From Marchantia polymorpha subsp. ruderalis (Eukaryota; Streptophyta; Marchantiopsida; Marchantiales; Marchantiaceae), in assembly GCA_037833965.1 (NCBI GenBank), contig AP031356.1:8516501-8580500 (forward strand): a stretch of DNA of 64,000 nucleotides, given 5' to 3'. Under the pieces are notes generated by a model, which was not told the origin of the DNA, did not search any database, and saw only the letters and a program-made list of their open reading frames with translations. Every line of letters starts with the position of its first letter. Position 1 is the stretch's first letter. Of this stretch, positions 1 to 64,000 are shown piece after piece. Both the position numbers and the translations under genes were made by a program.

Positions 1-2868
1 TTGCGGATGGTGCCACTTCGCCTGCCGCAGAACGGGCTGCGCGCTTTCGAGGAGCGCTTTATAGCAAGAAAGCTCGATTTCTTGCTATGGGGATGGAATT
101 ACATCTGCGCGAATATGGTGCGCGAGTGGCTAGAGCCACAGGGACCACCCTCGCGCGGATTGCGTCCGCATGTTGACCGGTGGACAGTCCAAGATTGGGC
201 GCAGGCGTTGGGAAGATGTGCTGGCATGCCAGGGCATCTCCTTTTCGACAGCGAGAGCATCAAGGTGACCAAGCAAGAAGAGGCGCAATTTGTGGAGCTG
301 TTCAAGACCGGGAGGTCTACCAAGAATGGGTACAGGACCCGTGATTACAAAGATCGATTTCGCCGGACTTTGTCCGCGGCGCTGATGCAATTACTGCAGC
401 CGCACCGCGCCTGCTACATCACATTGTGGCAGGTCTCTTTTGTGGAGTGCGTCATCGAGGGAACTCCAATTCACTGGGCGAGCATCCTGCACAGGGTGAT
501 GCGACAGCACGCGTTTGAGGAGAAGGGGGGAACGCTAAACCATCTTTCTCCTTTCCTCATCAATTTTTATCGACAGCGGAATTGTTTGACAGCGGCGGAG
601 CTTGAACATTTTCCGCCATTGTCCATCGACCATCCCGGGAAGTATGTGCGGGAGAACGAGGTCGACACTGATGCGGAGGAGTCACCGACTTCTACCCCAT
701 CAAGACGGAGGGACGAAGGGAGACACACCCCTGCGGCGCGAGTGCCGCGGAAGCGGCGATGGAGGGAAGAGTCCGAAGAGGAGCAGCATCAAGAACCCTC
801 TGCTCCCATTCGACCGCGGCCGCTGTGCGAGCCATACAGCCGGCCGAAGCAGAAGGCACGCAGACTGGTGTTACCAGCTGACAGTGCAGACACGGCGACG
901 ATTGCGACGGAGATAGGAAGTGCGTCGCCAGAGAGGCGAGAGGAAGCGCGGACGACCGCAGGAGCGACGGGCCACGCTGCAACCTCGTCGGGAGAGAGGT
1001 CGCCTACGGGCCAAGGGCCTCCGGAGTTACCACGTGCGATGCGGACAGATGTTCCGTTTGCGCACAGGCGAACCTCCGCGGACGGACGAGCCTCCGCGGA
1101 CCGGCGAACACAAGTGGACGTGGATCTACGCTTACGCGTGGTAAGGAGCAGTCCGCCTGTGCACAGGCGCTCGCCTGTGCACAGGTCGCCTGTGAACAGA
1201 ACACCTCCACACGTGCCGCCTGTGCACAGGCAAGAATCACCCCCGTTCCAACGTAGGAAGGGGAAGGAGCCGGCGGAAGAACCGCCTACGAGACACCGGC
1301 CCTCGGGGCCAGACCCTCCGGCGCACCACGCGCCGCAATTCGCGCCTTCAGCGCCAGGGCCTTCGAGCCGAGGGGATACGAGCAGAGAGCGTGCGGAGGC
1401 CGCACCGTCGGCGGAAAGTCCGCCGATAGATGCGCCTTCGGCGGTAGGGCCTATAGGCCAAGGAACATCGGGCGTGCGGCCCCCGGCCATGTCGCCTTTG
1501 GCGATAGATGTCCGCGGCGCTACGCCTGCGGCGGACAAGGCGCCGGCACATGCGCCTGCGCACGGGCCGGGCACAGCCCCCACGGACCGATCAAGGGAGC
1601 AGCAGACGGAGGAGCGGAGTGACTGTCAGCGGGATGAAATCTCGATGCGCGATGCGCAATCCAACCCCGCGCAGCCACCCTCCGCTCAATCACCTCCGGC
1701 GACGGACGACAGAGGCAGAGAGGATGCGGTAGACCATCAACAAGCGAGAGACGGGGGTGCCGCACGGATACATTCGCCTTCCGCCTTAGACATTTTGGCG
1801 ACGAGCAGCGAGGCTGCAGCCGTGCCTTCGCAGGCAGCACACGTCGAGGACGTGCAGCCCCACTCGGGGCAGTCGCCGACGCAATCAATGGCGACTGAAA
1901 TTCTCCACTCGGATGATGACGACGGAGGCTCCACGGAAGAAATGTCAGGAGCAGAAGACACCGAGGAGGAGGAGGAGGAAATTGTTGGAGCGCCGGCGGC
2001 GGCGCTCTCTGAGCAGGTGATTCCGTTGCTGCGGTACTTGGATCGCAAGGTCGATAAATACGCCGACCCACTCCAGCCGGGATCTTACATCGAGTTAGTG
2101 CGCAGGAGGACTCGCACTAAAGTCCACACCAGCAAGCTATTAGCTAGAGTGGACCAGGAGTTGAGGGACTTGAAGGAGAAGCATGAGTGCTTGTGGGGAC
2201 AGTACAAGCTTAATCAGAAATTCTACAAGCACTCCGAGAAGATGAAGGATGAGAAACTGGGCGAGCTCACCAAGGAGCAGGTGAAGGTCAAGGAAGCACT
2301 CAACTCTGAGCAGGCCCAGAATCGGATTTTGTCAGAGGAGCTCGTGCGACAGACGCGGTTGTTGGAACAATGTCAGCTCGCACGGCAGGCGGATGAAGAA
2401 TTAATCCGCAGGTTACAGTCAGAGTGTGGCGAATTGAGGGCGCAACGTGCTGAAGCCGAATCGCAATTAGTGACCATTGAAGAGGATCGCAGGAAGGAGG
2501 CGGATCGCACGAAGGTGGAGACGGCGAGGCGAGTCGCCCACTGTCTCAAGGGCTACGCCCACTGGGAAGTGAAGGCGCAGGAGAAACTCACACTGCGTGA
2601 GTTTGAATTGCGCGCAGCCGGGTTGTTGTCAGGCGACAGTAGGAGTCGGCGGAAGGTAGCGAAGAAGCTCGAGGCCTTTCTGTCGAAGGCACAGGATACC
2701 ATGTCCGCCCTCGAGGGGGAGGTGTCCGCGGCGTTGCAGCGGTTGGGACTGCGTAGTCGAGCGGAAGAGTGGCAGGGTAGGGAGTTAGTGCGCGGCAGTC
2801 GGCCGCGCAGGAGACGTAGTACAGGTTCCACGGAGTGTAGTGTAGCGTGGTTCCGTGCAGGCGTGTAG
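1..2868 (+). CDS. LTR-encoded coiled-coil protein (5' LTR copy, N-terminus outside window)
   Basis: Open for 955 codons from the window edge to TAG at 2866-2868. It corresponds to residues 91-1039 of the intact 3' LTR copy at 10923-14042, so the real start lies upstream and the first codon here (TTG, Leu) is not a start. Visible parts: a conserved block rich in aromatic and charged residues (FLLWGWNYIC, YITLWQVSFVE), a Pro/Arg/Ser-rich low-complexity middle full of PVHRR-type repeats encoded by DNA palindromes, an acidic run (TEEEEEEIVG), and a long heptad-like Glu/Lys/Leu/Arg region from about nt 2120 to 2560. The frame is open despite an 18-bp indel and many substitutions relative to the other LTR. 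Function is unknown; no gag, pol or envelope motif was recognised. Confidence 0.8.
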   Translation: MRMVPLRLPQNGLRAFEERFIARKLDFLLWGWNYICANMVREWLEPQGPPSRGLRPHVDRWTVQDWAQALGRCAGMPGHLLFDSESIKVTKQEEAQFVELFKTGRSTKNGYRTRDYKDRFRRTLSAALMQLLQPHRACYITLWQVSFVECVIEGTPIHWASILHRVMRQHAFEEKGGTLNHLSPFLINFYRQRNCLTAAELEHFPPLSIDHPGKYVRENEVDTDAEESPTSTPSRRRDEGRHTPAARVPRKRRWREESEEEQHQEPSAPIRPRPLCEPYSRPKQKARRLVLPADSADTATIATEIGSASPERREEARTTAGATGHAATSSGERSPTGQGPPELPRAMRTDVPFAHRRTSADGRASADRRTQVDVDLRLRVVRSSPPVHRRSPVHRSPVNRTPPHVPPVHRQESPPFQRRKGKEPAEEPPTRHRPSGPDPPAHHAPQFAPSAPGPSSRGDTSRERAEAAPSAESPPIDAPSAVGPIGQGTSGVRPPAMSPLAIDVRGATPAADKAPAHAPAHGPGTAPTDRSREQQTEERSDCQRDEISMRDAQSNPAQPPSAQSPPATDDRGREDAVDHQQARDGGAARIHSPSALDILATSSEAAAVPSQAAHVEDVQPHSGQSPTQSMATEILHSDDDDGGSTEEMSGAEDTEEEEEEIVGAPAAALSEQVIPLLRYLDRKVDKYADPLQPGSYIELVRRRTRTKVHTSKLLARVDQELRDLKEKHECLWGQYKLNQKFYKHSEKMKDEKLGELTKEQVKVKEALNSEQAQNRILSEELVRQTRLLEQCQLARQADEELIRRLQSECGELRAQRAEAESQLVTIEEDRRKEADRTKVETARRVAHCLKGYAHWEVKAQEKLTLREFELRAAGLLSGDSRSRRKVAKKLEAFLSKAQDTMSALEGEVSAALQRLGLRSRAEEWQGRELVRGSRPRRRRSTGSTECSVAWFRAGV

Positions 2869-2904
2869 CGTAGTGCAGTGTAGTGCTAGTTAGGATTTAG
2901 AAGG

Positions 2905-2933
2905 TATAAAATAGTTCCAGGCGTTTTGCCTGG
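2905..2933 (+). promoter_or_regulatory. Element A promoter: TATA box and adjacent inverted repeat (5' LTR)
   Basis: TATAAAATA at 2905-2913, followed at 2917-2933 by an inverted repeat, CCAGGC-GTTTT-GCCTGG. The TATA box lies 36 bp after the LTR ORF stop, so the ORF is in U3 and the genomic RNA should start around 2930-2940. The same TATA-plus-dyad is present in all family LTRs that cover this stretch, with paired base changes in the dyad arms. Confidence 0.7.
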
Positions 2934-3879
2934 GGTTCTTTTCCATCAGAAGTGCAGATCAGGAACCCATTTCCTTTGCGTGTTTGTGTCCTTGAGTTCT
3001 GTCACCACGCACGAGGAGTTACAACTTAGCGTTCCGCATTTTGTAGCTGAAGGCCTTCGGCCGAATGTTCAGAGCTAGTACATTGGTTAGAGACTTGAGT
3101 AGTTCGGATCTGCACCTGCGGGTGACTGCCGATGCTCAGAGCCAGTGACTAGTTAGATACTTGAACAGTTTCGCCCCTACACCTTCGAGTGTTTCTTTCT
3201 GATTGTACTCCTTGGGATTTTTCCCCTGAATGCCAAAGTGAAGTTTTGCTACTTCGTGTAAGCCTTGGTTGTAAATTCAGGTTACGCTGCAGCAGGTGCC
3301 TTGAGGGTAACCCCTGTAGTATTTCTGGGAATGACAAGTGCCTGAGAATTCAAACTCTTCAATAGACTGTTGTTGTGTTACTGGAATGTTTCACAGTGAG
3401 TCCTTCAGTGCGGACCTGTGTTCTCTGCGCGTTTTGTGAGTTGAGAGTGTTGTTCACCGCGTAGGAGTGACTTCAATCCGAAGTAGGCAGTCCAAACCGG
3501 GTTTCCTACACTAGCAGCAAGCTAGTGGAAGTGTTGTAAAAGCCGGAGTTGGAAGTCACTGCCCGCAGCTTTGCCGAGTGTGCTCGTGAGGGACTTTCCC
3601 CCTGAAATCTTGAAGTAGAGGTCCTAACGGATCTCGGGGTTGTGTTTCTGTAGTTTCAGGTGTGTGTGTGTGTGTGTGTGGTACGCTGCACTGTGCGACC
3701 TCCGAGTGCGCTCCGAGTGGACACTTGCAGTATTTCTGGGAGTGACAGTTGCCTGAGAATTCAAACTCCTCAATAGTCTGTTAAAACGTGACACTTTGTA
3801 CCCTGTGTGTTCCTCTGTCCCTGTGGGTTCGACCTTTCTACCACTATATTGCAGTTTTAGCCTTTAGTGGGTTATTACA

Positions 3880-3919
3880 TAAGAAGCCGACAACTTCTTT
3901 TTGGCGCCGCTGCCGGGGA
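3880..3919 (+). other. LTR-PBS spacer hairpin and primer binding site of element A
   Basis: The primer site TGGCGCCGCTGCCGGGGA at 3902-3919 is complementary to the 3' end expected for plant tRNA-Asp (one difference from the common TGGCGCCGTTGCCGGGGA). It begins 22 nt after the LTR end rather than the usual 0-5 nt. The spacer can fold as AAGAAG-loop-CTTCTT. The same spacer follows the LTR end at 27723 (element B) and as a remnant at 43454. Confidence 0.85.
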
Positions 3920-3965
3920 CAGTTGCGTCAACACCGGGGTTTTTACGAGCAGCCATGCTCGGTGA

Positions 3966-6797
3966 ATGTCGACTGGGGCTGGCGGGAGCAATCTAAGTGC
4001 TAGGGCTGTCCGCAAGTTCCGACGAGATTCAGAGAAGGCCGTGGAAGAGACACGGCGTCAAAACAAGAAAACACCAAAAAGAGTACCTAAGCCTAGTTCG
4101 GCCGACATCCTTGGGGAACCTACCCCCGGCGACTCGGAACCAAACTTGGTGCTTTCAGTTCTACTAGATATTCCTTGCACGGACCCGCCTAGTGAAGTAG
4201 AACCGACCGCCCGAGGACCGTCGACAGACACACTGATGGCGGACGGACAAGCCAATGTGCGGCTACCTCAGCCGATTACTAAACATTCCTACCCGAAGTA
4301 CAAAGGAAGTGGGGATGACGACGATGCAGATTCATACATCAAGTTATTCGAGTCGGTGTCTATTGCCAATCGCGAGATCGCAGACGACGACCGACTAAGG
4401 ATCTTTCCAAGCCTTCTGCGGAAGAAAGCGAGGAGTTGGTATAATCACGAGAGCATCGATCCGACTGGGTTGACAACATGGGCCCAGCTGAAGGAGAAGT
4501 TCCTTCGTCGCTTTCGCGAGCTCGGCTACGACAGCCGGGTTTTGACGAAGTTACGTAATTTGCAGCGAGAGAAGAAGGAGAGTCTGCGTGACTACACTGA
4601 GAGATTTCTGGACCTCCTCGACAGAATACCGAAAACAGGACCAGGGTCCCCTTTCTCGGTACAACAAGCTGTGGATTGGTACGTGACCGGTTTAACTCGG
4701 GAGATGGAGACTTTTTGCCGACGCAGCAAGTGCGACACTATTGAGGATGTGATTGCATCGGCAGAAGCCTTCGAAACTTCCACTCTCAACCGAAGAGGGA
4801 GAGAGAGACGGGAGTCGAAGGAGCGCAAACCGAAAGGAGGGTGAAGACGGCGTAGAGGTACAACTCCGTCATCGGAGGAATCGTCTTCGGACGAGAACCG
4901 TTCTTCATCCGAAGAAGAGTAAACCTCATCGTCGGAGGAGGAGAAGAAGAGGAAGAAGCATGGGTCAACAAAGAAAAAGGGCATCCGACGAGTGACTACG
5001 GACAGAGCGCCGGGAGATATAGCTTCGAAGATGGAGACCCTGGTGAAGGACTTCGCCGATCTCAAGGTTCAAGTGGTAGGCGGGCATGATCGCAGAAAAT
5101 CACCCGGGAGAGTGCGAGCGAACTTATGGTGTACTACGTGCGGGGCGGTGGGACATGCAAACACCGAGTGCCTTACCACCCGGCCGTCATATCCAGTCAA
5201 CGCAGTAGAGTGGGCGCAACCGTACTATGGAGAGCACCCTCAGTACTATGGAGAGGCTAGCGAAGAGACAGCCTACGCCGTCCAGTCGGTGCCTACCCCT
5301 CCTGCAGTTTCAGCAATGCAAGTCCCACGATATATTCCGGTGGATCGGGCCACTACGGTACCTGTGAGGCGGAGAGCACCTCCAGGGACGTTTGACCCAC
5401 CGCCACCGCGAGCTTGTTATAATTGCGGGGAAGTTGGGCACTTCTCACCGCAGTGTCCCCATCCAAAAAGGCGAAACGATTATGCTCCGACATGTAGTAA
5501 TTGCAAGAAGGTCGGGCACACTGCGCCAGAGTGTGATCAGCCACCAGTCCCTCGGCCAGTGGTACGATTTGTGAACACTCCTGCCAAGGAGGACGTGCAA
5601 GTTAACCAGGTCGAAGTAGGTTCAGACGGGGATGGCGAAGACGAAGAATGGCCGGCTGAAGAGGTTATGTGCGCACGGGTCGAAACTCGTAGCTCCAAGA
5701 AATCCAAGGAGCAAGAGCGTGACACTCGCAAGCACGAACGGAGAACCGCCGACCGGACGGGAAAAGGAAAGGAGAAGACATCCAGCAAGTCCGACTCGCG
5801 ACCTGCTCGGAAGTCTTCGGCTACGCGGGAGGCACCAGCAGTGCGCCCCCAGACAGCAGTCGAGGACGAGCCAGTGCGCCTACTGAAACGGGACTATGCT
5901 CCGGATATCCGCAACGAGGTAACCAACCTGTTGAAGGAAGCGATCCGCACGCAAAAGGACCCACCGCGGCCAGACTTGACATCCTCCCTTGGGGCGAAGT
6001 TGGCAGCCACCGTGGAACCTCGCAGAGCGTCGCCGACCCCGGCGCCCCAACGCGCCCACTATGACTTGGTTGAAGATCTCGGGAGTCGAAAAGTGAACAT
6101 TACGTTCAAGCAGCTCTTGGAGGACAATAAGACGTATCGGAGAATGTTGATGCTTTCGCTACGGCATCCGCGGAAGCCGCGCGCATCCACATCCTCTCAA
6201 GTATATCAAGTGGAGAGCGAAGACCAAGGGCCACCCGAGATCGATGTGGAGATAGCAGGATGTTGTGTACGCAGAGTGCCAATCGACTCTGGATCAGGAG
6301 TCAACATAATGACGGAGGATACAGCGAGAGCCTTGGGGTTCAGTCAATACGAACCCTCGAAGCGTGTGTTGAGATTAGCGGATCAGACGCGGAGAATGCC
6401 TGCAGGTATGCTGCGCAATGTCAAGACAACCATCGGGGGTGCGGACTTTCGGTTGACATATATCATCCTTCAGCCGATGATGAAGCAGGGCTATGACGTT
6501 CTGCTCGGGCGACCATGGCTATATGGTGCACAAGTCAGATGTGATTGGCGAAGACATCGCCTTAAGTTTCCTCATCCTTCGGAACCGACCAAAACCATTA
6601 CGGTGCCCTGGAATAGGGTCAGGCACGAAGGAGAGACCCCATCGACAAGTGCAGGTTACACATCGGGCGAGGACAGTGAGTCGACCGCGCGATCGGATTC
6701 CAGTGGTACCGAATCCGATTACTTCGTGGGATTCGTTGCCTGCTGTTTGGTGGAAGAAGAAGAAGAGACGGAAGCTATTCAGCCGGAAGACGAATAG
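3966..6797 (+). pseudogene. gag-pro: gag-protease of element A, broken by two nonsense codons
   Basis: Starts at the ATG (MSTGAGG...) 46 nt after the primer site. In one reading frame it encodes: a retrotransposon gag domain (about residues 105-225, with YPKYKGSGDDDDADSYIKLF and the WYNHES...LKEKFLRRFRELGY region), a Ser/Glu/Lys-rich linker, three CCHC zinc knuckles (CTTCGAVGHANTEC, CYNCGEVGHFSPQC, CSNCKKVGHTAPEC at about 5138-5534), and an aspartic protease with catalytic DSGSG near 6286 and LLGRPWL near 6502. TGA at 4842 and a TAA near 4919, both in the linker, interrupt the frame; element B has sense codons there (its aligned residues are GGRRKRR and SSSEEEE), so these are mutations. The frame closes at the UAG at 6795-6797, a separate and conserved stop. 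Confidence 0.88.
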
Positions 6798-6803
6798 CAA
6801 TTA
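6795..6803 (+). promoter_or_regulatory. Probable leaky stop codon between protease and reverse transcriptase (element A)
   Basis: Codons read GAA-UAG-CAA-UUA, with the same frame open on both sides. UAG followed by CAA UUA fits the UAG-CAR-YYA context known to promote readthrough in tobacco mosaic virus and related plant viruses. Element B has the same ten bases at the same place. Readthrough is inferred, not shown. Confidence 0.7.
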
Positions 6804-9638
6804 ACTGTGGGACTGGGAAGGAGTGAGACGAGTCACACTGAGGGCATTGTCGACCCTAGTGACTGTCATGAAGTACAACTCAGTCCCGGCAAGTGCTTGA
6901 AGGTATCAAGCGCAGTGAGAGGAGACGAGCTAAGGAAAGTACAGGCGTTCCTTAGCCACTATGTCGACGTCTTCGCCTGGAAGATCGAAGACATGAAGGG
7001 GATACCCGCACGATATGGGGAACACCGTATCGATTTACTGGACGACTCAGTACCCATACGACAGCGCCAGTATCGCCTCAACCCAAAGTACTCCTTGCTA
7101 GTGAAAGAGGAGATAGATAAGTACTTGAGCGCTGGTATTATTTATCCTGTGCTCAGCAGCGAGTGGGTGTCGCCGATTGTTATCATACCCAAGAAGTTGA
7201 CGGGTAAGATACGAGTGTGTCAGGATTTCCGGAAGTTGAATGCAGCAACACGCAAGGATCATCACCCGTTACCATTCACGGATGCCATTCTAGACCATGT
7301 CGCAGGACATGAATGTTATAGCTTCCTGGATGGGTTCTCAGGTTACAATCAGGTGTCTATCCGTGAACAGGACAAGGATAAAACTACGTTCACAACCGAC
7401 TGGGGAACTTACGCATACCACAAGATGCCCTTCGGTCTGTGCAACGCGCCTGCCACCTTTCAACGGATGATGACCAATATCTTTCAGGAACAACTGAGGA
7501 AGTTCCTGGAGATATTCATAGATGACTTCTGTGTCTTTGGGAAGCGGTCTGAACACCTAAGTCACTTGAAGCAGACCTTCGATAAATGTAGAGAGAGCAG
7601 TTTATCACTGCATCCCGAGAAGTGCTTTTTCTTCATGACTAGTGGGATCTTGTTGGGTCATCGGGTCTCGGCAGAAGGCATTGCGGTGGACATCGAGAAG
7701 GTCAAGGTTATACTCGAGCTTGAGCCACCCACGAATCTAAGAGAGCTGCGAGCATTCCTGGGTCATGTGGGCTACTACCGAAGATTCATACACATGTATG
7801 CAATACTAGCGGCGGACCTGACCAAGTTGTTGAAGAAGGACGAGCCTTATGCTTGGGGTGCGAACCAGCAGACAGCATTTGAAGCTCTGAAAGCGAAACT
7901 CACGACTGCTCCCGTACTAAGGAGTCCAGACTGGAATCGACCATTCCATGTTTACGTTGACACTTCGGCATTCGCCATCGGTGTAGTACTGAGTCAAAAG
8001 GATGACAACAAAAAGGACTACCCGATCTACTTCGCGAGCCGACAGCTGTCTCTAGCGGAGCGGAAGTACACCACGACGGAGAGAGAAGCGCTGGGGATGG
8101 TGTACTCCTGTAAAAAGTTTCGTCACTACTTAATCTGCTACGAGTTTGTGTTCCATGTGGACCACTACGCATTGCAACACCTAGTCAAGAAAGCCGACCT
8201 ATCCGGTCGGATCGCCAGGTGGGTGTTGTTACTACAAGAGTTCACCTACACAGTCCAGACCAGGAAAGGGGTGCACCACGAAAATGCGGATTACTTGTCC
8301 CGATTATGGACCCAGCCGACAGAGGAGGAATTGGTGGACGATTTTCCAGATGAAGAGTTATTTCAGTTGTCTGCAGGACATGAGTCCCGCTATGCCGACC
8401 TGTATCGATATCTGCTAACCCTCCAGTGCCCCGAGGGCATGGATTTGGAACAGCGAACTGTCTTTATTCATAAGGCAGGCCCGTATCAACTCCAGCAGGG
8501 GGTTTTGTTCAAGAAGATGGCGGATGAGCGCTTATGCAGATGCCTGGAGGAATCAGAGGTACCAAGAATAGTGAGTGCGATGCATACAGAGGAGGCGGGT
8601 GGACACTATGCCACCAGGAACACGGTCACAAAGATCCTAAACGCGGGGTATTGGTGGCCGACCATGTTTAAGGATGTTCTCGATTACATCCGCAAGTGCG
8701 ACAGTTGCCAGAGGACGGGGAGACTGACGCCTACGACACGCTGGCCTCTGACTCCCATCATGCCTCTAGCACCTTTCGAAAAGTGGGGTATTGACTTTGT
8801 AGGGCCGATACAACCAGTGACTAGAAGTACACGAAGGCGCTACATTCTGGTAGCAACGGACTACGCCACCAAAATGGTAGAGGCCAGAGCCACCAGAAGG
8901 GATGATGCTGCCACAGTGGCAGCATTCTTGTTTGAGTCAATCATCACACGCTACGGATGTCCCTTAGAACTAGTCAGCGACCGGGGCACGCATTTTCTGA
9001 ATCAGATCATCGAAGATCTGACACGGTATTTCCACATCAAGCACCGGAAGACTACTCCATACAATCCCAAGGCAAATGGACTGACGGAGAAGTCCAATGG
9101 GCTGCTGTGTAAAATACTACTCAAGGTCACGGTGAATCACGCTCACGACTGGGATACGAAGCTAGCAGCCGCTCTATGGGCGTACCGCACAGCTGAGAAG
9201 ATCACGACCAAACAGACACCATACTTTCTGGTGTATGGGCAACACCCGATCCTTCCAATCGAATTTGAAGTACCCACCCATCGAACGATGGATTTGCAGA
9301 GGATGGGCGCAGAGGAGAGTCAGCTCTACAGGTTACAGGAGGTCATGCTGCTGGATGAGCGGAGAAGAGACGCCGAAGATCGCACCAGGAAAATCCAGCT
9401 CCGCCGAAAGGAAAGATACGATAAAAAGATCAAACCGGTACTCCTGCGGGCAGGTGATTTGGCATTGCTCTACGACAGCAGGCATGCCAGATTCCCAGGC
9501 AAACTGCACCTAAGGTGGATGGGACCTTACAGGGTTGTCGAAGTCTTCCCGAATGGGTCCATCCAACTTGCGGACCTGGCCGGCGATTTGTTAGGCACCC
9601 GAGTGAACGGGTGGCGGTTGAAGAAATACCACATGTGA
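6798..9638 (+). CDS. pol: Pol of element A: reverse transcriptase, RNase H and integrase
   Basis: Intact frame continuing directly from the UAG at 6795 to TGA at 9636-9638; there is no ATG at the beginning, so it should be made as a readthrough extension of gag-pro. Residues counted from nt 6807: reverse transcriptase about 83-260 with FLDGFSGY and the FIDD catalytic motif (237-240); RNase H about 380-500 with Asp385, Glu427 and Asp452 in the expected places; integrase zinc-binding HHCC (His593, His600, Cys631, Cys634) and catalytic triad Asp663, Asp725, Glu761. It ends RVNGWRLKKYH, with no chromodomain noticed. All catalytic residues are present, so the enzyme portion looks functional although gag is broken in this copy. 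Confidence 0.92.
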   Translation, partial: QLTVGLGRSETSHTEGIVDPSDCHEVQLSPGKCLKVSSAVRGDELRKVQAFLSHYVDVFAWKIEDMKGIPARYGEHRIDLLDDSVPIRQRQYRLNPKYSLLVKEEIDKYLSAGIIYPVLSSEWVSPIVIIPKKLTGKIRVCQDFRKLNAATRKDHHPLPFTDAILDHVAGHECYSFLDGFSGYNQVSIREQDKDKTTFTTDWGTYAYHKMPFGLCNAPATFQRMMTNIFQEQLRKFLEIFIDDFCVFGKRSEHLSHLKQTFDKCRESSLSLHPEKCFFFMTSGILLGHRVSAEGIAVDIEKVKVILELEPPTNLRELRAFLGHVGYYRRFIHMYAILAADLTKLLKKDEPYAWGANQQTAFEALKAKLTTAPVLRSPDWNRPFHVYVDTSAFAIGVVLSQKDDNKKDYPIYFASRQLSLAERKYTTTEREALGMVYSCKKFRHYLICYEFVFHVDHYALQHLVKKADLSGRIARWVLLLQEFTYTVQTRKGVHHENADYLSRLWTQPTEEELVDDFPDEELFQLSAGHESRYADLYRYLLTLQCPEGMDLEQRTVFIHKAGPYQLQQGVLFKKMADERLCRCLEESEVPRIVSAMHTEEAGGHYATRNTVTKILNAGYWWPTMFKDVLDYIRKCDSCQRTGRLTPTTRWPLTPIMPLAPFEKWGIDFVGPIQPVTRSTRRRYILVATDYATKMVEARATRRDDAATVAAFLFESIITRYGCPLELVSDRGTHFLNQIIEDLTRYFHIKHRKTTPYNPKANGLTEKSNGLLCKILLKVTVNHAHDWDTKLAAALWAYRTAEKITTKQTPYFLVYGQHPILPIEFEVPTHRTMDLQRMGAEESQLYRLQEVMLLDERRRDAEDRTRKIQLRRKERYDKKIKPVLLRAGDLALLYDSRHARFPGKLHLRWMGPYRVVEVFPNGSIQLADLAGDLLGTRVNGWRLKKYHM

Positions 9639-9660
9639 GTGTTCGCGTGGGCGCTCACAA

Positions 9661-9675
9661 TTGAGGAGGGGGGCA
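9661..9675 (+). other. Polypurine tract of element A
   Basis: A purine run (TTGAGGAGGGGGGCA) lies immediately before the 3' LTR start TGTGGTACC at 9676; it would prime plus-strand DNA synthesis. Confidence 0.8.
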
Positions 9676-10922
9676 TGTGGTACCCCACTTTTGGCAATTT
9701 TGAGAAAATTAAAACATTTTTTGGAAAACTATACCCTGGCAGCATTGTAAATAGCCTTCGGTACATCAAAACAGAGTGAATCCGGAAGATCGCGGGGATT
9801 CTCGAGGGATCTTGTAGAATCTGGGATTTGGGGTGCCGCAGCAAGCACAGGCACCACCCTCCCTGCGAGCTCCGCAGTTAGGATCTCTACGGCGCAAGGC
9901 GCAAAACCCGCCTTCGGAGGTTGCGGGCGCGGCTGTAGGGAAACCCCCGTAATTAGGTAAACCCTCGGGCGCCTTGACCAAGTTAGGGTTCGGTTGGAAA
10001 GAGCTCGACGCGCTGATTCTAACGAGCCCAAGAACGCTTGGAACGGACGAGGACTTAGGGAGTTATGGCTACTGGAAGAAACGGAGGCGGTCGCCTACGG
10101 CGGAAGGAGTTCGCCACCGGCGCGAATTCCGCCTACGCGGAAGGGGGGTTCAAGTTTTGTCCTATGCGCGGACGAAGGCGTTCGCCGGTGCACAGGCGAA
10201 GTAGGGTTAGGGAAGGCGCGAAGTCCGCCTACGCACAGGCGTTCGCCTGTGCACAGGCACTTCGGCGTCGGCGGGAAATCCGCCTTGGGCCCTAGAAATG
10301 CGCCTTGTGAGGTAGAAAGTGTACGGCGCCTTCCGCGCCAGCGCAGCGCAGCGTACGTCGGAAGAGCCACCAGAGTAATCCAATAGGTACGGACCGTGCG
10401 GACGGCACGGGTGGATGCGCTCTTGGACGGACGGAGTTGCGGCGGCGGAAGCGCCGACGGAGAGACAAGGAACGGACAGACTGGACGGAGACGGCTGACC
10501 ACGGTCAACGCCTTCCGCGCCAGCGCAGCGCCGCGGACGGAGTTCGCCTGCGCACAGGCGAACGCCTGTCCACAGGAGGATGTTCAAGTTCCGCGCCGGC
10601 GGAGAATCCGCCGAGGCCCCTGCCTGCGCACAGGCAGGAGTTGAATTTTTGTCCGACATGCGGACGCACGCGTCAAGGCAGAAGGAGATTGGCCGAAGGG
10701 CGGTACGAACAAGTGTACCGCGCAAGGCGGAAAACTCGCCTTCGGCGCTACGCCCCCATGTCCGCAGGGTGACACGCTCGCGGAGTTCAAATCCGCCAAT
10801 TCGAGCGTGAGAGTTTAATCGACGACGGCGGAGCGTGAAGCCGCGCGTGAGAGCGAAGACCGTTCCAGCGTACAGCCGGCGCGGCCATCAAGTGAGACGT
10901 TCTTCACGACCAAGAGACGACC

Positions 10923-13900
10923 ATGACCTTCGACCGGGCGGCGGAGAGCGTCCCATTCTTGAATTCGCGATTCCAATCTCTTGTGCGCGCTGCGCGCATC
11001 CATCTGCTGGCTGCGGACCATTCTCGTCGTCGTCGCACAGGAGATTTCTTGTTGATTGAGGGAGAAGTGAGTGCGCGTGATTTGGAATTGAGAGCGATTA
11101 GAGTTTGCCGAGAGAGAAAGAAACGCGGACAGTGCGGAAGTAGAATGAGCGGGCGAGCGAACCCCAGGAACGCAATGACGAGACCGAGCAGATTGCGGAT
11201 GGTGCCACTTCGCCTGCCGCAGAACGGGCTGCGCGCTTTCGAGGAGCGCTTAATAGCAAGAAAGCTCGATTTCTTGCTATGGGGATGGAATTACATCTGC
11301 GCGAATATGGTGCGCGAGTGGCTAGAGCCACAGGGACCACCCTCGCGCGGATTGCGTCCGCATGTTGACCGGTGGACAGTCCAAGATTGGGCGCAGGCGT
11401 TGGGAAGATGTGCTGGCATGCCAGGGCATCTCCTTTTCGACAGCGAGAGCATCAAGGTGACCAAGCAAGAAGAGGCGCAATTTGTGGAGCTGTTCAAGAC
11501 CGGGAGGTCTACCAAGAATGGATACAGGACCCGTGATTACAAAGATCGATTTCGCCGGACTTTGTCCGCGGCGCTGATGCAATTACTGCAGCCGCACCGC
11601 GCCTGCTACATCACATTGTGGCAGGTCTCTTTTGTGGAGTGCGTCATCGAGGGAACTCCAATTCACTGGGCGAGCATCCTGCACAGGGTGATGCGACAGC
11701 ACGCGTTTGAGGAGAAGGGGGGAACGCTAAACCATCTTTCTCCTTTCCTCATCAATTTTTATCGACAGCGGAATTGTTTGACAGCGGCGGAGCTTGAACA
11801 TTTTCCGCCATTGTCCATCGACCATCCCGGGAAGTATGTGCGGGAGAACGAGGTCGACACTGATGCGGAGGAGTCACCGACTTCTACCCCATCAAGACGG
11901 AGGGACGAAGGGAGACACACCCCTGCGGCGCGAGTGCCGCGGAAGCGGCGATGGAGGGAAGAGTCCGAAGAGGAGCAGCATCAAGAACCCTCTGCTCCCA
12001 TTCGACCGCGGCCGCTGTGCGAGCCATACAGCCGGCCGAAGCAGAAGGCACGCAGACTGGTGTTACCAGCTGACAGTGCAGACACGGCGACGATTGCGAC
12101 GGAGATAGGAAGTGCGTCGCCAGAGAGGCGAGAGGAAGCGCGGACGACCGCAGGAGCGACGGGCCACGCTGCAACCTCGTCGGGAGAGAGGTCGCCTACG
12201 GGCCAAGGGCCTCCGGAGTTACCACGTGCGATGCGGACAGATGTTCCGTTTGCGCACAGGCGAACCTCCGCGGACGGACGAGCCTCCGCGGACCGGCGAA
12301 CACAAGTGGACGTGGATCTACGCTTACGCGTGGGAAGGAGCAGTCCGCCTGTGCACAGGTCGCCTGTGCACAGAACACCTCCACACGTGCCGCCTGTGCA
12401 CAGGCAAGAATCACCCCCGTTCCAACGTAGGAAGGGGAAGGAGCCGGCGGAAGAACCGCCTACGAGACACCGGCCCTCGGGGCCAGACCCTCCGGCGCAC
12501 CACGCGCCGCAATTTGCGCCTTCGGCGCCAGGGCCTTCGAGCCGAGGAGATACGAGCAGAGAGCGTGCGGAGGCCGCACCATCGGCGGGAAGTCCGCCGA
12601 TAGATGCGCCTTCGGCGGTAGGGCCTATAGGCCAAGGAACATCGGGCGTGCGGCCCCCGGCCATGTCGCCTTCGGCGATAGATGTCCGCGGCGCTACGCC
12701 TGCGGCGGACAAGGCGCCGGCAAATGCGCCTGCGCACGGGCCGGGCACAGCCCCCACGGACCGATCAAGGGAGCAGCAGACGGAGGAGCGGAGTGACTGT
12801 CCGCGGGATGAAATTTCGATGCGCGATGCGCAATCAAACCCCGCGCAGTCACCCTCCGCTCGATCGCCTTCGGCGGCGGACGACGGAGGCAGAGAGGACG
12901 CGGTAGGCAATCAACAAGCAAGCGATGGGGATGCCGCACGGGTACATTCGCCTTCCGCCTTAGACATTTTGGCGACGAGCAGCGAGGCTGCAGCCGTGCC
13001 TTCGCAGGCAGCACACGTCGAGGATGTGCAGCCCCACTCGGGGCAGTCGCCGACGCAATCAATGGCGACTGAAATTCTCCACTCGGATGATGACGACGGA
13101 GGCTCCACGGAAGAAATGTCAGGAGCAGAAGACACCGAGGAGGAGGAGGAGGAAATTGTTGGAGCGCCGGCGGCGGCGCTCTCTGAGCAGGTGATTCCGT
13201 TGCTGCGGTACTTGGATCGCAAGGTCGATAAATACGCCGACCCACTCCAGCCGGGATCTTACATCGAGTTAGTGCGCAGGCGGACTCGCACTAAAGTCCA
13301 CACCAGCAAGCTATTAGCTAGAGTGGACCAAGAGTTGAAGGACTTGAAGGAGAAGCATGCGTGCTTGTGGGGTCAGTACAAGCTTAATCAGAAATTCTAC
13401 AAGCACTCCGAGAAGATGAAGGATGAGAAACTGGGCGAGCTCACCAAGGAGCAGGTGAAGGTCAAGGAAGCACTCAACTCTGAGCAGGCCCAGAATCGGA
13501 TTTTGTCAGAGGAGCTCGTGCGACAGACGCGGTTGTTGGAACAATGTCAGCTCGCACGGCAGGCGGATGAAGAGTTAATCCGCAGGTTACAGTCAGAGTG
13601 TGGCGAATTGAGAGCGCAACGTGCTGAAGCCGAATCGCAATTAGTGATGATTGAAGAGGATCGCAGGAAGGAGGCAGATCGCACGAAGGTGGAGACGGCG
13701 AGGCGAGTCGCCCACTGTCTCAAGGGCTACGCCCACTGGGAAGTGAAGGCGCAGGAGAAACTCACACTGCGTGAGTTTGAATTGCGCGCAGCCGGGTTGT
13801 TGTCAGGCGACAGTAGGAGTCGGCGGAAGGTAGCAAAGAAGCTCGATGCCTTTCTGTCGAAGGCACAGGATACCATGTCCGCCCTCGAAGGGGAGGTGTC

Positions 13901-14042
13901 CGCGGCGTTGCAGAGGTTGGGACTGCGCAGTCGAGCGGAAGATTGGCAGGGTAGGGAGTTAGTGCGCGGCAGCCGGCCGCGCAGGAGACGCAGTACAGGT
14001 TCCGCGGAGTGTAGTGTAGCGTGGTTCCGTGCAGGCGTGTAG
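10923..14042 (+). CDS. LTR-encoded coiled-coil protein (intact, 1,039 aa)
   Basis: ATG at 10923 (MTFDRAAESV...) to TAG at 14040-14042; the same MTFD start is recognisable in the relics at 20560 and 62087 (minus strand), which supports it. Residues 1-320: a conserved, mostly helical-looking block containing LRMVPLRLPQNGLRAFEERL, FLLWGWNYICANMVREW, LFDSESIKV and a YITLWQVSFVE...MRQHAFEE...LSPFLINFYR region. About 320-720: Pro/Ser/Arg/Ala-rich low complexity with PVHR repeats. About 725-745: acidic. About 797-939: charged, heptad-like, likely coiled coil. It sits in U3, upstream of the element's own TATA box, so it could be translated from a separate transcript or from genomic RNA ending in the 3' LTR. 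No known domain was recognised; a distant tie to plant 'transposon-like' ORFs is possible but unsupported. Function unknown. Confidence 0.82.
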   Translation: MTFDRAAESVPFLNSRFQSLVRAARIHLLAADHSRRRRTGDFLLIEGEVSARDLELRAIRVCRERKKRGQCGSRMSGRANPRNAMTRPSRLRMVPLRLPQNGLRAFEERLIARKLDFLLWGWNYICANMVREWLEPQGPPSRGLRPHVDRWTVQDWAQALGRCAGMPGHLLFDSESIKVTKQEEAQFVELFKTGRSTKNGYRTRDYKDRFRRTLSAALMQLLQPHRACYITLWQVSFVECVIEGTPIHWASILHRVMRQHAFEEKGGTLNHLSPFLINFYRQRNCLTAAELEHFPPLSIDHPGKYVRENEVDTDAEESPTSTPSRRRDEGRHTPAARVPRKRRWREESEEEQHQEPSAPIRPRPLCEPYSRPKQKARRLVLPADSADTATIATEIGSASPERREEARTTAGATGHAATSSGERSPTGQGPPELPRAMRTDVPFAHRRTSADGRASADRRTQVDVDLRLRVGRSSPPVHRSPVHRTPPHVPPVHRQESPPFQRRKGKEPAEEPPTRHRPSGPDPPAHHAPQFAPSAPGPSSRGDTSRERAEAAPSAGSPPIDAPSAVGPIGQGTSGVRPPAMSPSAIDVRGATPAADKAPANAPAHGPGTAPTDRSREQQTEERSDCPRDEISMRDAQSNPAQSPSARSPSAADDGGREDAVGNQQASDGDAARVHSPSALDILATSSEAAAVPSQAAHVEDVQPHSGQSPTQSMATEILHSDDDDGGSTEEMSGAEDTEEEEEEIVGAPAAALSEQVIPLLRYLDRKVDKYADPLQPGSYIELVRRRTRTKVHTSKLLARVDQELKDLKEKHACLWGQYKLNQKFYKHSEKMKDEKLGELTKEQVKVKEALNSEQAQNRILSEELVRQTRLLEQCQLARQADEELIRRLQSECGELRAQRAEAESQLVMIEEDRRKEADRTKVETARRVAHCLKGYAHWEVKAQEKLTLREFELRAAGLLSGDSRSRRKVAKKLDAFLSKAQDTMSALEGEVSAALQRLGLRSRAEDWQGRELVRGSRPRRRRSTGSAECSVAWFRAGV

Positions 14043-14078
14043 CGTAGTGCAGTGTGGTGCTAGGTAGGACTTAGAAGG

Positions 14079-14107
14079 TATAAAATAGTTCCAGGCGTTT
14101 TGCCTGG
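14079..14107 (+). promoter_or_regulatory. TATA box and inverted repeat in 3' LTR of element A
   Basis: TATAAAATA at 14079-14087 followed by CCAGGC-GTTTT-GCCTGG, the same arrangement as in the 5' LTR. In the 3' copy it would mark the U3/R boundary of genomic RNA. Confidence 0.65.
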
Positions 14108-15052
14108 GGTTCTTTCCCATCAGAAGTGCAGATCAGGAACCCATTTCCTTTGCGTGTTTGTGTCCTTGAGTTCTGTCACCACGCACGAGGAGTTACAACT
14201 TAGCGTTCCGCATTTTGTAGCTGAAGGCCTTCGGCCGAATGTTCAGAGCTAGTCCATTGGTTAGAGACTTGAGTAGTTCGGATCTGCACCTGCGGGTGAC
14301 TGCCGATGCTCAGAGCCAGTGACTAGTTAGATACTTGAACAGTTTCGCCCCTACACCTTCGAGTGTTTCTTTCTGATTGTACTCCTTTGGGATTTTTCCC
14401 CTGAATGCCAAAGTGAAGTTTTGCTACTTCGTGTAAGCCTTGGTTGTAAATTCAGGTTACGCTGCAGCAGGTGCCTTGAGGGTAACCCCTGTAGTATTTC
14501 TGGGAATGACAAGTGCCTGAGAATTCAAACTCTTCAATAGACTGTTGTTGTGTTACTGGAATGTTTCACAGTGAGTCCTTCAGTGCGGACCTGTGTTCTC
14601 TGCGCGTTTTGTGAGTTGAGAGTGTTGTTCACCGCGTATGAGTGACTTCGATCCGAAGTAGGCAGTCCAAACCGGGTTTCCTACGCTAGCAGCAAGCTAG
14701 TGGAAGTGTTGTAAAAGCCGCAGTTGGAAGTCACTACCCGCAGCTTCGCTGAGTGTACTCTTGAGAGACTTTCCCCCTGAAATCTTGAAGTAGAGGTCCT
14801 AACGGATCTTTGGGTTGTGTTTCTGTAGTTTCAGGTGTGTGTGTGTGTGTGTGTTACGCTGCACTGTGCGACCTCCGAGTGCGCTCCGAGTGGACACTTG
14901 CAGTATTTCTGGGAGTGACAGTCGCCTGAGAATTCAAACTCCTCAATAGTCTGTTAAAACGTGACACTTTGTACCCTGTGTGTTCCTCTGTCCCTGTGGG
15001 TTCGACCTTTCTACCACTATATTGCAGTTTTAGCCTTTAGTGGGTTATTACA

Positions 15053-16521
15053 ATAAGACTCCCTGTTGGAGCTGGTAAGGTCCAGCTTTATGCACGAAGA
15101 CTATTCGCTGCTCAACATCCAATCCTTCCGGACATTGGAGGGTGAGCAGAAACCTGTACAGGTCCACATACCTAGACTCATGGCAAGCGGACAACTGAAA
15201 AAGTTGTTCGTCGGGGAAATCATCCACTACTTCTTCTTCTATGGGTTCGGTCCATAGTCTGGAGAGGTAGTCCGCGTTTTTGTGGTGAGCGCCCATCCTA
15301 GTTTGCACATTGTAGGTGAATTCCTGCAGCAGTAGTACCCACCTGGCAATACGTCCAGACAGATCCGCCTTCTTCACTATGTGCTGTAATGCGTAGTGAT
15401 CCACATGAAACACAAACTCATAACAGATCAAATAATGTCTGAACTTCTTACAGGAGTATACCATTCCCAACGCCTCCCTTTCAGTTGTTGTGTACTTCTT
15501 CTCTGCTACTGACAATCGACGGCTCGCGAAGTAAATCGGGTAGTCCTTCTTGTTGTCATCCTTCTGACTGAGAACTACTCCAATTGCAAATGCCGACGTG
15601 TCTACATAGACATGGAAGGGTCGGTTCCAATCCAGGCTTCTCAGAACCGGAGCGGTCGTCAGCTTACCTTTGAGTGTTTCAAAGGCTAGTTGTTGCTCCT
15701 TGCCCCACACATAGGGCTCCTCCTTCTTAAGCAGCTTTGTCAGATCGGCTGCCAAGATTGCGTACATATTTATGAACCTTCTGTAATAGCCCACATGGCC
15801 AAGAAAGGCTCTCAACTCGCGCAGGTTCGTCGGCGGCTGAAGTTCGAGAATAATCTTTAACTTCTCGACATCCACCGCAATGCCGTTGGACGAAACTCTG
15901 TGCCCCAGCAGAATTCCGCTGGTCATAAAGAAAAAACACTTCTCAGGGTGCAAGGACAAGTTGCTTTCCCGACATCGGTCAAACGTCTGCCGAAGGTGGC
16001 TAAGGTGCTCCGACCTCTTACCGAAGACATAGAAGTCATCGATGAAAATTTCCAGGAACTTTCTCAGATGCTCTTGGAAGATGTTTGTCATCATCCGCTG
16101 GAACGTAGCCGGTGCGTTGCACAACCCCGAAGGCATCTTGTGGTAAGCGTAGGTTCCCCAGTCAGTCGTGAAGGTCGTTTTGTCCTTGTCATGTTCTCTG
16201 ATGGACACCTGGTTGTATCCGGAGAGCTCGTCTAGAAAACTGTAGCACTCATGCCCTGCGACATGATCCAAAATGGAGTCCGTAAAAGGGAGAGGGTGAT
16301 GGTCCTTGCGCGTTGCTGCGTTTAGCTTTCGGAAGTCCTGGCACACCCGAATCTTACCTGTTAGTTTCTTGGGCACGATTACAATTGGCGGGACCCACTC
16401 GCTACTTAGTACCGGGTAAATGATCCCCGCGCTCAGATACTTATCGATTTCGTCCTTCACCAACAATGAATATTTCGGGTTGAGCCTGTATTGGCGTTGG
16501 CGAACCGGAACTGCATCGTCC
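15053..16521 (-). pseudogene. pol: pol fragment of element B (RT, RNase H, start of linker to integrase)
   Basis: An uninterrupted minus-strand frame from the solo-LTR boundary at 16521 to the element A boundary at 15053. It starts at DDAVPVRQRQYRLNPKYSLL, equivalent to residue 79 onward of element A's pol, has the IFIDDF polymerase motif and the RNase H residues (VDTS, TEREAL, HVDHYAL), and ends at GPYQLQQGVL just before the integrase zinc finger. Intact over about 1.47 kb but severed at both ends by insertions. Confidence 0.9.
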
Positions 16522-19500
16522 TGTAATAACCCACTTAAGGCTAAAACTGCAATATAGTGGTAGAAAGGTCGAATCCACAGGGACAGAGGAACACACAGGG
16601 TACAAAGTGTCACATTTAACAGACTATTGAGGAGTTTGAATTCTCAGGCGACTGTCACTCCCAGAAATACTGCAAGTGTCTACTCGGAGCGCACTCGGAG
16701 GTCGCACAATGCAGCGTAACACACACACACACACCTGAAACTACAGAATCACAACCCAGAGATCCGTTAGGACCTCTACTCAAGATTTCAGGGGGAAGGT
16801 CTCTCAAGAGTACACTCAGCGAAGCTGCAGGTAGTGACTCCCAACTCCGGCTTTTACAACACTTCCACTAGCTTGCTGCTAGCGTAGGAAATCCGGTTTG
16901 GACTGCCTACTTCGGATCGAAGTCACTCATACGCGGTGAACAACACTCTCAACTCACAAAACGCGCAGAGAACACAAGTCTGCACAGAAGGACTCACTGA
17001 GAAACATTCCAGTAACACACCATAACAGTCTGTTGAAGAGTTTGAATTCTTAGGCACTTGTCATTCCCAGAAATACTACAGGGGTTACCCCAAAGGCACC
17101 TGCTGCAGCGTAACTTGAATTTACAACCAAGGCTTACACGAAGTAGCAAAACTTCACTTTGGCATTTAGGGGAAAAATCCCGAATGAGTACAATCAGGAA
17201 CAAACACTCGAAGGTGTCGGGGCGAAACTATTCAAGTATCTAACTAGTCACTGGCTCTAAGCATCGGCAATCACCCGCAGGTGTAGATCCGAACTACTCA
17301 AGTCTCTAACCAATGTACTAGCTCTGAACATTCGGCCGAAGGCCTTCAGCTATACAATGCGGAACGCCAAGGTGTAGCTCCTCTTGCGCGGTGACAGAAG
17401 TAAGGACACAAACACGTAGAGAAAATGAGTTCCTGATCTGCACTTCTGAAATTGGAAAAATCACAAGGCAAGACGCCTTGAACTACTTTATACCTTCTAA
17501 ATCCTAACTAGCACTACACTGCACTACGCTACACGCCGGCACGGAACCACGCTACACTACACTCCGCGGAACCTGTGCTTCGCCTCCTGTGCGACGGACT
17601 GCCGCGCACTAACTCCCTACCCTGCCAGTCTTCCGCTCGACTGCGCAGTCCCAAACGCTGCAACGCCGCGGACACCTCCGCCTCGAGGGTGGACATGGTA
17701 TCCCGCGCCTTCGACAGAAAGGAATCTAACTTCTTCGCCACCTTCCGCCGACTCCTACTGTCACCTAACAACAACCGGGCTGCACGAAGCTCCAACCCAC
17801 GCAGTGTGAGTTTCTCCTGCGCCGCCACTTCCCATTGGGCGTAGCCCTTGAGACAGTGGGCGACTGGCCTCGCCATCTCCTCCTTCGTGCGATCTGCCTC
17901 TTGCCTGCGATCATCTTCAATTACCACCAACTGCGATTCGGCCACCGCACGCTAAGCTCTCAATTCCCCGCACTCCGACTGTAGCCTGCGGATTAAATCC
18001 TCATCCGCCTGTCGTGCGAGCTGACACTCCGCTAACAACCGCGTCTGTCGCACGAGCTCCTCTGACAGAACCTGATTCCGATTTTTCTCAGAAATCAGTT
18101 CTTCCGTGGTCTTCACCACATCCCTGGTGAGCTCTTCCAGTCTCGCCTGCTTCAATGCATCGTAGTGGGTGTGCGACTTCCGCACGAGACTATACTGTCC
18201 CCACAAACACGCATGCTTCTCCCGTAAATCCTTGAGTTCACGGTCCACCCTAGCTAGTAGCTTGCTGGTGTGGACTTTAGTGCGAGTCCGCCTGCGCACT
18301 AACTCGATGTAGGACCCCGACTGGAGTGGATCGGCGTATTTATCAAATTTGCGATCCAAGTACCTCAGCAGAGGTATTACCTGCTCAGAGAGCGCCGCCG
18401 CCGGCGCTCCAACAATTTCCTCCTCCTCCTCCTCGGTGTCTCCCGATCCCGACATTGCTTCTGTGGAGCCTCCTTCGTCATCATCCGAGGGAAGGATTTC
18501 GGTCGCCATTGATTGCGTTGGCGACTGACCCGAGTGGGGCTGCGGGTTGTCTACGGGGGCTGCCGCCGATGGCACTCCTGCAGCTTCACTGCTCCCCGCT
18601 AAAATGTCCAAGGCAGTGGGTGACTGGGGCCATGCTACATCCCCATCATCCGCCTGTCGCTCGTCGATCGTGTTCTCTTCGCCGCCGACGTCCGCCGCCG
18701 AAGGCGATCGAGCGGAATGTGTCTGTGCGGGGTGTAATTGCGCATCGCGCATCCGAATGTCGTCCCGCGGATAGACAATCCGCTCTTCCGTTAGGTCCTG
18801 CGTGAGGGCTGCGTCTGGCCTGCGCGTAGGCGCAAGTACCAGCGCCTGGTCCGCCGCAGGCGACAAAGCCGGAGGCCGCTCGCCCGATGTCCCTGGCCCC
18901 GAAGGCCCTACCGCCGAAGGCGCATCTGCCGACGGATTACCCGCCGAAGGTGCGGTCTCCGCACGCTCTCTGCTCAAAACTCGTTGACCCGAAGGCCCTG
19001 GCGCCCAAGGCGCAAATCGCGGCGCGTTATACGCCGGAGGGTCTGGTCCCGAAGGCCCTTGACCCGAAGGCGGATCTTCCGCCGGCTCCTTCTCCTTCCT
19101 ACGTTGTATCGGGGGTGAATCCTGCCTACTCGTAGGCGGCCGCCTGTGCGTAGGCGAACTTTCTCTGCCTACGCGTAGGCGGAGGTCCACGTCCGCTTGA
19201 GGTCGCTTTTCCGCTGAAACTCGCCTGTGCGTAGGCGGAACACTCGTCCACATCGCACGTGGTAACTCCGGAGGCCCTTGGCCCGAAGGCCGCCTCTCGT
19301 CCGTCGGAGGTGTAGCGTGGTCCGCCACCCCTGCGGACGTCCGCGCTCTCTCGATCCTCTCCGGCGACGCACTTCCCTTCTCCATGGCGATCGTCGCCGT
19401 GTCCGTGCTGCTGGCTGGTAACACAAGCCTGCACGCCTTCTGCTTCGGTTGGCTGCACACTTCGTGCAGTGGCCGCTGTCGTATGGGAGCAGTGGGTTCT

Positions 19501-21815
19501 CGATGCTGCTCCTCCTCTGACTCCTCTCTCCATCGACGCTTCCGCGGCACTCTTGCTGCGGGTGTGCTTCTTCCCTCGTCCCGCCGTGTCGGCGGAGTAG
19601 AAGCTGGTGAGTCCTCTGCATCGGTGTCGACCTTGTTATCCCGCACATACTTCCCGGGATGGTCGACGGACAATGGCGGAAAGCGAGCGAGCTCCGTCGC
19701 GGTCAAACAATTCCTCTGCCGATAGAAATTGATCAAGAAAGGGGAGAGGTGATTGAGAGTTTCCCCCTTCTCCTCGAATGCGTGCTGTCGCATCACTCTG
19801 TGCAGGATGCTCGCCCAGTGAACTGGAGCTCCCTCCAAGATGAGCTCCACCAAAGAAACCTGCCACAAGGTGATGTAGGAGGTGCGGTGTGGCTGCAGCA
19901 ATTGCAGCAGCGCTACCGCTAAAGTTTGGCGGAAGCGATCTTTGTAGTCGCGGGTCTTGTACCCATTCTTGGTAGACCTCTCCCGTTTGAACAATTCCAC
20001 AAATTGCGCCTCGTCCTGCTTCGACACCTTGACGCTCTCACTATCAAAGAGTAGGTACCCGTCGATGCCGGCACACCTCCCCAATGCTTGCGCCCAATCT
20101 TGGACGGTCCACCGATCGACATGCGGACGAATCCGTGCGTAGGTGGTCGCTGTGGTTCCAGCCATTCGCGCACCATGTCCACACAAATGTAATTCCATCC
20201 CCACAGCAAGAAATCGAGCTTTCTTGCTATCAGCCGCTCCTCGTAGGCACGCAACCCGTTCTGTGGAAGCCGGAGCGGCAGCATCGGCAATCTGTTCAGC
20301 TTCGACATTGCGTTCTTGAAATTAGCTTGCTCGCTAACTCCCTCTCTGCTCCGCTCGAGCTCCTTGCTCCCTCTGCAAACTCTAATCTCACTCAATTCCA
20401 AATCGCGCGCACTCAATTCTCTCTCAATCAACAAGTAATCCTCCGCACGGCGATGTCTGGAATGTTTAACAACTAGCAGGTGGACGCGCGCAGCTCGCAC
20501 TAGAAAATGAAATCGCGAATTCAAGAATGGGGCGCCCTCCGTCTCCTGGTCGAAGGTCATGGTCGGCTCTCGGTCGTGAGGGTCGAATCACATGATGGCC
20601 GTGCCGGCTCCGCGCTAAAACGGTCTCCTCTCTCACGCGCGGCTTCACGCTCTGCCAACGCCGATTTAACTCACACGCTCGAATTGGCAAATTTTAAGTC
20701 CGCTAACGTACTACGCAGCGGACATGGGTGCGCAGCGCCGAAGGCGGATTTCTTGCCTTGCGCGCTACACTCGTTCGTACCACTCTTCGGCCAATCCTCC
20801 CTCCGCCGAAGGCGTTCGTCTGCGCATCGGACAAAAGTTGAACTCCCTTCTGCGTAGGCGGAATCCCCGGCGGAATCTCCGCCGGCGTGGAACTTCATCT
20901 GCCTGTGCGTAGGCGCTTGCCTACGCGTAGGCGAATTCCGTCTGCGCTGCTGCGCTGGCGCCGAAGGCGTTGACCGCGGTCAACAGGCTCCGTCCAGTCT
21001 GTCCATTTCTTGCCTCTCCGTCGGCGCTCTTGTCGCCGTAACTCCGTCCGACCAAAGGCGCATTTATCCGTTCCGTCCGTACAGTTCGTACGGTCCGTAC
21101 GGATTTTACCACTCCGGTGGGTCCTCGCCCGTCCGCGCTGCTGTGCTGGCGCGGAAGGCGCCGTACAATTTCTAACCCCAAAGGCGCATTTCTAGGGCCG
21201 AAGGCGGATTTCCCGCTGACGCCGAAACTCGCCTGTGCGTAGGCGAACTTCGCTCGTCCGCCTGGGCAGAGGTTTCCTCGCCTACGCGTAGGCGACATTC
21301 GCGACGGACATCGCGCCTACGTCAAACCCTATTTCGCCTACGCGTAGGCGAACTGCCTTCGTCCGCGCATAGGACAAACTTTCCTCGCCTACTCGTAGGC
21401 GAGAAGCTGAGTATCTTGCAACCTTCATAACACCCGGAGTCCTCATCCGTTCGTGGCGTTCTTGGGCTCGTTAGAATCAGCGCGTTGAGCTCTTTCCAAC
21501 AAGACCCTAACCAAGTCGAGGCGTTTGGGAATTGACCAAATTCTGAAGGATTCCTCTAGTGCCGAAGGCGCAGCGCCGAAGGCGGATTTCGCGCCTTGCG
21601 CCAAAGGGGTTATTCCTTTAGAGCCCGCATGTAGGGTGGTGTCCGTCCCCGACGTTGCACCCAACTCCTGGATTCTACGAGTTCTCTTGAGAATCTCTGC
21701 GATCTTTCGATTTCACTCTGTTTTGATGCACCGAAGGCTATTTGCACTGCTGCCGCGGTACAGTTTTCCAAAAATGTTTTAATTTCCTCAAAAATACCAA
21801 AAGTGGGGTACCACA
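16522..21815 (-). mobile_element. Solo giant LTR (minus strand), 5294 bp, TSD CGTCC
   Basis: On the minus strand it begins TGTGGTACCCCAC at 21815 and ends TTATTACA at 16522. It is flanked by CGTCC at 16517-16521 and 21816-21820, inside element B's pol between residues DD and AVPVRQ. No internal region is present, so it is a solo LTR left by recombination between the two LTRs of a full element. It keeps the LTR ORF region (17529-20560), the TATA/dyad (CAAGGC-AAGAC-GCCTTG at 17464-17480 as read on the plus strand) and dense palindromes. Confidence 0.92.
17529..20560 (-). pseudogene. LTR ORF in solo LTR, broken by a frameshift and a stop
   Basis: Homologous to the 1,039-aa LTR protein over its whole length: start MTFDQETEGAPFLNSRF at 20560, conserved FLLWGWNYICVDMVREWLEP block, Pro/Arg-rich middle, acidic TEEEEEEIVG, coiled coil, and the C-terminus SAECSVAWFRAGV ending at 17529. 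The frame shifts near 20130-20145 (just after PPTHGF) and a stop at about 17950 interrupts GELRA/AESQ. Two lesions in about 3 kb of otherwise open frame, with substitutions concentrated in the low-complexity middle, suggest a fairly recent loss of coding. Confidence 0.85.
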
Positions 21816-22600
21816 CGTCCAACAAGTCGATCCTGTGCTCTCCATACCTTGCAGGTATGATTTCATATCTTCAATCTTCCATGCGAAGACATCCTCATAC
21901 TGGCGGAGAAACGCCTATACCCTCTTCAATTCTTCTCCTTGCACCTGGCTTGACACCTTCAAGCCTTTGTCTGGACTGAGCTGCAGTTCGCGACAGTCAC
22001 TTGGATCGACAATCCCTTCTGTGTGACTGATCTCGCTTTTGCCCAGTCCCACTGTTAATTGCTATTCGTCGTCCGGATGCACATCGTCCCCTTCCTCCTC
22101 AATGGAGCAGCAAGTGACGTAACCCACAAACTCATCTGACATCTCTGTATCTGAAGGGTACGACGAGTTGCTCTCCCCTCCAGTCGTGTAACCTGAGCTG
22201 GTCGATGGTGTTTCGCCCTCGTGTGGTACCTTGGTCCATGACACGGTAATGACAGTCGGAGGATCCGAAGGGTTTCGAAACTGCAATCTCTTCCTCCTCC
22301 AATCACACCTTGCTTTGGCGTCTTATAGCCAAGGTCTGCCAAGCAGCACATCGTAACCTTTCTTCATCAGGGGCTACAATACTATGTATGATAGTTGAAA
22401 GTCCACTCCTCCAATGTTGGTTCGCACATTGCTCGACATGCCCAGCGGCATTCTGCGCGTTTGATCGGCCAGCCGCAACACTCTGGTTGTAGGCTCGAAG
22501 GTCTGGAACCCCAAGGAGTTCGCCGTCTCCTCCGTCATGATGTAAACGCCCGAACCGGAGTCCACTGGTACCTTCTGTATGACGCAGCCTCCGATCTCCA
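21816..22600 (-). pseudogene. pro: Protease and start of RT from element B
   Basis: Bounded by two solo LTR insertions. Minus-strand reading: IGGCVIQKVPVDSGSG (aspartic protease, catalytic DSGSG) from 22600, then FQTFEPTTRVLRLADQTRRM, a nonsense codon after SYIVL (TAG replacing element A's CAG), another in PWL(stop)DAKARCDWRR, the acidic tail ending PDDE, the conserved UAG at 22063-22061, and then QLTVGLGKSEISHTEGIVD... into the RT N-terminus. Frame and motifs match element A residue for residue. Confidence 0.88.
22055..22063 (-). promoter_or_regulatory. Probable leaky stop codon of element B
   Basis: Minus strand reads GAC-GAA-UAG-CAA-UUA, identical to element A at 6795 although the flanking residues differ. 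Persistence of the exact stop and downstream hexanucleotide in two diverged copies argues that the stop is functional and not a random lesion. Confidence 0.7.
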
Positions 22601-25369
22601 TGTGGTAACCCACTTTTTGTTTTTTGTTGGAACTAAAACATTTTTGAATAGTAAGTACCGCGGCAGCAGCTGTAAATAGTAATCGGTATGCGAAACCAGA
22701 GTAAAAAGAGGAACGAGGACAGTCAAGGGGTTTTGGGCTTAGGCCACAGTGGGACGCTTGGGACGGAACGGGCGGTTCATGCTGCAGGATCCGCTTCGAG
22801 CACCTTCGGCGGTAGATCACTCATAACTTTCTCAATTCGTAACGCCTTGAGTTGCTTCGGGTCTCGTTGGAAAGAGCCCAACGCGCTGGTTCTAACGAGC
22901 CCAAGAACTTGTGAAACGGATGAGAGGTCACTGAGTTATGAGTGTCGGAAGTTACTGATGGGGGGCCTTCGGCGGTAGAGCGACTTTGGCGGTACGCCTT
23001 CGGCGGAAGAACCGCCGGAAGATGCGCCTTTGGCGGTAGACGCCTTCGGGTCAACGCCTTCGGCGATGCAGGAGAGTGCATTCGGCGGAAGAGTGAATCC
23101 CTCATAACTTTCTCAATTCGCAACGCCTCGACTTGGTTAGGGTCTCGTTGGAAAGAACTCGACGCGCTGATTCTAACGAGCCGAAGAACGCCACAAACGG
23201 AGGAGAACTCCGGGAGTTATGAAGATCGCAAGATACTCAGCTTTCCGCTTGTGCACAGGCGAAGAAAGTTTTGTCCTATGCGCGGACGGAGGAAGTTCGC
23301 CTGCGCACAGGCGGAATAGGGTTTTGACGTAGGCGCGAAGTTTGCCTACGCACAGGCGTTCGCCTGTGCACAGGCGCTTCGGGGTCGGCGGGAAATCTGC
23401 CTTCGGCCCTAGAATTGCGCCCTTGGGGTTGGAACTTGTACGGACGCAGACGGACGCGGACGCCTGCGAGTAGGCGGCTTGCGACGCGGACGGCCTGTGC
23501 ACAGGCGACCTGTGCACAGGCAAACGCCTTCGGCGGAAGGGAAAAACCGTGATAACGTTTTCAATTCTTAACGGTTTGCGTTAGTTAGGGTCTCGTTGGA
23601 AAGAACTCAACACGCTCGTTCCAACGAGCTCAAGAACGCTTGGAACGGATGAGGACTTAGGGAGTTATGACTATCGGAAGATACGTAGACGTTCGCCTTC
23701 GGCGGAAGGAGTTCGCCTCCGGCGGGAATTCCGCCTACGCGGAAGGGAGATCAACTTTTGTCCGACACGCGGACGGACGCCTTCGGCGGTTGCAGGCCTT
23801 TGGCGAAGCAGTAAAACCGGCAATTCTTTTTCAATTCAATTTCAATTCTTTTTCAATTCTTGATTCGGGTCTCGTTGGAAAGAACTCGACTAGCTGGTTC
23901 CAACGAGACCAAGATCTCTTGAAACGGATTAGTCATCAATGAGTTATGAGCTTCGAAAGCGGCTGTCATGGTTAGGCGTGAGGCCTTCGGCGTTACAGTT
24001 AGAGGTGCCTTCGGCCCAAGGCGGCCTGCAAGTAGGCGGCTTGGGTGTAGGACGCGTGGGACCCACAGTCCTCGGATTTTGGAGAAGGAATTTTGGCCTA
24101 GGTTCATAGATCTTGCGGGGCCCATATCTTTGCGATGGACGGTCGGATGGATCTGAAATTTTGTGGGGCCGTTGATCTCGGCCGGCCACGCATGCCTGCA
24201 AATTTTCAGCCTCAGATCTTGGATGGAAAGGCGCTGGCGGCTCTGTACAGTAGGCTTAGGATTCAGATTTAGGGTTAGGGTTAGATTTAGGTTGTAAGTT
24301 AGAGGGGAAGGCAGCCGCCGACTCCTCAGGTGCAGGATCTGTTGCGGCTCGCACCATGGCGTAGTGCAATGTAGTGCTAGTTAGGACTTAGAAGGTATAA
24401 AGTAGTTCAAGGCGTTTTGCCTTGGGTTCTTTTCCAATTTCGGAAGAGCAAATCAGGAACTCATTTTCTCTGCGTGTTTGTGTCCTTAGTTCTGTCACCA
24501 CGCAAGAGGAGCTACAACTTGGCGTTCCGCATTTTGTAGCTGAAGGTCTTCGGCCGAATGTTCAGAGCTAGTACATTGGTTAGAGACTTGAGTAGTTCGG
24601 ATCTACACCTGCAGGTGATTGCCGATGCTCAGAGCCAGTGACTAGATAGATACTTGAATAGTTTTGCCCCTACACCTTCGAGTGTCTGTTCCTGATTGTA
24701 CTCCTTTGGGATTTTTCCCCTGAATGCCAAAGTGAAGTTTTGTTACTTCGTGTAAGCCTTGGTTGCAAATTCAGGTTACGCTGTAGCAGGTGCCTTCAGG
24801 GTAACCCCTGTAGTATTTCTGGGAATGACAAGTGCCTGAGAATTCAAACTCTTCAATAGACTGTTGTTGTGTTACTGGAATGTTTCTCCGTGAGTCCTTC
24901 AGTGCGGACCTGTGTTCTCTGCGCGTTTTGTGAGTTGAGAGTGTTGTTCACCGCGTCTAAGTGACTTCGATCTGAAGTAGGCAGTCCAAACCGGGTTTCC
25001 TACGCTAGCAGCAAGCTAGCGGAAGTGTTGTAAAAGCCGGAGTTGGGAGTCACTACCCGCAGCTTCGCTGAGTGTACTCTCGAGAGACCTTCCCCCTGAA
25101 ATCTTGAGTAGAGGTCCTAACGGATCTCTGGGTTGTGTTTCTGTAGTTTCAGGTGTGTGTGTGTGTGTGTGTTACGCTGCACTGTGCGACCTCCGAGTGC
25201 GCTCCGAGTGGACACTTGCAGTATTTCTGGGAGTGATAGTCGCCTGAGAATTCAAACTCCTCAATAGTCTGTTAAACGTGACACTTTGTACCCTGTGTGT
25301 TCCTCTGTCCCTGTCGGTTCGACCTTTCTACCACTATATTGCAGTTTTAGCCTTTAGTGGGTTATTACA
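22601..25369 (+). mobile_element. Solo LTR (plus strand), 2769 bp, ORF-less subtype, TSD CTCCA
   Basis: Begins TGTGGTAACCCACTTTTTG and ends TTATTACA, flanked by CTCCA at 22596-22600 and 25370-25374 within element B's protease region. It lacks the ~3-kb ORF: the U3 is a set of repeated blocks (CTCGTTGGAAAGARCTC..., GCCTTCGGCGG) followed by a segment with telomere-like repeats at 24267, and then joins the common TATA/dyad (24396-24424) and R/U5. It is an inverted paralog of the solo LTR at 31606-42134. Confidence 0.92.
24267..24291 (+). repeat. Telomere-like repeat patch in ORF-less LTR
   Basis: Contains TTTAGGGTTAGGG followed by TTAGATTTAGG. The inverted paralog has the complementary run at 32581-32605. 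TTTAGGG is the usual plant telomere unit, but two to three degenerate copies inside an LTR is not a telomere. Confidence 0.6.
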
Positions 25370-27640
25370 CTCCACTTCGATCTCTAGAGGTCCTAGGTCT
25401 CCTCCCTCCACTCTTTACACCACCGAAAGCTTCCCTTTTCGGGGTTTGCGCGGCCGGCGAAGCGAAAGCATCAGCATCTTGCGGTACGTCTTATTATCCT
25501 CCAACAGCTGGTTGAAGGAAATATTTGCTCTCTGTCTCCCTATGTCCTCCACTATGTTGTTAGGAGTGCTTGAGGTCACCGCCGCCGCTCTTTCAGTAGT
25601 TGCCGTCGGAAGTGGCGTAGAGGGCCTAGCCGACCTCCGATCGTCGGATATCGCTCCAGCGCTCAATGCTTCCTTGATGAGGTGGCTTACCCCATCCTTG
25701 ATGTCCGGAAGGTAGTTGCGGTTCCGGACCTCGTCTGAGGTCCCGTCCGCCTTCTCCGAGTTTAGCGCCGACTGGATGTTCTGCATCGTCGGAGGCGTAC
25801 CCGGTGTTTTGCTTCGGCTAGACTTCTCCTCCTCTTTAAACTTCTGTCTCTCTGCCTTACGGTCGAGCCGGCGAGTGTCCTTGTGGTCCTCTCCCCGCCT
25901 CGTCGAACTTCGGGTCTCTACCCGTCCGCACATCACTTCTTCCTCCGGCCATACTTCGTCTTCTTCAGTTGGGTCTGAGCCCAGGTCTACCTGATTGACC
26001 TGCACATCTTCCTTGACAGGTGGCGTCACGAAACGCACGGTTGGCCTGGCAACTGGTGGCTGGTCACATTCGACCGCCGTGTGTCCTGCTTTCCTGTAGT
26101 TGCTGCACATCGGTACATACCCAGTTTGCTTCTTCGGGTGGGGGCAGCTCGGCGAGTAGTGTCCCACCTCCCCGCAATTATAGCAAGCCTGCGGTGGGGG
26201 TCGGTTGAAGGTGCCGGGAGGTGCCATGCGCCTTTGTGGGAGCGAAGTCGCCATCTCTCTTGGATTGAACCGCGGTATATGCACAGGTGGGATCGGAGTC
26301 GTAGCCGGAGCTGACTGAACCGCATAGGCTGTGTCCTCACTCGGCTCACCATAATAAATGGGGTTCTCCCACTGTGGTGCCCATTCAACCGTATTCACTG
26401 GGTAAGTCGGGCGAGCGGCCATGCACTCCGTGTTGGCATGTCCCACTTGTCCACACGTAGTACACCAGAGGTTCGCTCGCAGTCTCGTAGGTGATTTACG
26501 CCGGTCTTGGCCTCCCACTACATGAACTTTCAGATCCGCAAAATTCTTCACCAGGTTGTCCACCTTGGCTACAATGTCCCCTTGACTCTTCCCTGGGGTT
26601 CCCCTACCCCGATCTTTCTTCTTCGTCGCACTACGTTTCTTCTTTTGTCTCTCCTCCTTTGAAGACGACGAGTCCTCTTCCTCCTCCGAGGAAGAACTCG
26701 CTTCGGATGAGCGTGATTCTTCTGATGAGGAAGGCGACTCCCTTCTCTTCCGACGTCCGCCTTGCGATTTCTTCTTCGTCGACCGTCGGTCGCTTCTTCG
26801 AGTGTTAAGGGTTGACGTCTCAAAGGTCTCCGCCGAAGCTATCACATCTTGGATGGTGTTAGCCTTGCCCCTCATGCAGAAGGTCTCCATTTCTCTTGTT
26901 AGCCCTGTCACATACCAGTCCACTGCATACTGTACCGAAAAAGGTTCTCCTGGACCTGTCTTGGGAATTCGATCTAGGAGGTCTTGGAATCTCTCCGTAT
27001 AGTCTCGAAGATTCTCCTTCCGTTCGCGTCGAAGATTTTGAAGTCGGGTCAGCACTCGACTGTCGTATCCGAGTTCGCGAAACCGCCTCAGAAACTTCTC
27101 CTTGAGCTGAGCCCAGGTCCGGATGCCAGTGGGGTCGGTACTCTCATGATTATACCAGCTACGAGCTCTCTTGGGCAGCAGGCTAGGAAAGATTCGCAAT
27201 CTGTCTTCATCACTGGTCTCGCGATTGGTGATGGAGACAGACTCGAAGAGCTTTATGTATGAATCTGCATCATCGTCGTCGCCCGTTCCCTTGTACCTTG
27301 GATACGAATGTTTTGTGAAAGGTTGGGAAAACACCTGGCGGAGATTGGCTTGAGGGTCTGCCATTGGTGATCCTGTCAACGCACTGCTCCTAGGTCGGCC
27401 TAACCCAGGAAGAGTTCCTGTCGGAGGAATTTCCAATAGAACCGTTAGCTCAATGCTCGCAGTAGGTGAACTAGAACGCCCTTGGCTTCCAGCAGTCGGC
27501 GATAGAGATCTTTCTGCAGAGTTCTCACTTTGAGTCTTCTTTTTAGTTCGCCGCTTTTCTTCTACGGCTTTTTCCGAATCTCGACGGAGCTTACGTGTGG
27601 CTCTCGCACTTAGTTTGCTCACACCATCGCTCATCGACAT
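25370..27640 (-). pseudogene. gag: gag of element B, up to the protease
   Basis: ATG at 27640 (MSMSDGVSKLSARATRK...). Long open frame to a TAA at about 25412, after which homology continues (RVEGGDLGPLEIEVE) to the solo-LTR junction. Domains: gag (YPRYKGTGDDDDADSYIKLF ... WYNHES ... LKEKFLRRFRELGY), Ser/Glu-rich linker, zinc knuckles CTTCGQVGHANTEC and CYNCGEVGHYSPSC, and a degenerate third one in which the second Cys is Tyr (CSNYRKAGHTAVEC). Unlike element A, the linker has no nonsense codon. The missing remainder is at 22600-21816. Confidence 0.9.
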
Positions 27641-27680
27641 TCACCGAGCATTGCTGCTCGAGTACTCTGGTGCTGACGCA

Positions 27681-27723
27681 CTGTCCCCGGCAGCGGCGCC
27701 AAAAAGAAGTTGTCGGCTCCTTA
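27681..27723 (-). other. Primer binding site and LTR-PBS spacer of element B
   Basis: On the minus strand TGGCGCCGCTGCCGGGGA starts at 27701, 22 nt after the LTR end at 27724. The spacer TAAGGAGCCGAC...CTTCTTTT keeps the pairing seen in element A with a G-U/G-T substitution. tRNA-Asp priming is inferred. Confidence 0.85.
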
Positions 27724-27880
27724 TGTAATAACCCACCAAAGGCTAAAACTGCAGTATGGTGGTAAAAAGGTCGAACCCACAGGGACAGAGGCAACACACA
27801 GAGTACAAAGTGTCACGTTTAACAGACTTTTGGAGAGTTTGAATTCTAAGGCGACTGTCACTCCCAGAAATACTGCAAAT

Positions 27881-27961
27881 GCTCAACTCGGAGGCCACTC
27901 GGAGGATGCTCAACTCGGAGATCACTCGGAGGATGCTCAACTCGGAGGTCGCTCGGAGGAT
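27881..27961 (-). repeat. 27-bp tandem repeat, three copies, in element B's U5
   Basis: Three near-identical 27-bp units as read on the plus strand, each starting GCTCAACTCGGAG and ending CTCGGAGGAT. Other LTRs have only one or two CTCGGAG motifs here; a related expansion occurs at about 63550-63605. Confidence 0.8.
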
Positions 27962-28139
27962 GCACAGTGCAGCGTAAGTCACTCAACACACACCTGAAAC
28001 TGGAAAAGCACAACTCGGAGGTCGGTCAGGATCTCCGCTTAGGATTTCAGGGGGAAAAGTCTCTCAAGAGTACATTCAGAGGCTCTGCAGGTAGTGACTC
28101 CCACTCCGGCTTTTACAACCCTTCCGCTAGTTTCTACTA

Positions 28140-29120
28140 CATTAGTTAGAGACTAGTTCAACGCGTCTTGCCTTGGGATCTTTCCCAACATCAGAAGTGC
28201 AGATCAGGAACTCATTTTCTCTGTGTGTTTGTGTCCTTAGTTCTGTCACCACGCAAGAGAAGCTACAACTTGGCGTTCTGCATTTTGTAGCTGAAGACCT
28301 TCGGCCGAATGTTCACCGCTAGTACATTAGTTAGAGACTTGAGTAGTTCGGATCTACACCTGCGGGTGATTGCCGATGCTCAGAGCCAGTGACTAGATAG
28401 ATACTTGAATAGTTTTGCCCCTACACCCTCGAGTGATTGTTCCTGATTGTACTCCTTCGGGATTTTTCCCCTGAATGCCAAAGTGAAGTTTTGCTACTTC
28501 GTGTAAGCCTTGGTTGTAAATTCAGGTTACGCTGCAGCAGGTGCCTTCAGGGTAACCCCTGTAGTATTTTTGGGAATGACAAGTGCCTAAGAATTCAAAC
28601 TCTTCAATAGACTGTTATGGTGTGTTACTGGAATGTTTCTCAGTGAGTCCTTCAGTGCGGACCTGTGTTCTCTGCGCGTTTTGTGAGTTGAGAGTGTTGT
28701 TCACCGCGTATGAGTGACTTTGATCCGAAGTAGGCAGTCCAAACCGGGTTTCCTACGCTAGCAGCAAGCTAGTGGAAGTGTTGTAAAAGCCGGAGTTGGG
28801 AGTCACTACCCGCAGCTTCGCTGAGTGTACTCTTGAGAGACCTTCCCCCTGAAATCTTGAGTAGAGGTCCTAACGGATCTCTGGGTTGTGTTTCTGTAGT
28901 TTCAGGTGTGTGTGTGTGTGTGTTACGCTGCACTGTGCGACCTCCGAGTGCGCTCCGAGTGAACACTTGCAGTATTTCTGGGAGTGACAGTCGCCTGAGA
29001 ATTCAAACTCCTCAATAGTCTGTTAAACGTGACACTTTGTATCCTGTGTGTTCCTCTGTCCCTGTGGGTTCGACCTTTCTACCACTATATTGCAGTTTTA
29101 GCCTTTAGTGGGTTATTACA
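28140..29120 (+). repeat. Truncated plus-strand LTR (R/U5 end) inside element B's 5' LTR
   Basis: Contains the LTR tail from the GCGTCTTGCCTTGGG dyad remnant through the TG microsatellite (about 28909-28922) to TTATTACA at 29120. The left end at about 28140 is not a natural LTR terminus: two pieces of R sequence are fused there (ATTAGTTAGAGACT joined to AGTTCAACGCG). Confidence 0.8.
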
Positions 29121-30015
29121 GGAGTGGAAGTCAGAGAGTCCTCCGCGTCGGTGTCGACTTCGTTATCCCGCACATACCTCCCGGGATTATCGACTGTCAA
29201 TGGCGGAAATTGAATACGCTCGGTCGCGGTTAAGCAGCCCATCGACCGTAAAAGTTTATCAAGAAGGGGGAGAGGTGATTGAGCGTTCCTCCCCGCTCCT
29301 CGAACGCATGTTGTCGCATTACCCTATGCAAGATACGCGACCTGTGAACTGGAGCTCCGGCCAATGTGAGCTCCACGAAGGACACTTGCCAAGAAGTGAT
29401 GTAAGTAGTGCGGTGTGGCTGCAAGAGTTGCAGCAGTGCCATCGCTACGGTTCTGCAGAAACGATCTCTGTCCGTCCCCGGTCTCCGTCCGTCTCTGTAG
29501 TCCCCGGTCCTGTACCCGTTCTTGGTGGACTTCTCGCGCTTGAACAATTCCACAAAGTAGGCTTCTTCCGCCTTCGACACCTTGACGCTCTCACTGTCGA
29601 AGAGGAGGAACCCGTCCTCGCCTGCACACCTTCCCAATGCTTGTCCCCAATCGTGGACATTCCAACGATCTACGTGCGGACGGAATCCGCGCGTAGGTTA
29701 CTGTCTCTCGCTCAGCCATTCACGCACCATGTCTCCGCACACGTACTTCCATCCCCACAGCAAGAAATCGAGTTTCCTCGCAATCAGCCGGTACTGAAAA
29801 GCACGCAACCCAATCTGCGGAAGCTTGAGTGGAACCATCCGCAGCTTAATCGACGTCAACATCGCGTTCTTGAAATTGGATTTCGCAAACTTCTCTCTTC
29901 TATGCTCAAACCTCCTGCCCGCGGCTCTGATTCCTCTACAAACTCTAATCTCTCTCAATTCTCTCTTCTCGCTTCCGACCTCGAGTTCGCCGCGGTGGAG
30001 CGTACGCTCCGACAA
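29121..30015 (-). pseudogene. LTR ORF remnant (N-terminal part) in element B's 5' LTR
   Basis: Minus-strand similarity to residues from about 50 to 320 of the LTR protein: RELREIRVCRG, NFKNAMLTSIKLRMVPLKLPQIGLRAF, RKLDFLLWGWKYVCGDMVREWL, LFDSESVKVSKAEEAYFVELFK, YITSWQVSFVELTLAGAPVH, LSPFLINFYG. Frameshifts (near 29700 and 29640) and in-frame indels break it, and it stops at the inserted LTR at 29120. The closest relative in the window is the copy at 58528, not element A's. Confidence 0.8.
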
Positions 30016-30896
30016 TGTTGTCTTTTCCCAACCTGCCCATCGCCGGAGGCGTATCGCCGAAGGCGTACTCCTTCTCCGTCGGCGCCTCGCTGGAGGCGCA
30101 CATCAAGTTGGCGTGAATTACGCCGACACGTACTTGTACAACTTCTTTTGTCCGTTCTGCCCCGCATATCGCCGACGGCGCGTATCCCGCCGGCGCGAAT
30201 TATGCCGGCGCATCCGCCTGTCCGCGCCACGCCAAAGGCGTACATCAGGTCGGCGCTTCTCTTCCGCCGCACAGCCGCCGAAGGCGCTTCCGCCTCCGAC
30301 TTGATCTCCTCTCATGAGCGCGTGGTTCTGCCGAAGGCGCATCGCCGAAGGCGTACGGGGGTCCTTCCCAAAGGTGAACCCTAGCGCGAACAGCGCATCG
30401 CCGGATGCAAATTTACCGATGCTCATAACTTCCTCGTCCCTGATCCATCTCCGGCGCTCTTGGGCTCTTTAGAACGAGCGTCCCGAGCTCTTTCCAATGA
30501 AACCTTAACCAAATAGAAATAACGTGAATCCTGATCGTTATGAAGGTTTCTCTCCCGCGCCAACGGCGCATCTGCGAAGGCGCACTCCTGGTCGGAAGCA
30601 TTCAGAGGTCCTTGCCGGCTTCTGACGTTTTCAGCGACATCTCCTCCGGAGGTGTCTGTGCCGGAAGCGTACCTTCCCTAAGCGCCGGAGGCGCGTGGGT
30701 AAAGACACCTCAGCAAAGGAGATCTTGCCGAAGGCGTTTGGCGCCGTTGCGCCCAACTCCGTGATTCTTCGTGACCCGCGATCTCCTCAATTCACTCTAT
30801 TTAACGTACCATTTCCTAACTACAGACACTGCTTCGGTACTTCTTTTTCCAAATTGTTTAAATTATGCGAAAAAAAACAAAAAGTGTGTTACCACA

Positions 30897-31605
30897 AGGG
30901 AGTTCGGAGCCGGAGGGAAGTCAACCGGGAAATCCGCCTTCGGCGGTGCGGGATGGATGCGAGTAGCGCGTTGGCGAGAAAGACGCCTTCGGTGCTGCGC
31001 GACCATGGCCGTGGCGAAGTACAACGGCGGCGCTCTGCGAACAGGTGGTACCCTATGTTGAGGTACCTTGATCGCAAAGTGGAGAAGTATGCCGACCCCC
31101 GCCAGTCTGGGTCCTACGTTGAATTAGTGCGTAGGCGAACTCGCACTAAAGTCCACACCAGCAAGTTGTTGGCCCGTGTGGACCAGGAACTGAAGGATGT
31201 GCGGGAGAAGTATGATTGCCTGTGGGGCCACCTTATACTCACTAAGAAGATGTACAAGGTCCTCGACAAGTCGAAGGACGAGAAGCTTGGAGAGTTTGCC
31301 AAGGCGAAGGCGAAGCTCGTAGAGGAGCTGGATTCAAGGCAGGCTCAAAATCGAATTTTGTCAGAGGAGCTCGTGCGAGAGACACGGTTGTTAGAGCAGT
31401 GTTAGCTCGCACGGCAGGCGGATGAAGAATTAATCCGCAGACTGCAATCCGAGTGTGGGGAATTGAGAGCGCAGCGTGCGGAGGCCGAACTGCAGTTGGT
31501 TGTAGTTGAAGACGATTGCCGGCGGGGGGCAGATCGCACAAAGGAAGAGTTGGCGAGGCGAGTCAACCACTGTCTCAGAGGTTACGCCCACTGGGAAGTG
31601 GCGGC
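30897..31605 (+). repeat. Oldest-layer plus-strand LTR, left visible piece with LTR ORF fragment
   Basis: Plus-strand LTR sequence bounded on the left by element B (30896) and on the right by a solo LTR (31606). From about 31060 it encodes the C-terminal half of the LTR protein (YLDRKVEKYADPRQSGSYVE, coiled coil), with one TAG at about 31403 (LLEQC-stop-LARQADEEL). It continues at 42140 after the inserted solo LTR; the TSD copy GCGGC at 31601-31605 recurs at 42135-42139. Confidence 0.85.
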
Positions 31606-34058
31606 TGTAATAACCCACTAAAGGCTAAAACTGCAATATAGTGGTAGAAAGGTCGAACCCACAGGGACAGAGGAACACACAGGGTACAAAGTGTCACGTT
31701 TAACAGACTATTGAGGAGTTTGAATTCTCAGGTGACTGTCACTCCCAGAAATACTGCAAGTGTCCACTCGGAGCGCACTCGGAGGTCGCACAGTGCAGCG
31801 TAACACACACACACACCTGAAACTACAGAAACACAACCCAGAGATCCGTTAGGACCTCTACTCAAGATTTCAGGGGGAAGGTCTCTCGCGAGTGCACTCG
31901 GCAAAGCTGCACTCATACGCGGTGAACAACACTCTCAACTCACAAAACGCGCAGAGAACACAGGTCCGCACTGAAGGACTCACTGAGAAACATTCCAGTA
32001 AAACACCATAACAGTCTATTGAAGAGTTTGAATTCTTAGGCACTTGTCATTCCCAGAAATACTACAGGGGTTACCCTGAAGGCACCTGCTGCAGCGTAAC
32101 CTGAATTTACAACCAAGGCTTACACGAAGTAGCAAAACTTCACTTTGGCATTCAGGGGAAAAATCCCGAAGGAGTACAATCAGGAACAAACACTCGAAGG
32201 TGTAGGGGCGAAACTATTCAAGTATCTAACTAGTCACTGGCTCTAAGCATCGGCAATCACCCGCAGGTGTAGATCCAAACTACTCAAGTCTCTAACCAAT
32301 GTACTAGCTCTGAACATTCGGCCGAAGGCCTTCAGCTACAAAATGTGGAACGCCAAGTTGTAGCTCCTCTTGCGTAGTGACAGAACTAAGGACACAAACA
32401 CGTAGAGAAAATGAGTTCCTGATCTGCACTTCGAAACTGGAAAAATCCCAAGGCAAGACGCCTTGAATTAATTTATACCTTCTAAGTCCTAACTAGCACT
32501 ACACTGCAATGCCATGGTGCGAGCCGCAACAGATCCTACACCTGAGGAGTCGGCGGCTGCCTTCCCCTCTAACTTACAACCTAAATCTAACCCTAACCCT
32601 AAATCTGAATCCTAAGCCTACTGTACAGAGCCGCCAGCGCCTTTCCATCCAAGATCTGAGGCTGAAAATTTGCAGGCATGCGTGGCCGGCCGAGATCAAC
32701 GGCCCTACAAAATTTCAGATCCATCCGACCGTCCATCGCAAAGATATGGGCCCCGCCGTTCTGCGTCCCACACTTGACATAATCCCGCCAACTTCCGCCA
32801 TCGGGAATCTTCTGCCACGTGGCACGGAAGTCCCTTGAGCCGAAGGCGGATCTTCCGCCGGCTCCTTTCCTTTCCAACGCTGCACCGGAGGTGAGTCTCG
32901 CCTATACGTAGGCGCTCGCCTATGCGCAGGCAGTCTCCCGTCCGCATGGAGTCGCCTATCTATAACAGTCACCCCCGTCGCTCATAACTCACAGATCCCT
33001 GCTTCGTTCAAAACGTTATTGGGTTCGTTGGAACAAGAGGGTTGTGCTCTTTCCAACAAGACCCTAACTAAGTCAAACCGTTAAGAATTGAGAAAGTTAT
33101 GACGGTTTTACTCTTCCGCCGAAGGCGTTTGCCTATGCACAGGCGTTCTACACGCAAGCCGCATACTCGCAGGCGTCGCGTCCGCCTCGCAAGCCGCCTA
33201 CTCGCAGGCCGCCTTGGGCCGAAGGCCCCTCTAACTGTTAACGCCGAAGGCCCCTCTATATGTTAACGCCGAAGGCCTCTCTCCTAACCATGATAGCCGC
33301 TTCCGACGTTCATAACTAAGTGACGCCTTATCCGTTTCAAGAGTTCTTGGTCTCGTTGGAACGAGCGTCGCGAGCTCTTTCCAACAAGACCCTAACTGAG
33401 TCAAATTAGGCGTTACGAATTGAGAAAGTTATAAGGGATTCACTCTTCCGCCGAATGCACTCTCCCGCATCGCTTACGGCGTTGACCCGAAGGTGAACAT
33501 CTAGGGCAGAAGGCGGATATTCCGCCGATGGCGAAGTGCCTACGCGCAGGCGAATTCCTTCCGCCGAAGGCGGATTTCCCGGCTGACTTCCCGCCGACCT
33601 CGAACTCCTTCCGCCTATCCGTAGGTGCTCTCCTTCGCATCTTTCGATAGTCACAACTCCCTGCGTCCTCATCCGTTCCAGGCGTTCTTGGGCTCGTTAG
33701 AACGAGCGTGTCGAGCTCTTTCCAACAAGACCCTAATCAAGTCAAGGCGTTGCGAATTGAGAAAGTTATGAGGGATTCACTCTTCCGCCGACTGCACTCT
33801 CCCGCATCGTAGAAGGCGTTGACCCGAAGGCGTCTACCGCCGAAGGCGCATCTTCCGGCGGTTCTTCCGCCGAAGGCGTACCGCCGAAGTCGCTCTACCG
33901 CCGAAGGCCCCCCATCAGTAACTTCCGACACTCATAACTCAGGGACCTCTCATTCGTTTCACAAGTTCTTGGGCTCGTTAGAACCAGCGCGTCGAGCTCT
34001 TTCCAACAAAACCCGAAGCAACTCAAAGGGTTAGGAATTGAAAAAGTTATGAGTGATC

Positions 34059-34916
34059 TGCAACCTCCGGGCTGACTCTCACTCAGGTTTACCTCTGATG
34101 GCTTTGTGGTAGCGCATCATGGTTCTAGAAGACTAAGATTCATACTCTCACTCATGTCCCAAACACCTTCTCTTACAAACTCTCATGTATCACTCCAACT
34201 CACACACAACTCTCCTCACATCACCCTCTTCACATAAATGCAAACACACGTCGATACTCCAAGATACTCAAAAACTTCACTCCTTCATTACTGAAACAAG
34301 TCCTCACACATGACTCTCCAAACTTGCTTGAGAGGTGCTACTCTACCTCTCTATTTATACTACTTGAGAAGTTACCATAGTAACATGTGGTAATTTCTCC
34401 TAACTTACTTTTACCTAGGTAAGTTTGACTAACCTTCTCTACGTGGCAACATGCCATTGGCCTACCTAAACCTTCTAGAAGCTTCTGGAATCCAAGGTTG
34501 AGGTGGCGACATGCCATTTGAAGCTTTTAAACTTCTACAAGCTTCCTAGCCACTAAGTCAACATTAGACTTAGTCTAGCCAATCATCTTTCATACATTTA
34601 GTCAAACCAATCAAATCCAAGCTTCTAGTCAAATATCTAATCCCTTGGAATCTAGAACTTTTGTATAAGACAAAATAGAAGTGCTCACTCCTTGTAAAGG
34701 ACAAAATAGAAGTGCTCACTCCATTCTTCTAGAACTCCGCTAATTACTCCGCCAACTATAGACATTGTAGCTAAACTTAGTCATGACTAGATAAACTTAG
34801 TTATAACTAACTAGTTTAGTCATAACTAGCTAGTCTTAGCTATGCCTTGGCTAATCATCCTTATTCCCTTGACCACTTCTAAGACTTAGTACATATGTGC
34901 AACAACCGGTCTTACA
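34059..34916 (-). repeat. 3' LTR of element C (858 bp)
   Basis: Minus-strand TGTAAGACCGG at 34916 to GGAGGTTGCA at 34059. Identical to the copy at 41059-41916 apart from one transition. It contains two nearby copies of the motif GGCAACATGCCA / GGCGACATGCCA and a duplicated GACAAAATAGAAGTGCTCAC block (about 34669-34720). Confidence 0.95.
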
Positions 34917-34930
34917 TTTACCCCCGGACC
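34917..34930 (-). other. Polypurine tract of element C
   Basis: Minus-strand GGTCCGGGGGTAAA lies directly before the 3' LTR start; the purine run is short but in the right place. Confidence 0.6.
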
Positions 34931-34939
34931 AAGATTTCA

Positions 34940-37900
34940 CTACGCCCTCGGAGTGAAAGAATCTGATCTTCGATGGAATAACTTCAACTTGTCGTGGTTG
35001 ACTCGATCGAAGTGACGTCCTCCTAACTCCTTGATGTCATAAGTGAAATTTCCCCACACCTTCTCAACTATGAAAGGTCCAAAATACTTAGGAAGAAACT
35101 TTTTCCTAGCTCTCTTGTATCTAATTGCATCAAAGAGCATCACCCAATCACCTTCCTTGAACGGCTTCAAGTTCTGGTTTCCACTTCGTTTGTCGTGATA
35201 CTTCTTCTGCAACTGTTGAGCCCGCTCCACTCGTACCATGGCTAATGCTCGAGCTTCCTCCAACTCCATCAATTGTTGTTGGCGAGACTTGATGGCTTCT
35301 GCTCCATTTGATTTCTTCAACCTTTGCTGGATTGTTGTGAATGTTGTCAAGTCAAACTGTATGGGAAGTTTTGACTCAACTCCATACACCATCCGAAAAG
35401 GTGAGTATCCGGTAGATGTCTTCCATGTTGTGCGATACTCCCATAAGATAGCATGGAGCCTCTTGTCCCAATTGTGTTTACTCCCGTCCATGTCTGCATC
35501 CTTGGCCAACATCATACACAAAGTGTAGTTGGTCCGCTCCGCCAACCCGTTAGCGTTAGGTTTGTAGGAAGTGGTTACTCGAGCCTTGATGGAAAAGTGC
35601 TCCAACATGGCTTGAATCATACTTCCCACAAATTCTCCTCCTCTATCTGATACTAACTCCAATGGACAACCAAATCGAGTAATGATTCTCTCATATAAAA
35701 ATCTACCAACCTCCTTCTCATTAGTAGATTTAAGTGGTCTTGCCTCTACCCACTTCGTAAGATAATCTGTAGCTATCACAATGAACTTATTCCCTCGAGG
35801 AGTAAGATTCAAAGGACCTACAAAATCTATTCCCCACTTTTCAAAAGGACCTAACACTGGTACAGAAATCATAGGAGGGGTTTTCATGGACTTTTTAGCA
35901 AAAGCTTGACACACATCACAACTTTTGCAATATTCCACACAATCCTTAAAAATACCCTTCCAATGATAACCAGCATCAAGAATTTTGAAGGCAGTTACCT
36001 TCCCCGCAAAATGTCCTCCACATACTGCACCATCATGAAACTCCTTCATGAGTTGTAGTGCCTCTCCTCTCCCAACCGCCCTTCGTAGAAGTCCGTCAGC
36101 TCCTTGATGAAAAAGTACCTTCTCCATGATCATATAAGGTTGACATCTCTTCACTAATGCATTTTTCTCCCTTTGATGCATTCCTTGAGGAAACTCTCCT
36201 CTAGAGATGAAATCCCAAATTTCCTTGTACTCCTCCGGTACTGTTGTCACCGTGTCCATGACTAGCAAGTCCTCATCCGGAAAGGTGTCATCTACTGACT
36301 GATCTCCTCCATCATCATATGCTCTCGACATCAAATCCGCATTAGCATGCTTCTTTCCAGGTCTATCCTCAATGGTATAATCAAACTCTGCTAGTAGTAG
36401 CTTCCATCTAGCTATCCTCCCTTCAGCATTAGGCTTGTTGAAAATGTATTTCAAAGCCTTATGATCAGTCACTATAGTGAATCTCCCACCCAACAAATAA
36501 TGTCGAAACTTCTTAAGTGAGAAGATTACAGCTAACGCCTCTCTCTCTGTCACTGAGTAGTTCTTCTCCGCTTGAACCATTTGTCTACTAGCATAGGCAA
36601 TTGGATGATCATGCTTTTCATCATCTAATTGACTCAAGGTGCATCCTACAGCAATATTTGATGCATCTGTGTAGAGAATGAAAGGTTTACCCCAATCCGG
36701 TTTCGCCAAAATTGGAGCCGTCACCAACGCCTTCTTGAGAACTTCGAACGCCGTCTTTGCAGCTTCATCCTTGAAAATGAGTTCGTACTCCACTCCCTTC
36801 TTCATGTAATTTGTCAAGGCATGAGCTTTGTTGGAGAAGGACAAGATGAACCGTCGATAGTACCCCACCATACCAAGGAATTGCCTCAACTTGGTTAAAG
36901 TCGCCGGAAAAGGTAACTCCATGATCCGTGTCACCTTCTCTGGGTCCACCGCTATACCATTCTTGGAGATGATATGCCCCAACAATAGGCCTTCCTCACA
37001 TCCAAAAATGCATTTTTCTGGATTGAGTGAAGCCTTAGCTTCCTCCAGCCGTTGAAGTATTTTGATCAAATGATCAAAATGATCCGCTTTCCTCCCGTAA
37101 ACACAAAAATCATCTATGAAATCCCTTACAAACTTTCCAATGAAAGGTTCAAACACTCTATTCATGAACCTTTGAAAAGTGGCAGGAGCATTACATAGAC
37201 CAAACGGCATCACTCTAAAAGCGAAGGTTCCCCATGGAGTAGTAAAAGTTGTTTTGAGTTGGTCTTCTAAGGCAATTTGGATTTGGTTATAGCCACTATA
37301 ACCATCTCCAAAACTATACCACTCATGGCCAGCAACCTCCTCTAGAATCTCATCTATGAAAGGCAAGGGATAGTAGTCTTTCTTTGTGACAGCATTCAAC
37401 TTTTTGTAATCTACGCACACTCGTAGCTTACCATTCTTCTTCTTCACTATCACAATTGGAGACACCCATTCAGAATTTTCTACCTCGTAGATGAAGCCAG
37501 CCTCCTTGAGCTTGTCGATCTCCTCCTTCACCACAAGAGCCGTAGGTGGATTTATTCGGCGTTGCTTTTGCCGAATAGGACGAGCTTTCTCCTCCAACTC
37601 GATGCGATGAGTCTCCAACGTCACATGCTTAAGATCCTTGTAACTAAAGGCAAAAACATGAATATATTTGCGAAATATATCCAGAAACTTTGCCTTTTCC
37701 TCCTTGGTAACCTTGGGACCAAACCTGAGAGTGGACAGTCGTCGACACACCTCCTCTTCGCTCATCTCCACTTTGTCAGGATCTTTCTTCACTCCAGGCC
37801 TAGGCAACAACTCCATGGCAGCAATGACTTGTACTTGAACATTATCATCAGAAGAGTACTCCGATGATGTTTCTTGATCAGAAGTTGAGATGTCTGTGTC

Positions 37901-39706
37901 AACTTCTGAAAAGCTACCACTCTCTTCACTCTCAGATTCCCAATACTCGTCAGTTGGTCTATCTGAGTCAGTGGTGGATTCCCCTCCTCTCGTCAAAGGA
38001 ACCTTAACTCGATGGTTCTTTGGGCCTATCCTCAAATAGCCCTTGTGCCATCGGTCCGTAGTCCTTACCGCCCTCAACCAAGGACGTCCCAACAGCAAGT
38101 CGTAGCTAGCTTCCTTGAGAATTTGGAAGGAAAGCAAAGTTTGCACTCCCCTCACACTAACCACAACTTTGTCTACCACCCCCAGTGGTCTTACCTTCTG
38201 TTTGTTGGCCATACCAACAATTATGCTAGAAGGTCTAGAAGGTTGCATACCCAACTTCTGCATCAACCTCTCAGACATGGCATTCACAGCCGATCCACCA
38301 TCAACCAACACATCTGATACATCATGTCCATTGATCCTCACTTCGATCTTTGAAGCATGTGTACATACCTCCGAAGCAGCCGCATCCACCACCCCAACTC
38401 CCACATTGGTCATGTGAGCCTTCCCCTTAGATTTCCGCTTCTTGGTCCTTGTGGAGATAAGACCTCCTCTTAACTCCTTCCGAATGGCTGGATTCAAGGC
38501 AATCAGCTGACCAACTGTTATATTGGCCTTCTGATTTCCTACATCCTCCACCACGTCATACTTAGCTTGAGAAGATGAAATGGAAAAGTCATCCATGCCC
38601 AACTTCTTCCTTGGTACTCTTGGTTGACTCACTCCACTTGACCGTGTACTTCGACTTGGCGTGTCCTCCATGAAAATCGACTCGTCCGCAAATCGGGCCC
38701 GCTTCTTCTCATGAGCAAGGATATCCACTTTCGATTTTGAGCTCTCCCCTTTCTCAAAAGTGCATTGATGAGGGAATACATCAATGGATGCTACTCCCTT
38801 ATCCTTGGCTTGTTGCGTGGCCGGTGCATTGTTGTTGTGCCGAACTCCATCATGTTGTCGAGGGTTAGGACAATTCCTCTGAAAATGAGGACCTCCACAA
38901 GAAAAGCAAGAAACCGCAAAGTTTCCTGAAGGTGGATTTCCTCTTGGAGGATAATTTCCATACCCCCTAGAGCCTCCTACTACGTTCTGATTCCTCTTCT
39001 CCCACAACTGTACTACATTGATCTTGAGATCTGCTAGAGTCTCCGTGATAGATTTCAACTCATTTTGAAAATCCACACTAGGATTCGCTATCGTGGATGA
39101 AGTAGAAGTGTTTGAAACAATAGACCTTCCTACAACCGGTGGAGCTACTTCTCTAGCCACCAAGCTAGAATCATCATCTTCTAAGCTCTCCTCCATTCTA
39201 ATAGCAATTCGAATGGCTTCAGCCTTAGAAGAGGGCTTCTCGTATCTCACCTTACTTCGAATCTCTGGTCTCAAACCTCCAACGAAGTTCTTCATGAGCA
39301 TCGCCCTTATCCCCACCATTGTAGCATCCACTTCGTCTCCGCCCTTCCTCAACACCACGTGGAATCTAGATTCCAACTTCTCGGTTCTCTCCACATAGGT
39401 CCTCACCTTCTCGTTCTCTCCTTGTTTCAAGAAGGTGACCTCACACATCAACTTTTCATAACTTTCACTGGGAAGAAAGTTTTCGATCAGGTTCTCCGTT
39501 AATGTCTCCCACGTGTCGTCCTCCGAATGCTCCCTCTTGTACTCCTTGTACCACTTGAGAGCAGAATCCTCCAAGAAATCCGGCAAAAGCATAGCCCACT
39601 CGTCTTTCTTCCTCTCATTGTTTCCTATGCAAGCCCTCTTGAAGTCCCTAACAAAAGCTTCTACATCCTCATTCTCCCTCCCATAAAATACCGGAAGCTT
39701 CCCCAT
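34940..39706 (-). CDS. gag-pol: Gag-pol polyprotein of element C
   Basis: The ATG at 39706 (MGKLPVFYG...) is the first in frame after a stop; the frame is open to 34940 for about 1,588 residues. Order (residues numbered from the TTG two codons upstream of that ATG): gag about 10-180; zinc knuckle CFSCGGPHFQRNC at 269-281, with three instead of four residues before His; protease with DGGS at 471-474 and LLGRPWL; reverse transcriptase about 710-890 with FGDGYSGY and FIDD at 865-868; RNase H with Asp1016, Glu1058, Asp1083; integrase HHCC (His1226, His1234, Cys1265, Cys1268) and triad Asp1296, Asp1356, Glu1392; C-terminus ending HRRSDSFTPRA without a chromodomain. No stop between protease and RT, unlike elements A and B. 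All catalytic residues are present and LTRs are near identical, so it is probably active or recently so. Confidence 0.95.
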   Translation of the reverse strand: MGKLPVFYGRENEDVEAFVRDFKRACIGNNERKKDEWAMLLPDFLEDSALKWYKEYKREHSEDDTWETLTENLIENFLPSESYEKLMCEVTFLKQGENEKVRTYVERTEKLESRFHVVLRKGGDEVDATMVGIRAMLMKNFVGGLRPEIRSKVRYEKPSSKAEAIRIAIRMEESLEDDDSSLVAREVAPPVVGRSIVSNTSTSSTIANPSVDFQNELKSITETLADLKINVVQLWEKRNQNVVGGSRGYGNYPPRGNPPSGNFAVSCFSCGGPHFQRNCPNPRQHDGVRHNNNAPATQQAKDKGVASIDVFPHQCTFEKGESSKSKVDILAHEKKRARFADESIFMEDTPSRSTRSSGVSQPRVPRKKLGMDDFSISSSQAKYDVVEDVGNQKANITVGQLIALNPAIRKELRGGLISTRTKKRKSKGKAHMTNVGVGVVDAAASEVCTHASKIEVRINGHDVSDVLVDGGSAVNAMSERLMQKLGMQPSRPSSIIVGMANKQKVRPLGVVDKVVVSVRGVQTLLSFQILKEASYDLLLGRPWLRAVRTTDRWHKGYLRIGPKNHRVKVPLTRGGESTTDSDRPTDEYWESESEESGSFSEVDTDISTSDQETSSEYSSDDNVQVQVIAAMELLPRPGVKKDPDKVEMSEEEVCRRLSTLRFGPKVTKEEKAKFLDIFRKYIHVFAFSYKDLKHVTLETHRIELEEKARPIRQKQRRINPPTALVVKEEIDKLKEAGFIYEVENSEWVSPIVIVKKKNGKLRVCVDYKKLNAVTKKDYYPLPFIDEILEEVAGHEWYSFGDGYSGYNQIQIALEDQLKTTFTTPWGTFAFRVMPFGLCNAPATFQRFMNRVFEPFIGKFVRDFIDDFCVYGRKADHFDHLIKILQRLEEAKASLNPEKCIFGCEEGLLLGHIISKNGIAVDPEKVTRIMELPFPATLTKLRQFLGMVGYYRRFILSFSNKAHALTNYMKKGVEYELIFKDEAAKTAFEVLKKALVTAPILAKPDWGKPFILYTDASNIAVGCTLSQLDDEKHDHPIAYASRQMVQAEKNYSVTEREALAVIFSLKKFRHYLLGGRFTIVTDHKALKYIFNKPNAEGRIARWKLLLAEFDYTIEDRPGKKHANADLMSRAYDDGGDQSVDDTFPDEDLLVMDTVTTVPEEYKEIWDFISRGEFPQGMHQREKNALVKRCQPYMIMEKVLFHQGADGLLRRAVGRGEALQLMKEFHDGAVCGGHFAGKVTAFKILDAGYHWKGIFKDCVEYCKSCDVCQAFAKKSMKTPPMISVPVLGPFEKWGIDFVGPLNLTPRGNKFIVIATDYLTKWVEARPLKSTNEKEVGRFLYERIITRFGCPLELVSDRGGEFVGSMIQAMLEHFSIKARVTTSYKPNANGLAERTNYTLCMMLAKDADMDGSKHNWDKRLHAILWEYRTTWKTSTGYSPFRMVYGVESKLPIQFDLTTFTTIQQRLKKSNGAEAIKSRQQQLMELEEARALAMVRVERAQQLQKKYHDKRSGNQNLKPFKEGDWVMLFDAIRYKRARKKFLPKYFGPFIVEKVWGNFTYDIKELGGRHFDRVNHDKLKLFHRRSDSFTPRA

Positions 39707-39714
39707 TTCCAACT

Positions 39715-39716
<2 letters not shown>

Positions 39717-39745
<29 letters not shown>
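39717..39745 (-). repeat. 29-nt homopolymer (A on the coding strand) just upstream of element C gag
   Basis: Uninterrupted T29 on the plus strand, i.e. A29 ending about 10 nt before the gag ATG on the coding strand. It sits between the upstream ORF and gag. Confidence 0.95.
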
Positions 39746-39937
39746 CTATTGGAAATTTATATGGGGCTTCCTAATACAATATAAACAACACTAACTCCAT
39801 CCTTGAGTAATTCATCAAAGGAAACACAAAAGGAATTGGTTGTTCCAAGATAGCCAAAGCTCTCTCCTCTCCTAGGCATACGATGAGTCTTACCCTCATC
39901 ATCATCTTCTCCATCATTCGAATGATGATCTCCATCT

Positions 39938-40381
39938 TCAGTTGGAGCTTGAACCCGCTGAGGTCACTTTCTCTGTTTCAGCACTTAGCTTGCCGTCAAA
40001 CCCTTCCACAAGTGATTCCAGAAGTGCCTTCACTCCGCTGCATTCGTGTCCCGCTGGTAGCCCAATCACTCCGCAATTGTCACAGAAGGTGGCGCTTTGG
40101 GATTCATGTGGCGATGATGGTCCCAAGAGAAGTTTCAAATCTCCCAAGTTCCTCTTGCTCCTCAATCTTCTATCTTTGTTCCGCAGGGAACAATTGACAA
40201 CCTTATGGCCCTCCTCTCCACAATAAAAACAAGTTTCACGTTTGACTCTTGGAGATTGACTCACTACTCTTTCTTCAAACTCCACCTTGAATTCTCTTGT
40301 ATTGGAGCCTAAAGACACTATAACATCCAAGCCTTGAGGTACTTTGGATAACCTAACCTTCCAACCTTCTTGTTCACTCAT
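39938..40381 (-). CDS. Upstream ORF of element C: small zinc-knuckle protein (147 aa)
   Basis: ATG at 40381 (MSEQEGWKVRLSKVPQGLDV) to TGA at 39938, between the primer site and gag, same strand. It has a canonical CCHC knuckle, CFYCGEEGHKVVNC (Cys51, Cys54, His59, Cys64), and a second Cys/His cluster (Cys100, Cys103, His112, Cys114). The acidic, Ser-rich tail ends SAGSSSN. Gag in this element has only an irregular knuckle, so this protein might supply nucleic-acid binding. It could also be an exon of a longer spliced leader product: an open stretch beginning MFRIRFLAREKVSMRD lies upstream at about 41020-40848. Product not recognised by family. Confidence 0.6.
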   Translation of the reverse strand: MSEQEGWKVRLSKVPQGLDVIVSLGSNTREFKVEFEERVVSQSPRVKRETCFYCGEEGHKVVNCSLRNKDRRLRSKRNLGDLKLLLGPSSPHESQSATFCDNCGVIGLPAGHECSGVKALLESLVEGFDGKLSAETEKVTSAGSSSN

Positions 40382-41036
40382 TTTCCCATAAGGTAGAAAC
40401 CACTCAAAAGACCTCTCCCAGAAACGCTATCTACTTGACGAAAACTGTGAATAAAGAAATCAAAAACTTTTGCTTTGTTATCTTGCTTTTGTACCCCCTC
40501 AACTTCAAATCAACATAACTTCGTCTCTAGACGTGATCTCTCAGTGAAATTTTGACTCAAACGTAGCTTATCTTCCAATACACACTCGTACGAAGTTTCA
40601 AAGCCTAAATTGAAATACAGAAAAAGTAATCAACTCTGTACAAACTTTCCAGAGAGCAGACTTTTGATACCCGTGAAAACCCACTCAACTTCTAACTCTC
40701 ATATCTTTCTGTTAACACATGATCTGGACCTGAAACAAAAACGTAAATTTTCTCTATCTTTCACTCTAAAATCAATAAAAACTTTGAAGAATACCTTCAA
40801 AAATACTTTTCGGTGTCTAAGATCACTTTTCTCTCAAAAAGACATGTTTACGTGAACAAAACATACAAAATCACTTCTAGGCTATCATATGAGACTATGG
40901 GATAAACAAATGGAATTTCGCTCTCAAGCACACTCTCCGCTCTTTCATTCCCCAATGTTAACACCAAGTGATCCCTCATGGATACTTTCTCTCGAGCTAG
41001 AAATCGAATCCTAAACATTCCGCCTTCTAGATTGAG
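40382..41036 (-). other. 5' leader of element C
   Basis: AT-rich, largely non-coding stretch between primer site and the zinc-knuckle ORF. It holds one short open frame (about 41020-40848, RIRFLAREKVSMRDHLVL...). No clear splice sites could be fixed by eye. Confidence 0.5.
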
Positions 41037-41054
41037 GTCCCGGCAACGGAACCA
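41037..41054 (-). other. Primer binding site of element C
   Basis: Minus-strand TGGTTCCGTTGCCGGGAC starts 4 nt after the 5' LTR end. It differs at two positions from the tRNA-Asp site TGGCGCCGTTGCCGGGGA near its 5' end; tRNA identity is therefore uncertain. Confidence 0.7.
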
Positions 41055-41058
41055 AAAA

Positions 41059-41916
41059 TGCAACCTCCGGGCTGACTCTCACTCAGGTTTACCTCTGATG
41101 GTTTTGTGGTAGCGCATCATGGTTCTAGAAGACTAAGATTCATACTCTCACTCATGTCCCAAACACCTTCTCTTACAAACTCTCATGTATCACTCCAACT
41201 CACACACAACTCTCCTCACATCACCCTCTTCACATAAATGCAAACACACGTCGATACTCCAAGATACTCAAAAACTTCACTCCTTCATTACTGAAACAAG
41301 TCCTCACACATGACTCTCCAAACTTGCTTGAGAGGTGCTACTCTACCTCTCTATTTATACTACTTGAGAAGTTACCATAGTAACATGTGGTAATTTCTCC
41401 TAACTTACTTTTACCTAGGTAAGTTTGACTAACCTTCTCTACGTGGCAACATGCCATTGGCCTACCTAAACCTTCTAGAAGCTTCTGGAATCCAAGGTTG
41501 AGGTGGCGACATGCCATTTGAAGCTTTTAAACTTCTACAAGCTTCCTAGCCACTAAGTCAACATTAGACTTAGTCTAGCCAATCATCTTTCATACATTTA
41601 GTCAAACCAATCAAATCCAAGCTTCTAGTCAAATATCTAATCCCTTGGAATCTAGAACTTTTGTATAAGACAAAATAGAAGTGCTCACTCCTTGTAAAGG
41701 ACAAAATAGAAGTGCTCACTCCATTCTTCTAGAACTCCGCTAATTACTCCGCCAACTATAGACATTGTAGCTAAACTTAGTCATGACTAGATAAACTTAG
41801 TTATAACTAACTAGTTTAGTCATAACTAGCTAGTCTTAGCTATGCCTTGGCTAATCATCCTTATTCCCTTGACCACTTCTAAGACTTAGTACATATGTGC
41901 AACAACCGGTCTTACA
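41059..41916 (-). repeat. 5' LTR of element C (858 bp)
   Basis: Same ends and length as the 3' LTR, exactly 7,000 bp away in coordinate; TSD GATC follows at 41917. A CTATTTATAC stretch at about 41351-41360 (GTATAAATAG on the minus strand) is a plausible TATA box. Confidence 0.95.
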
Positions 41917-42139
41917 GATCTACCGCCGAAGGTGCTCGAAGCGGATCCTACAGCATGAACCGCCCGTTCTGTCCCAAGCGTCCCACTGTGGCCTAAGCCC
42001 AAAACCCCTTGACTGTCCTCGATCCTCTTTTTACTCTGGTTTTGCGTAACGATTACTATTTACAGCTGCTACCGCGGTACTTACTATTCAAAAATGTTTT
42101 AGTTCCGACGAAAAACAAAAAGTGGGTTACCACAGCGGC

Positions 42140-43453
42140 GCCTGGGGAAAACTCACACTGCGCGAGTTAGAGCTTCGAGCGGCGGGTTTGATGTCAGGTG
42201 ACAGTCGGAGCCGGCGGCGAGTGGCAAAGAAGCTGGATTCGTTTCTGTCGAAGTCGCGGGACACCATGGCCACCCTCGAGACAGAGGTTACTGCGGTGTT
42301 GCGGCGGCTGGGACTGCGCAGTCGAGCGGAAGACTGGCAGGGTAGAGAGTTAGTGCGCGGCAGTCCGTTGCGCAGAAGGCGAAGCACAGGTTCTGCGGAG
42401 TGTAGTGTAGCGTGGTTCCGTGCAGGCGCGTAGCGTAGTGCAGTGTAATGTTAGTTAGAACTTAGAACGTATAAAGTAGGTCAAGGCGTCTTGCCTTGGG
42501 ATTCTTCCAGTTTTGGAAGTGCACATCAGGAACTCATTTTCTCTGCGTGTTTGTGTCCTTATTTCTGTCACGACGCAAGAGGAGCTACAACTTGGCGATC
42601 CGCATTTTGTAGCTAAAGGCCTTCGGCCGAACGTTCAGAGCTAGTATACTGGTTAGAGATTTGAGTAGTTTGGATCTACACCTACGGGTGATTGCCGATG
42701 CTCAGAGCGAGTTACTAGTTAGATACTTGAAAAGTTCCCCCTTACACTTTCGAGTGATTGTTCCTGATTGTACTCCTTCGGGATTTTTCCCCTGAATGCC
42801 AAAGTGAAGTTTTGCTACTTCGGGTAAGCATTGGTTGTAAATTCAGGTTACGCTGCAGCAGGTGCCTTCAGGGCAACCCTTGTAGTATTTCTGGGAATGA
42901 CAAGTGCCTAAGAATTCAAACTCTTCAATGGACTCTTATGGTGTGCTACTGGATCGTTTCTCAGTTGAGTCTCTCAGTTCGGACCTGTATTCTCTGCGCG
43001 TTTTCTGAGTTGAGTGTGTTGTTCACTGCGTGTGAGTGACTTCGATCCGAAGTAGGAAGTCCAATCCCGGTCCCCTGTGCTAGCAGAAGCTAGTGGAAGG
43101 GTTGTAAAAGCCAGAGTTGGGACTCACTACCCGCAGATCCGCTGAGTGTATTCGTGAGAGACTTTCCCCCTGAAATCTTAAGTAGAGATCCTAACCGATC
43201 TCTGAGTTGTGTTTCTATAGTTCAGGTGTGTGTGTGTGTGTGTGTGTTGAGTGAACTACGCTGCACTGTGCGACCTCCAAGTGAGCTCCGAGTGAACACT
43301 TGCAATATTTCTGGGAGTGACAGTCGCCTGAGAATTCAAACTCTTCAATAGTCTGTTAAATGTGACACTTTGTACTCTGTGTGTTGCCTCTGTCCCTGTG
43401 GGTTCGACCTTTCTACCACTATATTGCAGTTTAGCCTTTGGTGGATTATTACA
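42140..43453 (+). repeat. Oldest-layer plus-strand LTR, right piece, with end of the LTR ORF
   Basis: Continues the LTR from 31605. The LTR ORF resumes (PGEKLTLRELELRAAGL... SAECSVAWFRAGA) and stops with TAG at 42431-42433. Then follow TATAAAGTA at about 42470, the dyad CAAGGC-GTCTT-GCCTTG at 42482-42498, R/U5 with a TG microsatellite near 43226, and the LTR end GGATTATTACA at 43453. This is the most diverged LTR in the left cluster, consistent with the oldest layer. Confidence 0.88.
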
Positions 43454-43476
43454 TAAGAAGCCAACAACTTCTTTTT
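43454..43476 (+). other. Remnant of leader after the oldest LTR
   Basis: TAAGAAGCCAACAACTTCTT matches the LTR-PBS spacer of elements A and B, then homology stops just before the primer site would begin. The sequence TTTTTTAGCCTCAC repeats around the breakpoint (43473 and 43494), hinting at a repeat-mediated deletion of the internal region. Confidence 0.8.
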
Positions 43477-43631
43477 TAGCCTCACTTCATTTTTTAGCCT
43501 CACCTCACTTCTTGCATAAAAGACCTATTCTATTCTAATCTAACTACTTTTACTCTAAGAGTTAAAAACGACGTGGATTTTCCATCCTATTAGTCCATTT
43601 CTGGAAAAAACAAAAACACTGGCCTACCACA
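43477..43631 (-). other. Possible LTR-like terminus of a further family (weak)
   Basis: On the minus strand from 43631 the sequence reads TGTGGTAGGCCAGTGTTTTT followed by GTTTTTTCCAG, resembling the A/B-family LTR start (TGTGGTAACCCACTTTTTG, TTTTTTG). It lies downstream of the coiled-coil ORF at 43875-44450. It may be a related LTR start or chance similarity. Confidence 0.3.
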
Positions 43632-43874
43632 TCAGCCTACTGCTCTGAATACCCGAACTCAAACTTGCTTAAATTCCGAATACTCCCAGGCACACTCGAA
43701 ACATCCGAATCGGACTCTCGCGACTTCAGATGCGGTGATTTTGACAAACTAAAGTGCAACATGCACGGTGACAAACACTCACAATTTCACGAACACGCAC
43801 GGTAGACACAGGTTGATAGCCGAGACGAAACAATTAACAGAAAAGCCCCCCCAAGGAAAGGGCCTTGGGTCTCT

Positions 43875-44450
43875 TTATTCACTCTGAATCCTAGATATCT
43901 CAACCCCCCGAGGCGAGCTAATCTCAGGCGCAGTATCATCCGACGCAGCGGTTACCGTGTACTCTGAGGTTGAGTCGGCTCCTAATCTACGCAACACGCC
44001 TAAAATCTTGATCTGTAAGTTCTCCAGCGCTTCTTTCAATCCAGAAGAGAAAGAATTGACTAATCTAACTAACTGATGCTGCCCGACGGTTCCACTAATC
44101 TCAAATACCATAAATCGTCGCTGCAACGAATCCAATTTCATCCACTTCAACGTTTGGACATTCCACATAAAAAAACCGCACAGACACTCCTCAACACGCA
44201 AACAAAAACTGTCGGTCGTCTCCTACTTCAACTGTCAAAACGCCAATTCCGCCGCTTCCGCTCTGGTCCGCAACATCTCTAACTGCTCTGTAACCGTCTT
44301 CAACTGATCTCGCAGCCTATCGCAATCGGCATCCAATTTTAGTCTACATTCAACCTCTGAAGACTTGGCCGTTTCACACTCTGTCAATTTTGTCGCCCTA
44401 CTAGCCAATTCGGCCTCGTGCTTCTTTGTCTGCTCCACCAAACTCACCAT
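43875..44450 (-). pseudogene. Decayed coiled-coil ORF, family not recognised
   Basis: Two open stretches in the same minus-strand frame, MVSLVEQTKKHEAELASRAT... (44450-44238) and a 108-codon piece ending SSPRGVEISRIQSE (44201-43875), separated by TGA at 44237-44235 and a TAG a few codons on. The first is a charged coiled coil (Glu/Lys/Leu/Arg with ETAKSSEVECRLKLDADCDR); the second is predicted helical (WNVQTLKWMKLDSLQRRFMV, GLKEALENLQIKILGVLRRLG). It resembles the C-terminal style of the LTR protein without clear alignment. The stop is followed by a CCCAAGG-CCCTTTCC-TTGGG dyad, reminiscent of the dyad after the LTR ORF. Could be a remnant ORF of another LTR family or of a host gene family. 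Confidence 0.45.
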
Positions 44451-47334
44451 AAGCTCATTCCCGCGTTGTACCTCTTTGTTGTGGGCTTGAATTGACTCTC
44501 AAAGTCTAAAGGTGTCTAAGTCCAATGTCACTTCTTCAACGAAGTCCGATGGTTCACACAAACTCAAAGCTCCGAATTAATAACTTCTTCAAATGAGCTA
44601 TGTTGAAGCTAAAATTCCGCATGTGCGCTTGGCTGAAGCCAACAACCCCATTAAATTTTAACTCCAATTGACACTCCAATGCAAAGAAAAGGCTAACGCA
44701 AGATCCATGTTTCAAGGCCAAAGACAAAGTCCCTTTGGCCGAATTTTGAAGATCTATAAGTTCTAATAATAAACCTTTGTTCAATAACAAAAATTATTTA
44801 AGCTCTTCATGTCACTATTTTCTTCTTTCATCAACTTCGATTTGTATGATTCGCCACTTTTGATTGCACTCCTTTGATCTCTTGCGCATTCCTTCATGAG
44901 AATGATGCAGCAATAATTGTGACATTGTTCTTTCTTAATAATCGGAATGGCTTGCAGAGCATCTCATTGGGCCTTGCAAAGCCGTCTTCATGAGACTTTA
45001 TGTGCATCCTGCGTCATGTCACATGACGCAGGATGGGACATGACTCATGTCCCACCTCCGGGCTGTTTTAGCTCTCTTTTAGCTCTGTGGTTCTCCGCCG
45101 TATCTACAGGTCACTTCCCTAGATCCTACATAAAACATACATGCAAGCCTTGAAGATGCTTTACGTTGTACGACATATCCACGGATCTTGCTGATGAAAT
45201 CATGGCACCGTTGATTAAAGATGTGAGCATACTAATTATCTAATGGGTGGGTGAGTTCAGGGTGCATCCCTCTGATGATTACGGACAACTGGCACAAAGA
45301 TTAAGGAGTCCATGTCACGATTACCTAAGGTTCTCGTGAGACTCCGGCTAAAGTCTTGAGCGACAAAAGTCAACTACAAGCACTTTCTAGCATGGTACAC
45401 AAGTCTTGGCCACTGAAGATGATACTAAAGCTTGGATTTGGATATGAAATAAAGTCGTTCTCTTTTGAAGTGCCATCCATGCAAGTGCAGAATCTGATTA
45501 AAGCATGACCTATGCACACTTTATCGTCATCATCGTCCTGACCCTGGATTGCAGACGTTGTCATTCACGATCAGTGAACTCTGATATACTTAAGATATCT
45601 ACACCTGTTTTTCTACCCAGAGAACAACACTTTCTTCATTAGCTTCAACGTTTACTTTCTTTGCCAGTTACCTGTGTCATTCGAAATTTTACAACTCCAC
45701 ATATAATGTATCAACTCCATAGAAGTAAACCTTGATCTTTTCGCGTTATTATGTGGTTCTTAGAAGAATGCACTCAGCTCGCTTACAATGCTCTATAACT
45801 CACATACAGCTAAAACAACTGTGCCTTCAGCTTCTGCAGACGGGTCAATCGTAACCATACAGCTGCCAAATCCTTGTTTCTCTCTAATCAGAAAAAGTAG
45901 GAAGTGATATAGCACAATTTCTAGGAAGAACTCATGAAGTTGTAGATAGATGAAACCAAAGGTGTAACATGGGGATGAACTTACAAATTTGGCACGGCAT
46001 TATAATCTCACTTTGTAGGACTGAATTAACGGCTTCTCATTATGCACACAAATCGAAGACACAGATTAAGGGCTCCTGGAGGTGATGTCACTGTGTGCTC
46101 CTTTGGAACATCGGAACTTCCAAGCTCATTTTCCAAGAAGCAAAATTTATTTCCGCACATTGCGGGGACAAATGTTGGAATCAATAACGGGGACACCAAA
46201 CAGTTGGTCAGTCAGGTTTGAGACCTTTTGTCTTCAACAGAAGCTTGCTTCCCAAAATGGAGAACGATACTTTGCATTCTGCCCTTCAGGTCACACCGCA
46301 ACCAGAGTAGACATCTCAGCGACAGAGTACGATTCTCTCCTCTGAGCACAGTACAGCAAATGCATAGATTTTGCAATTCGAGCTTGCTGCCCTTCAGATC
46401 TCTTCACCATTACTTTGTATATGCTAGAATTGGGCAATCTGTTCTCATATCTTGATGCTCAATTCAAGCTCTACGTAGTTGCAGATGTAATCAAATTCCA
46501 ATCCAGAATCATGTAACCCTGCAGGTTGATGAACTTTGATTCCAAGAGAAGAGGAAGGAAAGAAGGCTCATTGGCGTAGATTAGCCTTTCAAAGGAGACA
46601 ATGTGAGGAAGAAAAGGAAGCCCCGCCAAAAAGTCTTTGCACACGTCACGACGATTAAAAGCTTTGCATGGTGGCCGATGAATCCAAGCGGGGAGTTGAT
46701 AATTAAAATTTCCATGACCGTAGACCACCTAGTTCGTTCATGCGTGCCCAGGGAGGCGTACAGAAAGCATTCGATCCTCAAAGTGAAGTGAGGGCTTAGC
46801 TGCCCATTCTCGGAACCCAGCAGGGGAGACGAGGAGCGCAGGGTCGGATCGATCTGAGCGCATGGAAGGCAAGGAAGGAGGAGGAGGATGAGGAGGCGAT
46901 GGACTCGTAAGGCGCTCGGTAGAGATGCAGGGTTAGTGCGGGAGGGCGGGCGATGAGGAGGTCGGATTTCGTGAAGCGGAGGGCGGGCGGTGGCGAAGGA
47001 GCTGCTGCTGCTGCAGGGTGGAGACATTGTGGCGAGTTGTTGTTGTTGGTGGCGGGCGAGTCGAGTGATCTGGCGACGACGGACGGCAATCGAGGATTAG
47101 GTGGTGGTTCTCGGTGCGAGGCAGTAGACGCGTAGATCAGGTGGGGAGGATGGCGGTGTGAATTTGTGTGGAGGCGTTCGGAGGTCAGGGCAAATTGTCG
47201 GGTAGAATTTTCTGACAAATTTTGGCAAGAAGAAGCAGAAGACGACGACCGTATGCAGCTTGGTTTTTGTGTAGGACGAGAGCTGAGGGAAGGAGCGCTC
47301 GGTGAGACGGAGGGCGCACGGTGAGACGGATGGG
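44451..47334. other. Region without a supportable gene
   Basis: Only short, unconvincing ORFs. A few (46082-46345 plus; 44554-44790 minus) could be exon or gene relics but no motif was recognised. 46790-47330 is GC-rich with trinucleotide-like GAGGAG/GCTGCT runs and a low-complexity minus frame; this could be promoter or 5' UTR sequence of the following LRR gene or of a divergent gene. Hairpins at 45005-45053 are listed separately. Confidence 0.4.
45005..45053. repeat. Two adjacent perfect hairpins
   Basis: CATCCTGCGTCATG - TCA - CATGACGCAGGATG (14-bp arms, 45005-45035), directly overlapping GGGACATGA - C - TCATGTCCC (9-bp arms, 45035-45053). No flanking duplication was identified. Confidence 0.85.
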
Positions 47335-47534
47335 TGAAGAATGGAAAATTGCACTTGACCGTGCACTTGATTTATAATTCGCAATTCCACGATGCATGGA
47401 GATTGAACAATACATCGAGAATTGAGTTTTATATTTCTCTGGAGGTGGACACCATGCACTTACTCAGAAGATCTACAGGTCGGGCATCGGTCGTTTACGC
47501 TCCTGATCTGCCCGCTCTCCGCAAACGCTTCAGG

Positions 47535-50500
47535 ATGTTGGTGATTCTGGTGCTTTGTTGCATCCAGCTCGGTGCTTGCGCCGTTGGTCAGGAGGATACC
47601 ACCTTCAGAGAAATAAGCACAATCGAGACTCTTGTTGAGACTCTACAGGATCCAGATTTCGACGCACGTGCAGAATCGGCCGCGAAAGAGCATGGCAGCA
47701 TCAACATCGAGAGTGGACCTTCTCTGGCTTCCTCCGTCGAGGCGCATATGGGCCAGCAACAAACACACGGCGGTCCCAGGAGCCAGCGAGAGCTGCAGCA
47801 GTTTAAACTTCAGGACCAAGCCGTCGAAACTTTGTTAACGAAATGTCATGAGCCTCTCCATCGTTTTCAGGAGGAATCTGCACACTCCAGAGCAATATCC
47901 CGCACTTTGCTCCAAGACAGCTTCGGGTCAGTTACATTTCGCAGCAAGATATCATCTGATAGAGAAGTGCACAGTTCTGCACCTGTCGCTTTTGTCCTTC
48001 GTCCGAGCATGTGCACAGCAATGCGCATGCTTGGGCGAGTGAGTGAAATTCATCTCTAACGCCATACGAGTCCAATGTGTTGCCACTGTCGCAGGGAGGC
48101 CGATGCGCTCCTGCAATTCAAGGCCGAAATCGAAAACTACACGGACAACGCTTTGGATGATTGGACAACGGGGAATCGCTCCGCCTACTGCTCGTGGACG
48201 AGGGTCATCTGCGACGATGAGCTGCACGTGATCTCCCTCAACTTCTCCAGGCTGAAGATGAACGGCACTTTGGGTCCTTCGTTGAGCAAGCTCGAATACC
48301 TCGTGGACCTCGATCTGAGCCACAATTTCCTGTTGAGCGAGCTTCCCGTGGAATGGGGCCGGCTGCAGAGACTGCAGTCCTTGAACGTCCACGATAATTT
48401 TCTCTTTGGTGGAGTTCCCGCAGAGTACGGCAACATGTCCAGCCTACGAGTCCTCTACATCGGAGCACAGGACAAGTTCTTCAACGGGTTCATTCCGGAG
48501 GAGCTGGGTCTGCTCTCTGAGCTCGAGGTTCTGGCCCTGGGCGCGGTCTTCAATTTCGACGCCAAGCAGGAGTACTTCCGTTACCAGTCGAACGAGATGA
48601 GAGGCCCCATTCCCAAGTCCATCGCCAACTGCACAAAGCTGTGGTACTTGGATTTCTTCGGCAACAAATATCTGACGGGTCCCATTCCGAGAGAGTACGG
48701 CCAGCTCGTCAATCTGGAGTATCTGAGCTTCGAGCAGAACAATTTCACAGGCTCCATCCCGTCCGAGCTGGGCAACCTGACGAAGATCAAGTATCTGCAC
48801 TTGGGAAATAATGCCTTGGAGGGAGAGTTCCCCGTGGAGCTGGCGTCGCTGTCGGAGCTCGAGTTCCTGAACGTGAGTAACAACTTCCTGACGGGGATTT
48901 TTCTGACAGTGGAGTCCACTTCGTGGAGTCGGCTGGAAAAGCTCTTCATCGACGGGAACAACTTTCGTGGCGCCTTTCCCAGAGCTATGACGGCCATGAC
49001 GGCGCTGACGATCTTGTACATGTTCGACAACGAGTTCACCGGCGGCCTCCCCGAGAACCTGGGGCAGCTGGCCAACCTCCAAGTGTTCGATTTCCGCAGC
49101 AACCAGCTGGACGGGGAATTGCCCGACAGCCTCAACAACTGCACGCAGCTCCAATGGCTGCAGGCAGCGAGCAACAACCTCACGGGCACGCTGGACCCGC
49201 TGAGAAACCTCTCGCGGCTCGAACTCCTGTCCGTAGGGTACAACAACCTCACGGGCACGCTGGAGCCGCTGAGAAATCTCTCGCTGCTCTATTGGATAGA
49301 AGCAAGGAACAACAATCTCACAGGCACACTGGACCCGCTGAGAAACCTCTCGTGGCTCCAAGTCCTGTCCGTAGGGTACAGCAGGCTCAGGGGCACGCTG
49401 GAGCCGCTGCGAAACCTCTCAATGCTCTATTGGATAAATGCAGCGAACAACAATCTCACGGGCACGCTGGAGCCGCTGAGAAACCTCTCGCTGCTCTATT
49501 GGATAAATGCAGAGAACAACAATCTCACAGGCACGCTGGACCCGCTGAGAAACCTCTCGCGGCTCCAACTCCTGTCCGTAGAGTACAACAACCTCACGGG
49601 CACGCTGGAGCCGCTGAGAAATCTCTCGCTGCTCTATTGGATAGAAGCAAGGAACAACAATCTCACAGGCACACTGGACCCGCTGAGAAACCTCTCGTGG
49701 CTCCAAGTCCTGTCCGTAGGGTACAGCAGGCTCAGGGGCACGCTGGAGCCGCTGCGAAACCTCTCAATGCTCTATTGGATAAATGCAGCGAACAACAATC
49801 TCACGGGCACGCTGGAGCCGCTGAGAAACCTCTCGCTGCTCTATTGGATAAATGCAGAGAACAACAATCTCACAGGCACGCTGGACCCGCTGAGAAACCT
49901 CTCGCGGCTCCAACTCCTGTCCGTAGAGTACAACAACCTCACGGGCACGCTGGAGCCGCTGAGAAATCTCTCGCTGCTCTATTGGATAGAAGCAAGGAAC
50001 AACAATCTCACAGGCACACTGGACCCGCTGAGAAACCTCTCGTGGCTCCAAGTCCTGTCCGTAGGGTACAGCAGGCTCAGGGGCACGCTGGAGCCGCTGC
50101 GAAACCTCTCAATGCTCTATTGGATAAATGCAGCGAACAACAATCTCACGGGCACGCTGGAGCCGCTGAGAAACCTCTCGCTGCTCTATTGGATAAATGC
50201 AGAGAACAACAATCTCACAGGCACGCTGGACCCGCTGAGAAACCTCTCGCGGCTCCAACTCCTGTCCGTAGAGTACAACAACCTCACGGGCACGCTGGAG
50301 CCGCTGAGAAATCTCTCGCTGCTCTATTGGATAGAAGCAAGGAACAACAATCTCACAGGCACACTGGACCCGCTGAGAAACCTCTCGTGGCTCCAAGTCC
50401 TGTCCGTAGGGTACAGCAGGCTCAGGGGCACGCTGGAGCCGCTGCGAAACCTCTCAATGCTCTATTGGATAAATGCAGCGAACAACAATCTCACGGGCAC

Positions 50501-52226
50501 GCTGGAGCCGCTGAGAAACCTCTCGCTGCTCTATTGGATAAATGCAGAGAACAACAATCTCACAGGCACGCTGGACCCGCTGAGAAATCTCTCGCTGCTC
50601 GAATCCCTGTCCGTAGGGTTCAACAATCTCACGGGCACGCTGGACTCGCTGAGAAACCTCTCGCTGCTCGGTTACCTGCTCGCAAAGAACAACAATCTCA
50701 ATGGCACTCTGGAGCCGCTGAGAGATCTCTTGATGCTCTATTCGATAGAAGCATCGAACAACAGGTTCACGGGCACGCTGGAGCCGCTGAGAAACCTCTC
50801 GCTGCTCGAATGGCTGTCCGTAGGGTACAACAGGTTCACGGGCACGCTGGAGCCGTTGAGAAACCTCTCGCTGCTCTATTTGATAGAAGTATCGAACAAC
50901 AGGTTCACGGGCACGCTGGATCCGCTGAGAAACCTCTCGCAGCTCCTTTACCTGTACGCATATAACAACAGGTTCACGGGCACGTTGGAGCCGCTGAGAA
51001 ACCTCTTGCTGCTCTATTCGATCAGTCTGGGCAACAATTCTCTGACGGGAGGAATCCCTCCAGAGCTGGGGCGACTGCAGTACATGGTGGCTCTCTTCCT
51101 CCACAGCAACAACCTCACGGGAACCATTCCCGCGTCTCTGGCGAACTGCAGCTCCATGAGAAACATAAGGCTGAGCAAAAACAAGCTCACGGGCACAGTC
51201 ACTCAGATTGACTTCTTGCAGCTGCGATCCCTCGAGACCTTCTCTGTCAACGGGAACCAGCTGAGCGGAGAGTTTCCCGTGAGCGTGTACAACTGCACGG
51301 AACTGAAGCTCCTGGACCTGAGCAGCAATGAATTCTCAGAGGAGCTCCCCGACAACTACGAGTACTCTCAGCCAGTGCTGCGCGAATTGCGAGTTTTGAA
51401 ATTATCATCCAACAAATTCGGCGGCAGCGTGCCCGGCTGGATCTGGAAGCTTCCGGAGCTGCAAGTGCTCGACTTGTCGCACAACTCGTTCACGGGAGTG
51501 TGCCCGACCAATCTCTCGGGCTTGGAAGGCTTTATTCGACTCGAAGCGTCGCCAGACGTCGCCTTCAAAGTGCAAATCTCCATTGAGGCCAAAGGTTCGC
51601 GACTCGAACTCGAGTACGTCCTCGAGACTCTATTCTCCATCGACCTGTCATACAACCAGCTCTCTGGGAGGCTCACGTACGCGCTTGGAGACCTGCGCGG
51701 GTTGACGTACTTGAATCTGAGGCACAATAATTTCTCGGGCGAAATCCCTCAGGTTTTCGAAGATCTGCTGCGTCTTCAGTCGCTGGATTTGTCGGCCAAC
51801 TATCTCACGGGGAAGATTCCTGCGGTGCTGAGCAGGCCCAGCTTGAGCTATCTGAATCTCTCCTACAACTTCCTCGAGGGCGAGATCCCCACGGCGAATG
51901 CTTTCTCCACGAGGTACGACATTACGTCCTTCAAGCCCGGGAACGATCAGCTCTGCGGGGCCCCGCTCGAGACCACTTGTGCGGCGCAAGACAGCAACGC
52001 AAGCGGAAGCTCGGCCACACTCGGGGCTCCGCCGTTCAAGCTCCTGGATGGTACATTCTGGCGGGCCTTCGAGATCGGAATTCCGATCGGGGTCGTGATT
52101 GTGATCGGGGTCGTGATCGGAACGCTGAGAACAGTGCCCCGCGCACGACACTGGCTACTGCATACTCAAGATTTCGCTCGCCATTTCAATAAAGGTAGAT
52201 ACGGAGTGTTCAACGAACCGACATAG
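47535..52226 (+). CDS. Leucine-rich-repeat receptor-like protein (no kinase), ~1,507 aa, one predicted intron
   Basis: Likely cell-surface LRR receptor-like protein. Exon 1 from ATG 47535 (MLVILVLCCIQLGACA: signal peptide) to 47926; intron 47927-48094 (CGG|GTCAGT ... TGTCGCAG|GG, 168 nt) joins it in frame to exon 2 (48095-52226). Without splicing, a TAA at 48057 would separate the two parts. After the join: an N-cap (EADALLQFKAEI ... CSWTRVICD), about fifty LRRs of 23-24 residues, an island-like non-LRR segment (about 51520-51620), four further LRRs, a C-cap with GNDQLCGAPLE, one transmembrane helix (IGVVIVIGVVIGTL, about 52075-52130) and a short basic tail. Such proteins usually signal through partner kinases and sense peptides or microbial patterns; the ligand here is unknown. 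Much longer than typical receptor-like proteins because of the tandem units at 49239-50618. An upstream in-frame ATG at 47454 is an alternative start. Confidence 0.82.
47927..48094 (+). other. Predicted intron of the LRR gene
   Basis: Donor GTCAGT after CTTCGG and acceptor TGTCGCAG. It is 168 nt, removes the only in-frame stop (TAA 48057) and produces ...LLQDSFG/EADALLQFKAEI. A stronger-looking donor (GTGAGTG at 48039) would leave a 56-nt intron and shift the frame, so it is disfavoured. Confidence 0.6.
49239..50618 (+). repeat. Four tandem 345-bp units (five LRRs each) inside the LRR gene
   Basis: Period exactly 345 bp (115 codons). Units start at 49239, 49584, 49929 and 50274. Units 2 to 4 look identical at the DNA level apart from the last unit's end; unit 1 differs by one base at its left edge (GTAGGG versus GTAGAG). 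Each unit carries five 23-residue LRRs of the form NNLTGTLEPLRNLSLLYWI. Single-repeat (69-bp) similarity extends on both sides. Confidence 0.95.
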
Positions 52227-52911
52227 ACTGAATCATTCAGCAGCTGACTGATGCGTACGCGACTGCTCGCTTTGCACCCGGCTGGACCCCGGGGTCCAAC
52301 CGGGGCTTACGAGATTCCGCATGAATGGGGACTCGTTGTCCGCCATACACATGTGCTACTGCTGCTGGGCCTGTAGATAGCACAGCGTTGACTGCACTGA
52401 GTTGCTCCAATTGGACTGTGTAAAGTAAAGCCAGATTCCACGACGATTCATGATTGCAGTATTACTCCTCTTGGAAGCTTTTGTCTCCAGTTTGGAGAAG
52501 CTTCATTGTAATTACTTGATGGGACCGTTGGAGACTCAAATCAGTTGATGGGACCCACCACGTTTTATTTTATGATAGGACCACATTTGACAGAAATGCA
52601 TGTCGCTCCTCCCTGAAGAACTCAGGAATCCTTTCCTCTCGACGGGGTCCACTTCCAGCGGCGAGACTTCCACACTTTCGATGTATCAGACTGGGAAATG
52701 ATTCTTGGATCTATTCGCTGAACGTAATCTAGCCGCTTTCCAGATGCGCTCAGACTTCCAGAAAGTCTCGGCTTCCATAAGACTGCAGCTGGGAACGAGA
52801 AAGACAGTTCACAGGAAGCTGATCAGATGCATGTTCAACCAAGCAAGATCGACTTCGACGTCCTGATCAGGCAACTCCTCCGTCAATGTCACAGACAATT
52901 TAGTACAACCC
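52227..52911. other. Intergenic, partly degenerate copia sequence
   Basis: Apart from the palindrome at 52277, nothing clear up to about 52800. From about 52840 a plus frame reading SKIDFDVLIRQLL resembles the copia RNase H C-terminal region, with frame breaks before 52912. Confidence 0.45.
52277..52304. repeat. 28-bp near-perfect palindrome just after the LRR gene
   Basis: CCCGG-C-TGGACCCC / GGGGTCCA-A-CCGGG, with a single mismatch pair, about 50 nt after the LRR stop codon. Possibly a 3' UTR hairpin; function not known. Confidence 0.75.
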
Positions 52912-53007
52912 GTTCAGCTGGCAGACATTCTTACAAAATCTCTTGGCCGAGTTAGATTCCTAGACCTGCGCTTGAAGATCGGCGTAGTCAAGATTCTCGC
53001 CAACTAG
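52912..53007 (+). pseudogene. Ty1/copia polyprotein C-terminus (remnant)
   Basis: Frame VQLADILTKSLGRVRFLDLR ... KILAN followed by TAG at 53005. QLADILTKSL is the hallmark end of copia RNase H. Only the 3' end of an element is visible. Confidence 0.85.
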
Positions 53008-53028
53008 TCAACTAGATTAGTGGAGTAT

Positions 53029-53369
53029 TGTTAGATAATCTTTGTTGTCTTCTAGTTTTAGTAATATATCTGCAATTGTAGTTGTCAACTATCATTAGAA
53101 TAGTGACTGCTCTTTGTCTCCCTATACACGCCTAGTGTAGTTAGGTAGTTAACTCCTGCATGGAATTCATGCTGTGATAGTAAATCCCAATACTAGGGCA
53201 TGGTCCCTATGTATTCTTTATGACTAGTAGTAATACGTGCCAAGCTCTCAGGTTAGTGTTAGTTGTATATAAACATCTCTTAATACGAAAAGAAAGTAAG
53301 TCATTTTACCACCACCATCAGTTTGCTGAGTTCTTTTGCTCTTGTGTTTTGTTCTCTTTCTTGTTATAC
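53029..53369 (+). repeat. Copia 3' LTR (right boundary approximate)
   Basis: TGTTAGATAATC begins 21 nt after the copia stop, following a short purine-rich stretch. A TATATAAA box is at 53266-53273, and a T-rich R/U5-like stretch ends near GTTATACA at about 53369. No clean CTAACA end or TSD was found, so the end is a guess. Confidence 0.6.
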
Positions 53370-54240
53370 AGGTTACAGCATTGCAGTTTGTTTATGTTTT
53401 GTGTGACCAGGTTGCAGTAGTACCTGCAAATCAATAATCCATGTAGCGGATGAGCAATTGATGATTGAATTAATACGGATAATATGTACCGACTAAAATA
53501 GTTCACTTGGTGAAAATTTCATTGTGATATTGTATAAAATATTTAATGTAATAAATCATATATATGATGTTGATTGACTGATAGATCTATATATATTATT
53601 TTATTTTATTTCGTTGGAATTATAATTTCAATAAATATTGAATTAATAAATAAATTTTTATTAAAAAATTATGTTGATGATATATATTAAGGTGGAGTTG
53701 TAAAAACCAAACCAAATTTTGATGAAATTAAGTTGATTTGACAATGAAAAATCCAAACACTTAGTCATTAACATATAGAAGTGCTAAGAATATTTTTAGC
53801 ACAAAATTAAGGTTTCACTCTTGTGTATTCTGTGCTTTGAAAGTAAAATGAATGATTTACTTCGCATTTCAATTTTGTTTATAATGCTTAACATTACAAA
53901 CTCAAACAATATTTCATTTATGTCACGCAAGGATATGGATCAAATAATTTCATCTTGAATAGTAAAATGAAATTAATTCTCATAAATTTTGCAATGAATG
54001 AAAAGAAAAAATTATTGTTATAACTAGGTAAAAATAAAGTATTAGTTATAATTATGGCTAAAATTTGATTTTTGAATAGAGACATTTTGGATGAATAATA
54101 AATTTTTAACAAATAATTTAACAAGAAATCTTTAATATTCTGAATCAAATAAGCAATTTCATATCTATATCATCGTATTTACAATATGTCTATTTAGTGT
54201 GTAAAACTTCATTTACAAAGCTGTCGCAATCAATGACTCA
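53370..54240. other. AT-rich stretch without genes
   Basis: Strikingly AT-rich, especially 53510-54200, compared with the GC-rich LTRs and the LRR gene. Only short chance ORFs; no TIRs or repeats recognised. Confidence 0.7.
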
Positions 54241-56061
54241 TTAGGATTTGTACCGACCTTCTGTGGTGTCACAGCCACGCGTGACAGCTCGGGATGTCCG
54301 GATTTACTAGTCTATGGGGATCCGGTCGTCTATGATCCGTCATCTCCAGCTCACAGAACAATCTGAAGGAGAGAACTTGTGATAGCCTTCTGATTTACGT
54401 CCGGCATGATTTGTCTTCGACGTCACGGAAGTCGGCTTGGGATCCGGCGCATGTGCAGGTTCGTAGTTGATACTGATCTCTACGACACGCTCTGCCGTTC
54501 CCAGACAGGTCGGCTGTCGCTATCGGGAGGAACGGATTTAGCTTACTAATGCTGCCTCAGAGTTAGAGCGCCCCCTCTATATTTTCTGTTCGATTACACC
54601 TTCGTTCACCTTATAGAGCCGCTGACAAACCGAGTTTTTTCTTAACAAATTTATGGGACTCTTTACGACATGGAGACGACGATGATCTGTTCTCGTAAGG
54701 GGCACAAGTTCATGTAATTTTCATTATTGTGAGTCAATCAATCTTTGAGTCCGATCGTGGTGTCTCTGTTTCGAATCAGAAGAAAAAATAGTCATTTTCT
54801 AAACTTACGTGCAATGACGTAAAGTGCACCCACTGATCTCTCCCAAAATTATATCATAACAATGATTGCATTTCCAGTATTCTATCATAGAAATGCGATT
54901 CACAAAGAAGTCATTTGGTAGCACATGTAGTGTGACTGGATCAGAAGAACGTACATGACCATTAGTAATTAAGGTCTTAGCATTTCATTTCCCTCTAGCT
55001 TTTCTCAAACAACTCCACTGGAGTTCGAGTGTCTGCAAGTGCCCGTAAGTCACCGCATGGCGATGGATCGAGTCCTAATATTCGGACCGAGAGACTCGTT
55101 GGGGTTGACCCGGCAGTTGTGTGCCAGGGCAGCGAGAATGAGGAACGCCTCCCTAGCTGGCCACGCTGCACAACCCACTTGTCCCCGGACACAATCTCCC
55201 CAGCCTTATAAAGTTTCTGGACACCAATTCCAAACACACACAATATTTTCCACGAACCACGTGCACAGGGTTCATAAATCAGGAACTGATGATAAATTAT
55301 ACGTCTGGAGTTCGCAGGAGCTAGTATATCTTTGTGTGTGCAGCTGTGACAGCAAACAGATTATGGTGACTTGTGGCAGCTGATTCCTCCCTCAGATCCT
55401 TCGTATCAGGCGAGGTGAGTCCTGTTGAATCCCCACGAATTTGTTCACATCGACGCGTTCCATGTATCATTCCGTATGCTAGAGAGTGAGCACTAATCTA
55501 TAATATGCACGTGCAATTACATGGTACTGCAGTTCTCGGATCTAGGATTTCCTCTCCCAACGAGCATGGGTAAGATACAGAGGTGACTTTGCTACAAGGA
55601 AGAGGTAGAGTTCGAACAAACTTATCTTCAAGAAAATTGTCATTCGGATTTCAGATTACACACCTCAGTCAATTGGCTCCCTGCATTAGTCCAAGAAAGA
55701 CTCACTTGAGACCTTGAATCAGTAACTTGGAGGCCTTCGAATGTTTTTGAATAACCCGATGCATTTGCGCCTTTGTTCGTTATGGTTGTTCTGCAATTAC
55801 CTCTGGCACATGCTTTTGCCAAAAGTGGTATTCTTTATGAACGGAAGTACGCTCTCGTTTATGGAAAAGTTCTGGTGTTTTCAATAACCTTGGCCGACGT
55901 GTGAAGCAGAGCATCATGGACGCTCCAGTTTATCAGAATATGTCTGCCAAGGAACTCATAAAGAAACGAAAAGAGGACAGAGGATGTCTGTACGCCTGGT
56001 AAGAATATTATCATCTGGACAGTGACGCATCAGCCGGCAGTCTATTTACGTGCCACTTGCA

Positions 56062-56110
56062 AATAATAAAACTCCCTGATGGAATCCTTCCATCAGGGGG
56101 TGTTATTATT
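56062..56110. repeat. Long hairpin, possible miniature inverted-repeat element
   Basis: AATAATAA...CCCTGATGGAA - TCC - TTCCATCAGGG...TTATTATT. The two arms, about 20 nt with an interior mismatch, surround a 3-nt loop. Compact, AT-ended fold-back. Confidence 0.65.
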
Positions 56111-56443
56111 GTACCTCACGACTCATCATGTTTCCTTTTCGCCTCACAATATGGCCAGGGATTACGCAGTTTATTGCATGTTTCTTTGCTTCAAAATGTT
56201 TGGAGACAATGAGAGGCAACATCAAAAGAGACGTTCAGGTTTGGTTTAGAAAGACATCAGAAGAAGTTGTTATCAAGGCAATGATGAAACTCATAACTCT
56301 GACTTTATCCTGAAATCTCTGTGCAGCACCTTCACTCTCTGTTGCTGCTGTTGTTGCTATGAGGGCTATGAGTGTTGTCTCGACATTCTAATTCGGGTGG
56401 TGTTGTGCGAATTTCCAATGTCCATTAATAAGTTTTTGAAAAT

Positions 56444-56474
56444 CCATTATTTTCTTTGATAAAGAAAATAATGG
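56444..56474. repeat. Perfect 14-bp hairpin
   Basis: CCATTATTTTCTTT - GAT - AAAGAAAATAATGG. Confidence 0.85.
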
Positions 56475-57328
56475 AAACACCAATTAAATAAATTATAATT
56501 TATATGTTTTCCTAAAATGAAAAAGTAAGTTATAAACATGGAGCACTTCGAAGCTCGGCCGCTGTCCACTCTTGATGGTTCGACTGACACCAGGCGGGAG
56601 CCAATTTTCAAGAGGAATATGTAGTTCTTGACATCCACGAAGATACTTGTACAGAAATGCTAGAATATTTTTGTTGAAACGTGTCGATCCGCACGAAGGC
56701 AGCGGACTATAAGCATTTGAGTTTGGATTTGATCTTAACACTGGTCTAGCCATGGATAGGTTCGGCCCAGGCCGTCGAAGTGTTCGCAACTGTACATAGT
56801 TATACGCTATTGAATTGTTTCGACAACTGCCGACGTCGTCAACGATGAGATAATTGCAGCAAGTTTATAAATAAAGGCAGATAAGCACACTTTCTGGTTG
56901 CTCATTCTGAAGCCTGCACCCAATGCATACACAGCAACATATATCTTGGACTGTGATTTTTCTCCATAAACCTTGTCACTTCAAGCAACTGCTGCAATCT
57001 TTGAATATGAATATTATGCATGTATTTGAAATCATGAAACTTCTGTCCCAAGGCTATTGGACTTTGGTCTGGATAATGTATCTCTCCGAAGTATGCATAG
57101 TAACAAAGTATGTTGTACAAATTTCAGTCTTCATACTTTCCGCAACAGTATATGACTTTTCTACGGTCAGTTATATTTTCGCGAAACCCAGCAGATTATC
57201 GATCCAAAACTGGGGCCATAGCATGCACACGTTGATCATCCTGCATGAAAAATTGTGAATGAACTTCCTATGCTTCTCTTTATTGAATCAAAGGAGAAAT
57301 ATATTAAATCTGTTATTTGTTTTTCTAT

Positions 57329-60103
57329 TGTGGTACCCCACTTTTGGTATTTATGCGAAATTTAAAATATTTTTGGCAAACTGTACCGCAGCAGCAGTGT
57401 AAATAGCGATCGGTACATCAAAATAGAGAGAATATGGAGAATCTCGTAGAATCTAGGAGTTGGGCGCAATGTCCGGAACAGGCGCCGCCCTGACCGATCG
57501 ACTCCGAAGGAGTTCCCTTTCGGCGCAAGGCGCATAATCCGCCTTCGGCGGTACGCCTTTGGCGCTAGAGGAATCCCTCAGAATCTATGCAATTCCCAAA
57601 CTCCTTGACTTGGTTAGGGTCTCGTTGGAAAGAGCTTGATGCGCTCGTTCTAACAAGCCCAAGAACGCCCGGAACGGATCAGGACTCAGGGAGTTGTGAC
57701 GGTCGAAAGATACGAAGACTTTCGCCTACGCATAGGCGAGGGAAGTTCGCCTACGCATAGGCGAAATGAGTTGGACGTCGGCGGGGAGCCCGCCGAGAAT
57801 GCCGCCTACGCACAGGCGGACGGAGATTGCCTACGCATAGGCGCTTCGTCGTCGGCGGGAAATCCGCCTTCGGGGTTGGAACTTGTACGGCGCCTTCGGC
57901 GCCAGCGCATCACGGTTAGGTGAGGACCCAAGGGAGTAGCGAAATCCGTACGGACCATACTGACTGTACGGACGGAACGGACGAGTGCGCCTTTGGCCGG
58001 TCGGGATTTCGGAGACAAGAGCGCCGACGGAGAGGCGAGAGAGATGGACAGACTGGACGGAGTCCGTTGACGGTCAACGCCTTTGGCACAGCCGCCTTCG
58101 GCGCTGCGCCTACGACGAGGGACCTGCGCGGACGAGCGTCTTGTGTGCGGACGGATTTTGCCTACGCATAGGCGAGCGCCTACGCACAGGCGGATGGAGT
58201 TTGACGCCGGCGGAGTTTCCGCCGGGGATTCCGCCTACGCAAAAGGGAGTTCGGTTTTTGTCCTATACGCGGACAAACGCCTTCGGCGGAGCGGGACTAG
58301 CCAAGTCGAAGTATGAATGAATGTAGCGCGTCGGCGAAAAATCCGCCTTCGGCGCTGCGCGACCATGGACGCGGCGTAGTACGCTGGCGGAGTTCAAATT
58401 GCCAATTCGAGCGTGTGAGTGAAGGCGCGTCGGCGGAGCGTGAAGCCGCGCGTGAGAGAGAAGGCCGTTATACCTCGGAGCCGGCGCAGCCATCAATTGA
58501 TTCGTCTTTCACGACCGAGAGCCGACCATGACACCCTGCGAGCGGACAGAGGACACCCCATTCTTGAATTTGCGATTTCAATTCCTTGTGCGAGCTGCGC
58601 GCGTCCACCTTCTAGCTGAGAGACGTTCTAGACACCACCGCGCAGAGAGTTACCCGGTAGCAGAGAGAGAATTGAGTGCGCGACATTTGGAATTGAGAGA
58701 GATTAGAGTTTGCAGAGGGAACCGAACCGCGAGCAAGAGGCTCGGGTATAGCAGAGAGGGAGGTGCGCAAACCAATTTCAAGAACGCGATGTGGACATCG
58801 CTGAAGCTGCGGATGGTTCCACTCAAGCTTTCGCAAAATGGGTTGCGTGCTTTTGAGGAACGGCTGATTGCGAGGAAACTCAAATTCTTGCTGTGGGGAT
58901 GGAATTACGTGTGCGCAGACATGGTGCGCGAATGGCTGGACGAGGAACGGCAACCTACGCGCGGATTCCGTCCGCACGTAGATCGATGGACTGTCCGCGA
59001 TTGGGGACAAGCATTGGGAAGGTGTGCAGGCGAGGACAGGTACCTCCTGTTCGACAGTGAGAGCGTCAAGGTATCGAAGGCAGACGAAGCCTCCTTTGTG
59101 GAATTGTTCAAGCGGGAGAGATCCTCCAAGAACGGGTACAGGACCCGGGACTACAAAGATCGTTTCCGCAGGACCGTAGCGATGGCGCTGCTGCAACTCT
59201 TGCAACCGCACCGCACTACGTACATCACGTTGTGGCAGGTGTCCTTCGTGGAGCTCACATTGGCTGGAGCTCCAGTTCACTGGTCGCGTATCTTGCATAA
59301 GGTGATGCGACAGCATGCGTTTGAGGAGCGGGGAGGAATGCTCAATCACCTCTCGCTCTTCTTGATAAACTTTTATCGGTCGATGAATTGCTTAACCGCG
59401 GCCGAGCGTGTTCGATTTCCGCCGTTGTCAGTCGACCATCCCGGGAGGTATGTGCGGGATAACGAAGTCGACACCGACGCGGAGGACTCTCCGACTTCCA
59501 CTTCACCAGGTCAACAGGATGCGGGGAGGATAGCAGCAAGAGTGCCGCGGAAGCGGAGATGGAGAGAGGAACCGATGAAGGAGCAATAGCAAGAATCAGC
59601 TGCTCTCACCCGGAAGCGGCCACTGCACAAGATCTGCAGCCGGCCGAAGCAGAAGGCGCGCAGGCTTTTGTTACCTGCTAGCAGCGCGGAAACGGCGACG
59701 ATCGCCACAGAGAAGGTAAGTCCATCCCCGGAGAAGGATGGGACTGCGCGGACGGCCGAGGGGTCAGTGGACCACCATACGCCTTCGGCGGAGGTGAGAC
59801 GACCTTTGGGTCAGGAGCAACAACGTGCGGCACGGATTAGTGTGCCGCCTACGCATAACCGACTCCCTGTGGATAGGCGACCCCTTGCGGACGAAGACTT
59901 TTGCCTACGCATAGGCAGGACTCACCCCCGGTGCAACGCAGAAAAGGGAAGGAGCCGGCGGAAGAACCGCCTTTGGCTCAAGGGCCTTCGGGCCACCGAG
60001 TTACAAACAGAGAGCCGGCGGGAGCCGCGCCTTCGGCGGGAAATCCGCCGGAAGGTGCGCCTTCGGCGGAAGGGCCTTCGAGCCAAGGGACATCGGGCGG
60101 GCC
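57329..60103 (+). repeat. Plus-strand giant LTR, 5' half
   Basis: Begins TGTGGTACCCCACTTTTGG at 57329 and follows the family U3 through the palindrome-rich GC block into the LTR ORF, stopping abruptly at ...GGGCGGGCC where a small LTR of element C's family begins. The right half (rest of ORF, promoter, R/U5) is missing. Confidence 0.85.
58528..60103 (+). pseudogene. LTR ORF, N-terminal 60%, with one internal TAG
   Basis: One frame from ATG at 58528 (MTPCERTEDTPFLNLRF; equivalent to the MTFD start). Conserved blocks: NGLRAFEERLIARKLKFLLWGWNYVCADMVREW, LFDSESVKVSKADEASFVELFK, YITLWQVSFVE, LSLFLINFYR. TAG at 59587-59589 sits in CAA-UAG-CAA, after which the same frame continues (KRPLHKICSRPKQKARRLLLP...) to the LTR break at 60103. 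It is a distinct, more diverged subfamily, closest to the relic at 29121-30015. Confidence 0.8.
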
Positions 60104-60873
60104 TGTAAGACCAGATATTGCATGTGTGAAATAAACTAGAATTAGCCAAGGAGTTAATCATGGTTAGGATAGTTATGACTAAATCTAGCTAGTTATGACT
60201 AAGTCTAGTTAGTTTAGCTATAATGTCTATACTTGGCGGAATAACTAGAGAAGTTCTAGAAGATTTGAGTGAGCACTTCTATTTTGTCTTGTACAAAAGT
60301 CTAGATTCCAAGAGAAAATACTTTTGAACTTCATGTTTAGTTTTGATTGGTTTGACTAAAGTAAGGAGTATTCCATTGGTTAGACTAAGTCTAATGTTGA
60401 CTTGGTGGAAAGTGGAAGTTCTAGAAGTTGGAAAGGCACAAATGGCATGTCGCCACCTCAATCTAGGGATTAGTAAACATCTAGAAGGTTTAGGGGGCCA
60501 ATGGCATGTTGCCACATATTGATAACTAGTCAACCTTACTATGGTTTATCTTCGTAAAAGTAAGTTAGATAGAAATTACCATTTGTTACTATGGTAAATT
60601 CTCAAGTAGTATATATAGAGAGGTAGGGAAGAGCCTCTCAAGCAAGTTTGGGGAGTTCATATGTAGAGACTTGTTTCATATATGAAAGAGTGACGAATTT
60701 TCAGTACCTTGGAGTGTCGATGAGTGTATGAGTTGGAGTGATACCTTGAGAGATTGTGTGAGAGGGTGTTTAGGTTATGAGTATGATGCGGAATCCTAGT
60801 CTTCTAGAATCATGATGAGCTACCGAAAAGCCATCTGAGGTAAACCTTAGTGAGAGTCAGCCCGGAGGTTGCA
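60104..60873 (+). mobile_element. Solo LTR of element C's family (plus strand), diverged
   Basis: TGTAAGACCAG ... GGAGGTTGCA, 770 bp, alignable along its length with element C's 858-bp LTR but with many substitutions and gaps. Flanks are GGCC (60100-60103) and GGTC (60874-60877), one mismatch, and the sequences beyond belong to oppositely oriented giant LTRs. Confidence 0.85.
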
Positions 60874-63282
60874 GGTCATACCTTCCGAGCTCGCAGGGAG
60901 GGTGGTGCCCGTCCTTGACGTTGCACCCAACTCCTAGATTCTACGAGTTCCCTCGAAAATCTCTGCGATCTTCCGAAGGCTGCACACTTCGTGCAATGGC
61001 CGTTGTCGAATGGGAGCAGTGGGTTCTTGATGCTGCTCCTCTTCGGACTCCTCTCTCCATCGCCGCTTCCGCGGCACTCTTGCTGCGGGAGTGTTTCTTC
61101 TCTCGTCCCTCCGCCTTGGCGGAGTAGAAGTTGGCGACTCCTCTGCGTCAGTGTTGACCTCGTTATCCCGCACATACTTCCCGGGATGGTCGACGGACAA
61201 TGGCGGAAAGCGAGCAAGCTCCGCCGCGGTCAAACAATTCCGCTGTCGATAAAAATTGATCAGGAAAGGGGAGAGGTGATTTAGAGTTCCCCCCTTCTCC
61301 TCAAAAGCGTGCTGTCGTATCACTCTATGCAGGTTGCTCGCCCAGTGAATTGGAGCTCCCTCGATGATGCACTCCACAAAAGAAACCTGCCACAATGTGA
61401 TGTAGCAGGCGCGGTGTGGCTGCAGTAATTGCAGCAGTGCCGTCGCTATAGTCTGGCGGAAACGATCTTTGTAATCGCGGGTCTTGTACCCATTCTTGGT
61501 AGACCTCTCCTGCTTGAACAATTTCACAAATTGCGCCTCGTCCTGCTTTGACACCTTGACGCTCTCGCTGTCAAAGAGGAGGTGCCCTGGGATGCCGGCA
61601 CATCTTCCCAATGCCTGCGCCCAGTCTTGGACGGTCCACCGATCAACATGCGGACGCGATCCGCGCGAAGGTGCTCCCTGTGGCTCCAGCCACTCGCGCA
61701 CCATATCCACACAAATGTAGTTCCATCCCCACAGCAAGAAATCGAGCTTTCTTGCAATCAGCCGTTTCTTGTAGGCGCGCAACCCGTTCTGTGGGAGCCG
61801 GAGCGGCAGCATCCGCAATCGGTTGAGCCTCGACATTCCGTTCTTGGAATTCGCTTGCTCGCTAAATCTTTCTCTGCTCCGCTCGAGCTCCTTGGTCCCT
61901 CGGCAAACTCTAATCTCACTCAATTCTAAATCACGCGCACTCAATTCTCTCTCAATCAACAAATAATCTTCTGCGCGGCGATGTCTGGAATGCTTAGCAG
62001 CTAGCAGGTGAACGCGCGCAGCTCGCAATAGAAAATGGAATCGCGAATTCAAGAATGGGGCGCTCTCCGTCTCACGGTCGAAGGTCATGGTCGACTCTTG
62101 ATCATGAGGGTCGAAGGTCATGGCCGCGCCGGCTCTACGCCAAAACGGTCTCCGCTCTCACGCGCCGCTTCACGCTCCGCCGACGCTGATTTAACTCACA
62201 CGCTCGAATTGGCGAATTTGAACTCCGCGAGCGTACTACGCCGCGGACATGGGTGTGCAGCGCCGAAGGCGTCTTTTCCGCCTTGCGCGGTACACTCGTT
62301 CGTACCGCTCCTCGGCCCATCCTCCTCTGCCTCGGCGCCCGTCCGCGCATCGGACAAAAGTTAAACTCCCGCCTGTGCGCAGGCGGAATCCCCGGCGGAT
62401 TCTTCGCCGACGCGGAACTTCACCCGCCTGTGCGCAGGCGCTCGCCTGCGCGTAGGCGAATTCCGTCCGCGTCGCTGCGCTGGCGCGGAAGGCGTTGACC
62501 GCGGTCAACAGACTCCGTCCAGACTGTCCGTTCCTTGTCTCTCTGTCGGCGCTCCCGCCGCCGCAACTCCGTCCGACCAAGAGCGCATCCATCCGTTCCG
62601 TCCGTACAGTCCGTACGGTCCGTACGGATTTTACTACTCCGGCGGCTCCTCGCTCATCCGCGCTGTTGCGCTGGCGCGGAAGGCGCCATACAATGTCTAC
62701 CTCCGAAGGCGCATTTCTAGGGCCGAAGGCGGATTTCCCGCCGACGCTTTAGCGCCTGTGCACAGGCGAACGCATGTGCGTAGGCGAACTTCGCGCCTAC
62801 GTCAAAACCCTATTTCGCCTGTGCGCAGGCGAACTTCCTTCGTCCGCGCATAGGACAAAACTTTCTTCGCCTGTGCGCAGGCGGAAAGCTTAGTATCTTG
62901 CGACCTTCATAACTCCCGGAGTCCTCATCCGTTTATGGCGTTCTTGGGCGCGTTGGAATCAGCGCGTCGAGCTCTTTCCAACAAGACCCTAACCGAGTCG
63001 AGGCGTTTGGGGATTGACCTAAATCTGAAGGATTTCCCTAGCGCCGAAGGCGGATTTTGCGCCTTGCGCCGAAGGGGTCATACCTTCCGAGCTCGCAGGG
63101 AGGGTGGTGCCCGTCCTTACGTTGCTCCCTACTCCTAGATTCTATGAGTTCCCTCGAGAATCTCTGGGATCTTCCGAATTCACTCTATTTTGATGCACCG
63201 AAGGCTATTTACACTGCTGCCGCGGTACAGTTTTCCAAAAATGTTTTAATTTCCTCAAAATTACCAAAAGTGGGGTACCACA
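60874..63282 (-). repeat. Minus-strand giant LTR, 5' half, with an extra terminal piece
   Basis: LTR start TGTGGTACCCCAC on the minus strand at 63282, then U3 with palindromes and the first third of the LTR ORF to about 60978. At 60977 the sequence jumps to a piece (60977-60874) that matches LTR bases about 100-210 from the start (compare 63075-63180), then meets the small LTR. The right flank (63283, GCAGC) is inside another minus-strand LTR. Confidence 0.82.
60978..62121 (-). pseudogene. LTR ORF, N-terminal third, truncated
   Basis: Open minus-strand frame, with MTFDRETESAPFLNSRFHFLLR at about 62087 matching the start of the intact copy; an in-frame ATG lies 34 codons... upstream at most at 62121. 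It contains NGLRAYKKRLIARKLDFLLWGWNYICVDMVREW, LFDSESVKVSKQDEAQFVKLFK, YITLWQVSFVECIIEGAPIHW and LSPFLINFYRQRNC. Coding homology ends at RQRPLHEVCS (60978), where unrelated LTR-start sequence is fused. No internal stop in about 380 codons. Confidence 0.8.
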
Positions 63283-63393
63283 GCAGCGTAAGTCACTTAA
63301 CACACACACCTGAAACTGAAAAAAAAACACCACTCAGAGGTCGGTCGGGACCTTTGCTTAAGATTTCAAGGGGAAAGTCTCTCACGAGTACAT
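63283..63393 (-). repeat. Older minus-strand LTR remnant (R/U5 interior)
   Basis: Matches the part of the LTR around the CA/TG microsatellite and the CAGGGGGAAAG motif. It is cut on the left by the LTR ending at 63282 and on the right by the LTR beginning at 63394. Confidence 0.75.
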
Positions 63394-64000
63394 TGTAATA
63401 ACCCACCAAAGGCTAAAACTGTAGTATGGTGGTAAAAAGATCGAACCCACAGGGACAGAGGCAACACACAGAGTAAAAGTGTCACGTTTAACAGACTTTT
63501 GTAGAGTTTGAATTCTAGGCGACTGTCACTCCCAGAAATACTGCAGTGCTCGACTCGGAGGCTCGACTCGGAGGAGGATCTCGACTCGGAGGATGCTCGG
63601 AGGATGCACGGTACAGCGTGGTCACTCAACACACACACACACACACCTGAAACTGGCAAAAGCACAACTCGGAGGTCGGTCAGGACCTCCGCTTCGGATT
63701 TCAGGAGGAAAGTGTCTCAAAAGTTCACTCACAGGTTCTGCAGGTAGTGCCTCCCACTCCGGCTTTTACTGCCCTTCCGCCAGGAACTAGCGTAGGGTAC
63801 CCGGACTGGACTTCCCACTTCGGAACGAAGCCTCTTCATACGCCGAGGACGTCACCCTCGACTATCACACCAAGCGCAGGGAGTGCAGACCCGACTGAGA
63901 ACTTACTGAAAACACGATCCAGTAACACACACACAACCTGAATTACAAACCAAGGTTTACACGAAGTAATAAAACTTCACATTGGCATTCAGGGGAAACT
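63394..64000 (-). repeat. Minus-strand LTR end, running off the window
   Basis: Minus-strand LTR end TTATTACA at 63394 (TGTAATAACCCACC on the plus strand), followed by the family U5/R in reverse, including a CTCGGAG repeat cluster at about 63550-63605 and a CA microsatellite near 63631. Closest to element B's U5 (27724-28139). Confidence 0.85.

What the first reader, a model, noticed from the sequence alone, without database searches (positions are those of the whole stretch)
10923..14042. A ~1,039-aa protein encoded inside the LTR (U3) of a plant Ty3/gypsy family
Seen: both LTRs of element A have the ORF open (955+ and 1,039 codons), and at least five more LTR copies in the window carry recognisable versions. 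LTR boundaries are certain because solo LTRs with perfect TSDs share them. The element's TATA box is downstream of the ORF, so the ORF is in U3 and is present in genomic RNA only through the 3' LTR. Known parallel: the mouse mammary tumour virus sag gene lies in U3. Plant LTR retrotransposons with extra ORFs normally have them in the internal region. Inference: a family-specific accessory protein with a conserved N-terminal block and coiled coil, possibly regulating transcription or silencing from the LTR. A protein present in every solo LTR would also spread independently of gag-pol.
Basis: partly seen in the sequence, partly recalled or inferred. Interest (0 to 1): 0.88.

Follow-up and report, generated by a model that had tools for sequence, protein, structure and literature searches.

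The report
Protein gene inside a retrotransposon's LTRs
A large liverwort (Marchantia) jumping-gene family carries a whole extra protein gene inside its repeated ends, where normally only switches sit, and sequence comparison shows that evolution has kept this protein working, though what it does is unknown.

Summary
The window is from Marchantia polymorpha. Element A is a Ty3/gypsy retrotransposon with 5.4-kb LTRs. ORF 10923-14042 (1,039 aa) lies wholly in U3, 36 nt before a TATA box; the 5' LTR carries a 1,045-aa version. It is not compositional: 0 stops against 36.6 expected, 13-28 stops in the antisense frames.

The refutation test was run and passed. Copies differ mainly at third codon positions, only inside the ORF, also without CpG sites. 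dN/dS is 0.26-0.30 against eight subfamily loci at about 50% protein identity. Of 23 assessable ORF copies among near relatives, 18 are full length. U3 placement before the same TATA/R/U5 block recurs in diverged subfamilies and probably in a second branch.

No Pfam, PDB or fold match was found; all named relatives listed are from M. polymorpha. Most likely it is a nuclear coiled-coil accessory protein made from its own U3 promoter; function and expression are inferred, not shown. Solo LTRs keep the gene but cannot spread it alone. Gene in U3: near certain. Regulator: plausible. No transcript data were available.

The parts
1..3879 (+). 5' LTR of element A (its first 1,516 bp lie left of the window)
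1..2868 (+). U3 ORF of the 5' LTR, 1,045 aa in all (starts left of the window)
3902..3919 (+). primer-binding-site-like TGGCGCCGCTGCCGGGGA (tRNA type recalled, not tested)
3966..4844 (+). gag (Retrotrans_gag, Ty3_capsid)
4992..6797 (+). zinc knuckle and aspartic protease ORF
6807..9638 (+). RT, RNase H, integrase ORF
9663..9673 (+). polypurine tract GAGGAGGGGGG just before the 3' LTR
   Evidence: the 75 bp before the LTR recur directly before an LTR start in 10 of the other 20 loci
9676..15052 (+). 3' LTR of element A, 5,377 bp
10726..10922 (+). U3 leader before the ORF, conserved across copies A-D; candidate promoter or 5' UTR
10923..14042 (+). U3-encoded ORF, 1,039 aa (N block about aa 80-310, low-complexity middle 311-735, coiled-coil-like C-terminus 736-1039)
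14079..14088 (+). TATA box of the element promoter; the equivalent in subfamily loci L031, L032 and L036 is TATAAAGTAG, also after the ORF stop
14091..14107 (+). inverted repeat CCAGGCGTTTTGCCTGG just after the TATA box; similar repeat in L031, L032, L036
14108..15052 (+). R and U5 (border not mapped); most conserved part of the LTR against L032 and L034 (83-93%)
16522..21815 (-). solo LTR B, 5,294 bp, target duplication GGACG, apparently inserted in another element's pol; ORF pieces 20560-20129 and 20132-17532, frame broken
60979..62088 (-). LTR copy C, first 370 codons of the ORF, no stop, no indel
58528..60113 (+). LTR copy D (LTR start 57329), N-terminal half of the ORF with breaks
29120..29988 (-). 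LTR fragment E, N-block piece
31052..31606 (+). LTR fragment F, C-terminal piece
42140..42427 (+). LTR fragment G, last 96 codons, followed by R-U5

Best explanation
The LTRs of a large, still young Ty3/gypsy family of Marchantia polymorpha contain a real protein-coding accessory gene that fills most of U3. Shown by sequence: the gene lies between the LTR start and the element's TATA box; it has been maintained by selection on its protein product through divergence to about 50% identity; the arrangement recurs in diverged subfamilies. Inferred: the gene is transcribed from its own promoter in the 1.25 kb of U3 in front of it (a conserved leader of about 200 nt ends at the ATG), as a subgenomic mRNA ending in the R region of the same LTR; so 5' LTR, 3' LTR and solo LTR could each express it. 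Inferred with less certainty: the product is a nuclear, self-associating (coiled-coil) factor that acts on the element's own LTR, chromatin or RNA, working like U3-encoded regulators of some retroviruses. Step estimates: real gene in U3 0.97; own U3 promoter 0.5; nuclear regulator of the element 0.4.
For: Third-position excess inside the ORF in 4 of 4 window copies tested (B, C, D, G; with CpG sites removed B .130/.104/.243, C .101/.063/.222, D .171/.135/.346, G .134/.015/.250; p 1e-3 to 2e-14), while the upstream stretch (B, C, D) and the downstream stretch (B, C, G) show no comparable excess; the same in L032 and L036 (p 1.5e-11 and 5e-11). Copy C: no indel in about 1.1 kb of ORF, 35 in its aligned flanks, where overlapping alignments may be counted twice. 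dN/dS 0.14-0.42 between P0001 and the window copies, 0.26-0.30 against 8 of 8 subfamily loci at dS 1.5-1.8. 18 of 23 assessable near-copy ORFs full length, 1034-1050 aa. TATA and inverted repeat follow the ORF stop in L031, L032, L036, the three loci printed. Leader before the ATG: mean column identity 86% over A-D, although D is at dS about 1.0 from A. NLS-like PRKRRW and RPKQKAR at aa 339 and 371, similar motifs in 52 and 39 of 163 family proteins, many of them fragments; no membrane segment (maximum 19-residue hydropathy 1.14).
Against: No transcript or protein evidence could be examined. No fold or domain: 0 Pfam families for P0001 at E<=1, no consistent hit among 44 members, AlphaFold2 N block pLDDT 36.6 and 49.7, no PDB match. 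Copies B and D are decayed: 14 and 22 indels in the ORF, only 3 of each a multiple of three. The middle third is weakly constrained, near or above 1 in some close pairs, and close pairs within L031-L038 reach 0.83 overall. Constraint is weaker than on gag (0.05, dS saturated). NLS and coiled coil are motif-level only; the heptad score is modest (0.67). The leader has no TATA box and its conservation beyond neutral is modest, so the promoter is a guess; it could equally be a 5' UTR or a splice-acceptor region.
Confidence: 0.4

Rival explanations
1. The protein is made not from a U3 promoter but from a spliced element RNA that starts at the TATA box of the 5' LTR and joins a leader to the ORF in the 3' LTR, as retroviral env, nef and sag messages do (recalled).
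For: In a full-length element the genomic RNA holds the ORF once, in its 3' LTR (anatomy). A possible acceptor AG precedes the ATG and the stretch around it is conserved in A-D.
Against: No donor/acceptor pair was tested; the pre-ATG sequence of L031, L032 and L036 looks different. Splicing alone does not predict conservation of some 200 nt before the ATG.
Confidence: 0.3
2. The protein is a structural or replication helper (gag-like, RNA-binding or env/movement-like), not a regulator of LTR activity.
For: Extra ORFs of plant gypsy elements have been discussed as env-like or as helpers of replication (PMC7264820, parts 1-2 of 3 read). No function is shown here.
Against: No membrane segment; no gag, zinc-knuckle or capsid family among the 19 Pfam families hit by 44 members.
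Confidence: 0.25
3. The frame is open only because of base composition or low-complexity sequence; not a gene.
For: GC-rich; the middle third is low-complexity (P, S, A rich) and weakly constrained.
Against: 0 versus 36.6 stops, antisense frames closed; phase-specific substitutions bounded by the ORF and robust to CpG removal; dN/dS 0.26-0.30 across subfamilies.
Confidence: 0.02
4. The ORF is a passenger: an unrelated gene or transposon inserted in one LTR lineage and amplified by hitch-hiking.
For: No homolog outside this family was found, so a foreign origin long ago is possible (word-based search, capped candidate lists).
Against: Present upstream of the same promoter/U5 block in subfamilies at about 50% protein identity, probably also in a second branch at 36-43% in the N block, with purifying selection between subfamilies.
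Confidence: 0.05

Closest known systems
U3-encoded accessory genes of retroviruses (MMTV sag; partly HIV nef and foamy virus tas/bel) - recalled; sag papers seen in a search listing only
   Same: A protein gene lying in U3, so present in both LTRs and once in genomic RNA through the 3' LTR.
   Different: No sequence or domain relation found; no membrane segment as a superantigen would have; here the gene is about 1,000 codons, in a plant Ty3/gypsy element, and ends just before the TATA box.
Extra ORFs (eORF/aORF) of plant Ty3/gypsy elements: Retand, Grande gene23, RIRE2, Ogre, Athila (PMC7264820 parts 1-2 of 3 read; PMC6317226 and PMC11963269 passages)
   Same: Accessory ORF of unknown function in a plant gypsy element; Grande gene23 is described as a nuclear protein with its own promoter; a Retand figure legend lists SMC, Mis12 and mitotic-checkpoint domain matches.
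   Different: Those are described upstream or downstream of gag-pol in the internal region, often antisense; none of their named domains (PF04195, PF10536, PF03078) is among the hits of 44 members here; this one is sense and inside the LTR.
Retrosat2 / RIRE3 / RIRE8 ORF0 of rice (PMC3485330, passages)
   Same: Gypsy family with very long LTRs and an extra ORF.
   Different: ORF0 is upstream of gag-pol; it is not described as inside the LTR in the passages seen.

Membership tests
Ty3/gypsy LTR retrotransposon | Direct LTRs starting TG and ending CA, PBS-like site after 5' LTR, PPT before 3' LTR | tested here: met
Ty3/gypsy LTR retrotransposon | Pfam gag, protease, RT, RNase H, integrase in that order | tested here: met
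Ty3/gypsy LTR retrotransposon | 5-bp target duplication | tested here: met
   solo LTRs B, L012, L027, L028 and the pair L014/L015; element A itself lacks one
Plant eORF families (PF04195 Transposase_28, PF10536 plant mobile domain, PF03078 Athila ORF-1) | Match to the domain | tested here: not met
   none among the 19 families hit at E<=10 by 44 members; HMMER filters drop most weak matches
PF20167 (Transposase_32), considered by resemblance | Match to the domain | tested here: inconclusive
   0 matches in the genome, but the control rang nowhere; also not among one search hits
U3-encoded retroviral accessory gene (works like) | Selected ORF wholly inside U3 of both LTRs | tested here: met
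MMTV sag (member of) | Membrane-anchored superantigen (recalled) | tested here: not met
   no hydrophobic segment; no Pfam match
U3-encoded transcription regulator (works like foamy virus tas) | Product acts on the LTR promoter | not testable with these tools
   needs reporter and binding assays

The most novel reading that the evidence does not exclude
Each LTR, including every solo LTR with an open frame, is a self-contained expression unit for an element-encoded nuclear regulator (activator or anti-silencing factor) of that LTR family. Solo LTRs left by recombination would then be a dispersed pool of trans-acting genes that sets the activity of the whole family, and the U3 gene has persisted through at least two ancient branches of it.
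Probability: 0.22. Interest if true: 0.87.

Novelty: new variant of a known kind. Interest (0 to 1): 0.68.

Why it matters
LTRs are treated as regulatory sequence, and dating of plant elements by LTR divergence assumes that they evolve neutrally. Here more than half of each LTR is a gene under protein-level selection, doubled in every full element and kept by solo LTRs. It gives plants a counterpart of the retroviral U3 genes, in a laboratory plant where RNA, localisation and LTR reporters can be tested directly. It also warns that dating with such LTRs must treat coding sites apart where LTRs have recombined.

Tried and rejected
Compositional artefact: rejected. CpG decay as the cause of the third-position excess: rejected by removing CpG sites. 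Known domain: none; the weak CENP-K, Extensin and similar hits are read as coiled coil or low complexity. PF20167, suggested by a remembered motif pattern: no match, control silent. AlphaFold2 of the N block with 9 and then 44 sequences stayed below useful confidence, so the Foldseek list (best E 3.3) was not interpreted. Idea that LTR B belongs to the pol next to it: rejected; B has its own target duplication, with element pieces on both sides. Idea that the second branch (P0096, P0102) might hold the ORF in the internal region: not supported; 0 of 5 loci show a match to A's gag or pol in 8 kb and 4 of 5 show U5-like sequence after the ORF, but no LTR start was recognised in front of those ORFs. 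Rfam, tRNA and sigma-70/terminator scans gave nothing that bears on the gene beyond the inverted repeat at 14091-14107. A four-codon upstream ORF in the leader of copies A-D may be chance and was not pursued. The lineage within Ty3/gypsy was not determined: no reference sequences at hand.
Full report
Source. The window lies in a 241,466,482-base genome of 9 contigs. The published Tak-2 assembly has 9 sequences and 241,484,302 bp (PMC13078153, passages). So the host is M. polymorpha, probably Tak-2 or a near relative (inference).

Anatomy. Element A has a 5' LTR that starts 1,516 bp left of the window and ends at 3879, a PBS-like site at 3902-3919, gag 3966-4844, zinc knuckle/protease 4992-6797, RT-RNase H-integrase 6807-9638, a purine tract at 9663-9673 and a 3' LTR 9676-15052. 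No chromodomain was reported by Pfam. The ORF 10923-14042 lies wholly inside the LTR. The TATA box at 14079-14088 follows its stop by 36 nt, so the ORF is in U3. The 5' LTR carries a 1,045-aa version. Element A lacks a target duplication and its two LTR ORFs differ by 24.5 synonymous and 23.5 nonsynonymous changes (dN/dS 0.31), a coding-like pattern not expected from neutral decay after insertion; A is best read as a recombinant. This does not affect the LTR borders, which are shared by solo LTR B (GGACG duplication), by L012, L027 and L028 (GGCAG, ACTTC, TCTAG), and by the pair L014/L015, which has an ATCAT duplication and two LTRs differing at 1 of 5,408 positions, a very recent insertion.

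Abundance and integrity. The first 1,001 bp of the ORF gave 41 matches, 40 of them at 99-100% identity over the whole query; only 40 of 2,524 candidates were scored, so this is a lower bound. I fetched 20 stretches around such matches plus the two LTRs of A. They hold 24 ORF starts; one runs off the stretch; 18 of the other 23 are full length (1034-1050 aa), the rest stop at 304, 360, 373, 373 and 678. This sample is biased to close, young copies by its query. Variants among the 18: 82 synonymous, 97 nonsynonymous, pN/pS 0.39; singletons 0.45, shared 0.32. A search with the diverged relative P0005 gave 116 matches (74 of 10,736 candidates scored), with open frames of 573-958 aa at 49-66% identity.

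Selection. Against P0001 the window copies give dN/dS 0.343 and 0.339 (two pieces of B), 0.236 (C), 0.253 and 0.423 (D), 0.144 and 0.284 (E), 0.152 (F), 0.139 (G). One further hit at 44498-43962, 25% identical with undefined dS, was left out as probable chance coiled coil. Phase test: differences by codon position in the ORF are .137/.130/.263 (B).113/.082/.253 (C).183/.163/.363 (D).137/.084/.295 (G). Upstream U3 gives .190/.212/.180 (B).137/.170/.160 (C).206/.253/.209 (D); downstream R-U5 gives .075/.045/.048 (B).136/.060/.127 (C).081/.083/.129 (G). E and F were not in this test. With all CpG sites removed the ORF excess stays, p 2.1e-14 (B), 1.3e-8 (C), 2.2e-12 (D), 1.0e-3 (G), 1.5e-11 (L032), 5.1e-11 (L036). 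Indels: C has none in the ORF and 35 in its aligned flanks, but B has 14 and D 22 in the ORF, only 3 of each a multiple of three, so those two copies are decayed; overlapping alignments may be counted twice in all these numbers. Eight subfamily loci (L031-L038; ORFs 477-855 aa) give dN/dS 0.26-0.30 against P0001 at dS 1.5-1.8 (8 of 8); N block 0.20-0.30, middle 0.31-0.41, C-terminus 0.15-0.27 (7 of 8; L035 is too short). Results the other way: close pairs within L031-L038 range up to 0.83 overall and above 1 in the middle, so the middle is nearly free and recent decay is mixed in. As yardstick, gag gives 0.05 (dS 4.6, saturated) and one protease-ORF pair 0.19; the other four gag-pol comparisons had undefined dS. 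The U3 ORF is under clear but weaker constraint. The estimator is Nei-Gojobori, not a codon-model likelihood.

Position is conserved. Among L031-L038 the LTR start is recognised in 5 of 8, sequence of the LTR end in 6 of 8 (to the last base in 4: L031, L032, L034, L036), both in 3 of 8 (L032, L034, L035), and a PBS-like start of the internal region follows in L032. In the three loci printed (L031, L032, L036) a TATAAAGTAG and a similar inverted repeat follow the ORF stop. In 150-nt bins between A and L032 or L034, identity is 0.12-0.67 in the upstream U3, about 0.43-0.67 in the N block, 0.09-0.5 in most of the middle and 0.83-0.93 in R-U5. A second branch (P0096, P0102 and others; about 36-43% identical to P0001 in the N block) was looked at in five loci: U5-like sequence follows the ORF in 4 of 5 (not L043), the TATA-region block directly follows the ORF in L040 and L041 (and follows an opposite-strand copy in L042), and no match to A's gag or pol lies in the 8 kb of any of the five. 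LTR starts were not recognised in front of those ORFs, so U3 placement in that branch is probable, not shown.

Leader. Over four copies (A, B, C, D) the stretch from 10600 into the first codons of the ORF aligns with 86% mean column identity, with blocks such as CGCCTTCGGCGCT and GCCAATTCGAGCGTG and the start in CGACCATGAC. D differs from A at 36% of third codon positions, yet the bin 10726-10875 is 79% identical and 10576-10725 is 65%. The excess over neutral is real-looking but modest. It suggests a promoter and/or 5' UTR. There is no TATA box in it.

Protein. No Pfam family, no PDB relative (best E 0.18, Max protein), no confident model (pLDDT 36.6 with 9 sequences; 49.7 with 44) and no fold match. 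The N block is best conserved together with the C-terminus; the middle is rich in P, S and A; the C-terminus is rich in E, R and L with a moderate heptad pattern (best window 0.67); there is no membrane segment; NLS-like motifs lie at aa 339 and 371. P0050 is named Mp_8g15400, a gene model of M. polymorpha, so some members are annotated as host genes.

How it most likely works. Shown: a selected protein gene in U3. Inferred: expression from a promoter in U3 and action of a nuclear coiled-coil protein on the element. The nearest described plant case in mode is Grande gene23, a nuclear protein with its own promoter in the internal region (PMC7264820, parts 1-2 of 3 read). The nearest case in place is retroviral U3 genes (recalled). 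Splicing from the element promoter is the main rival for expression.

Literature. Seven searches of the open-access library listed no paper whose title or abstract start reports a gene inside the LTR of a plant retrotransposon; only the top 20 rows were shown where more papers matched, subscription papers are not held, and most listed papers were not opened. The large plant survey PMC6317226 searched ORFs of at least 250 codons upstream and downstream of the polyprotein; 'Marchantia' does not occur in its main text and the passages seen do not mention ORFs inside LTRs. It could still hold such cases unremarked.

Verdict. Observation confirmed; interpretation right about the gene and its place, unproved about function, not supported about independent spread.

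Noticed in passing
window 1-3879 and 9676-15052: The two LTRs of element A differ in a coding-like way and the element has no target duplication, so it is probably a recombinant of two insertions.
   Followed up: partly
window 48075-52226 (+): 1,383-aa ORF with leucine-rich repeats, an LRRNT_2 domain and 26 repeat copies at an even 69-bp spacing; a receptor-like-protein type gene with recently expanded repeats.
   Followed up: no
window 34059-41358: A second LTR element (minus strand) with identical 300-bp repeat segments 7,000 bp apart and one open gag-pol frame of 1,590 aa; apparently young.
   Followed up: no
window 10758-10772 (leader): A four-codon upstream ORF (ATG to stop) is kept in copies A, B, C and D before the U3 ORF; possible translational control, or chance.
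   Followed up: no
L026 (G000:C6:25301001-25309000): An LTR with the PPT side before it and the PBS side after it, as in a tandem element sharing one LTR.
   Followed up: no
P0050 / Mp_8g15400: A named M. polymorpha gene model belongs to this transposon protein family; whether it is a plain copy or a domesticated gene was not tested.
   Followed up: no
window 10152-10640: Upstream U3 holds short GC-rich inverted repeats such as GCCTGTGCACAGGC at 10245; possible binding sites, untested.
   Followed up: no
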